From assembly GCF_000023225.1 (NCBI RefSeq), contig NC_013173.1, forward strand, positions 1,242,501 to 1,306,500: a stretch of 64,000 nt of DNA, in the 5' to 3' direction. The notes beneath the pieces were generated by a model that was not told the DNA's origin, did not search any database, and worked only from the letters and a program-made list of their open reading frames with translations. The position numbers and the translations under genes are program-made. Position 1 is the stretch's first letter; every line of letters starts with the position of its first letter. Below are positions 1-64,000 of the stretch, piece after piece. The DNA is from Desulfomicrobium baculatum DSM 4028. GTDB taxonomy: Bacteria; Desulfobacterota; Desulfovibrionia; Desulfovibrionales; Desulfomicrobiaceae.

Positions 1-774
1 GCCGGCGTGCTTTGTGCCATGGTCTCGGAGGAAAATGCCGATTTTATCGGGATTCCCCGGCAGTATCCCGTCGGTGATTATATCCTGATTTTTGATCCTC
101 TTGACGGTTCGGCCAACATCGACGCCAACGTGAGCATCGGAACCATATTCAGCATTTATCGGCGCACGACCTTCGACCAGCAGGCCGTCAGCGTTGGCGA
201 ACTGCTTCAGAAGGGTTCGATGCAGGTTGCGGCGGGGTATATCATCTATGGTTCCTCCACGATGATGGTCTATACCGCCGGCAACGGTGTCCACGGCTTC
301 ACCCTTGACCCTAGCGTGGGTGAATTCCTCCTTTCGCATCCGGACATCAAAATACCGGAGCGTGGAAGAATCTACTCCGTCAATGAAGGGTATTTTTCGT
401 ATTGGGATGAGCCCACGAGAAATATCGTAAATTATTTCAAATCAAATGATAGCGCCACAGGCCGCCCATACAGTTCGCGTTATATCGGGTCCCTGGTTTC
501 CGATTTTCATAGGAATCTGATTTACGGCGGAATTTTCATGTACCCCGCCGACTCTCGTGATTTGCGCAAACCTTCGGGCAAGCTTCGTCTCATGTGTGAA
601 GCCGCCCCCATGGCCATGATCGCCGAGCAGGCGGGGGGGCTTGCGACGGATGGAAAGCAACGCATCCTGGACATTGAGCCGCAGGAATTGCATCAGCGCG
701 TGCCCTTGTTCATCGGATCGAAATCCGACGTCGAGGTTGTCCTCAAGTTCTATGCAGATGCCGCCAAAAGCTAG
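1..774 (+). CDS. fbp: Class 1 fructose-1,6-bisphosphatase, 5' end cut by the window
   Basis: Gluconeogenic enzyme that hydrolyses fructose 1,6-bisphosphate to fructose 6-phosphate in the cytoplasm. The frame is open from base 1, so the true start and roughly the first 80 residues of a usual protein of about 335 lie outside. Seen: the metal-binding motif [18 protein letters not shown], the substrate segment [12 protein letters not shown], then [12 protein letters not shown] and [19 protein letters not shown], all class 1 hallmarks. The GTG at base 7 is internal, not a start. The gene is followed 41 bases later by tsaD on the same strand. Confidence 0.95.
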
Positions 775-815
775 GAAATTCCTTTGCCTCCAGCATTTTT
801 CAAAGACGTGCGCAG

Positions 816-1886
816 ATGATTTGTCTTGGTATTGAAACGTCCTGTGACGAAACATCCGTAGCACTCTGGGACGACGGTCATCTCGTCACCGATCTTGTGC
901 ATACGCAGATACCTATGCATTCGGTTTTTGGCGGGGTCGTGCCGGAATTGGCATCGCGGGAACACCTGCGCCTGCTGGACGGACTTGTCTCATCCGTGCT
1001 GCAGAGCGCAGAGCGGCCTGCGGGGCAGGGGATCGACCTGATCGCCGTCACGCGCGGGCCAGGCCTGCTGGGCGCGCTTTTGGTGGGTATCTCCTATGCC
1101 AAGTCACTGTCCTTGTCGCTGGGGGTTCCCGTCATCGGGGTCAATCACCTCTATGCGCATCTGCTGGCCTGCGATTTTACCGAGCCTATCGAGTACCCGG
1201 CGCTTGGCGTCCTTGTTTCCGGAGGACACACGCATATCTACGAAATGCCCGCGCCCTGCGAGTTCAACCTGCTCGGAAAAACGCTTGATGACGCTGCGGG
1301 CGAAGCGTTCGACAAGATTGCAAAACTTTTGAATCTTCCCTATCCTGGTGGTAAGTATATAGACATTCTGGCCCGGCTCGGAACGGCAGATCCGCGTCTT
1401 TTTTCGAAGCCTTACCTGCAAAACGATAATTGCGATTTCAGCTTCAGCGGACTCAAGACCGCTGTTGCCCAATATGTGCACAAAAAATCTTTTGCCGCCA
1501 TTGACTACGCCGCCTTCGACGTGGAATTGATTCCACAGGAAATAAAGGATCTTTGCGCCACGGTGAATGAGACGATTGTCGAGACCTTGCTCGAAAAGAC
1601 CAGGCGGGCCGTGGCGCGCTGCCATGACGTCAAGACATTGTGCCTGGCCGGCGGGGTAGCCGCCAACAGCCATCTTCGGCATAAATTCTCCGCATTTGCC
1701 CATGCCAGGGGATTCAAATTTTTAGCTCCCGCGCAAAACTATTGTGGTGATAATGCGGCTATGATAGCGTACGCAGGAGTTCAGTGGGCAAAAAAGGGTC
1801 TCATGAGTTCCATGGATTTTGAGGCTGTCCCACGGGGAAAGATTGTTCCCAATGATTTTATTGTAAACCCTTTCTTCAAGGAGTGA
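816..1886 (+). CDS. tsaD: tRNA N6-adenosine threonylcarbamoyltransferase TsaD
   Basis: Universal protein that transfers the threonylcarbamoyl group to A37 of ANN-decoding tRNAs. It has 356 residues, a normal length. It begins MICLGIETSCDETSVALWDD, the ASKHA-fold start of the family. The metal-binding HxxxH is in NHLYAHLL near residue 110, followed by SGGHTHIYE, a GEAFDKIAKLL segment, and CLAGGVAANSHLR near residue 270. The ATG at 816 begins the conserved N-terminus directly, so no other start is needed. Its last codons carry the ribosome binding site of trxA. Confidence 0.97.
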   Translation: MICLGIETSCDETSVALWDDGHLVTDLVHTQIPMHSVFGGVVPELASREHLRLLDGLVSSVLQSAERPAGQGIDLIAVTRGPGLLGALLVGISYAKSLSLSLGVPVIGVNHLYAHLLACDFTEPIEYPALGVLVSGGHTHIYEMPAPCEFNLLGKTLDDAAGEAFDKIAKLLNLPYPGGKYIDILARLGTADPRLFSKPYLQNDNCDFSFSGLKTAVAQYVHKKSFAAIDYAAFDVELIPQEIKDLCATVNETIVETLLEKTRRAVARCHDVKTLCLAGGVAANSHLRHKFSAFAHARGFKFLAPAQNYCGDNAAMIAYAGVQWAKKGLMSSMDFEAVPRGKIVPNDFIVNPFFKE

Positions 1887-1889
1887 ATA

Positions 1890-2210
1890 ATGGCTGCACA
1901 AGTGAACGATGCCGGATTTGAAGCGGAAGTTTTGAAAGGTGATCTTCCTGTATTGGTGGATTTTTGGGCACCGTGGTGCGGACCGTGCAGGGCTATCGCT
2001 CCTGTAATTGAAGAATTGACTCAGGAATTCGAGGGCAAGGTCAAAATCGTAAAGATGAATGTTGACGAAAACCCCGGCACTCCGAGCAAATATGGCATCC
2101 GCGCCATTCCCACCTTGATTCTCTTCAAGAATGGCGAAGTTGTTGAGCAGGTCACCGGAGCTGTCTCCAAGGCCAGTCTGAAGCAGATGCTTAGTGACAA
2201 GGTTCTGTAA
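1890..2210 (+). CDS. trxA: Thioredoxin
   Basis: Small cytoplasmic dithiol reductase that supplies electrons to reductases and peroxiredoxins. It has 106 residues, with active site [10 protein letters not shown] near residues 29-38 and the conserved cis-proline in [14 protein letters not shown]. It starts three bases after the tsaD stop, with AAGGAG overlapping the end of tsaD, so the two are probably translationally coupled. A hairpin terminator follows. The peroxiredoxin at 7708-8307 is a possible partner, but this is only inference. Confidence 0.96.
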
Positions 2211-2239
2211 TTGTTGTTGATCCTTGAGCTTATTTGATG

Positions 2240-2280
2240 AGGGTGGCTGCGAAAGCGTAGTGGTCACCCTTACTTTTTTA
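2240..2280 (+). terminator. Rho-independent terminator after trxA
   Basis: AGGGTG at 2240-2245 pairs with CACCCT at 2265-2270 around an 19-base interior that can itself partly pair. A T-rich run follows (2275-2279). It separates the tsaD-trxA pair from bamD. Confidence 0.7.
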
Positions 2281-2370
2281 TGTTGAGTTTGGCGTATTTT
2301 GCAAGCGACAGGCAAAATGCTTTTTAAGCTCTTCCCATCACCTCCATTTACCGCGAGCCAGGTAATTGTA

Positions 2371-3084
2371 ATGCGCAACTATTTGATTCTTTTTTCTTTT
2401 GTTCTGCTTTTAAACGGGTGCGGAGCCATTGATTACTATTTTTTGACTCCGCCTGACGACACTGCCCAGGAGCTTTTTGAAAACGCGCGCGGATTCATGC
2501 AAGATAAGGAATATGCGGAAGCCGCCGATTCCCTGACCAAACTCAATGACCGTTATCCGTTCAGTCCATATGCAACGGAAGCAAGACTTATGCTTGCCGA
2601 TGCGTATGCCCTTGATTCGAAGTATCTGGAGGCCGTTGATGCGTATGAAGAATTTCTGAATATGCATCCGCGTCATGAATCCATTGATTACGTCCTCTTT
2701 CAGATTGGTGTGAATAAATATAACTCACATCGGTCAATTGATTTGCCGCATACTCAGCTTGGTGAAGCGGTTGAATCTTTCAGAAGGCTTGTCAGCGGAT
2801 ATCCGAAGAGCATTTATCGGGAGCAGGCTCTCGATTATATCGTTAAATGCAGAAAGTTGATGGCGGAACATGAAATGTTTGTTGCCGACTTTTATTTCAA
2901 GTCTGGGTCATACAACGCTGCTTGGACACGATATGTTTATATAATTGATAATTTTCCTGAATTGGAAGAAATTGTGCAAATGGCCAAGTCAAAGTCCAAG
3001 GTCGCATATTATTACGCGCAAGAGAAAGACAACGATACCGTACGGCACCCGAGCAAGCTAAAGCAATATTTAGACTGGCTTTGA
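2371..3084 (+). CDS. bamD: Outer membrane assembly lipoprotein BamD
   Basis: Periplasmic lipoprotein of the BAM complex that inserts beta-barrel proteins into the outer membrane. The chosen ATG gives a lipoprotein signal MRNYLILFSFVLLLNGC with the lipidated cysteine at residue 17. An upstream in-frame start at 2299 would bury this signal and is rejected. The mature part is a series of TPR-like helices: ALFENARGFMQDKEYAEAAD-type repeats, then YPFSPYATEARLMLADAYAL and YPKSIYREQALDYIVKCR. Length 237 residues fits the family. A strong terminator follows directly. Confidence 0.9.
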   Translation: MRNYLILFSFVLLLNGCGAIDYYFLTPPDDTAQELFENARGFMQDKEYAEAADSLTKLNDRYPFSPYATEARLMLADAYALDSKYLEAVDAYEEFLNMHPRHESIDYVLFQIGVNKYNSHRSIDLPHTQLGEAVESFRRLVSGYPKSIYREQALDYIVKCRKLMAEHEMFVADFYFKSGSYNAAWTRYVYIIDNFPELEEIVQMAKSKSKVAYYYAQEKDNDTVRHPSKLKQYLDWL

Positions 3085-3114
3085 TACGGATCTGGTCTTT
3101 ATTTGGGATTATTG

Positions 3115-3141
3115 GGGGCGTCTGTGACGCCCCTTTTTTTT
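3115..3141 (+). terminator. Strong Rho-independent terminator after bamD
   Basis: Perfect 8-bp stem GGGGCGTC (3115-3122) and GACGCCCC (3126-3133) with a TGT loop, followed by eight T residues. Confidence 0.95.
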
Positions 3142-3231
3142 ACATCAGCCGAAAAACATCCATTACGCCCGTCTCTACGCACAGATACGTTCTGTGAGTT
3201 TTCTCCTGTCTGAAAACGATTCTTCCTTTCT

Positions 3232-4047
3232 TTAAAAATACAACTCGGGTTCGCGGCGTTCTGCGAATTTTTCATGCAGGGTGCGCCCCAGTTCCAGAAT
3301 TTTGGGGTGTGTCATAAGCCTCGCGCCTGCCTGGCAGACTCGGATGCAGGCGCAGCAGCGCAGACATCGCATTTTGTCGGTTTCCACGGAATCGTTGACC
3401 AATTTGATGGCGCCGGAGGGACAGGATCTGACGCAATCTCCGCACAGAACGCATTTGTCAGCTTCGGTCTCAGGGGAGATCAAAGCTGGCTGGACTCCGT
3501 CGCGGTACGGAATATTTCCCGGCACAGCCAGCTTCTCGGCCTTGTCGGCACAATTCTGGATGTGGAGCATTTTTTCCCTCACGCTTTTCCCAAAGTTTTG
3601 CGCCTCTTCCAAGTCTAGGCTGTCCGGCCGCCCCTCGGCTACGGGCAGATCTGGAGAGGAAAAGGAATGTTCCCCCACGAAGGCCGCTGCCGCGACAGGT
3701 ACAAAGCCGAGTTCCACTGCCATATTGTGAAGTTCAAGCAGGGCATCATCATAGGCCCTGTTGCCGTAGACAACGACAAGCACGACCCCGCGACCCCGCC
3801 CTGCCACTGAAGAGCGAAGCCTTTCCGCCGCCAAGGCGGGGATGCGTCCGGCATGGACAGGCATGCCGATGATCGCCACTTCAGTCCCTTCCTGTTGATT
3901 GCTCGCGGATTCCTGAGCGGAAGCAGAATATGTCAAGTCCAGTTCAGACCAGGATTTTGGCGAGAGGCCCAGGGTAATGGATTCAATGATTTTCCTGGTC
4001 GTGCCCGTGGGGGAAAATACTACGCGCTGCGCATGATAGCTGTGCAT
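3232..4047 (-). CDS. EFR1-type flavodoxin/4Fe-4S ferredoxin protein
   Basis: Two-part electron-transfer protein of 271 residues. The N-terminal flavodoxin-like domain has a phosphate-binding loop in RVVFSPTGTTRKI (about residues 6-18). The C-terminal domain has two 4Fe-4S clusters, CVLCGDCVRSCPSGAI and CLRCCACIRVCQAGAR. Start chosen at 4047 because AGGAG sits eight bases upstream; longer in-frame starts add sequence that resembles nothing. The family is common in anaerobes, with unknown partners. It stands alone, divergent from the chemoreceptor at 4289. Confidence 0.85.
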   Translation of the reverse strand: MHSYHAQRVVFSPTGTTRKIIESITLGLSPKSWSELDLTYSASAQESASNQQEGTEVAIIGMPVHAGRIPALAAERLRSSVAGRGRGVVLVVVYGNRAYDDALLELHNMAVELGFVPVAAAAFVGEHSFSSPDLPVAEGRPDSLDLEEAQNFGKSVREKMLHIQNCADKAEKLAVPGNIPYRDGVQPALISPETEADKCVLCGDCVRSCPSGAIKLVNDSVETDKMRCLRCCACIRVCQAGARLMTHPKILELGRTLHEKFAERREPELYF

Positions 4048-4288
4048 GCTTTGTTGCTCCTGTTGATAATGAAAAAAATCTTGCGTGTGGATCCGCTGAG
4101 TCCATTTTAGCGAAGAGTTCTTCATTTTTTGAATCATTGTTGTGGTGGAGCGAGAAAGATCGTCACACATCTGTCACACCCCTGTCATCCGATTTTGACA
4201 TTTTGAACGCACAAGGCGTCAAAGACGTTGTTCGGAAATTTTCAAAATTCTCCACTCCACTTATCTTCTTATTCAAGGTGTCGATCTT

Positions 4289-6334
4289 ATGGAAATAAAT
4301 ATTGGATTTCAGGTCAAGCTTGCTGTCGTCACCATCGCCATAGTTCTTGTTACAGTTTTGTGTCTATCCATATCGCAGATATACATGACCAGAAACGATG
4401 TGTTGCGTCAGGGGCGTGATGGGCTTTCGAGCATCTCTTCCACTCTGGCGGAATCAGTTGCCTTGCAGCATAGTCTCATGCAAAATAAAATCAATATAGA
4501 TCGGGATATTATGAAAACCCAGTTTGAACTGGGCGGTTTTCCTATTCCTGAAGTGCTCATGGATGCAGAATTCGATCTTGTGGATCAGGATGGCGGAGAG
4601 TCACAAAAAACAATTATTCCGGCCATCAAGCACGGCTCGGTCTATCTGCATGAGGATGATGCCGTGATGCGAAAGGTAGCCCAGCTTACTGGAGGAGTGG
4701 CTTCGGTGCTGCAAGTCCACGAAGGCAAGTTGGTGCGCATTTCCACGTCCCTCGAATCACCTGTGCCGTTCTGGGGGAAAGGTTCCTTCATTGGCGAGGG
4801 TTCCCGGGTTCAAGCCGCGATCACTTCCGGGCAGAGCTGGGAAGGGCTGGTCTGGCTGGGCGGCGCGTGGCGCATGGCGGCATACGTGCCCTTCACCGAC
4901 CTCAATGAGGGCAGGGTCATCGGGGCGTTGGAAATAACGCATGCTTTAATCAGCGACGCCTTTGCCGACTTTGTGCGCAATGTCCGTGTCGGCGGACACG
5001 GCGGGACGCTGGCCTTTGACGCGCTTGGGCGTGACATCATTTCCTTGCCCGGTGAGGGCGGTATATCGAAGGGCGTTCGCGAGGCCGGGGCCAAGAACGG
5101 CCATGCCGCTTTTGTCATGAAGGACGGGCGGCATCTGGAAGTTGCCCTGCAAACCTTCGAGCCCTGGAATCTGACTTTCGCGACCTGGGTCGCCACCGAG
5201 GATCTTATGGCCGGGGTCAATGCGCGGCTGATAAAAAATTCTCTGGTCAGCCTGATTCTGCCTCTGGCTTTGTCCGTGATCCTGATCTGGATCGCAGGTC
5301 GCGTCCTGTTATCCCCGGTGCGGCGCATGGCCGAACTGGCCGACGAGGTGGCGAAAGGCAACTATACGGCGACCATTACCTACCCGGCCCGGGATGAGAT
5401 CGGGCAGCTCGCCGTTTCCCTGAATTCCATGGTCGCCAGGAGCAGGGAGATGCTTGCGGAGATCGTCGCGGCCACGGGTTCGCTGTCCGGCGCATCTTCT
5501 GAGCTTGGCACCATATCGCACGGACTGACTGACAATTCCGCCGGGACTGCGCGCCGGGCCGAGGCCGTGCACTGCTCGGCCAGGTCCGTGAGCGAGAATA
5601 TGCACTCCGTGTCCGCCGCCATGGAACAGGCCACGGTCAACGTCGGCAGTGTTGCCGCATTCAGCGCTGAACTGGCGACGACCATTCATGGCGTGGCCCA
5701 GAGCGCCGAGTTGGCCAAACGCACGACCTCGGATGCCGTGATCAAGGCCGGGGAGACCACCCGCCACATGGACCAGCTGGGTCAGGCCGCCAAAGAGATA
5801 GGCTCCGTGACGGCAACCATTGCGGCCATCTCGTCCCAGACCAATCTCCTGGCCCTCAATGCCACCATTGAGGCTGCCAGGGCCGGGGCCGCAGGACGGG
5901 GCTTTGCCGTTGTCGCCGGAGAAATCAAGGAGCTTTCCCAGCAGACTGCGGCCGCCACGGAAAACATCCGCCGAACGGTTGCGGCCATCCAGAAGGTGAC
6001 CACCGTCACCGCAAGTGAGATTGCCGAGATCATTTACGTCATTGAGGAGATGAACGAAATCGTCATCTCCATATCCGAAGCCATGGAGGAGCAGGCAGTC
6101 ATGACCAGGGACATCTCCGAAAACGTGAATCAGGCTGCCCAGGGCATCGCCGAAATCAGTGCCAGCGTAGCGTCGAGTTCCGTCATGACCCGCGAGATCA
6201 GCGATGAGATCGAGGGGGTGCTGGACTCCTCAAACACCATGCAGGACGAAAGCAGGATGGTTTTGAACCGCGCCGGCGGGCTGGCCGAACTGTCAGCTCA
6301 CCTGCAGGAGCTGGTCGGGCGATTCCGGTTTTGA
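4289..6334 (+). CDS. Methyl-accepting chemotaxis protein with periplasmic sensor
   Basis: Transmembrane chemoreceptor, 681 residues. TM1 is about residues 10-28. A periplasmic region of about 285 residues, probably Cache-type, follows ([20 protein letters not shown]). TM2 is about 315-338, then HAMP ([19 protein letters not shown]) and a cytoplasmic signalling coiled coil. The kinase-contact tip is [18 protein letters not shown] near residue 519. Start ATG has AAGGTG eight bases upstream. Its ligand cannot be read from the sequence. The stop codon TGA ends exactly one base before the convergent stop of the sugar dehydrogenase. Confidence 0.95.
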
Positions 6335-7483
6335 TCACTGCGCAGGTTCCAGACGCAGCAACTGGCCGGGATCGTGGTCTGTGAGCAGCCACAGGTTGCC
6401 GTCCGGTCCGGTGCGCACGTCACGGATGCGCAGTCTCAAGTCCGTAAGCAGGCGTTCTTCCTCGATCACGACTTCTCCGGCCAGTTTCAAGCGTGCGAGA
6501 TGGCGATGGGAAAGGGCTCCGACGAAAAGATCACCCTTCCAAGCGGGAAAGGCATCACCCGTGTAAAAGGTCATGCCCGAGGGTGCGATGGAGGGCGTCC
6601 AGTGATGCAGTGGGTCTGCCATGCCGGGCTTGTGCTTCAGTCCGTCTCCGATGGTGAAGCCGGTGTAATCGATGCCCAAGGTCACTACGGGCCAGCCGTA
6701 ATTGACGCCGGGACGGATGATGTTGATCTCGTCCCCGCCCCTGGGGCCGTGCTCGTGCGTCCAGATTTCTCCGGTTTGCGGATGCACGGCCATGCCTTGG
6801 GGATTTCGGTGCCCATAGCTGTAGATTTCCGTCCAGGCATTCTCTTGACCGACAAAGGGATTGTCCTCGGGAATGCGTCCATCCTCATGGATACGAAGAA
6901 TTTTTCCGGCATGATCGTCGAGCTTCTGTGCCCGTTGCATCTGGCCGCGGTCGCCGACGCTGATGTAGAGATGCCCCTGGCGATCAAGGCTCAGTCTGGA
7001 ACCGAAATGGATCCGCCCCGCCGAGGCCGGTTCCGCCCGAAAGAGCACGGTCACGTCTTTGAGCGTGTCATCCTCAAATCGTGCCCGGGCCACATGCGTG
7101 GTCACCTCGTTGCCGAGGCTTGCCGAGTAACTGAAGAACAGAATGCGGTTCTGCGCGAATTCCGGGTGGGGCAGAAGATCGAGCAAGCCGCCTTGCCCGC
7201 GGGCCCGGATTTGCGGCAGGCCGCTGACCGGCGCATCCAGCAAGGCCCCGTCGCGGATGATGCGCAGTCGTCCCGGGCGCTCGCTGACCAGGATGTCACC
7301 GTCCGGAAGAAAGGCCACGGACCAGGGATGTTCCAGGCCCGCGGCAACGGCCGTGACGCGAAAACGGTGATGCCTGGAGGAAAATTCCTCCGCTCCCGCC
7401 ACATTGGCGGGCAGGATGAGCAGGACGCCGAGAAAGACTGCCACAAGCAAAGATTCGCCTTGACTGAAGATGCTTCTTCTCAT
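6335..7483 (-). CDS. PQQ-dependent aldose sugar dehydrogenase family protein (YliI-like)
   Basis: Periplasmic beta-propeller enzyme of the soluble glucose/aldose dehydrogenase family, 382 residues. A signal peptide covers residues 1-31 (hydrophobic LLVAVFLGVLLILPANVAGA). Family motifs seen: LEHPWSVAFLPDGDILVSER near the N-terminus, GRIHFGSRLSLDRQGHLYIS, YGHRNPQGMAVHPQTGEIW, and EHGPRGGDEINII with a likely catalytic or cofactor-site histidine and acid. No PQQ biosynthesis genes are in the window, so cofactor supply is unproven. The gene is convergent with the chemoreceptor with no spacer. Confidence 0.9.
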   Translation of the reverse strand: MRRSIFSQGESLLVAVFLGVLLILPANVAGAEEFSSRHHRFRVTAVAAGLEHPWSVAFLPDGDILVSERPGRLRIIRDGALLDAPVSGLPQIRARGQGGLLDLLPHPEFAQNRILFFSYSASLGNEVTTHVARARFEDDTLKDVTVLFRAEPASAGRIHFGSRLSLDRQGHLYISVGDRGQMQRAQKLDDHAGKILRIHEDGRIPEDNPFVGQENAWTEIYSYGHRNPQGMAVHPQTGEIWTHEHGPRGGDEINIIRPGVNYGWPVVTLGIDYTGFTIGDGLKHKPGMADPLHHWTPSIAPSGMTFYTGDAFPAWKGDLFVGALSHRHLARLKLAGEVVIEEERLLTDLRLRIRDVRTGPDGNLWLLTDHDPGQLLRLEPAQ

Positions 7484-7650
7484 GAAATCTCCCTTTGTCC
7501 ACGCACGGGCGTTGGCGGCTGCGAAATCTCGCAGTGCGTTTTTTCCGTTTTTTTAAAAGGATGATCGGTATAAAACGTCCCTTCCCCGTCGTTGCGGGAA
7601 CGATGGGCCGGATTCAGTGTACGACAGTAACAGGAATTTTTTACGCACGC

Positions 7651-7689
7651 AAAAAGGGCCGTCCGGAAAGTTTCCGGACGGCCCTTTTT
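7651..7689. terminator. Bidirectional terminator beside the peroxiredoxin gene
   Basis: Near-perfect symmetric hairpin: AAAAAGGGCCGTCCGGAAA, one G, then TTTCCGGACGGCCCTTTTT. It has A and T runs on both sides, so it can stop transcription in both directions. It lies just after the peroxiredoxin stop on the minus strand. Confidence 0.95.
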
Positions 7690-7707
7690 GGTCAGCATGC
7701 CGAAAGT

Positions 7708-8307
7708 TTAGAGTTTTTCGGCATTCTTGGACAGAAAATCAGCCACTCCGTGCGCATCGGGTTTCATGCCCGTGTCGCCTTTCTGCCATCCGGCCGGGCA
7801 GACTTCGCCGTGCTTCTCCGTGAACTGCAGGGCGTCGACCAGTCGCAGCATTTCGTCCACGTTGCGCCCAAGAGGAAGATTGTTGACTACCTGGTGCTGG
7901 ACAACGCCGTCGCGGTCGATGAGGAAGGACGCGCGCAGGGCCACGCCGGCTTCCGGGTGTTCGATGCCGTAGGCCTTGGCGATTTCGTGCTTGACGTCGG
8001 CAACCATGCTGAAGCCCACCGGGCCGATCCCTCCCTGGTCGACAGGGGTGGAGCGCCAGGCGAAATGGGTGAACTGGGAGTCGATGGACACGCCGACCAC
8101 TTCCACGCCGCGATCGCGGAATTCCTGCAGGCGGCGGTCATGGGCGATGATTTCTGTCGGGCAGACAAAGGTAAAGTCCAGAGGCCAGAAAAAAAGGACC
8201 ACATATTTGCCGCGCAGGGAAGAGAGGGTGAAGTCTTCGATGCAGCCGCCGGGGTTGACGGCGGGGGCTGTGAAATCAGGTGCCTGTTTGGTGACGAGTA
8301 CGCTCAT
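7708..8307 (-). CDS. 2-Cys peroxiredoxin (AhpC/Prx1 type)
   Basis: Thiol peroxidase that reduces hydrogen peroxide and organic peroxides, 199 residues. The peroxidatic cysteine is in DFTFVCPTEI near residue 50; the resolving cysteine is in GEVCPAGW near residue 170, typical of the Prx1/AhpC class. The C-terminal YF segment of sensitive eukaryotic forms is not present. It is transcribed alone, divergent from the HAD phosphatase. Reductant could be thioredoxin (trxA at 1890-2210), since no AhpF is nearby. Confidence 0.95.
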   Translation of the reverse strand: MSVLVTKQAPDFTAPAVNPGGCIEDFTLSSLRGKYVVLFFWPLDFTFVCPTEIIAHDRRLQEFRDRGVEVVGVSIDSQFTHFAWRSTPVDQGGIGPVGFSMVADVKHEIAKAYGIEHPEAGVALRASFLIDRDGVVQHQVVNNLPLGRNVDEMLRLVDALQFTEKHGEVCPAGWQKGDTGMKPDAHGVADFLSKNAEKL

Positions 8308-8514
8308 TGTATGCTCCTTTTGATTATTTTTGGTTATGATTATGCGCTCTTGATGAAATCAGTAATTATTCCTATTTGCTTGAAGCGTCAAGATAATTTA
8401 ACTTGTCTCATTAAATTTTCCGAACCACCGTGCAGTGCCGTGCCGCAAGGTGCTGCAAGTGGGTACAGACAGGGTCAAGCCCCGCATGGCCGCAACTACT
8501 AAAAAGGATTACAT

Positions 8515-9168
8515 ATGAAATACAAGGCAGTGGTTTTTGACATGGACGGAACTCTGCTCGACACCCTGGCCGACCTTGGCGACGCCATGAACCGTGTGCT
8601 TGAGCAGCACGGATTCGCGCCCCATCCCATAAACGCCTACCGCCAGTTCGTAGGCAGCGGGGCGGGACAACTTGTGGCCCGCGCCCTGCCTGCGCATGAA
8701 CAGCATGAGGATTTGAAAAAACGGTGCCTGCAGGCCTTTTTGCGGGAATACGAGGCCGGATGGCGGATCAAGACCTGTCTGTATGAAGGCGTGCCAGAAC
8801 TGCTTGACGCTCTTGCGGCCAGAAACATCCCCATGGCCGTGCTGACCAACAAGCCGCAGGACTTTGCCGAGCTGTGCATGCGGGAATTCCTGTCGCGCTG
8901 GGATTTCGCCCTGACCGTGGGGCAGATGCCGGGCGTGCCGGTCAAGCCCGACCCGGCCGGGCCACGGCAGGTCATTCGCCATCTGGGCGTGCAGCCGGAT
9001 GAGATCCTCTATCTTGGCGACACGGACGTGGACATGTTCACGGCCGTCAATGCCGGGATGCATCCCGTGGGAGTGCTGTGGGGGTTTCGACCGGAGCAGG
9101 AACTGCTTGAGTCCGGCGCGGCGGCGACGCTGGCCCACCCCATGGAACTGTTGCGCTTTCTGGATTGA
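8515..9168 (+). CDS. gph: HAD-family phosphatase, phosphoglycolate phosphatase-like
   Basis: Haloacid dehalogenase hydrolase, 217 residues. Motif I is FDMDGTLLDT (nucleophile Asp9, acid Asp11); motif II is AVLTNKP; motif III lysine is in VKPDP; motif IV is YLGDTDVDM. The cap domain between motifs I and II is of the helical type found in phosphoglycolate phosphatase. The GPRQVIRHLGVQPDEILYLG spacing fits Gph, but substrate range in this family is broad, so the symbol is tentative. RBS AAAGGA is 6-7 bases before ATG. Confidence 0.8.
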   Translation: MKYKAVVFDMDGTLLDTLADLGDAMNRVLEQHGFAPHPINAYRQFVGSGAGQLVARALPAHEQHEDLKKRCLQAFLREYEAGWRIKTCLYEGVPELLDALAARNIPMAVLTNKPQDFAELCMREFLSRWDFALTVGQMPGVPVKPDPAGPRQVIRHLGVQPDEILYLGDTDVDMFTAVNAGMHPVGVLWGFRPEQELLESGAAATLAHPMELLRFLD

Positions 9169-9177
9169 GAGCGGGGC

Positions 9178-10926
9178 TTATCTGCTGCGCGCGAGGCGGG
9201 ATCCTTCGAAAAGTCCCTGAAAGAAATTGCCCGCGTTCACGCCCAGGGAGCGGATGCGGTACCCGCCTTCCTGCACCACCACGGTGTGCTTGCCCAGCGC
9301 CCCGATCAGCTTGCCGTTCAGGAAGAAATCCTTGGCCTGAAGGCTCCAGGTGCCTGTAGGGTCGCCCTTGGCCGGGTCCAGCCCGAGGCACACCACCAGA
9401 AACGCCGGGTCGAAATCGCGGATGAAGTCCAGGGCCCGGCGCAGTACCTCGGCATAGCCGTCACCGTGCATTTCTTCGGGCAGGGCATAATTGCGGTTAA
9501 AGCCAAGGCCCGGTCCTTCTCCGGCTTCCTCATGGAATCCGCTGAAGTACGGATAGGCGAATCTGGGATGCCCGTGGATGGATACGGTCAGAACATCGCT
9601 GCGTTCATAGAAGATGTTCTGCGTCCCGTTGCCGTGGTGGTAATCGACATCGAGCACGGCCACCCGCCCCTGGGCGCTCAGGTGCTGGGCGACGACGGCG
9701 GCGGTATTGAAATAGCAGAACCCGCCGAAAGCCCGGTGTTCGGCGTGATGTCCGGGGGGGCGCACCAGGGCGTAGGCCAGGCGGCGTCCGTCGAGCACCT
9801 CCTGCGCCGCGGTCATGCCGCAGTCCACGGCCCCGCGCGCGGCGGCATAGGCGTTGCCGTTTAAGGGCGTGAAGGTGTCGATGCAGTAGTATCCGGCTCG
9901 CACCGCCAGTTCCTTGGGCGGGCGGGCCGCGTTTCTGATGGGAAAGACGTAGGGGTACACGGATTTGTTTTCCGGCAGGGTGGAGCAGACCCGCTTCAGA
10001 TAGGTCACGAATTTCTTGTCGTGCACGGCTGTTATGTACTGCTCCGAAAAATGCCGGGGTTCCCGCAGCGTGAACAGCTCGGTTTTCTTGATTTCCCTGA
10101 GGATCGAATCAATGCGCACCGGCGCTTCCACATAGCCGCGTTCGCGGATGTGATGGATGCGATGATTGTGGTTGCAGATGACAGCGATCTTTCGATCGGC
10201 GCTGATGGTCTGCCTGTTCGCGGAAATCGTCTCCGTCAGGTAACGGGTTTCGCGCAGCGCCAGGGGGCTTGGCGGAATGGAATCCAGGACCATGCGCACA
10301 TACTGCGGCGAACACTTCTCCTTGTATTTCCTTTCAAGAATGGCGCGGATGATGCTCCGGGCCCGTGGCCTGGACAGCTGGAACGGCTTGTCCAGCGGAT
10401 CGGCCACCAGATAGGGGGCGCAGTCGTCTTCGGCCGAAAGCGGTGTTTCGTAGGCCGTGTTCACGATGGGGCGCGCTCCGTAGCGTTCGTAAAAACGCAG
10501 CCGGGCTTTGTTTTCCCGCAGCAGGATTTCATCAGGGCACAAGGATGGATCATCGGGCAGGCATTCGAAAAAAAGTGCCGTGTCGCCCAGAGCCCGGGCT
10601 TCTTCCCGCACCCTTTCGTACAGGGCCGAACCCACGCCGCCTCCGCCATGAACCAGGCTGACCGAAAGAAAATCCAGGTAGCAGAAACGCAGGTCCGAGA
10701 AGTGGCAGAGCAGGGCGAAGCCCTGCACGATTTTGCGTTGCCGTTCGGCCACGAAGAGAATGGTCCTGTAGCCTTTGGCCATGGGATTTTTGAGAGTGGC
10801 GGGCAGGTTGATCACCTCTTCCGGGGCGATGAACGGGAAGCGTTCGCTCAGAATGGTCTGAACCTGTTCCACGCACTGGCTGTCAACAGGGACCGTGGTG
10901 TCGTAGATGGGGCGGATACGGAACAT
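9178..10926 (-). CDS. GNAT acetyltransferase-histone deacetylase family fusion
   Basis: 582 residues in two parts. Residues about 1-200 resemble a GNAT N-acetyltransferase (FVAERQRKIVQGFALLCHFS and GGGGVGSALYERVREEARAL, the acetyl-CoA loop). Residues about 270-582 are a class II-like deacetylase: RPPGHHAEHRAFGGFCYFNT with the catalytic His pair and DVDYHHGNGTQNIFY with zinc ligands, as in acetylpolyamine amidohydrolases. So one polypeptide may both add and remove acetyl groups. Start at 10926 has AGGACA about nine bases upstream; a longer frame would reach into the next gene. It is last in a three-gene minus-strand operon, 34 bases after the cyclodeaminase-like gene. Confidence 0.85.
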   Translation of the reverse strand: MFRIRPIYDTTVPVDSQCVEQVQTILSERFPFIAPEEVINLPATLKNPMAKGYRTILFVAERQRKIVQGFALLCHFSDLRFCYLDFLSVSLVHGGGGVGSALYERVREEARALGDTALFFECLPDDPSLCPDEILLRENKARLRFYERYGARPIVNTAYETPLSAEDDCAPYLVADPLDKPFQLSRPRARSIIRAILERKYKEKCSPQYVRMVLDSIPPSPLALRETRYLTETISANRQTISADRKIAVICNHNHRIHHIRERGYVEAPVRIDSILREIKKTELFTLREPRHFSEQYITAVHDKKFVTYLKRVCSTLPENKSVYPYVFPIRNAARPPKELAVRAGYYCIDTFTPLNGNAYAAARGAVDCGMTAAQEVLDGRRLAYALVRPPGHHAEHRAFGGFCYFNTAAVVAQHLSAQGRVAVLDVDYHHGNGTQNIFYERSDVLTVSIHGHPRFAYPYFSGFHEEAGEGPGLGFNRNYALPEEMHGDGYAEVLRRALDFIRDFDPAFLVVCLGLDPAKGDPTGTWSLQAKDFFLNGKLIGALGKHTVVVQEGGYRIRSLGVNAGNFFQGLFEGSRLARSR

Positions 10927-10960
10927 GATTTTTTGTCCTGCTGATTGTTTTGGGACCGTT

Positions 10961-11920
10961 TCAGACCGTTCGCACCAGCCCCGCCTCATGTGCCTTGGCC
11001 AGCGCCAGGGAACAGATGGCCATGTCCTGCAGGGCCATGCCCGAGCTGTCGTACACGGTGATCTGCTGCGGGGATGTGCGTCCGGGCGCGCCGTTCAGCA
11101 CCGCGCCGATGGCGGTGACGTTTTGCGCGTCCACCAGCCCGGCCTTGTGCGCCGCCTCATATTCGCCGATGCCAAGCGACTGCCGGACCACATCGGCGAA
11201 CAGGGCGGCCCTGGCCACAAGGGCCGGGTCGAGTTCCTGCTTGCCCGGCGCGTCCGCGCCCATGGCCGAGACATGCGTGCCCGGTCGCACCAGGGATGCC
11301 TCGAAGAGCGCCTCGCGCGCGGCCGTGACCGTGACGATGATGTCGGCGGCCTGCACCGCTTCCCGGCTGTCCGCAAAACGGGCCTCAAGCCCCAGTTCGG
11401 CCTGGATGCGCCGGGCGAAATCCTCTCCGGCCTTGGGCGAGCGGTTGACGACCAGCACGGTCTCGATGGGCCGGACCTCGCGCACTGCCAGCAGTTCGAA
11501 CCAGGCCTGATGCCCCGCGCCGAACAGGGCCAGGGTCCGGCTGTCCTGGCGCGACAGATGCCGCACGGCCACGGCGTCCGAGGCTGCCGTGCGCAGGCAG
11601 GTCAGGTGGGAGGCCGCCACCAGGGCCTGGGGATAGCCCGTGTCCGGATCGAGCAGCAGGGTGGTCGAGGCGTGGGCGGGCAGTCCATGCGTGCGGTTTT
11701 GCGGCCAGTAGCTGCCGACTTTGAGTCCCACGGTCCGGCTGGTTCGGATCAGTCCGCTCTTGATGCTGAAAGACGTCCCGGCATCGGGGCCGTGCCCCTG
11801 TGCCACCGGAAAGACTTCGGCCTCATCCCTGCCGTATTCGCGAAACATCCTTTCGATGACCCCGATGGCCTCGGCCATGGACACGACTCTGGATGCGACG
11901 TCCTCACTTACAAACTGCAT
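10961..11920 (-). CDS. Ornithine cyclodeaminase/mu-crystallin family protein
   Basis: NAD(P)-dependent enzyme, 319 residues. Members act as cyclodeaminases or as imine reductases. Seen: TVGLKVGSYWPQNRTHGLPA near the substrate site, LLLDPDTGYPQALVAASHLT, and a Rossmann segment LALFGAGHQAWFELLAV (GxGxxA). The substrate cannot be decided from sequence. It lies between a DSD1/D-threonine-aldolase-like gene (21 bases upstream) and the deacetylase fusion, so an amino-acid or imino-acid reaction is likely. GGGAG lies eight bases before the ATG. Confidence 0.85.
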   Translation of the reverse strand: MQFVSEDVASRVVSMAEAIGVIERMFREYGRDEAEVFPVAQGHGPDAGTSFSIKSGLIRTSRTVGLKVGSYWPQNRTHGLPAHASTTLLLDPDTGYPQALVAASHLTCLRTAASDAVAVRHLSRQDSRTLALFGAGHQAWFELLAVREVRPIETVLVVNRSPKAGEDFARRIQAELGLEARFADSREAVQAADIIVTVTAAREALFEASLVRPGTHVSAMGADAPGKQELDPALVARAALFADVVRQSLGIGEYEAAHKAGLVDAQNVTAIGAVLNGAPGRTSPQQITVYDSSGMALQDMAICSLALAKAHEAGLVRTV

Positions 11921-11941
11921 GGCGATACTCCCTGAAGCTGT

Positions 11942-13090
11942 TTACCATCCGGTGAAGCGCGGCCAGACGGCGGTCACGTCGCTTTGGCCGGCGCCGATGA
12001 CGTGATAGCGGTCGTGTTGCGTGGCCGTGGCGCAGGCATGGCTGGGCAGAATGCGCAACCGCGTGCCGATGGGAAATTCCTGATCGGACCGAGGGGTGCC
12101 CTGCCGCGCCGCCACGATGCCGTGCTCCTGGTTGACGATGGTGACGATGAGATTGGTGATCGGGCGCCCCTCCAGGTCGCAGACCAGGCCGTAGCCCTGA
12201 TCCACATTCTGGGTCGCCGTGCCCCGGTCGCAGGACAGGGCGGTCCAGCCCGCGTCGACGATGGTCCAGCCCTTTTCGCGCTGATGGCCGATGACCGTGG
12301 TCAGCACCGAAAGCGCGATGTCGTCCTGCGTGCAGATGCCGATACCCGCCTGTACCAGGTCGAAGAAGACAAAGACCCCGGCGCGGACCTCTGTTACGCC
12401 CGCATAGCTTTGCGCCGAAAAGGCGGTGGGCGTGGAGCCGACGCTGACCACGGGGCAGGGCCAGCCCTTGGCCCGCAGCGTTTCGGCAGCCATGACGGCG
12501 GCGGCGCGCTCCTGCTCGGCGGCGGCCGACAGCGCCTCGCTTCCGCGAGCCTCGTAGCTTTCGCCCGCGTGCGTGAGCACGCCTTCAAGTCTGGCTCGTG
12601 GCGCCAGCGCCTGCGCAATGGCCGCCAGCAGCGTGGCATCCTGCGGTTTCACGCCGGAGCGGTGGCCATCGCAGTCCAGTTCGATGAGCACGGGAATGGG
12701 GTCTTTCGGGTCCGAGGCTTTGGCCACGGCCAGGGCCTGTTCCACGCTGTCGAGGAGAATGGTCAGGGCGATGCCGCCTGCGCGAAGCTTTTGCACCCGC
12801 GTCAGTTTGTCCGGTGAAATGCCGACGGCGTAGGTGATGTCTTTTACGCCATGCGCGGCCAATTCCTCTGCCTCGCGCAAGGTGGAGACCGTGGCCGGGC
12901 CCTGGGGAGTAGTCATCAACAACCGGGACACTTCCCATGATTTGGCGGTCTTGAGGTGCGGCCGGAAAGCGACTTCCGCCGCCCGCAGCCGGTCGCGCAG
13001 GCGGGCGATGTTGCGCTCCATGCGCTCCTCGTCAACAAGCAGGCAAGGCGTTCCCTGGCTCGCCAGGATGGGGGTGGAATGATCGTTCAT
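11942..13090 (-). CDS. D-threonine aldolase/D-serine dehydratase-like PLP enzyme (DSD1 family)
   Basis: Alanine-racemase-fold PLP enzyme, 382 residues. It begins with TPCLLVDEERMERNIARLRD. The PLP lysine is in FRPHLKTAKSWEV near residue 50, the standard PHxKT motif of D-threonine aldolases. The C-terminal domain ends with metal-site-type residues in LRILPSHACATATQHDRYHV, which matches the Zn or Mn site HxCxT of this family. Start 13090 is preceded by GGAG. It is the first gene of the operon with the cyclodeaminase-like and deacetylase genes. It could act on D-threonine, D-serine or beta-hydroxyaspartate. Confidence 0.85.
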   Translation of the reverse strand: MNDHSTPILASQGTPCLLVDEERMERNIARLRDRLRAAEVAFRPHLKTAKSWEVSRLLMTTPQGPATVSTLREAEELAAHGVKDITYAVGISPDKLTRVQKLRAGGIALTILLDSVEQALAVAKASDPKDPIPVLIELDCDGHRSGVKPQDATLLAAIAQALAPRARLEGVLTHAGESYEARGSEALSAAAEQERAAAVMAAETLRAKGWPCPVVSVGSTPTAFSAQSYAGVTEVRAGVFVFFDLVQAGIGICTQDDIALSVLTTVIGHQREKGWTIVDAGWTALSCDRGTATQNVDQGYGLVCDLEGRPITNLIVTIVNQEHGIVAARQGTPRSDQEFPIGTRLRILPSHACATATQHDRYHVIGAGQSDVTAVWPRFTGW

Positions 13091-13555
13091 GCGAGTCTGC
13101 TCCGTGAACAGTGTTGAGATGATAAAGGCGTCCGATTTCTTTTTCCGGACTGGTGGATCTGCCGTTTCCGCCACGCTAGCGTTCAACGGCCTCTTCCACG
13201 CTTCTCGCTGACCGCGGGGCTGCATAGTTCATGGTCGCATGATTGTCGATCTTACCCTATCGCCGCGCGGTCTGAAAGCTTCGGGTGTGACCGGAGCCGG
13301 ATGCTGTCGGGTATGGTTCCGGCCTTTTTGGCGAGAAAGCATGGGTCGTGAAGGCATCATGTTTTTTCTTCTTCACTTCGTATCCTAATTTCCGTTTTGC
13401 TCAACGTTTTCTTTATTTTAAACAGAAACTGAGTTACTATTCAATTACGCGATTGCTGTTCACGCATCAAATTTCTGACAATCGATCAGTTGGTTTTTTC
13501 GCAAGCGCGGTTTCTTTGATTAGGCGTAGAGTAACCTCAAAGGTCGGAGAAAACG
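13091..13555. other. Divergent intergenic region, 465 bases
   Basis: Lies between the DSD1-like operon (minus) and the chemoreceptor at 13556 (plus), so it must hold both promoters. The half near 13360-13450 is A+T-richer. No convincing -35/-10 or sigma-28 pair could be fixed by eye, and no gene was supported. Confidence 0.5.
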
Positions 13556-15508
13556 ATGAAGAGCATCCCTATTCGCATGAAATTGATCGGCGGTTTTCTG
13601 GCCCTGTTGATCCTGGTCTGCACAGGTCTTGGTTTTATCGCTTATGACCGGGCCAAAAGCGCGTCATTAAGCCAGGTGCAGGAGAACATCCAGCTCATGG
13701 CCCAGGACGGGGCCCGGCTGGTCAGGAGCCGACTTGATTTTTTCCTCATGGGCCTGGAGGGGATCGCCAACCGGGACGTGATCCGTTCCATGAACTGGGA
13801 CCGTCAGTTGCTCACCCTCGAACGTGAAATCGAACGGATGAAATATCTGGGGATGGGCGTCATCGATGCGGACGGCCAGGCCAAGTATCCCGACGGCTCC
13901 ACCGCGGACCTGAGCGACCGGGCGTATTTCAAGGAGGCCATGGCCGGAAAGTCCGTGCTCTCCAACGTCATCATCAGCCGGGTCACCAACTCGCCGGTCA
14001 TCATTCTGGCCACGCCCATCAGGGGGTTCGCGGGAGATGTCAAAGCCGTGCTGCTGGCCCGCCTCGACGCCACCATGCTCAGCGAGATCACGGACAACAT
14101 CAAATACGGGGACACCGGGTACTCCTACATCATTGACGGCACGGGCGTGCTCATCGCCCACGGCAACCGTCAGTTCGTGCTCGATCAGCGCAATTTCGTC
14201 GAAGAGGGCAAGAAGGATCCTCAATATGCATCTTTGGGGGCCATGTTTCAGCGCATGATGAAGGGTGAGATCGGCTTTGACCAGTACCCCTTCATGGGCT
14301 CCGACCGTTTCTTCGGGTTCGCGCCCATCGAGAACACCGGGTGGTCCATTGCCGTGGGTGCCATGCAGGACGATGTGCTGACAGAGGTGTACAGGATGCG
14401 ATGGATGATCGGGCTGGCCTCCCTGGCCTTTTTCGCCGTGGGTATCGCCATCGCGCTTTTGATCAGCCGGGCCATCCTGCTGCCGGTGAAAAACTGCGTC
14501 GATCTGCTCAGGGATATCTCCGAGGGAGAAGGCGACCTGACCAAGCGGCTTCCGGTGGAAAGCAATGATGAAATTGGTCAGTTGGCGCAGCACTTTAATA
14601 CATTTGTTGAAAAACTGCAGCGCATCATCGCTGAAATCAGCGGCAACGCCCAGACCGTGGCCTCCTCCGCCACGGAGCTTTCGGCCGTGAGCAAGCAGAC
14701 GACGCAGAGCGTGCAGTCCCTTTCCTCCAAGACATCCACCGTGGCCACGGCCGCAGAGGAGATGAGCGCCAATATCACCTCCGTCGCCGCAGGCATGGAA
14801 GAGACCACCACCAATCTGTCCTCGGTGGCCGCAGCCACGGAAGAAATGACTTCGACCATCGGCGAGATCTCCGGCAACACCGAACGCGCCCGGGGCACCA
14901 CCGACAACGCCGCACGTCAGGTGGATAATTTCGCAGGCATTTTACGCGATCTTGGTGCTTCCGCCCAGGAAATCGGCAAGGTCACCGACACCATCTCCGC
15001 CATCTCTTCACAGACGAACCTGCTGGCTTTGAATGCCACCATCGAGGCGGCCAGGGCCGGTGAGGCAGGCCGGGGCTTTGCCGTCGTTGCCAACGAAATC
15101 AAAGAGCTGGCAACGAAGACCGCCGAGGCCACCAACGACATCCGGACCAAGATCAACGGCATCCAGAATGCCACGGGCAGCGCCGTGACCGACATCGGTC
15201 AGATCGTGAAGGTCATCGGCGATGTGAACGAAATCGTGACCACCATCGCCGCCGCCATCGAGGAGCAGTCCGCCGTGACCCGCGAAGTGGCTACCAACAT
15301 CAACCAGGCCACCACCGGCGTACAGGACGCCTCGGTGCGCGCCTCGGAGATGTCCGGAGTGTCCAGGGATATCGCCCAGGACATTACGGCCGTGGACTCC
15401 ATCACCGGCGACATCCGCTCCGGCGGCGAGCAGGTCCAGGCCAGCGCGGAGGAGCTCTCCAAACTGGCCGAACAGCTCAAGGGGCTGGTCGGCCAGTTCA
15501 GGATCTAG
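13556..15508 (+). CDS. Methyl-accepting chemotaxis protein with dCache-type sensor
   Basis: Chemoreceptor of 650 residues. TM1 is about 11-31. The periplasmic part carries a Cache-like stretch ([20 protein letters not shown], then [20 protein letters not shown] and [19 protein letters not shown]), typical of dCache_1 domains that bind amino acids and related ligands. TM2 is about 285-306, followed by HAMP and a signalling region with [20 protein letters not shown] near residue 488. GGAG lies about eight bases before the ATG. The gene is monocistronic, ending at a G+C-rich hairpin. No CheR/CheB pentapeptide tail is seen at the C-terminus. Confidence 0.95.
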
Positions 15509-15516
15509 CCAAAAGC

Positions 15517-15544
15517 AAGGCCCGGGAATCGTTTCCCGGGCCTT
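15517..15544. terminator. G+C-rich hairpin between convergent genes
   Basis: AAGGCCCGGGAA pairs with TTCCCGGGCCTT around a short loop. No long T run follows, so termination strength is uncertain. It sits between the chemoreceptor and the convergent diguanylate cyclase. Confidence 0.7.
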
Positions 15545-15574
15545 CGTCATTCTTTCCGCCAAGATCTATACCTT

Positions 15575-17062
15575 CTAGCCCTGTTGTTGGCGCGGAGCAA
15601 GACAGACCCTGTTGCGGCCGTTCTCCTTGGCTTCGTACAGAGCCTGATCGGCAAGGGACAGGAGGGTGTCGAGGGTCGCGCATTGCGCATGGATTTCGGC
15701 AACGCCGAAGCTCGCGGTCAGGGGGAGTTTTTCATCACCGCGTTGCAGATCAAGTCCGGCCAGTCCGGCTCGAAGTTCTTCGGCCACCGTGGCGGCTCCG
15801 TTCCGGTCCGTTCCCGGCAACAGAATCACGAATTCCTCTCCGCCGTATCGGCAAAACATATCCGGCTCCCGCAGGCGCGAGGCGATATAATGCGCCGAGG
15901 ATGACAGGACCAGATCCCCGGCCGCATGTCCATACGTGTCGTTTACGTTCTTGAAGTGGTCCAGGTCGATCATGATGCAGGAGAGATGTCCGCCGTAGCG
16001 GCACACGCGGGCGAACTCGCGGCTGGCGGATTCCATGAAGGCGCGCCTGTTGAGCGCGCCGGTGAGCATGTCCGTGGACGCGGCCAGGGCCAGTTCGCGG
16101 CTTTGACGGTTGAGCCGGATCTGGCCGCGCACCAGCAGAGTACTCAAACCTGCCACGACCAGAACCAAAACTATGGAAGCGCCGCCGTAGACCATGGCGT
16201 GATTTTTCCAAGGCTCCAAAACCATCTCGCGGGGAAAGCTTGCGAAGGCCAGCAGAGGATACCGGCTGATCCGCGTGTCCCCGGCGACCAGTTCCCTGTG
16301 ATCAGCGGCCGATACGCTGGTGAATGGAGTGCTCTGCATGTCGCGCAAGGCACTGTTCTTGATTTCGGGCACGGTCCGGCCGACGTGCTGCTCCTGGTTG
16401 GGCGCATGGAGATATATCCGGCCCTCCAGGTCGGTCACCATAAGATGGGTGCCCTGGGGCATGTCCACACTGTCGAATATTTCCAGCAGCGGGAGCAGGG
16501 CAACGACGGCGCCGACGATATGCGTGAGCTGGCCCTGTCTGTCGCGCATCCCCAAACTGACGCCGAAGACCCATGTTTCCGGCCTCACCTTGCTGTGCAT
16601 TGGCACGCCAATGAATACTCCCAGGTCGTTGCCTTGGTGCGCCACGACATAGTCCCGGTCGGAAATATCGGGCGCGATGCCCGGACCCGTCCAGCTCATG
16701 ACCTGGCCCTGGGAGTCGGTGATGAACATGGTCTGGATGTACGATTTTTTGCGTTGGATGGAACCAAGGACTTCACGCAGCTGATCGTTTTGTTCCCGTG
16801 GCGGCAGGTTCTGCATCATTGCCACCAGTCTTGCAGTTTCGGTCAGGCTGTTTTCGATGTCGATGAGCACCATGCCCATCTGGGTGGCGACGAGGCTCGA
16901 AATGAAACGGGCGTTCTGACGGGCCGCATCCAGGGTGGAACGGTAGGAGGAGCAGGCCATGACCACGACCAGGGCCAGCGTCGCGAGGGTCAGCCCGCTG
17001 GCCACAAGCACCACCAGCACGGTGTGGCCCCTGGATCTATGCTCGTCGCGCAGACTGTTCAT
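15575..17062 (-). CDS. Membrane diguanylate cyclase with periplasmic sensor
   Basis: Makes cyclic di-GMP from GTP; 495 residues. TM1 is about 15-37. An extracytoplasmic Cache-like sensor follows (YIQTMFITDSQGQVMSWTGP, ISDRDYVVAHQGNDLGVFIG). TM2 is around 285-305. The GGDEF domain has active site RYGGEEFVILLPG near residues 403-415. A product-inhibition I-site (REPD) lies five residues before GGEEF, so the enzyme should be active and feedback-controlled. AGGAG precedes the ATG by eight bases. It is monocistronic. Confidence 0.93.
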   Translation of the reverse strand: MNSLRDEHRSRGHTVLVVLVASGLTLATLALVVVMACSSYRSTLDAARQNARFISSLVATQMGMVLIDIENSLTETARLVAMMQNLPPREQNDQLREVLGSIQRKKSYIQTMFITDSQGQVMSWTGPGIAPDISDRDYVVAHQGNDLGVFIGVPMHSKVRPETWVFGVSLGMRDRQGQLTHIVGAVVALLPLLEIFDSVDMPQGTHLMVTDLEGRIYLHAPNQEQHVGRTVPEIKNSALRDMQSTPFTSVSAADHRELVAGDTRISRYPLLAFASFPREMVLEPWKNHAMVYGGASIVLVLVVAGLSTLLVRGQIRLNRQSRELALAASTDMLTGALNRRAFMESASREFARVCRYGGHLSCIMIDLDHFKNVNDTYGHAAGDLVLSSSAHYIASRLREPDMFCRYGGEEFVILLPGTDRNGAATVAEELRAGLAGLDLQRGDEKLPLTASFGVAEIHAQCATLDTLLSLADQALYEAKENGRNRVCLAPRQQQG

Positions 17063-17357
17063 GGAATCGGCTCCTGGTTTGTTGATGACGCTGTGGATGC
17101 AGAGGTCTCTTTTATGGTGTCGCGGGCAGGGCCGCAGGCTGCGTTCTGATCGGTCTGGTTCTGAAAATCAAGTCGTCGTTGTTCCTCCACCTATGGCATC
17201 GCATGTGAAAAATCGAAGGCCAATCGCCAAGGATGGTCTTCGCCGGTTTATTTATGGATTAACGGTTGTCGTTTAACGTGAAAAATATTTCTGCGCAATC
17301 TTGATGGAGATTTGGGTCAAGGAAAGTGTCTGCGGTCGGCGGGAAAAGCTGTGGAGG
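17063..17357. other. Intergenic region upstream of the diguanylate cyclase
   Basis: About 295 bases without a supportable gene. It should hold the minus-strand promoter of the cyclase. I saw no clear operator or repeat. Confidence 0.4.
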
Positions 17358-17387
17358 AATGCGGAGCGGTGGGAGCCGCTCCGCATT
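17358..17387. terminator. Hairpin after the DJ-1 family gene
   Basis: Perfect 12-bp stem AATGCGGAGCGG (17358-17369) and CCGCTCCGCATT (17376-17387) with a six-base loop, ten bases beyond the minus-strand stop. It lacks a clear T run, so it could be a processing or protecting hairpin as well as a terminator. Confidence 0.7.
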
Positions 17388-17397
17388 TCGGCTGGAA

Positions 17398-17976
17398 TCA
17401 GATGGTTATCTTGGCGCCGAGCAGGGCGGCGAATTTTGCGATCCAGTCGGGATGCGCGGGCCAGGCCGGGGCGGTGACGAGATTGCCGTCCACGTGGGCC
17501 TTATCGAGGGCGATGTCCGCGTACTTGCCGCCGGCGCAGGTCACATCCGGTCCGCAGGCGGGATAGGCCGCGCAACTCTTGCCTTTCAGAACTCCGGCCG
17601 TGACCAGGACAAGCGGGCCGTGGCAGATGGCCGCGATGGGTTTGCCCGCCGCGTCGAACTCGCGCACGATCTCAAGGACCCTCGCGTTGAGACGGATGTA
17701 TTCCGGAGCGCGTCCGCCGGGCACGACCAGGCCGACATAGTCGGCGGTGTCCACGGCTGCGAAATCCTTGTTCAGGGTGAAGTTGTGGCCGCGCTTTTCA
17801 CTGTAGGTCTGGTCGCCCTCGAAATCATGGATGGAGGTGCGTACGAAGTCTCCGGCCTTCTTGTCCGGGCAGACCGCCTCCACCGCGTAGCCGAGCATGG
17901 TCAGAGCCTGAAACGGTACCATGACTTCGTAATCCTCTACATAATCACCGACCAGCATCAGTATTTTCTTGGACAT
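17398..17976 (-). CDS. DJ-1/PfpI family protein
   Basis: Class I glutamine-amidotransferase-fold protein, 192 residues. It begins [20 protein letters not shown], with the acidic residue in YVEDYE that supports the catalytic cysteine. The nucleophile elbow is [10 protein letters not shown] with the cysteine near residue 113. Family members act as proteases, chaperones or deglycases of damaged proteins and small molecules; which applies here is unknown. Start 17976 has AAGGAG eight bases upstream; an upstream extension is rejected. Confidence 0.88.
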
Positions 17977-18151
17977 GAGTGGATCTCCTTGAATGTGCCC
18001 GGGCGCGAAACAATGCGTCGAAGGACGTATGGCGCGCTCGTTTGTTTGCAATACCCGGCGATTGTTATGCACAAAGTGGGTGCTTGTCCATCCGGCTCAT
18101 GAATTCGTGGAAGCCATGCGCACCAAAGGCCGGGCGCTTCGGCTTCAATCT

Positions 18152-18700
18152 TCAGCAGCCCGCTTTGGCGATGAGCAGGTCGATCAGCTCTGCCGGATCT
18201 GATGATACGGATATGGCCTCGCCGTAAGGCTGCTTCATGAATCCTTCCTGGCCGGCCTTGTCAAGCATCATCTTCAGAGGCTCGAAAAAACCGTTCACAT
18301 CCAGAAGGCCGCAGGGTTTGGAATGAAAGCCCAGTTGCCGCAGGGTATAGACTTCGAAGAATTCGTCGCAGGTTCCGATGCCGCCCGGTAGCACGGCAAA
18401 AGCGTCGGACAGGGCGATCATCATGGTCTTGCGCTCGTGCATGGTCGCCGCGACATGAAGACGGGTCAGCCCGTTGTGGAATTCCTCCTTGTCCTTGAGC
18501 GTCTGCACGGTGACGCCGATGATCTCGCCTCCCTCCTCAAGCACGCTCTCGGCCAACTGGTTCATGAGCCCGGTGCGGGAGCCTCCATAGACGCAGGTGA
18601 TGCCGCGTTTGGCCAGTTCGCGGCCAAGTGCGGCTGTGGTTTCCATGTAGGCGGGATGGGTTCCGGGGCTTGACCCCAGAAAGACGCAAATGGATTTCAT
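18152..18700 (-). CDS. LOG family protein (TIGR00730 type)
   Basis: Rossmann-like nucleotide hydrolase family, 182 residues, near the usual length. Known members cleave cytokinin riboside 5'-monophosphates or purine nucleotides. Seen: SICVFLGSSPGTHPAY at the start, the substrate arginine in GGSRTGLMN, and the hallmark LPGGIGTCDEFFEVYTLRQLG (PGGxGTxxE). It stands 30 bases downstream of the DapB-like gene on the same strand, so the two may form a pair. Confidence 0.9.
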   Translation of the reverse strand: MKSICVFLGSSPGTHPAYMETTAALGRELAKRGITCVYGGSRTGLMNQLAESVLEEGGEIIGVTVQTLKDKEEFHNGLTRLHVAATMHERKTMMIALSDAFAVLPGGIGTCDEFFEVYTLRQLGFHSKPCGLLDVNGFFEPLKMMLDKAGQEGFMKQPYGEAISVSSDPAELIDLLIAKAGC

Positions 18701-18730
18701 ATGAATGCGGCTCCGGTAATAAGAACGATG

Positions 18731-19426
18731 TCAGTGCTTTTTCTGGATGCTGCCGATCACGAGATCAACAACGTCATGGCAACCAGGCGGAAGTTTTGCT
18801 GCGCAGATCATGTCGACGACCTTTGCCAGACCTGAAGCATAGGCTGATTTGCCCAACACCCGTGTTTCCAGCCGTATCTCCACTTCCGGAGCGCTGATCG
18901 CGATTTCGTGATACGCGTGACGATCCAGGAATTGGGGCGGGATTCCCAGAACCTCGTTTTGCACCTTGGGGTCCCGTTCCGAGCGGATCTTTGTCTCCGA
19001 AACGCCCAGCGACTGCGCCAAGTGGATGGCGGTGCCGGGTTTGGTGCTTTTGGATGCCTGATGGGATTCGGTGATACGGATGTCCTGGCCCTCGAAATAT
19101 CCCGCCGCCTGTTTGACCATCGCCATGAAGGAAAGCATCTGCATGTTCACGTTTGGACAGATGACGACAGGGAACGTGGGCGTTGCCGGGAACTGCGAGC
19201 CTCCCGTGGACAGGTCGAGCAGAACGGAGCCGGTCGCGGAGCAGAATGCAATGACATCGTCGAGCTCTCGTCCGGAACCGGCATGCACCACCATGCACCG
19301 CTCATCCCCCAAAGCGTCCCGTTCATCCCACTTGGCCACGCGTGAAATCGTCGCGCTGCCGAGGCCGCCCACCAGCTCCGCCGCCAGTTTGCCATGACCG
19401 ACGATGAGTATTGCGAATTTGTCCAT
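18731..19426 (-). CDS. DapB-like dihydrodipicolinate reductase family protein
   Basis: 231 residues, shorter than a usual DapB (about 270). It begins KFAILIVGHGKLAAELVGGL with a dinucleotide-binding GxGxxA-type loop. The middle has LLDLSTGG, PVVICPNVNMQMLSFMAMV and the lysine loop ITESHQASKSTKPGTAIHLA, matching DapB's ExHHxxKxDAPSGTA only in part. The Asp-Ala-Pro-Ser core is changed to Ser-Thr-Lys-Pro. So it shares the fold but may not be the biosynthetic reductase. Start 19426 has AAGGAA ten bases upstream. The true cellular dapB is probably elsewhere. Confidence 0.75.
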   Translation of the reverse strand: MDKFAILIVGHGKLAAELVGGLGSATISRVAKWDERDALGDERCMVVHAGSGRELDDVIAFCSATGSVLLDLSTGGSQFPATPTFPVVICPNVNMQMLSFMAMVKQAAGYFEGQDIRITESHQASKSTKPGTAIHLAQSLGVSETKIRSERDPKVQNEVLGIPPQFLDRHAYHEIAISAPEVEIRLETRVLGKSAYASGLAKVVDMICAAKLPPGCHDVVDLVIGSIQKKH

Positions 19427-19726
19427 GACTTTTTTCCTTGTCTTTGCGCTAGCTGCGCTTCTCGCTGAAAAATCCATTTTCAAGTCTGCTACATGAGAGG
19501 TTGCGGTCACGGCAAGCGTATATTTTGTCGTATCTTCTTGTATCCATGCGTTTTTTTTATTATGACGCAACGTTTGCAAAGCTCAAAAAAAAACCACCCG
19601 GAGTTGAGTGGCCTGTTTGTTGGAAGGTCGATAGGGATTTTGATCATGGGCCTTTAGCGCCCGTAAGCCGGACGTCCCGGTACGAAATTTCCGCAGAGAT
19701 ATGAAAGAAGGCCTGCGAGGCCGTCA

Positions 19727-22700
19727 TCAGTTCCGCATGGCCTGTCCCGCGACGCGGAGCATCTCGCGGATGTCCATGGGCTTGGCTACATAGCTGTTCA
19801 TGCCGGCTGCCAAAAAGCGTTCCCTGTCGCCGGCCATGGCGCAGGCCGTCAACGCGATGACGGGGATATTCCTGACCGTCTCTCCGGCTTCGCCCTCGCG
19901 GATGCGCATGGTGGCCTCGATGCCGTCCATGTCCTGCATCTGCACATCCATGACCACAAGATCGAAGGGTTGCCTGCGCAGGGCGTCCAGGGCCTCCTGG
20001 CCGCTGCGGACGTGGACCACTGCGGCTCCGTGGCGGCCCAGCAGGGCCACTCCGGCCACGGCGCTGACCTGGTCGTCCTCCACCAGCAGAACGCGCCTGT
20101 CCGCAAGATTGGCGGTTTTTCGTTCATCGGAGCCGCCGGGGCGAGCAGGGGGACAATCCGTCTCAAAGCGCAGCGAAAAGGCGAAAGTCGTGCCCTTTCC
20201 CGCCTCGCTGGTCACGGACATGCCGCCACCCATGAGCTCCACCAGACGCTTGCAAATGGAGAGGCCGAGCCCAACGCCCTTGTGACTGCGGACATATCCA
20301 TCACAGAGCTGTATGAACGGGTCGAAAAGACGCCGCAAATCCTCGTCGGGGATGCCGATGCCCGTATCCGAAACCTCGAAAAAAACCCGCACGGTTCGCG
20401 GTTCAACAGCAGTCAGGTTCCAGGCCTGCACGGTTATGCGGCCGGAAGTGGTGAACTTGCAGGCGTTGTCCACCAGGTTGTTGAGGATCTGCTGCAAGCG
20501 AAATGCGTCGCCGAGGATGCGGTCGGGCAAGGCCGGGTCCAGAGTGAAGTCGAGAACGACCCCGTTGCTCCCGCTGAGAGGCGTGAACAGTTCCCGGACG
20601 TGGCTGAAAACGCTTTCCAGGCTCATCGGCGCGGACTGGATGGTGAGCTTGCCGGCCTCGATGCGCGAAAAATCCATGATGTCGGAGAGCAGGCGCACCA
20701 ACCGGTCGCAGGATCGCACAGCCATGTCCACGAACGAGGCCTGATCCGCATTAAGATCCGCGGTCTGCAGCAACTGGAGCATGCCCATTATTCCGTTGAT
20801 GGGCGTACGGATCTCGTGGCTCATGCTGGCCAGGAAGCCGGACTTGACCCTGCTGGCCTCCTCGGCCTGTTCCTTGGCTTTCTTGAGAGCCTCTTCGGAC
20901 TTCCAGCGCTCGGTGATGTCCTCCCCCGAACAGACCACGTACTCGACCGTTCCGTCAGCACGGAGTTTGGGAGATTTGAGGATGGAGAGGAACCTTTTCT
21001 CACCCGAGAAATGCGGTAGCCACTCCTCGGTGCGCACCGGGCGACCCGAAGAAAAGACAACCTCGTTCCCCTGGCGGCAGACGTCAGCCACATCGACCGG
21101 GTAGATTTCGTAGATGTCCCGGTAGGCCATGTCCCCAATGCCGAGGCCGTTGAAGGCGGCGTGCGCCTCGTTCACGGCCCCGTAGGTTTGTTCGTCGATG
21201 AGGTACCAGATCTGCGTCTGGATATAGTCGAGCAGGATGCGCTGCTCGTCGACGGCTTTCTCCATGAGACGCTCAGCGTGCTTGCGCGCTGTGATGTCCA
21301 TGGCGATGCGGATGCGGGCCGGACGCCCGTCGAGCCAGGACACAGGCCTGTCGAAATGCAGGTTCCATTTTCCGGTGGAGTGGTCGAGGGCTTCCCACGA
21401 AGCCATTTCATTGCCCTGTAGGGCTTTGCCGGGGCAAAGAGGTTCACCGCCGTCGGATTGCTGCCGGGGGTGATGAAAGCCCGTTCCGCTCTCCACTGAA
21501 TTTTCCCGCATGGACGCGTTCATGAAAAGGATCTCGTCCGTGGCCACGTCCACCACGCAGATGTCGGCCGGGATGCTGTCGAGGATGGCGCGCAGGGCGA
21601 CGTTGCCCGCCTCCAGTTTCTTCTCCATCCGCCTCTGCCCGGTCACGTCCCTGGCCGACCCGACGGTTCCGATGTTGACTCCGCTTTCATCGAAGAGCGG
21701 GGCCTTGCGCACGTCGAGAAACAGGAATTTTCCGCCGACGTTGCCGTATTCATCAAACTGCTGCGGGCATCCTGCGTCGATGGTGATCTGGTCGGTGTCG
21801 CGGCAGATCTCGCCGAAGCTGTGCCAATCCGGATTATCCGGATGCCTGGCACGTTCCCGCTGCGCGAAGAAGAGGTCCGTCCTGCCAATGGGTTCGTCAG
21901 TGTCGCGGGCGATAAGCAACGTTTCGCAGACAGCTTTGTTGGCGAAAATATACTTTTTTTGCATATCCTTGGCCCAGATCATGTCCGGTACGTTGTCGCA
22001 GATCAGCCGCAGCATGGTGTCCAGTTGCCGACTCTTTCGCTCTAGGGCTTTTCTGGTCTCGATCTCCCGTTTTTGCTCCGTGATGTCCGTGGCCACCCCG
22101 TGCATGACAAGACCCGCCCCCTTGTCCGTCATGACCGCCTTGTCGTGAAGCCATGTCTCTTTTCCGGTCTCGCTCAGCACGCGATACTCGACATCGAGGA
22201 AACCCGTGCGTGAGGCCAGTTTCATCGCCTCCGTGTACACGGGAGCATCTTCGGGGTGGATACGGTCGGTCCAAAAACCTTTTGCCTTGTCCGTTTCCCC
22301 CGGGCTGTATCCGAGGACATCAAGAGCCTGTGGTGAGCAGTAATGGGCCGTGGAGCCGTCGAGGCTCCGGGAATAGACGATGACCGGGATGGTTTGGATC
22401 AGCCTGCTCAGATTATTGTGGGCCTGCTGCAATGCGCGTTCCGTATCCTGACGCAGTTCCAGTTCCCGCTTGGCATCCGAGACCGCGGCGGTCAGGGCCG
22501 CTGTTCTGTCATCGATGGTTTCGCCCAGTTCCTGCTGCGTGTGGTGGAAAAGACGATGGGTTTCAAGCCAGTCCGTCATATCCCAGAAGATGATGCACCT
22601 GATGTCCGTGAGTCCGTCGCCGGCGCTCAGGATTTCCGCCTGGGCCTGCACCTTTCTGAGCACTCCGTCCCTGCGGGTCAGGTCGATGATGACGGGGTCC

Positions 22701-23158
22701 GGAGTTCTGCCTTCGATCACCTGCCCGAAAAAGGACTGGAATGTTCCGGCATCGTTTGCGGCGAGGTGTCTGGAGAATTTGGCGAGGGATGGAACACGTA
22801 CGGACGCATAGCCGAGCATCCTGCACAGGGATCTGGACCAGAGGTTTTTGCCGACGTGGCCCGAGACTGTCCACAGGCCGCACCCGGCAAAGGGCTGGAT
22901 GCGCCCGGCGTCTTCGGAACAAGTGGAGCAGCCGGAAACAGTTGGATCGTGGCTGTTGCCGAGGAAAAAATTGGCGACCTGGGTGTTCAAGGCTGCTGCG
23001 GCCTTGGACAGAAAATCAAGCGACGGATTGCACTGCCCGCGTTCGATCTGGCCCAAGTGCTGCTTCGTAACGCCGATGACTTCGGAAAGACTCTCCTGCG
23101 TCATGTCACGCAGCTGACGATACAGTCTCAATCTCCCGCCGACGCCATTATGAACCAT
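19727..23158 (-). CDS. XRE-PAS hybrid sensor histidine kinase
   Basis: 1143 residues. An N-terminal XRE/Cro-type helix-turn-helix (about 8-63; [20 protein letters not shown]) is joined to several PAS domains (about 100-760), a HisKA domain with [17 protein letters not shown] (His near 778), an HATPase domain ([28 protein letters not shown]), and a C-terminal receiver ([13 protein letters not shown], phospho-acceptor in [10 protein letters not shown] near 1071). No transmembrane segment was seen, so it is likely cytoplasmic. The kinase could bind DNA itself. Start 23158 has GGGAGG five bases upstream. No output regulator is adjacent. Confidence 0.9.
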
Positions 23159-23970
23159 GCAACCTCCCGAAATCCAACAATGAGGTGAAATCTTGAAAAA
23201 GAGAGCGTGAGGCCCCGCGTCGCGGACGGAGGCGAGCACTTCAATTTTTCAAAGATAATCTAGCTCATACCTGACAGGATTTAAACAAGATTCCATCTTG
23301 TTTTCGCTTCATGACATGCATCCTGGACACGACGTATCATAAAGAAAGGTGTACGCAAAAAAACGCAGCCGAAAATGTCATACACAATAAGTTTGCGCAC
23401 TGTTTTTTATGAAAATGTCATACAGGGCCTTTCGTCCTCGCATATGCACAAGGTTGCGAGCCATGTTGGAAATTTGTTTAAGCCGAGATCACAAAAAATG
23501 ACCTGATCTGATGCGCATAAGCGAAAATGGGCAGGAAAAAGCAAGAAGAAGGTGGCGCCGGCCATAGCAAGCGCGACTTTGACATCACTCAAGCGATTTT
23601 GATGTGCTTAAGTCTACCGAAATGGAGGGATGTTATCGCCGTCTAGATACTCTTTGGCAATCCGCAGCAGATCGCGTCATGCGTTTCAACTCCGGAGGAT
23701 GTTGACGCAGATCCGAACACTTCTAGCTCGGTTGTCTCGAAGCGGGACAGACAGAGCGGGAATCAAGTTTTCCTTCACCATTTGTTCTTTGGAATATGCG
23801 TCAACTTTCCTTGCGAAGCCTCCAACTCGCCATGCTTCAGCATCGCAAATATCTGACTTGTGCGCTCAAATTCATCCATTATCAATTTGTTGGTTAAATT
23901 ACCTGTCAAATATTCTTATTGATACATATTTTTGTGTATGTATTTGTACGTTTTATTTATAATAATTGTG
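23159..23970. other. Long intergenic region with a 40-bp-spaced direct repeat
   Basis: About 810 bases before the palindromes upstream of the transferase gene. Two copies of GAAAATGTCATACA lie at 23371-23384 and 23411-23424. A short plus-strand reading frame (23630-23962) and a minus one (23407-23592) show no family features or good RBS and are not called. Composition becomes strongly A+T-rich after about 23880. Confidence 0.5.
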
Positions 23971-24006
23971 TATGCACAAATAATAAAACATTATTATTTG
24001 TGCATA
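23971..24006. repeat. Perfect palindrome I in A+T-rich DNA
   Basis: Arms TATGCACAAATAATA (23971-23985) and TATTATTTGTGCATA (23992-24006) pair perfectly over 15 bp with a six-base loop. T-rich sequence follows, so it could form an mRNA hairpin or be an operator. It lies about 130 bases before the transferase start. Confidence 0.9.
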
Positions 24007-24045
24007 TTTTAATTTATGTGTGCACGTATATGTATTTTCTAATTG

Positions 24046-24078
24046 AATTTATATTATTTAGTTTGAATAATATAAATT
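24046..24078. repeat. Perfect palindrome II in A+T-rich DNA
   Basis: Arms AATTTATATTATT (24046-24058) and AATAATATAAATT (24066-24078) pair perfectly over 13 bp around loop TAGTTTG. It is made only of A and T in the arms. It lies 60 bases before the transferase ATG. Confidence 0.9.
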
Positions 24079-24137
24079 ATTATTTGAAATATTGAGTAGT
24101 TAAATAAAATCATAGAACTATCGTAGGATAAGGATTG

Positions 24138-25832
24138 ATGTATATAAAAAAATATGACTCAATGCGTTGGATTTTAAATCAAAAAAATCAAAATTTTCCA
24201 GAAAGTAGGGTTGCGTGTGAATTTTCTTCTTTATTTGAGGTTTCTCAAAATATTGTTTTTTTGTATTCATTTTCTATTTTTATATCATCTATATGCTTTA
24301 TATATACAAAAAAAATTGATTTTTTGATATCTCTTGTACATATTGTTCCATCTTTTTGTATTATTATCATTGTTGGAGTTCTTGCTGGGCGATATCGCAT
24401 ATATTTGTATTGTTTTATTTATATACTTTGCATTTTTACCGGATTTATATATATCGCCCATGTCGTATTGTATGGATCTGAGTTTAATACTGAAAGTGCT
24501 GTGGCATTTCTATCAACAAATAGTGATGAATCTATAGAATTTATTGACTCGTTCTTAAGTTTCGAATTGTTGTCGATATATGTTTTATATATTATTATAT
24601 CATATATATTTTTACGGAAAACTATTAAAATATCAAATAATTATAGATCAAATTATAAGACAAAAATATATTTAATATTGATTTTATCAATGATTTATTT
24701 GCCTTTTGCTTCATTAAGATACTTCAGAACACCTTTTGATCCGTATTTTCCAACAACGATTATAAAAAAAATCATTGCCGCTAAAAAAGAAATTCAATTG
24801 GCAAACGTGCTTCAGGCAGGATATATTAACCCAGTCGAAGCCACGTACCCGGACGCGCAAACAATAGTTCTCGTCATTGGAGAATCTGCGGGGAGAAGGA
24901 ACATGCATCTGTATGGATATCCCCGAAACACAACCCCGGATATGGAGCGAATCGACGGACTGAACATCTTTACCGACGTCATTTCCTCCGCACCCACAAC
25001 GCAGAAATCCATCAGCAGGATGCTGACTCTGGCTGATCTGAATGGCAATCCATACACGACAACTGTGTTTGACATGTTTAAGGCGGCAGGATTCAAGACA
25101 TTTTGGATCAGTGCTCAATTTTCTTCGCACACACCAGGCTCCGGAATTATTCCCATTCTGGCGCAACGTGCCGATTCGCAGTGGTCCAGCAAGCACAGTC
25201 TGCCGTCAAATCAGCAGTATGATGAATATATATTGCCGCAATTGATTAAAACAATTGATGATCCTGCGCAGCGTAAATTGGTGGTTATCAACATTCTTGG
25301 AAGCCATTCAGCGTATACGAATCGCATTCCGGAGCACAGAAATGATTTCAGATTCACAGGTGAGCCACCAAGCACGACATTGTTCACGAATTTTCATGGC
25401 CAAGAAAAAGTCGCCGGCATCATAAACGATTATGACGCGTCGATTCGATATGCGGATTTTGTTGTGAGTGATATTTTTGCGTCTCTGGATAAGCGCAACT
25501 CCGGAGCATGGGCAGCCATATACCTGTCAGACCACGGGGAAGAAGTTTTTGACACCGAAAACCGGTTTGGTCACGCGGGTTCGTCAACAAGCAAAAACGT
25601 GTATGAAATTCCTTTTGTCCTGAAGATATCACCTGAATATGCGGAGTGGATGCGTGACTCCGGCATTCTGGCCCTGGACACCACTCGACCTTACCAGACG
25701 GATAATCTCATTCATACTCTTCTCAATCTCGCAGCGATCAGAACAGATATGTACGATCCGACAAAGAGCGTCGTGAATCCGGAATTTCGGGTGCTGCCGC
25801 GCTGGATCAAAGAATTGCCCTATACGAGATGA
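24138..25832 (+). CDS. Phosphoethanolamine transferase-like sulfatase-fold protein (EptA/CptA type)
   Basis: Inner-membrane protein of 564 residues that probably adds phosphoethanolamine to lipid A, core sugar or another surface molecule. Several TM segments fill the first 200 residues (FLYSFSIFISSICFIYT; DFLISLVHIVPSFCIIIIVG; YCFIYILCIFTGFIYIAHVV; LLSIYVLYIIISYIFL). The periplasmic catalytic part starts VLVIGESAGRRNMHLYGY, where the usual Thr nucleophile position is occupied by Ser, and has metal ligands in YLSDHGEEVFD and RFGHAG. The TM half is extremely A+T-rich while the catalytic half is near the window average. No PhoP/PmrA-type box was recognised. Confidence 0.82.
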   Translation: MYIKKYDSMRWILNQKNQNFPESRVACEFSSLFEVSQNIVFLYSFSIFISSICFIYTKKIDFLISLVHIVPSFCIIIIVGVLAGRYRIYLYCFIYILCIFTGFIYIAHVVLYGSEFNTESAVAFLSTNSDESIEFIDSFLSFELLSIYVLYIIISYIFLRKTIKISNNYRSNYKTKIYLILILSMIYLPFASLRYFRTPFDPYFPTTIIKKIIAAKKEIQLANVLQAGYINPVEATYPDAQTIVLVIGESAGRRNMHLYGYPRNTTPDMERIDGLNIFTDVISSAPTTQKSISRMLTLADLNGNPYTTTVFDMFKAAGFKTFWISAQFSSHTPGSGIIPILAQRADSQWSSKHSLPSNQQYDEYILPQLIKTIDDPAQRKLVVINILGSHSAYTNRIPEHRNDFRFTGEPPSTTLFTNFHGQEKVAGIINDYDASIRYADFVVSDIFASLDKRNSGAWAAIYLSDHGEEVFDTENRFGHAGSSTSKNVYEIPFVLKISPEYAEWMRDSGILALDTTRPYQTDNLIHTLLNLAAIRTDMYDPTKSVVNPEFRVLPRWIKELPYTR

Positions 25833-26108
25833 TCACAGCACTCCTCAAATTTATTTCGCATAAATTCAGTTAAATAACTCAATATAATCATTGTCCTTTC
25901 TGCGGAAGGCAGCGTTCTCGCACTTCAAAGTCCGGACCTGGGAAGCATTTCCTGGATTTGGCCATGACCGCTATGTCCATTTCCAGGGTTCGGTGTCCTG
26001 CGTTTATGGCGCGGTCATGCTTTTCAGGTGCAGGTTTCTGCCCGCGGTTCGCGCCAGCGCAACGGGAGTGCCCTATGGTGAGTCAATGGCTGCCGTTTCA
26101 ACTGGTGC
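25833..26108. other. Intergenic stretch left of the IS element
   Basis: 276 bases between the transferase gene and the left IS end. It holds an open frame (25891-26145) running into the IS, but with no recognisable protein features. It may be a remnant of whatever the IS interrupted. Confidence 0.35.
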
Positions 26109-26134
26109 TGACCTGCCGGGAAACTTCGGACCAC

Positions 26135-26989
26135 TCAATTCTTGAGAGTTTCCCCACGGTTCAGGTTTTTCCCATACTGCCGACAGAAATGTTCTGGCGT
26201 CATGTTGTTCAGGCTTGAATGCGGACGAATGGAGTTGTAGTGCCGCCTCCATTCCTCGATCACAACCCGCGCCTCGGACCGACACCGGAACCATTCCATC
26301 GACAGACACTCATCGCGAAATTTGCCGTTAAAACTCTCGTTCAAACCGTTCTGCCATGGCTTCCCAGGCTCAATCAGCGCCAGATCCAGAGACTCCTGAG
26401 CCGCCCATCTGAGCAGCGCCTTCGACACGAACTCCGGTCCGTTGTCAGAACGCAGGCTCAGAGGGGCTCCACGTTCGCTGATCAGGCGGGACAGCACCTC
26501 GATCACCCGGCCCGATCTGATGCTGCCGGCAACGTCTATAGCCAGGCATTCCCGCGTGTATTCGTCTACCACAGTCAGGCATTTGATCTGCTGACCATTG
26601 GCGCAGGCGTCATAGACAAAGTCGTACGCCCACAGTTCGTTTGCTCCCATCGGCAGTTGCGGTCTCGGGCGGGACGCCGCCACTCGTTTCCGAGGCCGCT
26701 TCCTGGGCACCTGCAACCCGGCCTTGGACCACAGGCGGAACGCCTTGTCGGCGCCCATGACATGCCCCAGACGCTCCATGAACACGTTGATCCGGCGATA
26801 TCCAAAGCGCGGATACGTCGCAGCCAGATCTGTCATAGCCGCCATCAGTGGCTTGTCCCGGGCCTCCAGCCGTGACTCGTAGTGGAGCGACGACCGGGAA
26901 GTGGATAACAGCGCACACGCCCTGCGTTGTGAAAGTCCGCGACTCCTGGCGTATGCCACCTGGAGGCGTCGGGCGGGTGCGCCTACCAC
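26135..26989 (-). CDS. IS3-family transposase OrfB (integrase core)
   Basis: 284 residues, made mainly as the downstream part of a frameshifted OrfAB. N-terminal HTH_21-like part (GLSQRRACALLSTSRSSLHY) and the DDE core: first Asp in YDFVYD, second in LRSDNGPEFVS, Glu in NESFNGKFRDECL. The last part is RRHYNSIRPHSSLNNMTPEH, typical of the family. The minus-strand frame opens at 26989 with GTG, the last base pair of the slip site, so it joins OrfA by -1 frameshifting. Confidence 0.93.
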   Translation of the reverse strand: MVGAPARRLQVAYARSRGLSQRRACALLSTSRSSLHYESRLEARDKPLMAAMTDLAATYPRFGYRRINVFMERLGHVMGADKAFRLWSKAGLQVPRKRPRKRVAASRPRPQLPMGANELWAYDFVYDACANGQQIKCLTVVDEYTRECLAIDVAGSIRSGRVIEVLSRLISERGAPLSLRSDNGPEFVSKALLRWAAQESLDLALIEPGKPWQNGLNESFNGKFRDECLSMEWFRCRSEARVVIEEWRRHYNSIRPHSSLNNMTPEHFCRQYGKNLNRGETLKN

Positions 26990-27246
26990 TTTTTTGCGGC
27001 GATCTCCTTCATGACCTCGATTTCGAGGTCCCGTTCCGCAAGGATCTTCTTCAGTCGCGTGTTCTCTTGTTCCAGCAACCGCAGCCGCTTCACGTCATCG
27101 GCGGACATGCCGGCAAACCGCTGTCGCCACGTATAGATCGTCTGCTCGCTGATTCCATGCTTCTTGGCCACCTGGGCCACCGGACTGTGGTCAGCTTCGC
27201 GCAGGATGCCCACCATCTGCTCTTCGGAAAATCGTCCCTTTTTCAT
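26983..27246 (-). CDS. IS3-family transposase OrfA (helix-turn-helix)
   Basis: 87 residues. HTH_8-type domain: GRFSEEQMVGILREADHSP, then VAKKHGISEQTIYTWRQRF, followed by a leucine-zipper-like stretch (LRLLEQENTRLKKILAERDL) for dimerisation. It binds the IS ends and, as OrfAB, gives the active transposase. It overlaps OrfB by seven bases. Confidence 0.93.
   Translation of the reverse strand: MKKGRFSEEQMVGILREADHSPVAQVAKKHGISEQTIYTWRQRFAGMSADDVKRLRLLEQENTRLKKILAERDLEIEVMKEIAAKKW
26989..26995 (-). other. Programmed -1 frameshift site (A6G)
   Basis: On the minus strand the heptamer AAAAAAG sits in the last codons of OrfA (GCA AAA AAG TGG TAG). Slipping back one base lets reading continue into OrfB, as known for IS3-family elements. 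Confidence 0.85.
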
Positions 27247-27315
27247 CAGTTCCCTCGTGGTTGAGGGGGAACCTATCTCAAGTTTCGACTGGTCTGAAAA
27301 GTGCCGGGCAGGTCA

Positions 27316-27562
27316 GTGCGCTTTGTAAAATCCATAAGCAACAGGGCGTTGGCATATAGTGAACACCGGTCTTTAAGGTCATGTTCTTTTTTGGGTATTT
27401 GTAAATTTGATTTGAAAAAAATCAGCAAATGGCGGAGGTATAAGCATCTATAAAGCCAGCACCCATGCCTGACGGTGATTCAGTATGCTGAAATAGCAGG
27501 GTACGTGTTTCAAGGTTTGCCTTTAACGGATGCCATTGCAAAAAATCGCGAAAATACCTCTG
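27316..27562. other. Intergenic stretch right of the IS element
   Basis: About 250 bases with no supportable gene. It joins the IS right end to a REP-like palindrome upstream of pgl. Confidence 0.4.
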
Positions 27563-27638
27563 CGTCATTCCCGCGAAGGTGTGAATTCCGTCCTTTCAGG
27601 TAGTTAGAAGGATATGGATCTTCTTCAAGGGGATGACG
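27563..27638. repeat. Imperfect palindrome of the CGTCATTCCC type (REP/MITE-like)
   Basis: Left arm CGTCATTCCCGCGAAG matches the reverse complement of the right arm (CTTCAAGGGGATGACG) at most positions over about 30 bp, with a central loop. This kind of degenerate palindrome is common between genes in many proteobacteria. T-rich sequence follows, so it may also act as a weak terminator. Confidence 0.65.
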
Positions 27639-27677
27639 ACTTTTTGCAGCGGCACCTTTACGACAAGGATACTCGTC

Positions 27678-28376
27678 ATGCTCGCGATCGTTCAAGAACC
27701 AAATGCGGACCTGCTCCTGCAACGCGCCGCCCATCATATCGGCGAAAAGGTCCGGGACGTTCTGGCCAGGCGCGGCCGCGCGAATATTGCGGTGCCGGGT
27801 GGGAGAAGCGTCGCCACGATTTTTCAGATGTTGCGCCAGGAAAAGATCGATTGGAACCGGGTGCATTTTTTCGTCATCGACGAGAGGCTTGTTCCCCTTG
27901 GTCATCCCGATAGCAACTACCAGTTGCTCAAGGACCATTTTATCGTCCCACTGGCGAAAGAGGGGGCGATATCGCCGGAAAATGCCCATCCCTTCATTGT
28001 GGATCCGGCCGTCCCGGACCGGGGGGCGCGGGCGTACGAGGCCGTGCTCGCGGACCATGGTTTCCGGTTTGATATAATCCTGCTGAGTTCCGGGGAGGAC
28101 GGTCATGTGGGAGCCCTGTTCCCCGGTCACCACTCCGTCCGGGACGCTCATCATGGCTTCATCGTCATGGATGACTCGCCCAAGCCTCCTGCGGAGCGGA
28201 TGTCTTCTTCCCTGTCCCTGATGCTGACCGCCGAGATCGGGGTTCTTCTTTTTGTCGGCGAGGCAAAGCGCGAAGCCTTCGCGAAGTTCAACGACCCCGC
28301 AATCCCGGCGAGCGACTGTCCGGCGAAACTGGTCATCGGGATGAAGAACGCCACGGTGTTCACGGATCTTAATTGA
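27678..28376 (+). CDS. pgl: 6-phosphogluconolactonase (DevB/Pgl type)
   Basis: Second enzyme of the oxidative pentose phosphate pathway: hydrolyses 6-phosphogluconolactone. 232 residues. Seen: IAVPGGRSVATIFQML (phosphate loop), FFVIDERLVPLGHPDSNYQL (DERxVP, the signature), LLSSGEDGHVGALFPGH (GxDGHxASLFP family motif) and ERMSSSLSLMLTAEIGVLLF. Start 27678 is preceded by AAGGAT; a longer frame begins at 27633. No zwf or gnd neighbour is present. Confidence 0.88.
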   Translation: MLAIVQEPNADLLLQRAAHHIGEKVRDVLARRGRANIAVPGGRSVATIFQMLRQEKIDWNRVHFFVIDERLVPLGHPDSNYQLLKDHFIVPLAKEGAISPENAHPFIVDPAVPDRGARAYEAVLADHGFRFDIILLSSGEDGHVGALFPGHHSVRDAHHGFIVMDDSPKPPAERMSSSLSLMLTAEIGVLLFVGEAKREAFAKFNDPAIPASDCPAKLVIGMKNATVFTDLN

Positions 28377-28458
28377 TAACGGGCATGTCTGTTCAAACAA
28401 ACTGAGCGGTATGCTCCAAAACGTTGAGGCACTTTTCATTCTTCCAGGAGGTTTGGCG

Positions 28459-29082
28459 ATGATACGCAACACATGGCTCGCGATCTGCCTTGCAACAATC
28501 CTGCTCATGGGTCCTTGCCCGTTATGGGGCCAATCGCAGCAGGCGGAATCCGCGGAAGTCAAAGCGAAGGTGCTGGAGCAAAGCGCAGCGTCCGAGGGCA
28601 ATGCTACGCGTCCCTCTCCGTCCGATGCCATTACTAAACCTGAAGCGCAGGCGGTGGACCCGTCCGGGGAAAATCCTCTGGACGACGCGCTGACCTGCCT
28701 TGCGCGCACCATCTATTGGGAGGCCCGGGGCGAAGAGGCTGCGGGTATCGAAGCCATAGCCAATGTCGTCATGAACCGCCTTGGCCATGAAGGCTTTCCG
28801 GAAACTATCTGCGAAGTTGTCAAGCAAGGCCTGGAACAAGGCGCCTGTCAGTTCTCATGGTGGTGCGATGGCCTCCCCGATGACGCGCAGGAGGAAGAAG
28901 CCTACTCTGCGGCCAAGGAAATAGCCCGGAAAGCCCTTAACAAACAAGTGCAGGACAGAACCGGCGGAGCCTTATATTTTCACCGGAAAGACCTTACGCC
29001 GCAATGGGCTGCAGAATACGTGAAGACGGTCGTTATCGGGGAACATGTATTCTACAAGCCTGAGGGCGGTGCGGCAAAGTAG
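28459..29082 (+). CDS. Exported SleB-type cell wall hydrolase
   Basis: 207 residues with a signal peptide (about 1-24, hydrophobic AICLATILLMGPCPLWG). A low-complexity linker follows, then a Hydrolase_2/SleB domain: CLARTIYWEARGEEAAGIEAI with the catalytic-type glutamate, NVVMNRLGHEGFPETICEVV, CQFSWWCDG and GALYFHRKDL. SleB-like proteins cut peptidoglycan as muramidases or lytic transglycosylases; in a Gram-negative non-sporeformer the role is wall remodelling. AGGAGG lies seven bases before the ATG. Confidence 0.88.
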   Translation: MIRNTWLAICLATILLMGPCPLWGQSQQAESAEVKAKVLEQSAASEGNATRPSPSDAITKPEAQAVDPSGENPLDDALTCLARTIYWEARGEEAAGIEAIANVVMNRLGHEGFPETICEVVKQGLEQGACQFSWWCDGLPDDAQEEEAYSAAKEIARKALNKQVQDRTGGALYFHRKDLTPQWAAEYVKTVVIGEHVFYKPEGGAAK

Positions 29083-29134
29083 TCGTCCTGGATGCCTTTT
29101 TTTGGGACTGCGCCCCCCAGAGCATCCGGATCGT

Positions 29135-29144
29135 CATATTTAAC
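29135..29144 (-). promoter_or_regulatory. Inverted copy of the putative sigma-54 activator element
   Basis: CATATTTAAC is the exact reverse complement of GTTAAATATG, the upstream element found before 38762 and 53265. On the minus strand it is followed by ACG and, after a short gap, GGATGC, as in the other modules (TCGGATGCC). It lies about 120 bases upstream of the -24 box. Confidence 0.6.
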
Positions 29145-29263
29145 AATTATACACTATCTGACAGCCTCCACTGACGGAATCTTTCGCATTCACTTTGGAA
29201 TAATTTGTATTTTGCCCGTATAATCAGCGTGTTATTTTTTGCCAGCGAACATCTTAAAGCTGC

Positions 29264-29280
29264 TGGCACGCTCATTGCGG
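29264..29280 (+). promoter_or_regulatory. Sigma-54 (-24/-12) promoter of the radical SAM gene
   Basis: TGGCACGCTCATTGCGG fits the consensus TGGCAC-N5-TTGC exactly, 41 bases before the ATG. Confidence 0.85.
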
Positions 29281-29320
29281 TGCTCCGCATGCCTTCACAC
29301 CGCATTTTTGGAGCACTATC

Positions 29321-30829
29321 ATGAAGATTCTCCTTCTCTACCCGCACTATCCGGACACGTTCTGGAGTTTTCGGCACGCCATGAAATTCATCGGAAGAAA
29401 GGCGAGTTTTCCGCCTCTGGGCCTGTTGACCGTGGCCGCCATGCTTCCTGCCGAATGGGATAAAAAGCTCGTCGACATGAACGTCAGGTCCCTGTCCGAT
29501 GATGATCTGGAATGGGCGGATTACGCCTTTATCAGCGCCATGACCATTCAGCGTGAATCGGTGCAGGAGATACTCTCCCGATGCCGTCGGATCGGAATTA
29601 AAACGGTCGCCGGAGGTCCATTGTTCACCAGCGCCCCAGACGATTTTCCGGATGTCGACCACTTGGTCTTGGGCGAGGCGGAAGTTACTCTCGCTGCGTT
29701 TCTGCAAGATCTGCAAACAGACTCGGCCCGACACCTCTACGTGAACGAGCAACACGCAAACCTGAGCACGACCCCGTTGCCGCTATGGGAGTTGATCGAC
29801 GTCAAAAATTATGCGTCCATGAATATCCAGTATTCACGAGGCTGTCCCTTCGACTGCGAATTCTGTGACATCACCGCCTTGTTCGGGCGCATATCCCGCA
29901 GCAAAGACACGTCGCAGCTCCTGGCCGAGCTTGAACGGCTCCGTGTTCAGGGCTGGCGCGGGGCGGTCTTTGTGGTCGATGACAATTTCATCGGGGATCG
30001 CGCCAAATTGAAGCAAATACTCCTGCCGGCGCTGATCGAGTGGATGGAGGAGCATGCATATCCGTTCTATTTCTACACCGAGGCATCCATCAATCTTGCC
30101 GACGACGGCCACCTGATGGAACTCATGGTCAAGGCCGGCTTCAAAGAGGTCTTCATCGGCATTGAAACGCCCAATGAGGAAAGTCTGGTCGAGAGCGGCA
30201 AGGTTCAAAACAGGCACCGCGACCTGCTTGACTCGGTCCATCGGATTCAACTGGCCGGACTGCAGGTGCAGGGAGGCTTCATCGTTGGGTTCGACAGCGA
30301 CCCGCCCTCAATTTTTGAAATGCAAATCAGCTTCATCGAGGAAAGCGGCATCGTAACAGCGATGGTCGGACTCCTGACCGCCTTGCGCGGCACGAGGCTC
30401 TATCAGCGTCTGAACCAGGAAGGGCGATTGGTTGGAGAGGCGAGCGGGAACAACACGGCCATCGCCCTCAATTTCACGCCCCATATGGATGCGGCAACGC
30501 TCATCAGCGGCTATCAGTCGATTCTCAATACCATATATTCACCAAAGAATTTCTATCAGCGCGCGCTTAAATTTTTTAAAATATATGATCCACTGTATTT
30601 TGGAAAATTTCACTACCAATATGGTTATCTCGGAGCATTTTTCAAATCAATTTTATATCTCGGAATACTTGGAAAAGAGCGTTATTATTACTGGAAACTT
30701 ATATTGTGGACAATTTTAAAGAAACCACGACTGTTTCCACTGGCAATCACATATGCTATTTACGGATTTCACTTCAGAAAAATAGCGGAAGAAATCAATG
30801 GTCCGTCTGGAATTGCAGTAGACGATTGA
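29321..30829 (+). CDS. B12-binding radical SAM protein (DUF4070-type)
   Basis: 502 residues. The N-terminus (about 1-140) is a cobalamin-binding-like domain (MKILLLYPHYPDTFWSF, AGGPLFTSAPDDFPDVDHLV, LGEAEVT). The radical SAM core has the cluster motif SRGCPFDCEFCDI (CxxxCxxC, near residues 174-181) and VFVVDDNFIGDR and FIGIETPNEESL strands. The C-terminal ~120 residues are of the DUF4070 type. Relatives include B12-dependent methylases such as hopanoid methylase HpnP, but the substrate here is unknown. It is alone, under a sigma-54 promoter. The last 250 bases are A+T-rich. Confidence 0.85.
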   Translation: MKILLLYPHYPDTFWSFRHAMKFIGRKASFPPLGLLTVAAMLPAEWDKKLVDMNVRSLSDDDLEWADYAFISAMTIQRESVQEILSRCRRIGIKTVAGGPLFTSAPDDFPDVDHLVLGEAEVTLAAFLQDLQTDSARHLYVNEQHANLSTTPLPLWELIDVKNYASMNIQYSRGCPFDCEFCDITALFGRISRSKDTSQLLAELERLRVQGWRGAVFVVDDNFIGDRAKLKQILLPALIEWMEEHAYPFYFYTEASINLADDGHLMELMVKAGFKEVFIGIETPNEESLVESGKVQNRHRDLLDSVHRIQLAGLQVQGGFIVGFDSDPPSIFEMQISFIEESGIVTAMVGLLTALRGTRLYQRLNQEGRLVGEASGNNTAIALNFTPHMDAATLISGYQSILNTIYSPKNFYQRALKFFKIYDPLYFGKFHYQYGYLGAFFKSILYLGILGKERYYYWKLILWTILKKPRLFPLAITYAIYGFHFRKIAEEINGPSGIAVDD

Positions 30830-31167
30830 AATCATTTCCGGGCAATTTTTGATCAAGACCCGCTTTGGCAAAGAAACGGTTGTCTTTGCGGCCCCCGATC
30901 TGCACCATCCTGTTTCAAAATCCAGCACCCGGCCCAAAAACGCCGGTTTCTGTCCAAGCCCTGCCGTAAATCGCCAGTTGGGCCACCAACGTGCCCGGCT
31001 CATGGGCCATGCCGGCCCTGACGGATGCAGGACATCGTGCCGGCACGGGCCGTGAAGATGTGACACCAATACGCGGCGAAAGAGTTTGGCAAGGCGCGTG
31101 TTTTTGTCGTATGCGCTGGTTGCAGGCGGCTTCACGCGTCGAAGCGGCCAGGAGCAGGGAGGGGATA
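30830..31167. other. Intergenic region before the DUF362 gene
   Basis: 338 bases, with no supportable gene. An in-frame extension of the DUF362 gene runs back to 30991 but lacks coding features, and the Tat signal fixes the start at 31168. Confidence 0.5.
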
Positions 31168-32088
31168 ATGGATCGTCGTCGTTTTCTCAAAAATGTGATC
31201 GGGGGCGGGATTGTCGCCGGATCCACCATGGCTTTCGGCAACTTCGCGCAGTTGCTGGCCGCTACTGGTTCGCCGGTGCAGGCTTACGACCTTGTGGCCG
31301 TGCGTGGCGGGGAGCCGGGGGCGATGTTCGACCAGGCCATTGCCTCCCTTGGAGGCATGCAGGCCTTCGTGCCCAGGGGGAGCAGGGTCGTGGTCAAGCC
31401 GAACATCGGCTGGGACGTGACCCCGGAACGCGGCGGTAACACCAATCCGGCGCTCGTTAAGCGCATTGTCGAGCATTGTCTGCAGGCCGGGGCCCGGGAC
31501 GTGTCCGTTTTTGACCACACCTGCGACCCCTGGGCGCAGAGCTACAGATCGAGCGGCATCGAGAGGGCGGTCAAGGACGCTGGTGGGAAGATCGTACCCG
31601 GGGACAACGAGGGCTACTACCAGCAGGTTGCCGTGCCGGACGGAAAGCGGCTCTCCGAAGTCAAGGTGCACGGCGTGCTGCTTGAGGCGGACGTGCTCAT
31701 CAACGTCCCGGTCCTCAAGCATCACAGCTCGACCATGCTTACGGTCGGTATGAAGAACCTCATGGGCGTGGTCTGGGATCGCGGGTATTGGCACCGTAAC
31801 GATCTGCATCAGTGCATTGCGGATTTCATTTCGTACCGCAGGCCAACCCTGACCGTGGTGGACGCGTACAACGTCATGAAACAGAACGGACCGCGCGGGG
31901 TTTCCACTGCCGATATCGTGCAGATGCAGGCCCTCATCGTCTCAACCGATCCGGTCGCCGCCGACGCCGCTGCGGCAAAGCTCTTTGGCGTTGAACCCGA
32001 AGACATCCCCCATATCCGACTCGCCGCGGATATGAACCTGGGCAGCATGGACCTAAGCGGCCTGTCCATCAACCGCATCAGGCTTTGA
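31168..32088 (+). CDS. Tat-exported DUF362 family protein
   Basis: 306 residues. Signal MDRRRFLKNVIGGGIVAGST has a twin-arginine RRxFLK motif, so the protein is probably folded with its cofactor and exported. The DUF362 domain is seen as VVKPNIGWDVTPERGGNTNP, ADVLINVPVLKHHSSTMLTV, GMKNLMGVVWDRGYWHRND and LTVVDAYNVMKQNGPRG. The family is often linked with ferredoxin modules. Here the polyferredoxin gene follows after ten bases. RBS is GGGAGGGG. Reaction not known. Confidence 0.88.
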   Translation: MDRRRFLKNVIGGGIVAGSTMAFGNFAQLLAATGSPVQAYDLVAVRGGEPGAMFDQAIASLGGMQAFVPRGSRVVVKPNIGWDVTPERGGNTNPALVKRIVEHCLQAGARDVSVFDHTCDPWAQSYRSSGIERAVKDAGGKIVPGDNEGYYQQVAVPDGKRLSEVKVHGVLLEADVLINVPVLKHHSSTMLTVGMKNLMGVVWDRGYWHRNDLHQCIADFISYRRPTLTVVDAYNVMKQNGPRGVSTADIVQMQALIVSTDPVAADAAAAKLFGVEPEDIPHIRLAADMNLGSMDLSGLSINRIRL

Positions 32089-32098
32089 GGCGTTTTTC

Positions 32099-33658
32099 GT
32101 GGTGAAGCTTGGGCACTTGAAGACGGCACGCGTCGTCCTGTCCCTTGTCTTTTTCGGGCTGACGGCGCTGCTTTTTCTTGGTCTGGCAAGCGTAATCCCC
32201 CCGGCGTTCACCGACGGGATATTGTACCTGCAGTTCGTCCCCTCCATGCTCGCCTTCATGCACGGGGCGGCCCTCGGCGCGGCAGGCTGGCTCTTTGTCG
32301 CGGCGCTGACCGTGTTCATCGGCCGCGTCTACTGCTCCACAGTCTGCCCCCTCGGGACGCTTCAGGACGCCATCGGTTTCACGGCCGGGAAAAGGCGAAG
32401 ATTCCATTTCAGAACGGCCGGTAGGCTTCGCTACGCCATCGTGGCTGTCACGGCGCTGCTGCTGATCGGCGGCAGCGGCCTGCTGCTGAATCTGCTCGAT
32501 CCGTTCAGCGCCTTTGGGCGGATTCTGGCCGATCTTGTCCGCCCGGCCTTGGTGCTGGTCAACAATACCGTAGCAATGGCGCTTGAGCAGTTTGGTCATT
32601 ACGCAGTTTTCCGCAAGCAGTGGGCAGTTCTGACGCCTCTTGCCGTCGGGGTCGCCGCGACGACGCTGGCCATGGTCGGGTGGCTTGCCGCCAGGCGCGG
32701 CCGTCTTTACTGCAACACCGTCTGTCCTGTGGGCACGCTCCTGGGCTTGGTGTCGGGGATTTCATGGCTGCGCCTGGGGATCGACCATGACAGGTGCACG
32801 AAGTGCGGGCGCTGCGAACGCGTATGCAAGGCGGGATGCATCGACTTGGAGCGCATGAGGGTCGATACCGGGCGCTGCGTCGCCTGCTACAATTGTCTGG
32901 CAGCCTGTCCGGCAGGCGCGATGCATTTTGAAAACAGGTGGAGGCGCGCTTACGCCGTGCAGGCGGATCAGGGACGCAGGAATTTTTTCCTGCATTCGGG
33001 GGCTTCTCTGCTGGGCCTCGCCGGGCTGGTGGAGACGAACGCGACGGTCCTGCAGAGCAGGCCGACAACCATACCCGAGGCCGTGACCGGCCCCGTCTCC
33101 CCGCCGGGATCCGTCAGCATCGAGCGCTTCACATCCCTGTGCACCGCCTGCCATCTGTGCGTGAGTGTCTGCCCGTCGCGGGTCCTTTCCCCGTCGATCC
33201 TCGAATTCGGGCCATCGGGCATCATGCAGCCACGTCTCAACTACCGCGCATCCTACTGCAACTACGAGTGCACGCTCTGCACGCAGGTCTGTCCAACCGG
33301 CGCCATCCTGCCCCTGGCCCCGGAGGAGAAGAAGCGCACGCAACTGGGCGTGGCCAGGTTCATCAAGGAAAATTGCGTGGTCGTCACGGACAACACGAAC
33401 TGCGGCGCGTGCTCCGAGCATTGCCCGACCAAGGCGGTACGCATGGTGCCGTACCCCAACGCGCTCAACCGGCCACTGGTCATTCCGGAAGTGCATGCGG
33501 ACTACTGCGTTGGCTGCGGGGCCTGCGAGCACGCCTGTCCCACCAAACCCTTCAAGGCGATCTGCGTCGACGGCAACCCAGTGCACGCGACGTCGAAAAA
33601 GCCGGAGCCCAAAGCATTGGAACGCAGCGTCGACGACACAGAGGATTTTCCATTCTAG
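32099..33658 (+). CDS. NapH-NapG-like membrane polyferredoxin fusion
   Basis: 519 residues with GTG start. The first part is membranous and NapH-like, with paired cysteine loops YCSTVCPLGT and YCNTVCPVGT and two 4Fe-4S motifs CTKCGRCERVC and CVACYNCLAAC. Residues about 291-310 (GRRNFFLHSGASLLGLAG) look like a Tat signal inside the protein. The second part is NapG-like with further clusters: CTACHLCVSVC, CTLCTQVC, CGACSEHC and CVGCGACEHAC. It seems to be a natural fusion of a quinol-facing membrane subunit with a periplasmic ferredoxin. It likely passes electrons to or from the DUF362 partner. Confidence 0.85.
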   Translation: MVKLGHLKTARVVLSLVFFGLTALLFLGLASVIPPAFTDGILYLQFVPSMLAFMHGAALGAAGWLFVAALTVFIGRVYCSTVCPLGTLQDAIGFTAGKRRRFHFRTAGRLRYAIVAVTALLLIGGSGLLLNLLDPFSAFGRILADLVRPALVLVNNTVAMALEQFGHYAVFRKQWAVLTPLAVGVAATTLAMVGWLAARRGRLYCNTVCPVGTLLGLVSGISWLRLGIDHDRCTKCGRCERVCKAGCIDLERMRVDTGRCVACYNCLAACPAGAMHFENRWRRAYAVQADQGRRNFFLHSGASLLGLAGLVETNATVLQSRPTTIPEAVTGPVSPPGSVSIERFTSLCTACHLCVSVCPSRVLSPSILEFGPSGIMQPRLNYRASYCNYECTLCTQVCPTGAILPLAPEEKKRTQLGVARFIKENCVVVTDNTNCGACSEHCPTKAVRMVPYPNALNRPLVIPEVHADYCVGCGACEHACPTKPFKAICVDGNPVHATSKKPEPKALERSVDDTEDFPF

Positions 33659-33726
33659 CACAGAAGAACTGATCCGTCTTTCCCGCTGCAAGGACATCCT
33701 TTGAGTCCCGGAGGGGATATTGCATT

Positions 33727-33776
33727 CAGGACGCAAACTTTCGCCTGTGCCGTGAAGGGTTTGCGTCCTGTTTTTT
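33727..33776 (+). terminator. Rho-independent terminator after the polyferredoxin gene
   Basis: CAGGACGCAAAC (33727-33738) pairs with GTTTGCGTCCTG (33759-33770) around a 20-base loop, followed by six T residues. Confidence 0.9.
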
Positions 33777-34024
33777 CATTGTTTCTCCCAGTGTTCAGGG
33801 CGCTGCGTTCTGGACGCCACAGGTAGGGCTCCAGGCTGATGCGGCCCCCACGTCTTTATTTCTCGCTGTCAGCGCTCATCTCCTGCAAAAATCCGCGATA
33901 TTCCACGTAACGGCCAGATATTGAGGGCTCCGTTGGTGGTTCTTCCTCATCGTCCTCACCTTTTCCCAGGCATTTTCATCATGGAGTCGGCCTGTTGCAC
34001 TCAGAATAGCTCACCGTTCCCATT
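33777..34024. other. Intergenic region upstream of the stress island
   Basis: About 250 bases, no gene supported. A copy of the GTTAAATATG element was searched for and not found here. Confidence 0.4.
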
Positions 34025-34041
34025 CGGCACGCGCCTTGCGG
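34025..34041 (+). promoter_or_regulatory. Probable sigma-54 promoter of the hydrolase gene
   Basis: CGGCACGCGCCTTGCGG matches TGGCAC-N5-TTGC except for the first base. It lies 121 bases before the ATG at 34162. Confidence 0.55.
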
Positions 34042-34161
34042 TATGAACTTTTGGCATTGAGGGAAATGGATGTGCCGGTGCCGCTCGCAAACTCGGGTAA
34101 TCCGTTTTGAGCGCAATGGGTTGCCCGTGGATTGAAGAACCAGGGAACAATGGAGATAGCC

Positions 34162-34986
34162 ATGAGTATGATGACCACCAAAGACGGAACAGAAATCTAC
34201 TACAAAGACTGGGGCGGCGGACAACCAGTGGTGTTTAGCCACGGTTGGCCTCTCAATTCAGACAGTTGGGAGGCGCAGATGTTGTTTCTGAGCTCTCACG
34301 GTTTCAGGTGCATTGCCCATGACCGTCGCGGTCATGGGCGATCGAGCCAGCCATGGGGTGGAAACGACATGAACACCTATGCCGACGACCTCGCGGAACT
34401 CATGGAGTCGCTTGATCTGAAGTCAGCCGCTCTTGTCGGGTTTTCAGCCGGCGGGGGTGAGATTGCCCGCTACATTGGCCGTCATGGCACGCAGCGTGTG
34501 TCCAAGGCCGCTTTGATTGCCGCCGTCCCGCCACTCATGCTGAAAACTTCGGCCAATCCAGGGGGACTGTCGATGGAGACGTTCGACGAGATTCGCAAAG
34601 GATCCATCGTCGACCGCTCACAGTTTTACAAGGATCTTGCCGGCGGTCCGTTTTTCGGAGCCAACAGGTCTGGCGCCAGCGTCTCCCAAGGCATGATCGA
34701 CTCGTTCTGGCTGCAGGGGATGCTGGCTGGGCACAAGAACACTTTCGACTGCATCAAGGCGTTCTCCGAAACCGACTTCACGGAAGATCTCAAGAAATTT
34801 GATGTGCCGACGCTCATCGTTCACGGCGACGATGACCAGATTGTGCCCATCGACGCAGCGGCCAAGCACGCATCGACACTGGTCAAGAATTCTGTGCTGA
34901 AAATTTACGAGGGCGCGCCCCATGGTCTCGCCTACACGCACAAAGACAGGCTCAACGCTGACCTGCTGGCATTTTTGTCGACGTGA
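34162..34986 (+). CDS. Alpha/beta hydrolase, non-haem chloroperoxidase type
   Basis: 274 residues, the standard size for the cofactor-free haloperoxidase/esterase family. Seen: oxyanion stretch [18 protein letters not shown], nucleophile elbow [16 protein letters not shown] (Ser near 98), catalytic Asp in [10 protein letters not shown] and His in [10 protein letters not shown]. Such enzymes can form peracids from acetate and peroxide, or act as esterases. Start 34162 has GGAG six bases upstream. It opens a same-strand stress region with sodB 136 bases downstream. Confidence 0.9.
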
Positions 34987-35122
34987 TACCGGCCATCCAG
35001 CCATCAAATGGATTGAAATCCGTTGGGACGTATGCATGAGGCGAGGCGGATTGATGAACTGATACGGGGCGTTCGGCATGCATGAAACCGACGGCCATCG
35101 AAACATCAAGGGAGAAACAATC

Positions 35123-35746
35123 ATGAGCAACGGCATTCTGAAATCTGAATCTTTGCAGGTATTACCTTTTCTGCCCTATGCGGAAAACGCGTTGGAACCC
35201 GTGATTTCCGCGAAGACGATCGGTTTTCATTACGACAAGCATCACAAGGGCTATGTCGACAACCTGAAAAAGCTGGTGGCGGGGACGCGGTTCGCGGACA
35301 TGACCTTGGAGAAGATCATGAGCGAGACAGCCGGCAAAAGCGACAACATCGCCATCTTCAATAACGCGGCGCAAACATGGAACCACAACTTCTACTGGCA
35401 AAGCCTGAGACCAAGTGGTGGCGCTGAACTGGCCGCCGTGTTGCAGAAGAAGATCGAGGTGTCCTTCGGTTCCCTCGATGCCTGCAAGAAAGAACTGGCG
35501 GCCGCGGCCATGGCACAGTTCGGCAGCGGGTGGGCATGGCTTGTGATGGACAGCGACATGCTCAAGGTCGTCAAGACCGCAAACGCGGAGGTGCCCATGA
35601 CCATGAGCATGAAGCCGCTGTTGACCATCGATGTGTGGGAGCACGCCTATTATCTGGATTACCAGAACCGTCGCGCGGATTATGTCAAGGCCGTGCTGGA
35701 CACGTTGATCAATTGGGAGTTTGCGGCGGAGAATCTCGGCTGCTGA
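35123..35746 (+). CDS. sodB: Iron superoxide dismutase
   Basis: Converts superoxide to peroxide and oxygen in the cytoplasm; 207 residues. Metal ligands are His36 ([11 protein letters not shown]), the His in TWNHNFYW, and Asp and His in [13 protein letters not shown]. The AAQ before TWNH is typical of iron rather than manganese enzymes. No signal peptide. GGGAG precedes the ATG. Together with catalase (53608) it covers both superoxide and peroxide. Confidence 0.93.
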
Positions 35747-35932
35747 GCGTCGAAACGGTCGCGAATTGATCCAGGCAATGGTGGACAGGCACTTGCTGTC
35801 AGGAACTCCCGAGCGTCAAGCTGCCTGTCTTTCAAGTTTGCGACGCGGGCTGAGTCCGTAAGTTATTCTAAATCAACATAAAGCAACGTTGACGAGCGAT
35901 GTGTCGACGCAAATTTTAAAGCGGAGATGTCA

Positions 35933-36487
35933 ATGAAAGCAGTAGATGAACTCAGAAATGAACACCAAGGGATAGAGCTCATGCTAAGGATTCTACAGTC
36001 CATAGCGGGCAGATTTGGAAACAATGAACAGATCGTTAGTGGACAGCTTGATGGTGTCATGGAATTCTTGTCGGTTTTTGTAGACGAGTGCCACCACGGC
36101 AAGGAAGAGGAATTCCTTTTCCCGGCTCTGGAAGCCGTAGGAGTGCCGTGTGAAGGTGGTCCGATAGGGGATTTGTTGGATGATCACGAACAGGGTCGCA
36201 GACTTGTTGCAAGACTTAAGAAATCTGTAGGGCGCTTCACATCAGGGGATACGGAATCTGCAGCAGATGTTAAATTAATAATTGATGAGTATGTAAAACT
36301 GATGATTCAGCATATTGATAAAGAAAACACAAAGATTTTTTCGATTGCAGAATCAAAATTTGATATTGCTAAAGATGATGAGCTTATGGAAAATTTCGAT
36401 AAACTAGAAAAAGAACGCATAGGTTTAGGCAAGCATGATGAATTTCATGCACTTCTGAATAGACTGGCAAGTGAGTATTTGAAGTAG
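35933..36487 (+). CDS. Hemerythrin HHE-domain protein (first of two)
   Basis: 184 residues, cytoplasmic. A four-helix di-iron fold is indicated by RNEHQGIEL (His), DECHHGKEEEFLFP (HxxxE), DDHEQGR and MIQHIDKENTKIF (HxxxE-like). Related proteins sense or bind oxygen or protect iron-sulfur clusters. ATG at 35933 has GCGGAG seven bases upstream, better than the ATG at 35927. The composition is more A+T-rich than its neighbours. It precedes the Fe-S assembly pair. Confidence 0.85.
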   Translation: MKAVDELRNEHQGIELMLRILQSIAGRFGNNEQIVSGQLDGVMEFLSVFVDECHHGKEEEFLFPALEAVGVPCEGGPIGDLLDDHEQGRRLVARLKKSVGRFTSGDTESAADVKLIIDEYVKLMIQHIDKENTKIFSIAESKFDIAKDDELMENFDKLEKERIGLGKHDEFHALLNRLASEYLK

Positions 36488-36635
36488 ATTTTAATATGTC
36501 TTAATAAGTAAAGATAAATAGGTATATTGTTTGCAAATGCAAGCAGTGTTATATCATATGGATAATTTTAAGCACTTAAAGATAGGGTAAAGTATTGAGC
36601 TCAGAAACAAAAAAATTAAGTGAAAGTGTGCAGCC

Positions 36636-37400
36636 ATGTTGGAATTAAAAAACATTACGTACAGAGTTCCGGAATCAGATGTCGGCGCTCAAGGTGAGGC
36701 CGATCGGACCATTATTCACGATTTGAGTTTTACGTTTGAAGCTGGCCGATTTTACGCCGTTACCGGACCCAACGGGTCGGGCAAGACCACCTTGGCCAAG
36801 CTGATTATGGGGATCAATGAACTCACGTCCGGAAACATAATTTTCAACGGGTCGGACATCAGCAAGCTTCCCATTCATGAACGATCCAACGCCGGCATTG
36901 TTTATGGATTTCAGCATCCGGCCCGATTCAAGGGAACGACTTTTCGGGACCTGTTATCGATTGCCGCCGGGTCTGATGACGAAGAAAAACTCGTTGAGAT
37001 CATTTCACGTGTGGGCGTCTGCTCTCTGGAATTTCTGGACAAGCGTGTGGACAGCAAACTGTCCGGCGGGGAAATCAAAAAAATCGAACTGGCCACGGTT
37101 ATCGCGAAAAATCCAAAAGTGGCCATCTACGATGAACCGGACACCGGCATTGATCTCTGGACCATCGGCCCAATGGTGGAGTTGCTCAAACGTGAACAGA
37201 AAGAAAACAAAACCACCACCATTGTAGTGAGTCACAATAAAGCATTTCTTGAAGCCGCCGACACGCTTTTGTTGATCAGGGACGGCAGAATCGCTTATTC
37301 CGGTGATCTGGCCGGCGCCGTGCCGATACTCGAAGCTTCGAGTGCCTGTACGTTCAATGAATTATGTCAAGGAGTGGATAATGCTCAATGCTATCGATAA
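36636..37400 (+). CDS. sufC: SufC-like ABC ATPase of a minimal Fe-S assembly system (SmsC type)
   Basis: Cytoplasmic ATPase, 254 residues, that powers iron-sulfur cluster assembly on the SufB-type scaffold. Walker A is GPNGSGKTTLAKL, Q-loop region FQHPARFKGTTFRDLL, signature LSGGEIKKIELA and Walker B with IYDEPDTGIDLW, including the SufC-type DEPDTGID. It overlaps the next gene by 20 bases. No SufS, SufE, SufU or SufD gene is beside it. Confidence 0.9.
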   Translation: MLELKNITYRVPESDVGAQGEADRTIIHDLSFTFEAGRFYAVTGPNGSGKTTLAKLIMGINELTSGNIIFNGSDISKLPIHERSNAGIVYGFQHPARFKGTTFRDLLSIAAGSDDEEKLVEIISRVGVCSLEFLDKRVDSKLSGGEIKKIELATVIAKNPKVAIYDEPDTGIDLWTIGPMVELLKREQKENKTTTIVVSHNKAFLEAADTLLLIRDGRIAYSGDLAGAVPILEASSACTFNELCQGVDNAQCYR

Positions 37401-38301
37401 ACAGGTATTAAAGGAAGTTGCGGACCTCGAAGGAATTCCAAAAGGCGCTTATAATATCCGGAAAAACGGTAAGCTTCTGGGTCGCGAGGTCTCCGCCAAT
37501 ATCAACATCGAAACCAACGAAAAAGGCAATGGCATCATCATCGATATCAAGCCGGGCACGGTGAATGAGTCAGTTCATATTCCGGTTATATTATCGCAGG
37601 CAGGTCTTCATGATACGGTCTACAATACCTTTATTGTCGGGGAAGGATCGGATGTGACCATTATTGCCGGATGCGGCATTCACTGCGGGGGCAAGGAATC
37701 CGAAGGCCACTCCGGCATTCATGAATTTCAGATCAAGGCCGACGCAAAAGTCAAATATGTGGAAAAGCATATCGCCATTGGCGACGGCACGGGCCGTCGT
37801 ATTTTAAATCCCACCACAAAAGTTTTTATGGCGGAAAACGCCCAGATGGAAATGGAACTGACCCAACTCGGCGGGGTGGATGAAGCCAAGCGTTTCAATG
37901 AAGCTCACATCGGCGCGGGCAGCGTGCTGCTCATCACGGAACGGGTGATGACCGACGGCGACCAGGTGGCCGAATCCAGAAATGAAATTGAACTGGTCGG
38001 AACCGACAGCAAGACGAACATCGTTTCCCGTTCCGTTATAAAAGGCAATTCCACCCAGGATTTTTACGTCAACCTGACGGCGCTTGCCAAATCCTATGGC
38101 CATATCGAATGCGACGCCATCATCATGGACAATGGCAGTAACCAGACGATTCCGGCTCTGCGCGCGCTGCATCCGGATGCCGAGATGACGCACGAAGCAT
38201 CTATCGGCAAAATTGCCAATGATCAGCTGATGAAGCTTATGACCCTCGGGCTTGACTATGATGCGGCGGTTAATCGGATCATACAGGGATTCTTAAGATA
38301 G
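37381..38301 (+). CDS. SufB/SufD-family scaffold of minimal Fe-S system (SmsB type)
   Basis: 306 residues, much shorter than SufB (about 480), as in two-gene SmsCB systems of anaerobes and archaea. The beta-helix core is visible from VNESVHIPVILSQAGLHDTV to the end, with GHSGIHEFQIKADAKVKYVE, KGNSTQDFYVNLTALAKSYG and AEMTHEASIGKIANDQLMKL. A candidate cysteine is in AGCGIHCGGKESEGHS. AAGGAG precedes the ATG inside the end of sufC, so coupling is expected. It probably builds clusters that are rapidly lost on exposure to oxygen. Confidence 0.88.
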   Translation: MLNAIDKQVLKEVADLEGIPKGAYNIRKNGKLLGREVSANINIETNEKGNGIIIDIKPGTVNESVHIPVILSQAGLHDTVYNTFIVGEGSDVTIIAGCGIHCGGKESEGHSGIHEFQIKADAKVKYVEKHIAIGDGTGRRILNPTTKVFMAENAQMEMELTQLGGVDEAKRFNEAHIGAGSVLLITERVMTDGDQVAESRNEIELVGTDSKTNIVSRSVIKGNSTQDFYVNLTALAKSYGHIECDAIIMDNGSNQTIPALRALHPDAEMTHEASIGKIANDQLMKLMTLGLDYDAAVNRIIQGFLR

Positions 38302-38544
38302 TATCCTCTCTAATAAAAGGCGTGGCCCCTTCGCATCCGGTAACAAACCAGGATTGGAAGGAGCGGCCGCCTGCCTAAAAAGCTCTGGGAGCATCGCTTT
38401 TAAGTTCGCAGTGATGACCGGGGGAATGAAATGTTGTTCACTTTCTTCGTAGCTGTATCACGACGGGCATGATGCGCTCTTTTTCTCGCGAATGAGGCGC
38501 GCTCCTGGACCAGATTGAAGAATCCCGCTGTATCATCCGAAACC
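38302..38544. other. Intergenic DNA before sigma-54 module A
   Basis: About 240 bases with no gene supported. A short GCTCTGGGAGC hairpin is possible near 38380, but I saw no terminator with a T run after the SufB-like gene. Confidence 0.4.
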
Positions 38545-38751
38545 CTCACAAAGACTGCCGCAACGTGTTCTGTTATATATGGCTGCTACGTTAAATATGT
38601 CGGATGCCGCTGACGGATTTCTCCTTTCTCCTGACCGCTCTCTTTTTATTATTCCTTATAATCAACACCTTGTATCGCAGCATCCGCAGGTCTGCGATGG
38701 CACGCTAGTTGCGACATTCCCTGTTCGTTGAACCATGCGCTAACACAGGAC
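38545..38751 (+). promoter_or_regulatory. Sigma-54 regulatory module A
   Basis: About 200 bases nearly repeated at 52975-53175. It holds a direct repeat GTTATATATG (38572-38581) and GTTAAATATG (38590-38599) spaced 18 bp, a constant TCGGATGCCGCTGACGG, then the promoter TGGCACGCTAGTTGCGA (38698-38714). From the second repeat to the -24 box is 108 bp. It drives the sulfur gene run starting at 38762. Confidence 0.85.
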
Positions 38752-38761
38752 AGGAATCCTT

Positions 38762-40174
38762 ATGTCACTTATTTTTGAACGCATTCACACCGATGGAATT
38801 GCCGAGCTTTCCTATCTGATCGGCGATGATTCCGAGGGCGTGGCGGCAGTGTTCGATCCTCGCCCGGATGTTGATTGTTACCTGCGGCTCGCCCGCGAGA
38901 AGCAGGTATCAATTACGCATATTTTTGAAACGCACATCCATGTCGATTTCGTCAGTGGTTCGCGTGAACTTTGTGCGCGTGCCAAGTCCGCGAAAATATA
39001 CCTCAGTCACGAGGGGGGGGCGCGCTACGGCTTCGAACATGAGGGGATCGCAGATGGAGATGTCTTTGAACTTGGTTCCGCCCTCATTACGGCTCGGCAC
39101 ACGCCCGGTCACTCGCCAGAGCACATGGCGTATCTTCTGTCAGAAAAGGATCGTCCGGGCGCCCCTTGGGGGGTGCTCACCGGGGACTCACTCTTTGTCA
39201 ATTCTGCCGGGCGCTCCGACCTCCTTGGCAGTAGCCGGGCTAAAGAGCTGGCCGAACAGCTGTTCCATACGCTGCACGATTTTTACCTGACGCTTGACGA
39301 TGGCGTCCTTATCTACCCGGCGCATGGTCAAGGGTCGCCATGCGGGGAGGACATCGGCGACCGGCTCAGCAGCACCATTGGTTATGAACGGCGCTTCAAT
39401 GCGTTCCTTCAATTCAACAATGCCACAAGTTTCACCAAGCACACGCTCACCGACGCGGCGCCCATCCCGACCTATTATCCGCTTATGGGGACTCTGAACA
39501 CCAGGGGGCCCACAGTGCTCGGCAACCTCCCGCCAGTGCCCGGACTTCCACCCAAATTCTTTCAGGAAGCCATTGAGAACAGCGACAACGTTCTCATCGA
39601 TACCCGTATGATGCTGGCATTTGGCGGCGGGCATATCAAGGGCGCGCTTAGCATCGGCGGCTTGCCCGTACTTTCCATCTGGGCCGGTTGGTTGCAGGAC
39701 TCCGATCAACCCATCCTGCTCGTCCTCGATTCCGATGACATGCTCGAAACAATCGTCCGCTATTTTGTCCGTACGGGATATACGAAGTTCGCCGGCTACC
39801 TCGTCGGAGGCATGGCTGCATGGAACAACGCCGGACTGCCGCTGGAATCGGTCGGACAAATGACCGTCCACAAAATCAAACGCTCGGGGGAAAAACTGCA
39901 GGTTCTCGATGTACGCGCGCCGGACGAATGGAAAGACGGTCATATCCCGAATGCCCAGCATATTTTCCTGGGCGAATTGCGCGAACAGCTCGGCAAGTTG
40001 GACAAGGACAAACCGACCGCCGTCTATTGCGACAGCGGTTATCGTGCGACCATCGCGACGAGCATTTTGCAGCAGCAAGGGTTCAGCCGCGTCTGCAACA
40101 TTCCCGGAAGCTGGCAAGCATGGAAGAATGCGGGATACCCGGTCGAAAAAGAAATAGAGAAGGAGAGAAAATAA
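38762..40174 (+). CDS. MBL-fold persulfide-dioxygenase-like protein with two rhodanese domains
   Basis: 470 residues. The N-terminal metallo-beta-lactamase domain has ITHIFETHIHVDFVSGS, a ligand-site loop (HxHxDF; usual HxHxDH has His), HTPGHSPEHMAY and LTGDSLFV. The first rhodanese (about 265-365) lacks a catalytic cysteine (LVLDSDDMLE). The second has TAVYCDSGYRAT with the active cysteine. So it likely oxidises or transfers sulfane sulfur, for example glutathione or CoA persulfide to sulfite. It is the first gene of a 12-gene run. Confidence 0.88.
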   Translation: MSLIFERIHTDGIAELSYLIGDDSEGVAAVFDPRPDVDCYLRLAREKQVSITHIFETHIHVDFVSGSRELCARAKSAKIYLSHEGGARYGFEHEGIADGDVFELGSALITARHTPGHSPEHMAYLLSEKDRPGAPWGVLTGDSLFVNSAGRSDLLGSSRAKELAEQLFHTLHDFYLTLDDGVLIYPAHGQGSPCGEDIGDRLSSTIGYERRFNAFLQFNNATSFTKHTLTDAAPIPTYYPLMGTLNTRGPTVLGNLPPVPGLPPKFFQEAIENSDNVLIDTRMMLAFGGGHIKGALSIGGLPVLSIWAGWLQDSDQPILLVLDSDDMLETIVRYFVRTGYTKFAGYLVGGMAAWNNAGLPLESVGQMTVHKIKRSGEKLQVLDVRAPDEWKDGHIPNAQHIFLGELREQLGKLDKDKPTAVYCDSGYRATIATSILQQQGFSRVCNIPGSWQAWKNAGYPVEKEIEKERK

Positions 40175-40176
40175 AC

Positions 40177-40806
40177 GTGAATACGAACCTGTTTTATCCC
40201 GTTCACTTGAGTTTGAGGCGTTCTGCGTATTTCATCGGCAGTCTTGTTCTTTCGTTCGTGTGCGCCGCAGCCGACGCGGGGGCGACCGTGGATGCGCTTG
40301 ATTATCCGGGACCGGCCTGGTCACCCTATCTCGTCGGCGCGGGCATTGGAGTGCTTTCCTGGCTAACATTGTACTTTTCCGACAAGACCATCGGGGCCTC
40401 CTCTTTTTACGCGTTCCTCGCGGGTTTTCTCGGTAAACGCATCGCGCCCGGCCACACGGCCTCGCTCACCTATTTCAAAGACAACCCGCCGCACGTGAGT
40501 TGGGGATTCGTCTTCGTGGGCGCAATCATAGTGGGCGGCGCGATTGCAGCCCTGACGGGCGGGGAGTTCGCCAACGAATGGCTTTCGCCCATGTGGGTCG
40601 CACGCTTTGGCGACGACATTGCGTTGCGTGCGGCCGTCGCCTTTTCCGGCGGCATGCTGATGGCATTTGGGGCGCGCCTGGCCGGAGGTTGCACCAGCGG
40701 CCACGGCATCAGCGGAACCCTGCAGCTCAATCTGGCATCGTGGATTACTGTGCTGTGCATTTTCGTCGGTGGTGTCGCCGTGGCCCTGCCGCTTTTCAAA
40801 CTGTGA
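40177..40806 (+). CDS. YeeE/YedE sulfur-transport family protein, first half
   Basis: Membrane protein of 209 residues with five or so TM segments. It carries the family motif FGARLAGGCTSGHGISG with the conserved cysteine that handles sulfur compounds. GTG start at 40177, two bases after the previous stop, with AGGAGAG upstream. YeeE/YedE proteins import thiosulfate or move sulfur-containing groups. Here two half-size genes lie side by side, which together would make a full transporter. Confidence 0.85.
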   Translation: MNTNLFYPVHLSLRRSAYFIGSLVLSFVCAAADAGATVDALDYPGPAWSPYLVGAGIGVLSWLTLYFSDKTIGASSFYAFLAGFLGKRIAPGHTASLTYFKDNPPHVSWGFVFVGAIIVGGAIAALTGGEFANEWLSPMWVARFGDDIALRAAVAFSGGMLMAFGARLAGGCTSGHGISGTLQLNLASWITVLCIFVGGVAVALPLFKL

Positions 40807-40813
40807 GGTGCGT

Positions 40814-41407
40814 ATGATTGATCCAGGCAAAGCCGTTAATGAATCGACGAAAAATTCCGCGCCGGCTGTGACCGCAGTTCCCACACTGATTGCCGGCGCG
40901 GTTTTTGGTCTGGTGTTTGGTTTCCTGCTGCAAAAAGGGGGCGTTGGAAAATACAACGTTCTCATCGGCCAACTGCTTCTTCAGGATTGGACCGTCGCGA
41001 AGATCATGCTCACCGCAATTGTGGTCGGCATGATCGGCGTATTCCCGTTACATCACTTCGCCAAGGTGAAGCTGCATATTAAGCCGACCAGGATCGGTGC
41101 CAACATCATCGGTGGGCTTGTGTTCGGCGCTGGTTTTGCCTTGGCTGGCTATTGTCCTGGAACTGTTGCCGCAGCACTGGGGCAGGGAAGCTGGGACGCG
41201 CTCTTCGGCATGGCCGGACTTATCGCCGGCTCGTGGCTGTTTGCCGAACTTTCGGGATGGACCAAACGAACCATCGAGAAATGGGGCAACCTCGGCAAAG
41301 TGCAGCTGTCCGATCTGCTGTCAGTGCCGCGCGGCCATTTTGTGGTCACCTTTGCATTGGCACTCACCGTCATTCTTTTGCTGTTACAACAATTCACCAC
41401 CCGGTGA
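40814..41407 (+). CDS. YeeE/YedE sulfur-transport family protein, second half
   Basis: 197 residues. TM segments around 22-40, 62-80, 94-112, 130-150 and 172-192. Motif GFALAGYCPGTVAAALGQG has the cysteine equivalent to that in the first half. It starts seven bases after the previous stop. The two halves match the two-subunit PmpAB-like arrangement that is common in sulfur-metabolising bacteria. Likely exchanges thiosulfate or a persulfide carrier. Confidence 0.85.
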   Translation: MIDPGKAVNESTKNSAPAVTAVPTLIAGAVFGLVFGFLLQKGGVGKYNVLIGQLLLQDWTVAKIMLTAIVVGMIGVFPLHHFAKVKLHIKPTRIGANIIGGLVFGAGFALAGYCPGTVAAALGQGSWDALFGMAGLIAGSWLFAELSGWTKRTIEKWGNLGKVQLSDLLSVPRGHFVVTFALALTVILLLLQQFTTR

Positions 41408-41506
41408 CGACAAAAAGCGCTTCGAAAAGATCGTAATGAATGCACTTCGTACGCAAGTTATATTAGGAACACAAAAGAGATAAATTTATACGTCATAGGA
41501 GGTATC

Positions 41507-41953
41507 ATGCATCCGTACAGAAATTTTATTTTGATGATCACTGTGTCTGCAACTCTGATGTTTGGATTGATGTACCTCAATACATATCAGTTTAGCCATG
41601 TGTGGTTTAGCCAAACTCGCTTGTTCATGACCTTCATCATGGCTGGTTCCATGGCGCTCGTCATGCTCTTCTTCATGCGCCACATGTACAAAGACAAGAA
41701 GGCCAATATTGCCATTGTTGTTGGAAGCGTGGCCCTTATGGGCTTAGGCTTCTTGTTGGTTCGCAGCCAGGCAACGGTAGGAGATGTCGCGTGGATGAAG
41801 GCGATGATCCCGCATCACTCGATTGCAATACTCACAAGTGAACGCGCCAATATTAGCGACCCTCGTGTAAGAAAACTTGCAGGTGAAATCATTGAAGCCC
41901 AGCGCCGAGAGATTGGGGAGATGGAAGTCCTGATCAGAGATATCGATGATTAG
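41507..41953 (+). CDS. DUF305 family membrane protein
   Basis: 148 residues with three hydrophobic segments (about 7-25, 38-55, 65-83), then a short helical DUF305 tail with MKAMIPHHSIAIL and AQRREIGEMEVLI. DUF305 is a ferritin-like helical motif whose HH pair may bind metal. Its place beside sulfur transport genes suggests a redox or metal role, but function is not known. AGGAGG is seven bases before the ATG. Confidence 0.8.
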   Translation: MHPYRNFILMITVSATLMFGLMYLNTYQFSHVWFSQTRLFMTFIMAGSMALVMLFFMRHMYKDKKANIAIVVGSVALMGLGFLLVRSQATVGDVAWMKAMIPHHSIAILTSERANISDPRVRKLAGEIIEAQRREIGEMEVLIRDIDD

Positions 41954-42046
41954 TCATCGAAAAAAGCAGGTCTTAACCGGCTACATTGTGAGAAGAGCGC
42001 AAAGAATGAAATTGGCGTGCACGATAAATTACAAAGGAGGTGTAGC

Positions 42047-42979
42047 ATGACGCCGAAAAATATGACGGATTCTCCCATTTACGTTGCCTTGAATATGTCC
42101 AAAGTTGTGAACAATGAAGAAAGCTTCGATCTGATGCACAAAGTGGGTCCACGTGTATGTATCACCACTGCCACACATCCGGGTTTTCTTGGTTTTATGG
42201 CTAACATTCAAACAGGAATTTTACCTCTTGCAGGCAGATATGGGGGAGGTAGCACTCACATGGAAAATGCACTGAATCCTGTCCGCAACTATCAGTATAC
42301 CATGTGGAAACATTGGAAAGATCATGACGAATTCCATGAAAAACAATTCAGCAGGATTTTTGAGCTCTGTACCAGCTGCCTGGAGATGGTTGTAGAAGGC
42401 CCATGGGAGCCTGTTTACAGCGTTATTCACGCCAAAATGCCGACTGTTCGATCTATGGGGCAAATCGCCGATCTCGGTAAAGATTTTGTGCAGCAAAAAG
42501 ATTTTATCCGCTTTGCCACCCCTCAGCGCTGCGTTGCCATCGGGGAACATACGGTGGCTCCGGGGAAGGAAAAGGCATTTGAAAAAGGTGCCATCGAAAC
42601 GATGGAAGCCTTGTCGGACGCAACCGGTTTTCTCGGGTATATGATTCTGAAGCAAATTGGGGTCTGTGCATTAGGAAGCTTCATGCTCGACCCGACGTCA
42701 ATGGCAGAAACCCTGCAGACACTCGGAGCCAACCCGCCGAAAAAACCAAGACCGCTCTTTAAAACATTGGATGCCATGCCACGTCCGCCCGAATACCTGA
42801 TTCACAGCGAGTGGGACGCGACGGAAATGGCTCAGATGGGTTTCGCAAAAGTTCTGGTGAACCATGCCATCAGAAAAATACACGATGATGGCGTTATGGC
42901 CCATCTTATCCGCGGTCCATACATCATGTTTTTCCAACCAATGATGGAAGAACCTGGCTGGAGGTCCTTTTTGTCATGA
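42047..42979 (+). CDS. sor: Sulfur oxygenase/reductase (SOR)
   Basis: Cytoplasmic non-haem iron enzyme that disproportionates elemental sulfur with oxygen to sulfite, thiosulfate and sulfide. 310 residues. Compared with the Acidianus enzyme, every key residue is at a fixed +7 offset: Cys38 (Cys31, persulfide), His93 and His97 (His86, His90), Cys108 and Cys111 (Cys101, Cys104), Glu121 (Glu114). Motifs: VGPRVCITTATHPGFLGF, WKDHDEFHEKQF, LCTSCLE, GPWEPVYSVI. A perfect AAAGGAGGTG precedes the ATG. It stands in a sigma-54-driven run with sulfur transporters and a SoxB-like protein. Confidence 0.96.
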   Translation: MTPKNMTDSPIYVALNMSKVVNNEESFDLMHKVGPRVCITTATHPGFLGFMANIQTGILPLAGRYGGGSTHMENALNPVRNYQYTMWKHWKDHDEFHEKQFSRIFELCTSCLEMVVEGPWEPVYSVIHAKMPTVRSMGQIADLGKDFVQQKDFIRFATPQRCVAIGEHTVAPGKEKAFEKGAIETMEALSDATGFLGYMILKQIGVCALGSFMLDPTSMAETLQTLGANPPKKPRPLFKTLDAMPRPPEYLIHSEWDATEMAQMGFAKVLVNHAIRKIHDDGVMAHLIRGPYIMFFQPMMEEPGWRSFLS

Positions 42980-43090
42980 TAGTCGTGGCTGTCGTTCTGT
43001 TGAGCGGTGAGAGGCCCTTAGACCATGACCTGGCAAAAAACCGACCGGCCGGTCATGTCCACCCCGTTAGGCAAACAAAAAGAGAGCGTT

Positions 43091-44860
43091 ATGTATTACA
43101 GTAGTGGCAACTACGAAGCCTTCGCCCGCCCGCGCAAACCCAAGGGCGTAGAGAACAAGACGGCCTGGTTTGTCGGCGCGGGCCTGGCGGCATTGGCGGG
43201 CGCGGCCTTCCTGATCCGCGACGGCCAGATGCCGGGCAACCGGATCACCATCCTGGAGCAGCAACAGTTGCCCGGTGGCGCGCTGGACGGCATCAAGGAG
43301 CCGAACAAGGGCTTCGTGATCCGCGGCGGGCGCGAGATGGAAGAGCACTTCGAGTGCTTGTGGGACCTGTACCGCTCGATCCCGTCGCTGGAGATCGAGG
43401 GCGCCAGCGTGCTCGACGAGTTCTATTGGCTCGACAAGGACGATCCGAACTCCTCTTTGCAGCGCGCCACTGTGAAGCGAGGCGAGGACGCGCATACCGA
43501 CGGCCTGTTCACCCTCAGTGAGCAGGCGCAGAAGGAGATCGTCAAGCTCTTCCTCGCCACCGGCGAGGAGATGGAGAACAAGCGCATAAGCGAGGTATTC
43601 GGCAAGGAATTCCTGGACAGCAATTTCTGGCTGTATTGGCGCACGATGTTTGCTTTCGAGGAGTGGCATTCGGCGCTGGAGATGAAGCGGTACCTGCACC
43701 GTTTCATCCACCAGATCAAAGGCATGCCGGATTTCTCCACGCTGAAGTTCACCAAATTCAACCAGTACGAATCGCTGGTGCTGCCGCTGGTGAAGTGGCT
43801 GCAGGAACATGGTGTGGTGTTCGAGTACGGTACCGAGGTCACCGATGTCGATTTTGACATTGCACCCGGACGTAAACAGGCGACCCGCATCCACTGGCGC
43901 AAGGACGCAGGCGAAGGCGGCGTCGATCTCGGCCCCGACGACCTGGTCTTCATGACCATCGGTTCGCTGACCGAGAACTCCGACAACGGCGACCACCATA
44001 CGCCGGCCAAGCTCAATGAGGGGCCTGCGCCGGCCTGGGATCTGTGGCGTCGCATCGCCGCCAAGGATCCGGCGTTCGGACGCCCGGACGTGTTCGGCGC
44101 GCACATCCCCGAGACCAAATGGGAGTCGGCCACCGTCACTACGCTCGACCAGCGCATCCCGAAGTACATCCAGAAGATCGCCAAGCGTGATCCGTTCAGC
44201 GGCAAGGTGGTGACAGGCGGCATCGTGACCGCGAAGGACTCATCCTGGCTGCTCAGTTGGACGGTGAACCGGCAGCCGCACTTCAAAGAGCAGCCCAAGG
44301 ACCAGATCGTGGTTTGGGTCTACGCGCTGTTCGTCGAGCAACCCGGCGATTACGTGAAGAAGCCCATGCAGGACTGCAGCGGCGAGGAGATCACCCAGGA
44401 ATGGCTCTACCACCTGGGCGTGCCGGTCGAGGACATTCCCGAACTGGCGGCAACCGGTGCGATAACCGTGCCGGTGATGATGCCGTACGTGACCGCCTTC
44501 TTCATGCCGCGCCAGGCCGGTGATCGCCCGGACGTGGTGCCCGAGGGCGCTGTCAACTTCGCCTTCATTGGGCAGTTCGCGGAATCCAGGGAGCGCGACT
44601 GCATCTTCACCACCGAGTATTCCGTACGAACGCCGATGGAGGCTGTCTACACACTGCTCGACGTCGAGCGCGGCGTGCCGGAGGTATTCAACTCCACCTA
44701 CGACATTCGTACGCTCCTGTCCGCGACCGGCCGCCTGCGCGACGGCAAGGAGATCGACATCCCGGGTCCTGCGTTCGTGCGCAATCTGCTGATGAAGAAG
44801 CTCGACAAAACCCAGATCGGCGCACTGTTGCGCGAGTTCGGTATTGTCGGGGACGATTGA
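43091..44860 (+). CDS. ohyA: Oleate hydratase (myosin-cross-reactive-antigen family)
   Basis: FAD enzyme that adds water to cis-9 unsaturated fatty acids, giving 10-hydroxy fatty acids; 589 residues, normal length. Seen: TAWFVGAGLAALAGAAFLI (FAD loop), GGREMEEHFECLWDLYRSIP and FAFEEWHSALEMKRYLHRF. The reaction is thought to detoxify host or membrane fatty acids. It is very G+C-rich: 41 of 60 bases in the line 43201-43260. Such composition and the weak RBS suggest separate acquisition. Flanked by sor and the SoxB-like gene on the same strand. Confidence 0.93.
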   Translation: MYYSSGNYEAFARPRKPKGVENKTAWFVGAGLAALAGAAFLIRDGQMPGNRITILEQQQLPGGALDGIKEPNKGFVIRGGREMEEHFECLWDLYRSIPSLEIEGASVLDEFYWLDKDDPNSSLQRATVKRGEDAHTDGLFTLSEQAQKEIVKLFLATGEEMENKRISEVFGKEFLDSNFWLYWRTMFAFEEWHSALEMKRYLHRFIHQIKGMPDFSTLKFTKFNQYESLVLPLVKWLQEHGVVFEYGTEVTDVDFDIAPGRKQATRIHWRKDAGEGGVDLGPDDLVFMTIGSLTENSDNGDHHTPAKLNEGPAPAWDLWRRIAAKDPAFGRPDVFGAHIPETKWESATVTTLDQRIPKYIQKIAKRDPFSGKVVTGGIVTAKDSSWLLSWTVNRQPHFKEQPKDQIVVWVYALFVEQPGDYVKKPMQDCSGEEITQEWLYHLGVPVEDIPELAATGAITVPVMMPYVTAFFMPRQAGDRPDVVPEGAVNFAFIGQFAESRERDCIFTTEYSVRTPMEAVYTLLDVERGVPEVFNSTYDIRTLLSATGRLRDGKEIDIPGPAFVRNLLMKKLDKTQIGALLREFGIVGDD

Positions 44861-44920
44861 ACAGACTTCTTCGCATGGCCTATTTCGGAGATCCGCCTAG
44901 CGGCAATGAGGGTTTAGATA

Positions 44921-46369
44921 ATGGCAAATAGAACGTCTCTCACTGTCATTCAACTCAACGACAGCCATGCCTATTTTGATCTGCACCAGGAGATGTTCTG
45001 GCAGGGAGGTCAGGCAGTCTATCGTCTCGCGGGAGGATATGCCCGCATTGCCACCATCGTTAAGCAGATCCGGGCCGCGAACCAGGAGCGTGTCCTCTTT
45101 TGCGACTGCGGCGATACTCTCCACGGCACGTATCCGGCCCAGAGTACGCAGGGCCAGGCAATGATCCCTGTATTGAATGCATTGGGTATCGACGCGATGA
45201 CGGCCCATTGGGAATTTGCATACGGACCCGTGGCTTTCAAGCAGCTCGCAGCGGAGCTCAGCTACCCGATGCTGGCGATCAATGTTTACGATCAGGCGAC
45301 AAAAGAGCGGTTTTTCCCACCGTACAGCGTGAAGGAAATGGGCGGGTTACGGATTGGTCTGGTGGGCATTGCCTGCAACATTATCGACAAAACCATGCCG
45401 CCTTCCTTCAGCGAAGGACTTGGATTCACCCTTGGGCGAGAAGAGCTCCCTGGCATCATCAATGAGCTGCGCACCAAGGAGAAGGTGGACCTGATCGTCC
45501 TCATCTCCCATCTTGGGTTTGCCCAGGACATGAAGCTGCTCTCCGAGGTGGGGGGAATCGATGTCTGCCTGAGCGGGCATACCCATAACCGCCTCTATAA
45601 ACCGGCTGTGCAGGGGAAAACGCTCGTCATCCAATCGGGCTGCCACGGTTCCTTCCTGGGGCGTCTGGATCTGGAAATTGATGGCGGACGCGTCGTTGAT
45701 TACCGGCACCAACTGATCGAGGTGGAAGCCAAAATAAGCCCCGATCCCGCAGTGGATGATCTCGTTCGCCAAGCCCTCGCCCCGCATCAGGAAGGATTGT
45801 CCATGATTGTGGGTGAAACGGCTACGGCCCTCAACCGAGGGGCCACGCTGGAAACGACGATGGACAATTTCCTGCTGCAGGCGTTGCTGGAAAGCACAGG
45901 GGCGCAATTGGCATTTTCCAACGGCTGGCGCTACGGCGCACCGATAATTCCGGGGGTGGTTACCCTGAATGACCTCTACAATATCATGCCCATGAACCCG
46001 CCGATCTCAACGGTCGAGTTGCTGGGCGAAGAAATTGTCGCGATGCTGGAGGAAAATCTGGAACGGACGTTTGCCCGCGATCCGTACGACCAGATGGGTG
46101 GTTACGTGAAACGCAGCCTTGGTCTGACCGCCTACATCAAGATCGAGAACCCTTTCGAACAGCGCGTGCAGCAAGTTTTTATCGGCGATGAAGAACTGCA
46201 ACCCGGGCGCTATTACCCCACAGCCTTTGTCACCGAACAAGGCGTCGCGGGCAAATACGGTCACAATCGCCAACAGCACACCGAGCGGAGCATAGATGCA
46301 CTGAAGGCATATCTGGCAAGGCACCGTCCGTTGCACGCAGAACTTCGAGGCACGTTCGTCGCGGTGTAA
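44921..46369 (+). CDS. Leaderless SoxB-like metallophosphatase-fold protein
   Basis: 482 residues, without a signal peptide, so cytoplasmic. The dimetal calcineurin-like half has NDSHAYFD, CDCGDTLHG and the unusual AMTAHWEFAYG (residues about 95-104), the SoxB-type HWEF in place of GNHEFD of nucleotidases. It continues ISHLGF, SGHTHN and SGCHGSFLGRLDL. The C-terminal half has SNGWRYGAPIIPG and DPYDQMGGYVKRSLGL, close to SoxB's DPYxQQGGDMVRVGGL. SoxB hydrolyses sulfate from SoxY-bound sulfur, but no soxXYZ is here. It probably acts on another sulfur adduct. Confidence 0.8.
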   Translation: MANRTSLTVIQLNDSHAYFDLHQEMFWQGGQAVYRLAGGYARIATIVKQIRAANQERVLFCDCGDTLHGTYPAQSTQGQAMIPVLNALGIDAMTAHWEFAYGPVAFKQLAAELSYPMLAINVYDQATKERFFPPYSVKEMGGLRIGLVGIACNIIDKTMPPSFSEGLGFTLGREELPGIINELRTKEKVDLIVLISHLGFAQDMKLLSEVGGIDVCLSGHTHNRLYKPAVQGKTLVIQSGCHGSFLGRLDLEIDGGRVVDYRHQLIEVEAKISPDPAVDDLVRQALAPHQEGLSMIVGETATALNRGATLETTMDNFLLQALLESTGAQLAFSNGWRYGAPIIPGVVTLNDLYNIMPMNPPISTVELLGEEIVAMLEENLERTFARDPYDQMGGYVKRSLGLTAYIKIENPFEQRVQQVFIGDEELQPGRYYPTAFVTEQGVAGKYGHNRQQHTERSIDALKAYLARHRPLHAELRGTFVAV

Positions 46370-46370
46370 G
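46340..46370. repeat. 3' end of the SoxB-like gene repeated at 47255-47285
   Basis: The last 30 or so bases, around TTCGAGGCACGTTCGTCGCG, are matched at about 26 of 31 positions by TTCGAAGCACGTTCATCGCG before the TauE gene. Confidence 0.75.
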
Positions 46371-46473
46371 GCAGTCGCGCGATCGCACAATGAATAATAG
46401 TGCGGGATAGGCCCTACGAGCATGGGGGCGCTTCTCGATGGATTCTAAATCAATAATCAAGAGGTGGTTAGCT

Positions 46474-47157
46474 ATGAAAATTCTTATTGTTCTTACTTCT
46501 CATGACCAACTTGGCAACACCGGAAAGAAGACTGGTTTCTGGCTGGAAGAGTTCGTGTCTCCCTATTACGTGTTCAAGGATGCCGGAGCAAAGATCACGC
46601 TGGCCTCGCCCAAGGGGGGCCGACCGCCGCTTGATCCGACCAGCGAACTTCCCGAATATCTGACCGAATCAACCAAACGCTACAGCAAAGACAAGGCTGC
46701 GCAGGCTGAACTTGCTGACACGAAAAAGCTAGCCGATGTGTCCGCGGACGATTTCGACGCAGTCTTCTACCCCGGCGGTCATGGTCCGATGTGGGACCTT
46801 ACCGATGACAGGGTCTCCATTGCGCTGATCGAAGCCTTCCTACAGGCCAACAAGCCGGTCGGTGCGGTGTGTCACGCGCCGGTCTCGTTAGTCAATGTAC
46901 GCGGGAAAGACGGCGAATATCTGGTCAAAAGTAAACGCGTAACCGGTTTCACCAATACAGAAGAAGAAGCAGCAGGCTTGACCGAGGTCGTACCTTTTCT
47001 GTTGGAAGACCGACTTAAAGAACGCGGTGCTCTCTACAGCAAGGGTGCCGACTGGGCGCCGTACGTACAGGTGGATGGCAAGCTTGTGACCGGCCAGAAC
47101 CCGGCCTCCTCGAGACCCGCTGCGGAAGAGGTGCTGAAGCTGCTTCGTTCTGCTTGA
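46474..47157 (+). CDS. DJ-1/PfpI family protein (HchA-like, type 1 GATase fold)
   Basis: 227 residues. Starts MKILIVLTSHDQLGNTGKKT and GFWLEEFVSPYYVFKDAGA, as in HchA-type glyoxalases/deglycases. Nucleophile elbow GAVCHAPVSLV with Cys near 139; GGHGPMWDL and the acidic residue in FWLEE are the remaining parts of the active site. Acts on methylglyoxal or related reactive carbonyls in known cases. A GAGGTGG site precedes the ATG. Ends with a 140-base gap before TauE. Confidence 0.85.
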   Translation: MKILIVLTSHDQLGNTGKKTGFWLEEFVSPYYVFKDAGAKITLASPKGGRPPLDPTSELPEYLTESTKRYSKDKAAQAELADTKKLADVSADDFDAVFYPGGHGPMWDLTDDRVSIALIEAFLQANKPVGAVCHAPVSLVNVRGKDGEYLVKSKRVTGFTNTEEEAAGLTEVVPFLLEDRLKERGALYSKGADWAPYVQVDGKLVTGQNPASSRPAAEEVLKLLRSA

Positions 47158-47254
47158 ACTGATTTGTTACAACTGGCCGAGAAGATTAATGCACGAATCC
47201 TGAATTGAAACCGCGAGTATCCCGATTCAGGCAAGGTTAAGTTTATCGAGTACA

Positions 47255-47285
47255 GAATTTCGAAGCACGTTCATCGCGGTATAGG
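47255..47285. repeat. Remnant copy of the SoxB-like gene 3' end
   Basis: GAATTTCGAAGCACGTTCAT and onwards repeats 46340-46370 with about five changes. It is not in a reading frame now and lies between the DJ-1 gene and TauE. This looks like a duplication scar. Confidence 0.75.
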
Positions 47286-47296
47286 AAGGAAATCAA

Positions 47297-48070
47297 ATGG
47301 ACATCGATTGGATCATAACCTTGTGGTCGGCTCTTGTTGTTCTTGTTGCCACTACAGTGCACGGCATTACCGGTTTCGGCACAGGCCAAATCACGATGGG
47401 AGTGCTTCCGTTCTTCCGCGATGCGGGTTCAGCTTCCATTGTTGTGTCCATTATCGTTTTTATCACGAATGTGCGTGTCTTTTGGAGCGTACGGGACGAG
47501 TTTAATTGGAAGGACTGGCTTATTCCAGTAGCAGGACTGGCAGCTGGCCTTCCCATAGGAATTTATCTGTTTGGAGCCTGGGATGAAGCTCAACTCCGAA
47601 TGGCGATAGGGGTCGTAATGATCATTAGCGCGGTGGTACTTTTGCTGCTGCGTCAGATCAAGTCGATTCGAGAATGGATAAAGGGCACTGGATGGCAGCC
47701 CGGATGGATCAGCGGTGTGCTTGCTGGATTTCTGTCGGGCATCTTTGGTGGTGCCGTATCGATTCCCGGGCCTCCGATGATCATATACGGGGCGTTTTTA
47801 ATGGAGACCGAGTACTGGACTGCGAAGCAGATGAAAGCCATTTTTACTTCGTTCTTTGCGGCCAACCTACTTTACCGTATAGTTGTATTGACCTCCATGG
47901 GAAAGATGACGACAGCGATTGCGGTCGAAGCACTCGCAATTGTTCCGGCAGCTTTTTTTGGAGCTTGGCTTGGCATCAAGCTTTTCACTATCATGCCGCG
48001 AGAGTTATTCCGCTGGTTCATTATCGCCTTTATATTCGTGCTTGGAGTGTTACTGAGCATCGGAATGTAG
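47297..48070 (+). CDS. TauE/SafE family exporter
   Basis: Inner-membrane protein of 257 residues with about eight TM segments; the two-fold family repeat shows as VHGITGFGTGQITMGVLPF and AGFLSGIFGGAVSIPGPPMI. Members export sulfite, sulfoacetate or related anions. Beside SOR, which releases sulfite, export or detoxification of sulfite is a plausible job (inference). AGGAAGGAAATC is a good RBS; the ATG follows. No signal peptide needed. Confidence 0.88.
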   Translation: MDIDWIITLWSALVVLVATTVHGITGFGTGQITMGVLPFFRDAGSASIVVSIIVFITNVRVFWSVRDEFNWKDWLIPVAGLAAGLPIGIYLFGAWDEAQLRMAIGVVMIISAVVLLLLRQIKSIREWIKGTGWQPGWISGVLAGFLSGIFGGAVSIPGPPMIIYGAFLMETEYWTAKQMKAIFTSFFAANLLYRIVVLTSMGKMTTAIAVEALAIVPAAFFGAWLGIKLFTIMPRELFRWFIIAFIFVLGVLLSIGM

Positions 48071-48092
48071 AATAGCTAAGAGGAGAAGTGAA

Positions 48093-49610
48093 ATGGGCGA
48101 TAAAACAAAAACCAGCTTAACGATCTTGCACACCAACGATATGCACGGGCGTTACCGGCCCATCACAATCATTAAAGGCAGTGCCACTTCCCAGACCGGC
48201 GATCCGGGGCGGACCTGGGATGAGTTTGAACGGGAAGGCACGGCCGGTGGTTTTGCCGCCCTGGCCACGGCTGTAAAGCGTATTCGCCTGGAGCGTGGGC
48301 CGGACAATGTCCTGCTCGTGGACGGTGGGGATACCTTCAGCGATGATCTACTGGGAAATTTGACCCGCGGCGAGGCCGTGATCAGGCTCATGAATTCCGT
48401 TGGCTACCAGTTAATGGCTTTGGGCAACCATGACTATGACTTTGGAAGCGAGCGGACTCGCGAACTCGATGAGATCGCGAATTTCCCCATGCGGGCCTCA
48501 AACGTGATTGATGTCAAGACGGGCCAGCCATTTCTGGGAGATCCTACCATTGTCTTCCAGGCGGCAGGCATCCGGGTCGGCTTTCTCACGCTCACGTATC
48601 ACAATACCGGGTTTACAGGGAATCCGAAGAACTACGAAGGATTGGAGTTCAAGGACGGGGTTGAAGCGGTCCGCCAGTACCTGCCTGAACTGCGCGAGCG
48701 CTCTGACCTGGTGGTTGTGCTTTCCCACCTCGGTTCAGCAATGGATCGTGTCCTGGCGCGTGAAGTACCTGAGATGGACATCATCATCGGCGCGCACTCT
48801 CACGACCGCATCTCTAACGAGCGGATCGGGGATGTTACCATCGTGCAGGCCGTTTCAGACAACTCGGTCCTGGGGGAGATCGAGGTCAGCCTCCATGGAA
48901 CGCAGATTACCAAGGTGGAAAGTCGCCTGCATACCCTATGGCTCGAGGAGTTCCCGGAAGATGAAGAGATCGTCCGGCAGGTCGCTGCGTTGCGCGCGCC
49001 ATATCAAGATACCCTGGAAGAGGTCATCGCAATCGCCGCAGAGCCGATTGGCCGACATTACCGTTCGGAAAGCCCCTTTGATAAGCTGGTAGGAGAGATC
49101 ATATGCGCCGAGACCGGGGCTGAAATCGCCTTTATGCCGGGCGTGGGCTACGGGGTGACGCTGCATCCCGGAGCGATCACGCGCGAAGCACTCTACACCC
49201 TTATTCCTCATCCTGCCAAGTTGGTGACGATGCAATTGACCGGTGATCGTGTCCTTGAAATCCTTGAGCAGTGCGCCACCAATCAGGCTCCCGGCGATCC
49301 CCGCCTCATCGTGGGCGGCCTGGTTCAAACTGCCGGTTTACGCTGGATCGTGGATTTTGCTCAACCTTCCGGCAGCCGGGTGTCGGCTGTTTACGTGCGA
49401 AACGAGGCTCTCCTAAAAGACAAAAGTTATATCATCGGCACCAATACCGGTATGGCAGGCGGGCTGCACCGGTATACGGCCTTTACAAAAGGCCAGGATG
49501 AGGTGGTTCACGATCTGCAGGTCAACGAATTGGTTGAAAAGGCTTTTGCCAAAATGGGTACGGTCAGGTCGCCCGCGTTGGGAGATATCACTTTGCGCGG
49601 AAAAGATTAA
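48093..49610 (+). CDS. 5'-nucleotidase-family metallophosphatase (UshA/YfkN-like), leaderless
   Basis: 505 residues and no signal peptide. Metal sites: LTILHTNDMHGRY, LLVDGGDTFSD, MALGNHDYDFGS (the normal nucleotidase GNHxxD) and GAHSHD. The C-terminal substrate half follows (IGRHYRSESPFDKLVGEI, GDPRLIVGGLVQTAGLRW). Most relatives are exported, so a cytoplasmic member is unusual. It is adjacent to the SoxB-like relative, TauE and SLC13, so it may act on a nucleotide or sulfur ester rather than free AMP. Confidence 0.85.
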   Translation: MGDKTKTSLTILHTNDMHGRYRPITIIKGSATSQTGDPGRTWDEFEREGTAGGFAALATAVKRIRLERGPDNVLLVDGGDTFSDDLLGNLTRGEAVIRLMNSVGYQLMALGNHDYDFGSERTRELDEIANFPMRASNVIDVKTGQPFLGDPTIVFQAAGIRVGFLTLTYHNTGFTGNPKNYEGLEFKDGVEAVRQYLPELRERSDLVVVLSHLGSAMDRVLAREVPEMDIIIGAHSHDRISNERIGDVTIVQAVSDNSVLGEIEVSLHGTQITKVESRLHTLWLEEFPEDEEIVRQVAALRAPYQDTLEEVIAIAAEPIGRHYRSESPFDKLVGEIICAETGAEIAFMPGVGYGVTLHPGAITREALYTLIPHPAKLVTMQLTGDRVLEILEQCATNQAPGDPRLIVGGLVQTAGLRWIVDFAQPSGSRVSAVYVRNEALLKDKSYIIGTNTGMAGGLHRYTAFTKGQDEVVHDLQVNELVEKAFAKMGTVRSPALGDITLRGKD

Positions 49611-49655
49611 CTCCTGCTTGATTTTTGCCCATGGAAGGTCCGGAGAAGAGATACT

Positions 49656-51470
49656 ATGACCCTCGAAATCGGGCTGGTTTTTGCCATACTGGGAATCTCC
49701 ATGCTGTTGTTTATAACCGGCTGGATTCGTGCGGATATCGTCGCGGTATTGGTGCTTGTTTCGCTGGCAGCTACCGGTCTGTTGGAGGTGGAGGAGGTTC
49801 TGAAAGGCTTCAGCAGTGAAGCCGTCATCGCTATCGCCGGTTTGTTGATTCTAAGCGCCGGATTGGTACGCAGCGGGGTGGTCCGCTGGATTGCGGAGCG
49901 TCTGAACGTCATTGCCGGAGGCAGCCGCAAACGGCTGACCGTGATGAGTTCCCTGGTCCCAGGCTTCCTGTCAGGTTTTGTGAGCGATATTGCCACGGTT
50001 TCGTTATTCATTCCGGTGGTCCTGCGGCTGGCACGCAAGAACGATATGCACCGCTCAAAGCTGCTCCTGCCCATCGCCATGGGCGCCCTGGCCGGTGGAA
50101 ACCTGACCATTATCGGGGCCTCGCATAACCTTGTGGTCAACGATTTGCTTCAATCCTCGGGGCAACCCGCACTTGGATTCTTCGAAATCGCGCCGGTAGG
50201 TATTGCCCTGATCATTTCTTTCGCCGTCTACACCCTGGTCCTGGGGCAACGCCTGTTGCCGGGCGACAATGGAAAGAGTGCCGTGGAAAGCCGCGAAGAT
50301 CGCTCCGGTTTAATGCGCACATACCATCTGGAAGATCGTCTCTGGGAGGTCCTGCTCCTGGACGATTCTTCCTGGGTGGGGAAAACGTTGCAAGAAATCG
50401 CGCTCGGTGGTGGGCACGGACTTACGGTCCTGTCTGTTGTGCGCCATGATGAACCGCAGCTTCATAATCGACTGGATTTTGTCCTGCAGAAGCAGGATGT
50501 GCTGCTGGTGAGCGGACGCAGGACAAGGGTCGATAAAATGATACAGGAATATCCCGGACTCAAAGTACTGGGGCATCCCAGCCAACCTGAAAAATTTCCG
50601 TCATCCAGTGGGGAACTGATCGAAGTGGTTGTTCCACCACGCTCAGCGATGGTCGGCAAGACCATGACTGATTTGAATTTTCGCACTGAAACCTGCCTCA
50701 CGGGCGTAGCGATCTGGCGTGCGGATACCCCCATTCGAACCGATGTGGGAACCATTCCCCTGCAAGAAGGAGACGCGCTGCTGCTCTATGGCGCGGGCGA
50801 TCAGACGCGCAGTTACGATCCTAGGCCGGGTTTCTTGTGGCTGCATAAGCCTCGCCCGGAGGAAGCGCCCCTTAGGCTGCGCCACCTGGGCAAGTGGGCC
50901 GCCTTGATTATGGCCGGGGTGGTTGCGTTGGCAGGTTTCGGTCTGCTTCCTATTGCCATTGCGGCGCTGGGAGGCGCAGCTTTGATGGTCCTCATCGGCA
51001 TTCTGCCTTTGCGGCAGTTATATGAGCATGTGGAGTGGCGTACGGTTGTACTGGTCGGGGGTATGTACCCGTTGGGGTTGGCGATGGAGAAAAGCGGCGC
51101 GGCTGGACTGGTTTCCAGCCTAATAGCAGATACTTTGGGTACACTTGGCCCTCATATCACCATGATGGGGATCACGTTGATCGCGCTCCTCCTGACGCAG
51201 GCCCTGCACGGGGCAGCCGTAGCGGTGATCATGACCCCGGTGGCACTCGATACAGCCGGCCTGCTGGGGATCGAACCACAAGCGTTTGCAGTCGCCGTCA
51301 TTGTGGGGGCGGCGGCCACGTACCTGCTGCCGGAAGGCCATCCGGCGCCTCTGATGGTACAGAGTCCCGGGGCATATGAAACCTGGGATTATCTCAAGTT
51401 CGGGGCCGGACTCGTGGTGATTACCCTGGCAATTGTGGCGGCGCTCATTCCTTTGATGTGGCCTTTTTGA
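49656..51470 (+). CDS. SLC13-family anion permease with RCK_C domains
   Basis: Membrane transporter of 604 residues. The N-terminal half has several TM helices (MTLEIGLVFAILGISMLLFI; ADIVAVLVLVSLAATGLLEV; VPGFLSGFVSDIATVSLFIP) and a substrate loop GGNLTIIGASHNLVV. About residues 210-370 hold two RCK_C/TrkA-C-type cytoplasmic domains. The remaining TM helices follow. Sulfate, phosphate or dicarboxylates with Na+ are usual substrates; sulfate fits the neighbours. It is 45 bases after the 5'-nucleotidase gene. Confidence 0.88.
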   Translation: MTLEIGLVFAILGISMLLFITGWIRADIVAVLVLVSLAATGLLEVEEVLKGFSSEAVIAIAGLLILSAGLVRSGVVRWIAERLNVIAGGSRKRLTVMSSLVPGFLSGFVSDIATVSLFIPVVLRLARKNDMHRSKLLLPIAMGALAGGNLTIIGASHNLVVNDLLQSSGQPALGFFEIAPVGIALIISFAVYTLVLGQRLLPGDNGKSAVESREDRSGLMRTYHLEDRLWEVLLLDDSSWVGKTLQEIALGGGHGLTVLSVVRHDEPQLHNRLDFVLQKQDVLLVSGRRTRVDKMIQEYPGLKVLGHPSQPEKFPSSSGELIEVVVPPRSAMVGKTMTDLNFRTETCLTGVAIWRADTPIRTDVGTIPLQEGDALLLYGAGDQTRSYDPRPGFLWLHKPRPEEAPLRLRHLGKWAALIMAGVVALAGFGLLPIAIAALGGAALMVLIGILPLRQLYEHVEWRTVVLVGGMYPLGLAMEKSGAAGLVSSLIADTLGTLGPHITMMGITLIALLLTQALHGAAVAVIMTPVALDTAGLLGIEPQAFAVAVIVGAAATYLLPEGHPAPLMVQSPGAYETWDYLKFGAGLVVITLAIVAALIPLMWPF

Positions 51471-51614
51471 AGGTGAACAGCTGCAACCGGGGCTCAATAG
51501 CTTTTTAGGTAATGTTTTTTGGGAAGATAGCGGGGAGGGATAGCTTTTGTCGGCCATCCCCGACCGTTAACGCAGTCAAAATCTTTATCGTAAAGGCTAT
51601 AGAAGGAGTCCGAA

Positions 51615-52892
51615 ATGGCTGCATTCCGATCGATTCGCTTGTGGCATTCGTGCATATATCTGCTCGTTTTGATTACAGCGGGATGCGGCATGTCGTACCG
51701 TGAAAAGGTTGTTGAACACCCGATTCCTCGTCTTTACGGGACGGAAGACCCGCAATTTTCCCGTACGATGGGGACATTGCTCGGCTCGGACATCCTCGAT
51801 GGCAATCTAGTTGAGGTGCTGTTGAACGGTGACGAGATCTTTCCCGCCATGCTGCAAGCAATCCGTAGCGCCGAAAAAACCATCACCTTCGAAACCTTCA
51901 ACTATTGGTCCGGCTCGATCGGCAGCGATTTTTCGAACGCCTTGGCCGAACGTGCTCGCGCAGGCGTCAAGGTTCATGTCCTGCTGGATTGGATCGGCAG
52001 TTACAAGATGGACGCATCTCAGCTCGAATTGATGGAGCAGGCCGGTGTCGAGGTGAAGAAATTTAATAAACCGCACTGGTATCAGTTAGGCCGATTGAAC
52101 AATCGCACACACCGCAAGCTGCTGGTTGTCGACGGACAGATCGGTTTTACGGGCGGTGTTGGAATCGGAGATCAATGGTCTGGGCATGCGCAAGACCCTG
52201 AACATTGGCGCGATTCGCACTATCGGTTCCAAGGCCCCGTGGTGGGGCAGATGCAAGCTGTCTTTATGGACAACTGGATCAAAGTCAGCGGTGATGTACT
52301 GCATGGCCCCGCGTACTTCCCTGCGTTGCAGCCCGTCGGCTCCGGCAAGGCGCACGTGTTCAGCAGCTCTCCGTCAGGGGGAAGCGAAAGCATGCGCCTC
52401 ATGTACCTGCTTGCAATCACCGCCGCGAGCCGCACCATTCACCTTTCCACTCCGTACTTCATTCCCGACGCATTGACGATCCAAACACTCACCGATGCCG
52501 CAAAGCGCGGCGTGACCGTCCAGATCATAACAGTCGGCGACCACGCAGACAGTGAGACGGTAAGGCGTGCATCCCGGGCACGCTGGGGCGACTTACTCGA
52601 AGCGGGGATTGAAATACATGAATATCAGCCGACCCTGTACCACTGCAAGGTGATGATCGTCGATGGGCTGTGGACATCGGTGGGCTCGACGAATTTTGAC
52701 CCCCGTTCCTTCAGCCTGAATCACGAGGCGAATGTGAACTATTACGACCGCGATTTTGCCCTGCGTCTGATCGAAATTTTTCAAGAAGACCTGGCCCGTT
52801 CGCGACAGGTAACATTCCAGGAGTGGAAGGACCGGCCGCTTGTCGAAAAAATCTGGGAACATGCAGCATCGCTTCTCGGTTCGCAGTTGTGA
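51615..52892 (+). CDS. Lipoprotein phospholipase D/cardiolipin synthase-like protein
   Basis: 425 residues. A lipoprotein signal ends LLVLITAGC with Cys24. The two HKD motifs are THRKLLVVDGQIGFTGG (near 165) and YHCKVMIVDGLWTSVGSTNF (near 341), each followed by Gly-rich support, as in cardiolipin synthases. The lipid anchor in place of TM helices is unlike ClsA. It could make cardiolipin or cleave phospholipid in the periplasm. Last gene of the sulfur run. AAGGAG is well placed. Confidence 0.9.
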   Translation: MAAFRSIRLWHSCIYLLVLITAGCGMSYREKVVEHPIPRLYGTEDPQFSRTMGTLLGSDILDGNLVEVLLNGDEIFPAMLQAIRSAEKTITFETFNYWSGSIGSDFSNALAERARAGVKVHVLLDWIGSYKMDASQLELMEQAGVEVKKFNKPHWYQLGRLNNRTHRKLLVVDGQIGFTGGVGIGDQWSGHAQDPEHWRDSHYRFQGPVVGQMQAVFMDNWIKVSGDVLHGPAYFPALQPVGSGKAHVFSSSPSGGSESMRLMYLLAITAASRTIHLSTPYFIPDALTIQTLTDAAKRGVTVQIITVGDHADSETVRRASRARWGDLLEAGIEIHEYQPTLYHCKVMIVDGLWTSVGSTNFDPRSFSLNHEANVNYYDRDFALRLIEIFQEDLARSRQVTFQEWKDRPLVEKIWEHAASLLGSQL

Positions 52893-52974
52893 CCCACAAA
52901 ACTTCCGGTTCGCCAATTTCGACTCCGACTCCGTGACGGCGACACCTCGCGATCTCTTCGTCGGCCGTGACGCG

Positions 52975-53175
52975 CTCACAAATATCGTCACAACGTGTTT
53001 CCGTTATATATGGCTACTTCGTTAAATATGTCGGATGCCGCTGACGGCTTTCTCCTTTCCCCTGCCTGCTAGATTTTTATTATTATTTAAAATCAATATG
53101 TTGAATAAAAAATTCGGCAAGCCTGCACTGGCACGCTAGTTGCGACATCGCTTGTTCGTTGAACATGCACTAACA
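52975..53175 (+). promoter_or_regulatory. Sigma-54 regulatory module B
   Basis: Near-duplicate of 38545-38751. GTTATATATG (53003-53012) and GTTAAATATG (53021-53030), 18 bp apart, then TCGGATGCCGCTGACGG, then the promoter TGGCACGCTAGTTGCGA (53129-53145). The second repeat is again 108 bp before the -24 box. The stretch around TTCGTTGAAC and CTAACAC after the promoter is also conserved. It precedes the CsbD-like and catalase genes. Confidence 0.85.
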
Positions 53176-53264
53176 CTTTCACGCTTTCTGAGAAATTGAC
53201 AATGGTCTTTTCCAGCCATTGGGCAGGGAAAAAAATCAGTCATCATCACCGACTGGAGGAAGTC

Positions 53265-53534
53265 ATGAAATCTAGCATCAGGGGCAAGACGGAAGGAATG
53301 CTGCACGAGGGAGAGGGCAGTATTAATGATGTGACCGGAAAGATCACCGGTCAAAAGCTGGAGGCCAATGATAGCTCCGAAATTCCAGCATGCATTTGGG
53401 CAGCGCCACCAGAGAAAAAGATGATCGGTATGCGTCATTCGGAAGAAGGGAAGATCGGGTGGATTTTACTTTGGGTCCTGGGGATCCCGCTTCCGATCCT
53501 TGTGGTGCTGTATCTCCTGCGCGGGTGCACTTGA
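53265..53534 (+). CDS. CsbD-like protein joined to a short membrane peptide
   Basis: 89 residues. N-terminal part (1-35) is CsbD-like: [20 protein letters not shown], a stress-response helical motif. The C-terminal part has [20 protein letters not shown] and one TM helix ending LRGCT. The second part resembles a separate short membrane peptide in other bacteria, so this may be a fusion. GGAGG lies seven bases before the ATG. First gene of the catalase run; its function is unknown. Confidence 0.75.
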
Positions 53535-53607
53535 GAAGGATTTTTTGCGGGAAATACCCGCTGACGACAATGGTCGGCAGTCCGGCATTACACACTGGAG
53601 ACAGATC

Positions 53608-55722
53608 ATGAGCAAAGAAATGACCATGGATTACTCTGAAAAAAACAATCGGAAAAAGGGTTCGGCTCCCGGCACAGACTCACTCTTGGCCGCCGGCGGC
53701 GAACTGCACCAGATTGCAGGAGGAGAGCACTCCTCGCTCACCACCAACCAGGGAGTTGCGCTGTCTGATAATCAAAATTCCCTCAGAGCCAATCCACGTG
53801 GCCCGACGCTTTTGGAGGATTTCATCCTCCGTGAAAAAATCACCCATTTTGATCACGAGCGGATTCCCGAGCGTATCGTGCACGCGCGAGCGACGGGAGT
53901 GCATGGATTCTTCGAACTGACCGCCTCATTGAAGCAGTACACCACCGCCAGAATACTCACCGAGGTAGGTGAGAAAACCCCCCTCTTTACCCGCATATCG
54001 ACTGTGGCAGGCGGCGCGGGTTCGGTCGACACCCCGCGTGACGTGCGCGGGTTTGCCGTCAAATTTTATACCAAGGAAGGCAACTGGGACCTGGTCGGAA
54101 ACAACGTCCCTGTGTTTTTCATCCAGGATGCCATCAAATTTCCCGACCTCATCCACGCCGTCAAAATGGAACCCGATCGCGGCTTTCCACAAGCAGCCAG
54201 CGCCCACGACACCTTTTGGGATTACATTTCGCTCACGCCCGAATCCATGCATATGGTGATGTGGATCATGTCCGATCGCACCCTGCCGCGTTCGTTGCGG
54301 ATGATCGAGGGCTTCGGTGTCCACAGTTTCCGGCTCATTAACGACGCCGGTGAATCGACCTTTGTCAAGTTCCACTGGCGTCCCAAGCTCGGCTTGCAGT
54401 CCACCATCTGGGACGAGACCGTCAAGATTGCCGGCGCTGATCCGGACTTCCACCGCCGCGACATGTTCGAGGCCATCGCCGCTGGCAGTTTCCCGGAGTG
54501 GGAATTCGCGGTTCAACTGTTCACCCAGGAGGAAGCGGACACGTTTCCGTTCGATCATCTGGACCCGACCAAGCTGATCCCCGAAGAGCTGGTACCCTTG
54601 AAAGTGATTGGCCGCATGGTGCTGGATCGTTGGCCGGACAATTTTTTCGCTGAAACCGAACAGGTTGCTTACTGCCCCGGCAATATCGTGCCGGGCATCG
54701 ATTTCTCCAATGATCCGCTGCTGCAAGGCCGCTTGTTTTCCTATATCGACACGCAGTTGTCGCGCCTGGGTTCGCCCAATTTCCATCAGATCCCGATCAA
54801 CGCGCCCAAATGCCCGTTCGGCAACCATCAACGCGATGGACACATGCAGATGGCGCCACAGGCGGGCCGTGTCGCCTATGAACCCAATTCCCTGACTGCA
54901 AGCTCCCCGCGCGAAAATCCGGCCAAAGGCTTTCACAGCGCTGGGGTAAATGAAAACGGCGTCAAAGGCCGCGTCCGCGCCGAGAGCTTCGCCGATCATT
55001 ACAGCCAGGCGCGGCAGTTCTATCTCAGCCAAACTGCGTATGAGCAGGCGCATATCGCTTCGGCGCTCGTGTTCGAGCTGTCCAAGGTCGAACATCTGCA
55101 CGTGCGCGAGGCCATGGTCGGTCACCTGCGACATATCGACGAAGACCTCGCCAAGCGGGTCGCAGCAGGTCTTGCGCTCGACAAAATGCCCGTTGCCCCG
55201 CCGGCCGCAGTGCCCGCGCGGGAAATGAAGCTGTCGCCCGCGCTGCAGATCATCGGCAAGATGAAAAACACGCTCATGGGGCGCGCGATCGGCATACTGA
55301 TCGCGGATGGTTCTGACGGCGCAGTCATCACTACTCTCAAAAAGGCCGCAATAGATGCGGGTGCCGCCGTGAAGATCGTAGCCCCGAAGGTGGGGGGCGC
55401 GAAGCTTGCCGATGGCTCGATGCTGGCGGCCGACGGGCAACTGGCCGGTACTCCTTCCGTGATGTTCGACGCAGTGGCCGTGATCCTCTCTGACGAAGGC
55501 GCACAGGCACTGTCGAAGGAAAGCGCGGCGATCGATTTCGTGCGCGATGCTTTTGGTCATCTCAAGGCAATCGCCGTCGACAAGGGCGGTCGCGCGCTCC
55601 TGAAAACAGCGAATGTCGGCCACGACGCTGGCGTGGTGGATGCCGGCGACAAAAACGCGTTCATTACCGCGGCCAAGACTCGCCAATGGGACCGGGAAAA
55701 GTCTGTACGTACATTGGCCTGA
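53608..55722 (+). CDS. katE: Large-subunit haem catalase (HPII/KatE type)
   Basis: Decomposes hydrogen peroxide to water and oxygen. 704 residues, clade 2 length. The haem-side His is in [13 protein letters not shown] (near 98), the active Asn region in [19 protein letters not shown], and the haem Tyr in [14 protein letters not shown] (near 380). The C-terminal ~150 residues form the DJ-1-like domain ([20 protein letters not shown]). Start 53608 with CTGGAG eight bases upstream; an upstream frame to 53500 is rejected. High G+C and codon use like the surrounding island genes. Confidence 0.95.
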
Positions 55723-55827
55723 CCATCATTGAGGAGAAAGCGGTTCAACTCGCTGGAAAGAGTAAAATTAAGAGCTGAATCGAGATCGCGCAGTAAAAAC
55801 CACGGTAACTATAAAGGAGACTACGTC

Positions 55828-56382
55828 ATGGCTAAAAACATTGCAGTATATGGAATCTATCCGAATCGTTCGATGGTTGAAAATGCGGTTGCAGAATTAA
55901 AAGACGCAGGTTTTCGGCACTCGGACATATCCGTGCTGTTTCCTGCAGGTGGTGACACCAAGGAATTCGCGGTCGAGAAGGAAACCAAGGCGCCCGAAGG
56001 GGCGGCAACAGGAGCAGGGACCGGTGCGGTGCTTGGCGGCTCTTTGGGCTGGCTGGTGGGGATTGGCACATTAGCCATTCCGGGGCTTGGGCCGTTCATC
56101 GCGGCTGGTCCCATCATGGCTGCCCTTGCCGGAGCCGGTGCCGGCGGATTGGTCGGCGGGATAGCCGGAGCGCTGGTCGGCATGGGTATCCCCGAGTATG
56201 AAGCCAACCGTTATGAAGGGCGTATTAATGATGGAGGAATACTCCTTTCTGTCCACGCCGACGATTCAGAGTGGAAAAATAAAGGCAAGGACATCCTGGA
56301 ACGTACAGAGGCGGAAGATATAGGTACTAAAGGAGAATCCAGCGCAGACCAGGACGAAAGCGAAAGGATTTACCCTAAATGA
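55828..56382 (+). CDS. General stress protein (YflT/DUF1269-like, glycine-rich)
   Basis: 184 residues. N-terminal alpha/beta part (IAVYGIYPNRSMVENAVAEL; GFRHSDISVLFPAGGDTKEF), then a glycine-rich membrane-like stretch (GAGTGAVLGGSLGWLVGIGT; PFIAAGPIMAALAGAGAG; GALVGMGIPEYEANRYEG), then a polar tail. Similar proteins are found with catalase and CsbD in stress regions; they may bind membranes or other proteins. RBS AAAGGAGA is eight bases before the ATG. A terminator follows. Confidence 0.82.
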   Translation: MAKNIAVYGIYPNRSMVENAVAELKDAGFRHSDISVLFPAGGDTKEFAVEKETKAPEGAATGAGTGAVLGGSLGWLVGIGTLAIPGLGPFIAAGPIMAALAGAGAGGLVGGIAGALVGMGIPEYEANRYEGRINDGGILLSVHADDSEWKNKGKDILERTEAEDIGTKGESSADQDESERIYPK

Positions 56383-56391
56383 TCTAGAAGT

Positions 56392-56426
56392 GGGGCCGGA
56401 TTTTTCATTCATGCGGCCCCGTTTTT
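56392..56426 (+). terminator. Rho-independent terminator after the stress protein
   Basis: GGGGCCG (56392-56398) pairs with CGGCCCC (56414-56420) around a 15-base loop, followed by five T residues. Confidence 0.9.
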
Positions 56427-56497
56427 GTTCGAGTCACATTTTCTTGTGCGAACACCGACTCAATATACATTCACACAACAACGAAGAAGAAGATATT

Positions 56498-56944
56498 ATG
56501 AACGAATTTTTTCAGATGCTCAAGAAAGATCATGTTGAAATCAAGGGTATTCTAGGTAAGCTGGTAGAGACTAAAGAGTCGAAGAAGCGTGAAGAGTTGT
56601 TTCAAAAGCTCAGAGCAGAATTGGTGCCTCACATGAAGGCCGAAGAAATCACATTCTATCCGCCCTTGATGGAAAATAAAGATGCGCGCGAAGATGCTAT
56701 GGAAGGGATAGAGGAGCATCATGTTTCCGATCTCGTTCTTAAAGAACTGGAGAAGATGCCGAAGGGTGAGGAAAAATGGGGTGCCAAGATGGGCGTGTTC
56801 AAAGAACTCGTGGAGCACCATATCAAGGACGAGGAGAGCAAGGTGTTCAAGAGCGCGCAAAAGGCATTGGACCCCGAAGAGTTCCAAGCCATCATGAAAA
56901 AGTTTGACCAGGAAAAGCAGAAACTCAAAAAATCCTTGAAGTAA
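56498..56944 (+). CDS. Hemerythrin HHE-domain protein (second of two)
   Basis: 148 residues, highly charged (many Lys and Glu). Helical di-iron motifs: LKKDHVEIKGIL, LVPHMKAEEITFYPPL (HxxxE), IEEHHVSDLVL and LVEHHIKDEESKVF (HxxxD). It may bind oxygen or protect against nitric oxide or peroxides. It follows a terminator, so it may have its own promoter or depend on read-through. Start 56498 is preceded by a GAAGAAGA site, weaker than others nearby. Confidence 0.85.
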   Translation: MNEFFQMLKKDHVEIKGILGKLVETKESKKREELFQKLRAELVPHMKAEEITFYPPLMENKDAREDAMEGIEEHHVSDLVLKELEKMPKGEEKWGAKMGVFKELVEHHIKDEESKVFKSAQKALDPEEFQAIMKKFDQEKQKLKKSLK

Positions 56945-57186
56945 CCGGGAAGATAGGGGGAGAGAAAGCGGCCCGACGAGGTTGACGCGTCGGATATCGA
57001 CGCGATTTGCCTCGATGAAAGCCTATAATCTGCTCCCCTGCGAAGCGGGAAAGATGCCGTATTCGCTGCTGCCGGAGGCGCCGATTCGCGCGAAGGCCGA
57101 GGGCGCCGAGTATCAGCATGTAAAGGCAAAGCTTTTGCCGACCATCGTTATTGACAAGGTCAAAGCGGATGAGAGGATGATAAACC

Positions 57187-58731
57187 ATGGACAGTAATTC
57201 CGGACAAACCAGATCGATCTGGATGGCAATAGAAGAAGAGCTTGAATCAGCCCCGCTTGGCGAGAATATGCATGCGGACGTGTGTATTGTCGGCGCCGGG
57301 ATCGCGGGCATGACAACCGCATATCTCCTGACGCGCGCGGGCAAGGCAGTGATTGTCCTGGATGACGGACACATTGGGGGAGGGATGACGGAGCGCACGA
57401 CGGCGCATCTGTGCACTGCGATTGACGACCGCTATTTCAAGATCGAGCATCTCCACGGCGAAAAGGGGGCGATGCTCGCGGCCCAGAGTCACACGGCGGC
57501 CATTGATCGCATTGAGGCCATTGTAGGTGAAGAAGGAATTGCCTGTGAATTCGAGCGCCTTGACGGCTACCTCTTTGTCCCGCCGAATGACTCTCAGGAT
57601 GTGCTCGAACGTGAGGTCAAAGCAGCCCATCGCGCCGGACTCACGGATGTTGAACACGTCGAAAGGGCGCCAATCGATGGCTTCGACACCGGTATGTGTT
57701 TGCGCTTTCCGCGGCAGGCCCAGTTTCATCCCATGAAGTATTTGGCCGGACTAAAACGCGCTATTGAACGGAACGGCGGGCGCATCTTCACGGGAACACA
57801 TGCCGGCAAAATAGAAGGCGGCACCAATGGGCGGGTCGAAACAGACAGTGGCTTCCTGGTGACTGCCGATGCGATTGTGATAGCTACAAACACACCAGTC
57901 AACGATATCGTTACCATTCACACCAAGCAGTCTTCTTATACGACCTACGTCATTGGCGCACGGATTCCTCGCGGTTCCGTCGCAAGAGCGCTCTACTGGG
58001 ATACGGAAGAGCCGTATCACTACGTCAGAGTGCAGAGCGTTTCCGCCAGAGATGGGGACGATTACGATCTTCTGATCGTCGGCGGTGAAGATCACAAATC
58101 GGGACAGGCAGACGACGGTGACCAGCGCTACGCAAATCTTGAAGCGTGGGCACGGGAACGATTCCCGATGATCGCGAGTACAGAGATGCGTTGGTCTGGT
58201 CAGGTTCTGGAGCCTGTCGACGGCCTCGCTTTCATCGGGCGCAACCCCGGAGACCAACAAAACGTCTATATCATCACGGGGGATTCGGGGATGGGGATGA
58301 CGCATGGCACCATTGGCGGAATTCTTATCACGGAATTAATTGTTGGACGTTCGTGTCCTTGGGAGCCGCTTTACGATCCTTCACGAATAACCCTCCGAGC
58401 ATCTCTCCAATATGCCCGGGAGAACATCAATGTCGCCGTGGAGTATTTTGAGGGTTATTTGAGCGGTGGTGACGTCGACTCGCCCGAAGACATTGCACCA
58501 GGCGAAGGTGCTATCGTTCGTCGCGGGCTTTCGAAGGTCGCTGTTTACCGTGATGAAGATGGAATCGTGCATGAACGTTCAGCCGTGTGCCCACACCTCG
58601 GGGGGATCATCGGTTGGAATAAATCGGAGAAGACCTGGGATTGTCCGTGTCACGGTTCAAGATTCGACTGCTATGGCCGGGTCATTACCGGACCAGCGAA
58701 CAGTGACCTTGAGAGCGTGAAAGAAGACTAG
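57187..58731 (+). CDS. FAD-dependent oxidoreductase with C-terminal Rieske domain
   Basis: 514 residues. DAO-type FAD domain: CIVGAGIAGMTTAYLLTRAG near the start, YTTYVIGARIPRG and GDSGMGMTHGTIGGIL near 365. The C-terminal Rieske [2Fe-2S] part has CPHLGGIIGWN (near 467) and CPCHGSRFDCYG (near 481), the two Cys-His pairs needed for the cluster. The domain order is known from many 'glycine/D-amino acid oxidase plus Rieske' proteins of unknown substrate. A GAGGATG site precedes the ATG. Probably cytoplasmic. Confidence 0.9.
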   Translation: MDSNSGQTRSIWMAIEEELESAPLGENMHADVCIVGAGIAGMTTAYLLTRAGKAVIVLDDGHIGGGMTERTTAHLCTAIDDRYFKIEHLHGEKGAMLAAQSHTAAIDRIEAIVGEEGIACEFERLDGYLFVPPNDSQDVLEREVKAAHRAGLTDVEHVERAPIDGFDTGMCLRFPRQAQFHPMKYLAGLKRAIERNGGRIFTGTHAGKIEGGTNGRVETDSGFLVTADAIVIATNTPVNDIVTIHTKQSSYTTYVIGARIPRGSVARALYWDTEEPYHYVRVQSVSARDGDDYDLLIVGGEDHKSGQADDGDQRYANLEAWARERFPMIASTEMRWSGQVLEPVDGLAFIGRNPGDQQNVYIITGDSGMGMTHGTIGGILITELIVGRSCPWEPLYDPSRITLRASLQYARENINVAVEYFEGYLSGGDVDSPEDIAPGEGAIVRRGLSKVAVYRDEDGIVHERSAVCPHLGGIIGWNKSEKTWDCPCHGSRFDCYGRVITGPANSDLESVKED

Positions 58732-59012
58732 GAGGATGAACGTAAAGAGCACTGCAAAGGCGCGAGCCGCAAGGTCGTGTTCAGCCACGGCTGCCCGTGT
58801 TGATGAGGAACAGACTTTTTGGACACGGCTTCTCAATCATGATATGGATGAACTTCATGGTATCTTTTTCGGTTTGCGAAAAAAGAGTATTTGAAATCGC
58901 CATTTGATTGATTTGATTAATATATTGAGACGAAATCCGGCTTCAAAATCTCCTTCACATGTAAGCTGGTTTGGTCTTTTTGCAACAGGCTTACAACGCA
59001 GACAAAACGAAA

Positions 59013-59789
59013 ATGATCAACTCCGACACCAATGCTTCCGCGCCTTCCTCCTTTACAGGCTTGAAAAGACCCTTGCTGGGGATCGCGGCAGGTATTGTGT
59101 TCGTCGGCCTCGTCCTCGTAGTGCTCGTTTATTTCGATCTTCACGAGCAGTTGGTCGTCTTGCTGGAATGGATAGACACGCAGGGTGCCATGGCGGCAGT
59201 CTACTTCATCCTGCTGATGGCGGCGGTGGTGGTGCTGTTGTTGCCGGGGATATTCCTGACCACAGGCGCCGGCTTTGTGTTCGGTCTCATCGAGGGAACC
59301 GTGCTGGTCGTGGCGGGTACTGTCCTCGGTGCGTCCCTGGCCTTCCTGATCGCGCGCCACCTGTTTGGCGAGCGCGCCTCGCGGTTCATCCTCAGGCGCA
59401 GCAATCTGCAGGTCGTCAGCGACGAGATGGCGCGGCACGACTTCAAAGTCGTCATGCTCACAAGGCTGATTCCGTTCTTTCCGGGCAAGATTTCCAATTA
59501 TTTCTTCGGTCTGACAAAGTTCACCTTCAAGGGCTTCGTGCTGGGCTCGCTCATCGGTTTCATTCCGTTTTCGCTGCACAATGTCTACCTGGGCTCGATC
59601 GCCGCCGACCTGGCAAGCCTGAGCCGGGGCGAGGTGGAGCGTTCGCCGCTACAGTGGGCTTTTTATGGCCTGGGGTTCGTCGCGACGATCGTTGCGCTGC
59701 TCTATTTTAACAATCTGGCGCGGCGGGCTCTGGCGGCGTATTCGCAGGAAAGCGGCAAAGCGGGGACAGAAACCAAGGACAGCTCATGA
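59013..59789 (+). CDS. TVP38/TMEM64 family membrane protein
   Basis: DedA-like membrane protein, 258 residues, with about five TM segments (GIAAGIVFVGLVLVVLVYF; AAVYFILLMAAVVVLLLPGI; FVFGLIEGTVLVVAGTVLGA). Family stretches ARHLFGERASRF and TRLIPFFPGKISNYFFGLTK are clear. Relatives support lipid or membrane homeostasis and may scramble lipids. The next gene starts within its last codons (ATGA overlap). ATG at 59013 is chosen over a TTG at 58971; neither has a strong RBS. Confidence 0.88.
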   Translation: MINSDTNASAPSSFTGLKRPLLGIAAGIVFVGLVLVVLVYFDLHEQLVVLLEWIDTQGAMAAVYFILLMAAVVVLLLPGIFLTTGAGFVFGLIEGTVLVVAGTVLGASLAFLIARHLFGERASRFILRRSNLQVVSDEMARHDFKVVMLTRLIPFFPGKISNYFFGLTKFTFKGFVLGSLIGFIPFSLHNVYLGSIAADLASLSRGEVERSPLQWAFYGLGFVATIVALLYFNNLARRALAAYSQESGKAGTETKDSS

Positions 59790-62059
59790 AATTTTCGAAA
59801 TGGACCTTTTGGCAATACCTCATCACGCGCGCCGCTCGCCGCCAGGGATTCCTGGATCCGATCGAACTGCTCGCGCGATTGCGCAGTTTCGCGCAGCCCT
59901 CCGAAGTGGGCGAGCCGGTCGAGCTCTTGCGTGCCGGCGTCGTGTTCCATGCGCGCGGCCTGATCAACAGCCGCGTGATCCAGTACAACCTGGACTGGGT
60001 GTGGCCTTACTGGGTCGAGCGCCAGTTCAATCCGAAAGACGAATCATTCATTCCACGCGCATTTTCGGTTTCGCATATCAATCTTACCCATCGCAACTGG
60101 ACCGCGCTCGGTTATCCCGACTGTGAGGAATTTCCGCTGGTCGATCCGTGCGGCCTCCTGACGCCTTGCCTGGATGGCTGGTCGCTCGATGGCTGGGTCT
60201 GTACGGAAGAGGGGGGCAACCTGTTTCCATCGCGAACCCTGGACGCCACCCAGCGGCAGGACCTGTCCAGCGGCCTGACGATCACGACACGGGTCCGGCA
60301 GGGGGGGCTGCTGCTTATCAGTACGGCGAGCGTCGAACTCGAGGACGGCAGGCCGGTGTGCGTGCTGACGCTGATGGGCCGGGCCGACACGCCGGCCTGG
60401 CTGGTGCTCGCCTTGCGCCCGGCCAATACGGAAGGGATCAGCTTCATCAATGATGTGGTTCTTTCCCCCGATCGCCAGGCCTGGGTCGTGAACGACGAAC
60501 AGAGCGTCGCGTTCAGTGCTCCGGCGGAGCGCCATCTGGTCTCCGACTATGGCAATGGCGATGTCGCGCTCCATTTGAAGCAGGCCTATGCCGGCGCGGA
60601 ACTCGATGAGCGAGGCGAGGGCAGCTGCGACCGCGGCATGGTTACGGCGGCCGCGCTGTTCGCGATACCCGAAGGCGGCGAAAGGGTTGTGACTGCCCGT
60701 ATTCCACTCTCGCACACGTCAACGGCATCCGTACTGGCGGAGAATGCCTGGCCGGACCTGCGTGCAAGCGCGTGCACGCTGCAGTGCCCTGATCGCACGT
60801 ATCAGGAGCTCTATGACGCGGCGATCACGTCGCTCATTCTGCATTCACCGGGCGATGTGTATCCGGGTCCATCGACCTACAGGCGTTTCTGGTTTCGCGA
60901 TGCCGTCTACATCATTCATGCCCTGCTCTGTGTAGGTCTGGAAACGCGTGCAACACGCGCGCTGAGCCGCTTTCCCGAGCGGCAAACCCCACTCGGCTAT
61001 TTTCGTTCGCAGGAAGGCGAGTGGGATTCCAACGGCGAGGTCCTGTGGATCCTGCACCGCTATCAGCAACTCACGGGCAAGAAACTGACCGCCGACTGGC
61101 ACAACGTGATCGCACGCGGCGCGCGCTGGATCATGCGCAAGCGGCTTTCCGGCACGCTCGATGCGCCACATGCGGGCCTGCTGCCGGCCGGTTTCAGTGC
61201 CGAGCACCTCGGTCCGAACGATTATTACTACTGGGACGACTTCTGGGGCATCGCCGGGCTGCAGTGCGCCGGTGAATTGGTCCGCAGCCAGGATGCAGGC
61301 ATGGCCGCCGAGTTCGCGCACGCCGCCGACGATTTCGCCGCGGCGGTGGACCGCAGCCTGGCTTCCTGCGCGCAGCGGCTGGGACGGCCGGGCATGCCGG
61401 CTTCGCCGTACCGGCGACTTGATTCCGGCGCCATCGGTTCGATCGTGTCCGGCTACCCCTTGCAGCTCCATGCGGCGGATGATCCACGACTGCTCGACTG
61501 CGCCGATTATCTGCTGAACGCCTGTTTCATCGATGGCGCTTTTTTTCAGGACATGATCCATTCCGGTCTGAACGCCTATCTGACCTTGCATGTGGCGCAG
61601 GTGTTGCTGCGCGCGGGCGACCCCCGGTACCAAGATCTGATGGACTCGGTGGCGGACCTGGCGACGTCGACGGGCCAATGGCCTGAAGCGATTCATCCGC
61701 AGACACGGGGTGGGTGCATGGGCGATGGCCATCATGTCTGGGCAGCGGCCGAATGGGTCCTCATGGTGCGCAATTGCTTTGTGCGCGAAGAGGGCGACCG
61801 TCTGATCCTGTGCTCGGGTATTGGCAAACGCTGGCTGCAGGAGGGCGGTCCCGTCGTGTTCGGCCCGGCTCCCACCTGCTTCGGACCGGTGTCCATTACC
61901 CTGCGTCCGCTCTCGGATGGCAGCGTCGAAATCGTCCTTAAGACGGCGTGGCACGCCCAGGAACCGGCCATCGATGTGCGCCTTCCCGGCCATAAGCCTG
62001 TCACGCTGGAACGCAATGCCGCCAACGTCATCCTGACAAGAGAGGAATCCTCTGCATGA
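59786..62059 (+). CDS. Glycosidase-like (alpha/alpha)6-barrel protein, debranching-enzyme type
   Basis: 757 residues. Residues about 1-340 form a beta-rich N-terminal part. From about 355 the (alpha/alpha) barrel resembles amylo-1,6-glucosidases and glucoamylases: YRRFWFRDAVYIIHALLCVG, SQEGEWDSNGEVLWILHRYQ with candidate acid groups, GPNDYYYWDDFWGIAGL and PEAIHPQTRGGCMGDGHH. Likely splits or trims a glucan or glycoconjugate; exact substrate unknown. It overlaps its neighbours on both sides by four bases (ATGA). Strongly G+C-rich. Confidence 0.75.
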   Translation: MKFSKWTFWQYLITRAARRQGFLDPIELLARLRSFAQPSEVGEPVELLRAGVVFHARGLINSRVIQYNLDWVWPYWVERQFNPKDESFIPRAFSVSHINLTHRNWTALGYPDCEEFPLVDPCGLLTPCLDGWSLDGWVCTEEGGNLFPSRTLDATQRQDLSSGLTITTRVRQGGLLLISTASVELEDGRPVCVLTLMGRADTPAWLVLALRPANTEGISFINDVVLSPDRQAWVVNDEQSVAFSAPAERHLVSDYGNGDVALHLKQAYAGAELDERGEGSCDRGMVTAAALFAIPEGGERVVTARIPLSHTSTASVLAENAWPDLRASACTLQCPDRTYQELYDAAITSLILHSPGDVYPGPSTYRRFWFRDAVYIIHALLCVGLETRATRALSRFPERQTPLGYFRSQEGEWDSNGEVLWILHRYQQLTGKKLTADWHNVIARGARWIMRKRLSGTLDAPHAGLLPAGFSAEHLGPNDYYYWDDFWGIAGLQCAGELVRSQDAGMAAEFAHAADDFAAAVDRSLASCAQRLGRPGMPASPYRRLDSGAIGSIVSGYPLQLHAADDPRLLDCADYLLNACFIDGAFFQDMIHSGLNAYLTLHVAQVLLRAGDPRYQDLMDSVADLATSTGQWPEAIHPQTRGGCMGDGHHVWAAAEWVLMVRNCFVREEGDRLILCSGIGKRWLQEGGPVVFGPAPTCFGPVSITLRPLSDGSVEIVLKTAWHAQEPAIDVRLPGHKPVTLERNAANVILTREESSA

Positions 62060-63351
62060 ACATAGCGTTACTCACCAATACCTTCACCCCGCACGTAGGG
62101 GGCGTGGCGCGTTCGGTGGAAGCGTTTGCGAAGGCGTACCGGGAGCTTGGTCATCGTGTGCTGGTCGTGGCGCCGGAATTCGAGGATGCGCCGGAGTACG
62201 AAACCGATGTCTTCCGCATTCCCGCGATCCAGCATTTCAACGGCAGCGACTTTTCGGTGGTGCTGCCGGTACCGAGCGGGCTGTCCGACAAAATGGAAGA
62301 ATTCAGCCCCGACATCATCCACTCCCAGCATCCCTTCCTGCTTGGCATGACCGCGGTACGCATTGCGCGAACGCTCGATCTGCCGCTGGTGTTCACCCAT
62401 CACACGCTTTACGAGCAGTATACGCACTATGTACCGGGCGATTCGCCGGCAATGAAGCGTTTCATCATCGAGCTGTCCACCCGCTATGCCAATCTTGCCG
62501 ACCAGGTCTTTGCGCCCAGCGAGAGTATTCGCGACATCCTGATCGAGCGGGGCGTCACCTCGCCGGTGCTGGTGGTGCCGACAGGCGTCAATGTTGAGCG
62601 CTTTGCATATGGCAAGGGCCCAGACTTTCTGATGAAAAAACGCATCCCCGAAGATGCGTTCGTGGTGGGGCATATGGGACGCCTGGCCCCTGAAAAGAAC
62701 CTGGAATTTCTCGCACGATCGGTCGTGGCCTTCATGAAGGAGCATGGCCAGGCGGTGTTCCTGCTGGTCGGTGCCGGACCGTCGCAGGAGGAGATCGAGC
62801 AGATATTTGCCGAGGCAGGCATGAGCGACCGGCTCTGCATGTGCGGCGTGCTGGTCAAGGACGACCTCGCCGATGCGCTCAATGCGATGAGCGTGTTCGC
62901 GTTTGCGTCGAAAAGCGAAACCCAGGGCATGGTCCTGACCGAAGCCATGGCTGCCGGCCTGCCGGTGGTTGCGCTCGATGCGCCAGGCGTCAGGGAAGTT
63001 GTGGTGGACGCGAGCAACGGGCGGTTGATCCGGGAGGAAACGGAGGAGGCCTTTGCCGCAGCGCTCCGGTGGGTGCATGCACGTTCGCGCGACGAGATGG
63101 ACATTTTGATCGCTGCCGCGCGCGCCACGGCCGAAGCATTTTCCATGGCCGCTTCCGCGCGCAAGGCGCTTGCGGCGTATGAAAACCTGCGTCCCGATCC
63201 CGCCATCCGGCAGCATGAGGATGAGCTTGGCTGGGATCATGTCAGAGGGCGCATCAAGGCCGAGTGGGATATTCTGAAGACGCTTGCGCAGTCCGGCGAT
63301 GAAGCCCTGAGCGAGAGCTTCTTCACCCCGGACAAGGAGATGAAGCGATGA
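62056..63351 (+). CDS. GT4 family glycosyltransferase
   Basis: 431 residues. Glycosyl_transf_4 N-domain starts MNIALLTNTFTPHVGGVARS with FTHHTLYEQYTHYVPG. The donor domain has VGHMGRLAPEKNLEFLA and the conserved E-x7-E stretch KSETQGMVLTEAMAAGLPVV. Acts on a lipid- or protein-linked acceptor, sugar unknown; the MgtA-like features suggest glycolipid synthesis. The ATG overlaps the previous stop. Same-strand operon with the TVP38 protein and the glycosidase-like protein. Confidence 0.9.
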   Translation: MNIALLTNTFTPHVGGVARSVEAFAKAYRELGHRVLVVAPEFEDAPEYETDVFRIPAIQHFNGSDFSVVLPVPSGLSDKMEEFSPDIIHSQHPFLLGMTAVRIARTLDLPLVFTHHTLYEQYTHYVPGDSPAMKRFIIELSTRYANLADQVFAPSESIRDILIERGVTSPVLVVPTGVNVERFAYGKGPDFLMKKRIPEDAFVVGHMGRLAPEKNLEFLARSVVAFMKEHGQAVFLLVGAGPSQEEIEQIFAEAGMSDRLCMCGVLVKDDLADALNAMSVFAFASKSETQGMVLTEAMAAGLPVVALDAPGVREVVVDASNGRLIREETEEAFAAALRWVHARSRDEMDILIAAARATAEAFSMAASARKALAAYENLRPDPAIRQHEDELGWDHVRGRIKAEWDILKTLAQSGDEALSESFFTPDKEMKR

Positions 63352-63415
63352 GGCCGGACAAGCGCTGCACTGCCTTTTCAGGGCGTGGTGTCTGTGCCGG
63401 CGCGAGAACCGTTGC

Positions 63416-64000
63416 ATGATCGGCAGGATCGAGGCGCGTCTGCGCCTGCTGCGTCGCAAGCTCAGCCGTACGCATTGGCTGCTGCGCTTCCTGCATCTCT
63501 CGACCTCCGAGGGGCCCGCGAACCGGCCCGGCCTGGTGATGGTGCAGATCGATGGTCTGTCTCTCGAACAGTTCAACCATGCCCTCAACAAGGGGAAGCT
63601 GCCCTTCCTGAAGCGCCTGATCAAGCGTGAACAGTACCAGGTGCATACCCAGTATTCAGGCTTGCCGTCTTCGACACCCGCCGTGCAGGGGGAAATTTTC
63701 TACGGGATAAAAACCGTCGTGCCGGCCTTTTCGTTCCTGGACCGGGAGAAGGGTGAAATGGTCCGCATGTTCGAGCCGGCGACGGCGCAACAGGTGGAAC
63801 ACGAGCTGCGCGAACAGCTGGCCAGGGACGGCGGCGATGCGCTGTGCACGGGCGGCAGTTCCTACTCGAACGTTTTCGGTGGCGGCGCGGACCAGGATGA
63901 AGCGCATTTCTGCGCCTCGTCGCTGGGCTGGGGCTCGGCGCTGCGGGCCGCCAACCCCTTCGCGCTGCTGTTCATGCTGGTCGCCAACATCAACAGCGTG
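63416..64000 (+). CDS. Alkaline phosphatase/phosphodiesterase-superfamily protein, 3' end cut
   Basis: Reads open to the window end, 195 codons in view. After a basic N-terminus (RLRLLRRKLSRTHWLLRF), it has GLVMVQIDGLSLEQFNHAL, a metal-site Asp near residue 48, and GLPSSTPAVQGEIFYGI, with the usual position of the Thr or Ser nucleophile. These are features of type I phosphodiesterase/nucleotide pyrophosphatases. RBS is weak. It is the fourth gene in the G+C-rich operon, 64 bases after the glycosyltransferase. Confidence 0.78.
   Translation, partial: MIGRIEARLRLLRRKLSRTHWLLRFLHLSTSEGPANRPGLVMVQIDGLSLEQFNHALNKGKLPFLKRLIKREQYQVHTQYSGLPSSTPAVQGEIFYGIKTVVPAFSFLDREKGEMVRMFEPATAQQVEHELREQLARDGGDALCTGGSSYSNVFGGGADQDEAHFCASSLGWGSALRAANPFALLFMLVANINSV

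Follow-up and report, generated by a model that had tools for sequence, protein, structure and literature searches.

Sulfur oxygenase reductase (SOR) is termed a cytoplasmic enzyme in the relevant passages of two papers (PMC12345210, PMC10853474), the first of which states that SOR itself does not allow energy conservation. For a characterized SOR of a mesophile, a temperature optimum near 80 °C is given (PMC6060420). The presence of a sor gene in Desulfomicrobium baculatum, a sulfate reducer that is described as strictly anaerobic and whose strain X, according to PMC3035215, does not use sulfur as an electron acceptor, is already on record. This gene served as a bacterial SOR reference in a SOR tree of 2015 (PMC5023260), and a paper of 2018 cited it, called the role of SOR in strict anaerobes unclear, and reported a sor gene also in a Desulfomicrobium MAG from borehole OL-KR46, for which, in the pertinent part of that paper, the proteome gave no evidence of expression (PMC6137086). 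Given this use in 2015 and discussion in 2018, the finding of the gene is not new, and the occurrence of SOR outside archaea, which an earlier sequence-only reading presented as news, is not news either: of the 68 SOR loci in the genome collection analyzed here, spread over many bacterial genera, only 3 are archaeal by title. What is new is a branch of SORs with Tat signals, which lies outside the window (the whole stretch of 64,000 nucleotides that was analyzed), and the apparently mobile stress setting of the D. baculatum gene.

The SOR gene and its product

The genome of D. baculatum is a single contig of 3,942,657 bases with a GC content of 58.7%. The SOR gene (42047..42979, + strand; 48% GC) is an intact frame of 310 amino acids, with the Shine-Dalgarno-like AAAGGAGG directly 5' of its ATG at 42047. 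The Pfam SOR model PF07682 matches residues 11-306 over profile positions 2-300 of 300 (513 bits, E 2e-154), and a PDB search yielded 11 distinct sequences at E <= 1, every one named sulfur oxygenase (/) reductase, with a best E of 3e-96; the intact SOR frame that had been claimed is thus confirmed. PDB 9rdn is a distant SOR (E 2e-45 against the window SOR). Promoter and terminator scans gave no clear excess over shuffled sequences (3 against a mean of 5.4, and 12 against 10.2, sd 3.8, respectively).

The alignment with the SOR of Acidianus tengchongensis (3bxv) starts at query residue 12 and chain residue 5 and is gapless up to about query residue 139, so that the constant +7 offset reported for six key residues is valid across the active-site region. 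Five of these residues (C38, H93, H97, C111 and E121) do not vary among the 38 SORs aligned, the window's included, and C108 is kept in 37 of the 38. By comparison with the A. ambivalens SOR and its numbering, H93, H97 and E121 are presumably the iron ligands, C38 the catalytic cysteine, and C108 and C111 a cysteine pair, following the roles assigned in studied SORs. An AlphaFold model made with the 38-row alignment (pLDDT 89.1, pTM 0.88) superimposes on nine SOR structures with Z of 38.8-40.2 (300-302 residues at 2.1-2.2 Å); for the next fold, Z drops to 20.6. The prediction accordingly agrees with the claim of an intact fold. Sequence and model agree that this is a genuine SOR whose active site is intact. 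The window SOR misses the cut-off of 400 of the NCBIfam SOR equivalog NF047630 (319.8 bits), as do four of the six other SORs scored, those of Halothiobacillus neapolitanus (290.6), Acidithiobacillus (294.1), Thioalkalivibrio (280.9) and locus L030 (307.1), with the cut-off reached by 3bxv (609.6) and Sulfoacidibacillus L050 (424.1). Because the proteobacterial SORs tried fall outside this cut-off, the model was not taken as defining SOR.

The gene is under strong purifying selection. Comparison with the SOR genes of loci L013 (dN 0.029, dS 0.319; ratio about 0.09), L014 (0.046, 0.656), L016 (0.058, 0.487) and L015 (0.078, 0.610) gives dN/dS ratios of 0.07-0.13, whereas dS is saturated in the comparison with L018. 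These ratios, along with the intact active site, rule out a pseudogene or decayed gene.

The surrounding gene set

The genes around the SOR gene, all on the + strand, fall into a left and a right part. The left part encodes an Fe/Mn superoxide dismutase (SOD; 35078..35746; PF02777, 127 bits), a hemerythrin-domain protein (35927..36487; PF01814, 77 bits), a SufC-like ATPase (36636..37400; PF00005, 97 bits) beside a SufB/D-core protein (37303..38301 in the frame as scanned, the true start being probably a later ATG; PF01458, 86 bits), a CstB-like fusion of MBL, rhodanese and rhodanese domains, a candidate persulfide dioxygenase-sulfurtransferase (38762..40174; Pfam Lactamase_B and, in two stretches, Rhodanese), two YeeE/YedE half-transporters (Sulf_transp, PF04143; 40159..40806 with 80 bits, and 40817..41407 with 62 bits), and a DUF305 protein (41507..41953; PF03713, 39 bits). 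In the right part, a gene for an MCRA family protein (43025..44860; PF06100, 730 bits), presumably oleate hydratase-like, lies between the SOR and the SoxB-like gene in the window as well as in L013. The products that follow are the SoxB-like metallophosphatase (44921..46369; TIGR04486, 342.7 bits, cut-off 550; PDB SoxB 2wdc, E 8e-52), a DJ-1/PfpI family protein (46438..47157; PF01965, 68 bits), a TauE/SafE family protein, a possible sulfite exporter (47297..48070; PF01925, 92 bits), a 5'-nucleotidase/SoxB superfamily protein (48093..49610; TIGR04486, 225 bits, again with the cut-off of 550), a DASS-type anion transporter (49656..51470; TIGR00785, 115 bits, below the cut-off of 198.6), a PLD-type protein so labeled from reading its sequence (51615..52892), a long-type catalase (53500..55722; PF00199, 586 bits; PF18011, 38 bits) and a second hemerythrin-domain protein (56390..56944; PF01814, 58 bits), with an 84% identical protein on the SOR contig of L014.

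The sulfur genes that the sequence-only reading placed beside SOR are there as described, with two adjustments. In the MBL/rhodanese protein, a single MBL domain is joined to two rhodanese domains, in the order of the CstB type; the PDB matches of this protein are 3tp9 (E 2e-80), 3r2u, which we take to be CstB (E 5e-61), and ETHE1 4chl (E 2e-14), and the Blh model NF040641 matches it weakly (18 bits, cut-off 625). The term SoxB-like stands as a likeness but not as SoxB proper, given that both candidate proteins (343 and 225 bits) are below the TIGR04486 cut-off and that the match of the protein at 44921-46369 starts only at profile position 111. On the first half-transporter (40159-40806), the TsuA models scored far below cut-off. 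That these neighbors would form a cytoplasmic sulfur route, as had been proposed, is plausible.

Some of the sulfur genes recur beside SOR elsewhere. One or more of four partners (a CstB-like gene, a YeeE pair, a SoxB-like gene, a DASS gene) are found at 8 of the 21 clade loci examined besides the window (L013, L014, L015, L016 as a remnant, L017, L021, L028 and L029), and such partners are absent at the other 13 within the DNA examined around each. In L015 (1792-4172) and L028 (1-2180), a SoxB-like frame begins <=4 bases 3' of SOR, and the SoxB-like protein is possibly a cytoplasmic partner of the enzyme. Stress-type neighbors include ferritin-like and SufC/SufB-D genes (L030), MsrB (L022, with a relative of it in L024), a di-haem peroxidase (L016), a universal stress protein (L082) and hemerythrin (L014); other neighbors have no stress link, namely fumarase, phosphorylase, formate-THF ligase, cation efflux, CorA and glucanotransferase. 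The Pfam scans at these other loci covered 30 chosen genes, called by a crude choice of the longest frame, and the oxygen-stress setting is suggestive only.

Several observations bear on mobility. Of the 16 genomes of the genus, 2 (that of D. baculatum counted) have a 14-kb core (38747-52897) almost in full, G421 has two fragments of it, and three further genus genomes have matches of 53-103 bases only. Pieces of the block occur elsewhere in reshuffled form, with 79-89% DNA identity. The CstB-YeeE stretch and SOR are both found in L014 (labeled Desulfuromonadaceae), as is the second hemerythrin, there accompanied by a DAO-Rieske gene, but the order is not that of the window. In L016, SOR is flanked by remnants of SOD, catalase and SoxB-like genes, and L013 retains a catalase remnant of 34 residues. 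In L009 (1501-2576), from another family, a piece of SOR with one in-frame stop, a SoxB-like end and the PLD-type gene form a collapsed string, at 84-89% DNA identity (for the PLD-type protein, 84% of amino acids over 231 of 425 residues, and 88% of DNA over 704 bases); this string reads as a decayed copy of the window gene set. The sole mobile-element gene scanned in the window is a transposase of the rve type (26135-26989), which we take to be of the IS3 type; next to it, to the left of the SOR block, the stretch 23600-26100 has a poor coding signal. The window contains neither a tRNA nor an Rfam match at the gathering score, so an attachment site was not found. Taken together, the surroundings of SOR resemble a mobile set of oxygen-stress genes, of which no description was found in the literature searched.

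Distribution of SORs and the Tat-signal branch

SOR is present in 2 of the 22 family genomes (that of D. baculatum counted), both of the same genus, and is therefore an accessory gene. It was detected in 10 of 395 genomes sampled across the phylum (9 of these above cut-off) and in 5 of 85 genomes from the class of G273, a class that excludes the D. baculatum genome. Among the SOR loci of the collection, those titled Anaerolineaceae, Sumerlaeota and Halanaerobiaceae may come from mixed bins. L079 is a distant SOR relative in a MAG, with 32% identity.

A tree of 66 rows was built from 62 of the 68 collection loci, L004, the window SOR and two PDB sequences, with the root set on archaeal rows and with six partial loci kept out (L028, L029, L073, L078, L079 and L080). 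The window SOR belongs to a clade of 18 rows (100/100), mostly MAGs labeled Deltaproteobacteria or Desulfobacteria, with a branch length of 0.78 changes per column. The neighbor group of this clade (39 rows) is mostly proteobacterial, with a few rows labeled Desulfobacca, Smithella and Deltaproteobacteria (L036, L075 and L069); the window SOR and the proteobacterial SORs share a starred 57-row group, with Bacillota and archaea further out. The tree that had been suggested as a check thus groups the window SOR inside the bacterial SORs, apart from the four archaeal rows, which rules out a recent transfer from archaea; as the root was set on archaeal rows, the direction of any ancient transfer is not readable from it. 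Among the 22 genomes with the window-type SOR, 11 have dsrA above cut-off and 7 have cytochrome bd.

In eight relatives (L004, L017, L018, L020, L025, L027, L030 and L078), the SOR domain is preceded by a predicted Tat signal; the motif search found it in seven of the 68 collection loci, and the eighth, L004, came from the phylum-wide search. In the extra N-terminus, an RRxF core is combined with a hydrophobic run and with A-x-A-like sites, and all eight pass the Tat model TIGR01409 with 17.3-26.7 bits (cut-off 16.7), as scored on N-terminal stretches of 48-58 amino acids whose start codons were chosen by the analyst. The same model finds nothing in the L019 SOR or in the window SOR. L078 is a partial gene with 69 residues of the SOR domain and lies outside the tree; it was assigned to the clade on account of 84% identity. 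The other seven Tat SORs and L019 form one eight-row group (81/93, with an open fork) that implies 2 changes, possibly a single gain of the signal and one loss.

An artefact of start-codon choice is ruled out for L018 and L004, whose signal stretch shows protein-like evolution in its frame (dN 0.096, dS 0.512, compared with 0.199 and 0.127 one frame on; the comparison covers 44 and 40 codons, which are small numbers). A clear ribosome-binding-like sequence stands 5' of the Tat start in L018, L004, L020, L025 and L078, and a weaker one or none in L017, L027 and L030. Genes of the TatA/B type are found in all eight genomes and TatC in six, those of L017 and L020 being the two where it was not found; since the L020 genome (G482) is a single contig of ~90% completeness, the absence there counts against export. 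dsrA is above cut-off in six of the eight genomes, and, within the DNA examined, a YeeE pair is near only one of the Tat SORs (L017).

Some close relatives appear to export SOR out of the cytoplasm, and an exported SOR was not described in the literature searched, which took in few subscription papers. The fuller proposal is that sulfate reducers would export enzymes of this branch, folded and iron-loaded, to the periplasm, to consume O2 and zero-valent sulfur before these reach the cytoplasm, with the window SOR as the cytoplasmic sister form on the mobile oxygen-stress set; its chances appear evenly balanced.

Role of the enzyme and comparison with known systems

The host had been taken for a probable sulfate-reducer relative, and its dsrA (605 bits) supports a sulfate reducer; the genome also has cytochrome bd. 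The best explanation of the locus, to which we give a probability of about 0.6, is a functional cytoplasmic mononuclear-iron SOR that was most likely acquired with a set of oxygen-stress and zero-valent-sulfur genes spreading by horizontal transfer and that would relieve oxygen and sulfur stress. Its most likely role, inferred from context, is the cytoplasmic burning of zero-valent sulfur with O2. Oxygen entering the cell would oxidize sulfide to polysulfide or S0, which would be bound by SOR at Cys38, beside the iron held by His93, His97 and Glu121; with O2 and no outside reductant, the enzyme would convert this sulfur to sulfite and sulfide, with thiosulfate arising by follow-on chemistry. 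The CstB-like protein may do likewise for persulfides, the YeeE pair, TauE and the SoxB-like protein may move or process the products, and sulfite would either pass to DsrAB or be exported through TauE. Because sulfite can feed DsrAB in a sulfate reducer, the reaction would both remove oxygen and return sulfur to the respiratory chain. The Tat form would perform the same chemistry outside the cytoplasm.

The identity of the enzyme and the selection on its gene, the patchy spread, the GC content, the oxygen-stress and sulfur neighbors, and the cytochrome bd and dsrA of the genome speak for the stress-relief explanation; from these we infer the substrate, the oxygen-stress role, the fate of the products and the route of transfer. 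Against it stand the description of the species as a strict anaerobe and of strain X as not using sulfur as acceptor (in the part of PMC3035215 cited above), the lack of evidence for sor expression in the MAG proteome of 2018 (likewise as far as the cited part of PMC6137086 goes), the neighbors unrelated to stress, the 13 of 21 loci free of sulfur partners, and the NF047630 score (320 against 400). The ~80 °C optimum of the mesophile SOR (PMC6060420) also counts against it, and activity of the window SOR at 30 °C may for that reason be low.

Other roles have to be weighed against stress relief. Sulfur oxidation for energy under microaerobic conditions, as acidophilic sulfur oxidizers perform it, with sulfite going to AprAB/Sat to drive substrate-level phosphorylation, would fit the co-occurrence of dsrA and cytochrome bd and the sulfur transport genes beside SOR, but is unlikely in surroundings rich in stress genes, in an organism whose strain X is termed a strict anaerobe (PMC3035215), and for an enzyme by which, as PMC12345210 states, energy is not conserved. 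Just as improbable, we believe, is that a mobile block carries SOR along as a passenger, of no present benefit to the host. The patchy spread (2/22 family genomes for SOR and 2/16 genus genomes for the near-complete block), the broken copy in L009 and the proteome in which the cited part of PMC6137086 saw no sor expression would all be expected of a passenger; dN/dS of 0.07-0.13 against L013, L014, L015 and L016 and an intact active site would not.

The separate clade with its long branch (0.78 changes per column) and the missed NF047630 cut-off could also point to a SOR homolog with a different substrate, for instance, an organic persulfide. Considering that all six residues are kept, that the predicted fold matches over the whole length and that the solved H. 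neapolitanus SOR scores even lower on NF047630 (291 bits), this is the least likely of the alternatives, and stress relief through zero-valent sulfur remains the preferred explanation.

Why a strict anaerobe keeps an O2-dependent sulfur enzyme is a question already named in print (PMC6137086, in the part cited), and the gene set suggests a testable answer, relief from oxygen and polysulfide with sulfite handed back to sulfate respiration. With SOR termed cytoplasmic in the cited passages of PMC12345210 and PMC10853474, a Tat-exported SOR in bacteria with dsrA would put SOR chemistry in a new location and, if true, would bear on the survival of sulfate reducers at oxic-anoxic borders.

Among the known enzymes, the H. 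neapolitanus SOR (6qpa) resembles the window SOR in predicted fold (Z 40.2, 2.2 Å over 300 residues), shares 49% identity with it and has the same active-site residues, whereas the separate 18-row clade sets the window SOR apart from proteobacterial SORs. The Acidianus SORs (2cb2, 3bxv), presumably from archaeal sulfur oxidizers, are similarly close in fold (Z ~39), with the active-site residues conserved in 3bxv, but are only 41-42% identical. Within the genus, a close system is the Desulfomicrobium MAG from Olkiluoto OL-KR46 groundwater, for which sor is also reported in the relevant part of PMC6137086. L013, whose title bears KR46, is of the same genus and encodes a SOR 94% identical to that of the window; it probably belongs to the same MAG group and differs from the window in having no hemerythrin-SufCB stretch between the SOD and CstB-like genes. 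With the staphylococcal Cst sulfide-detoxification system, the window has in common an MBL-rhodanese-rhodanese fusion near TauE-type and YeeE-type membrane proteins, to which it adds SOR and the SoxB-like genes.
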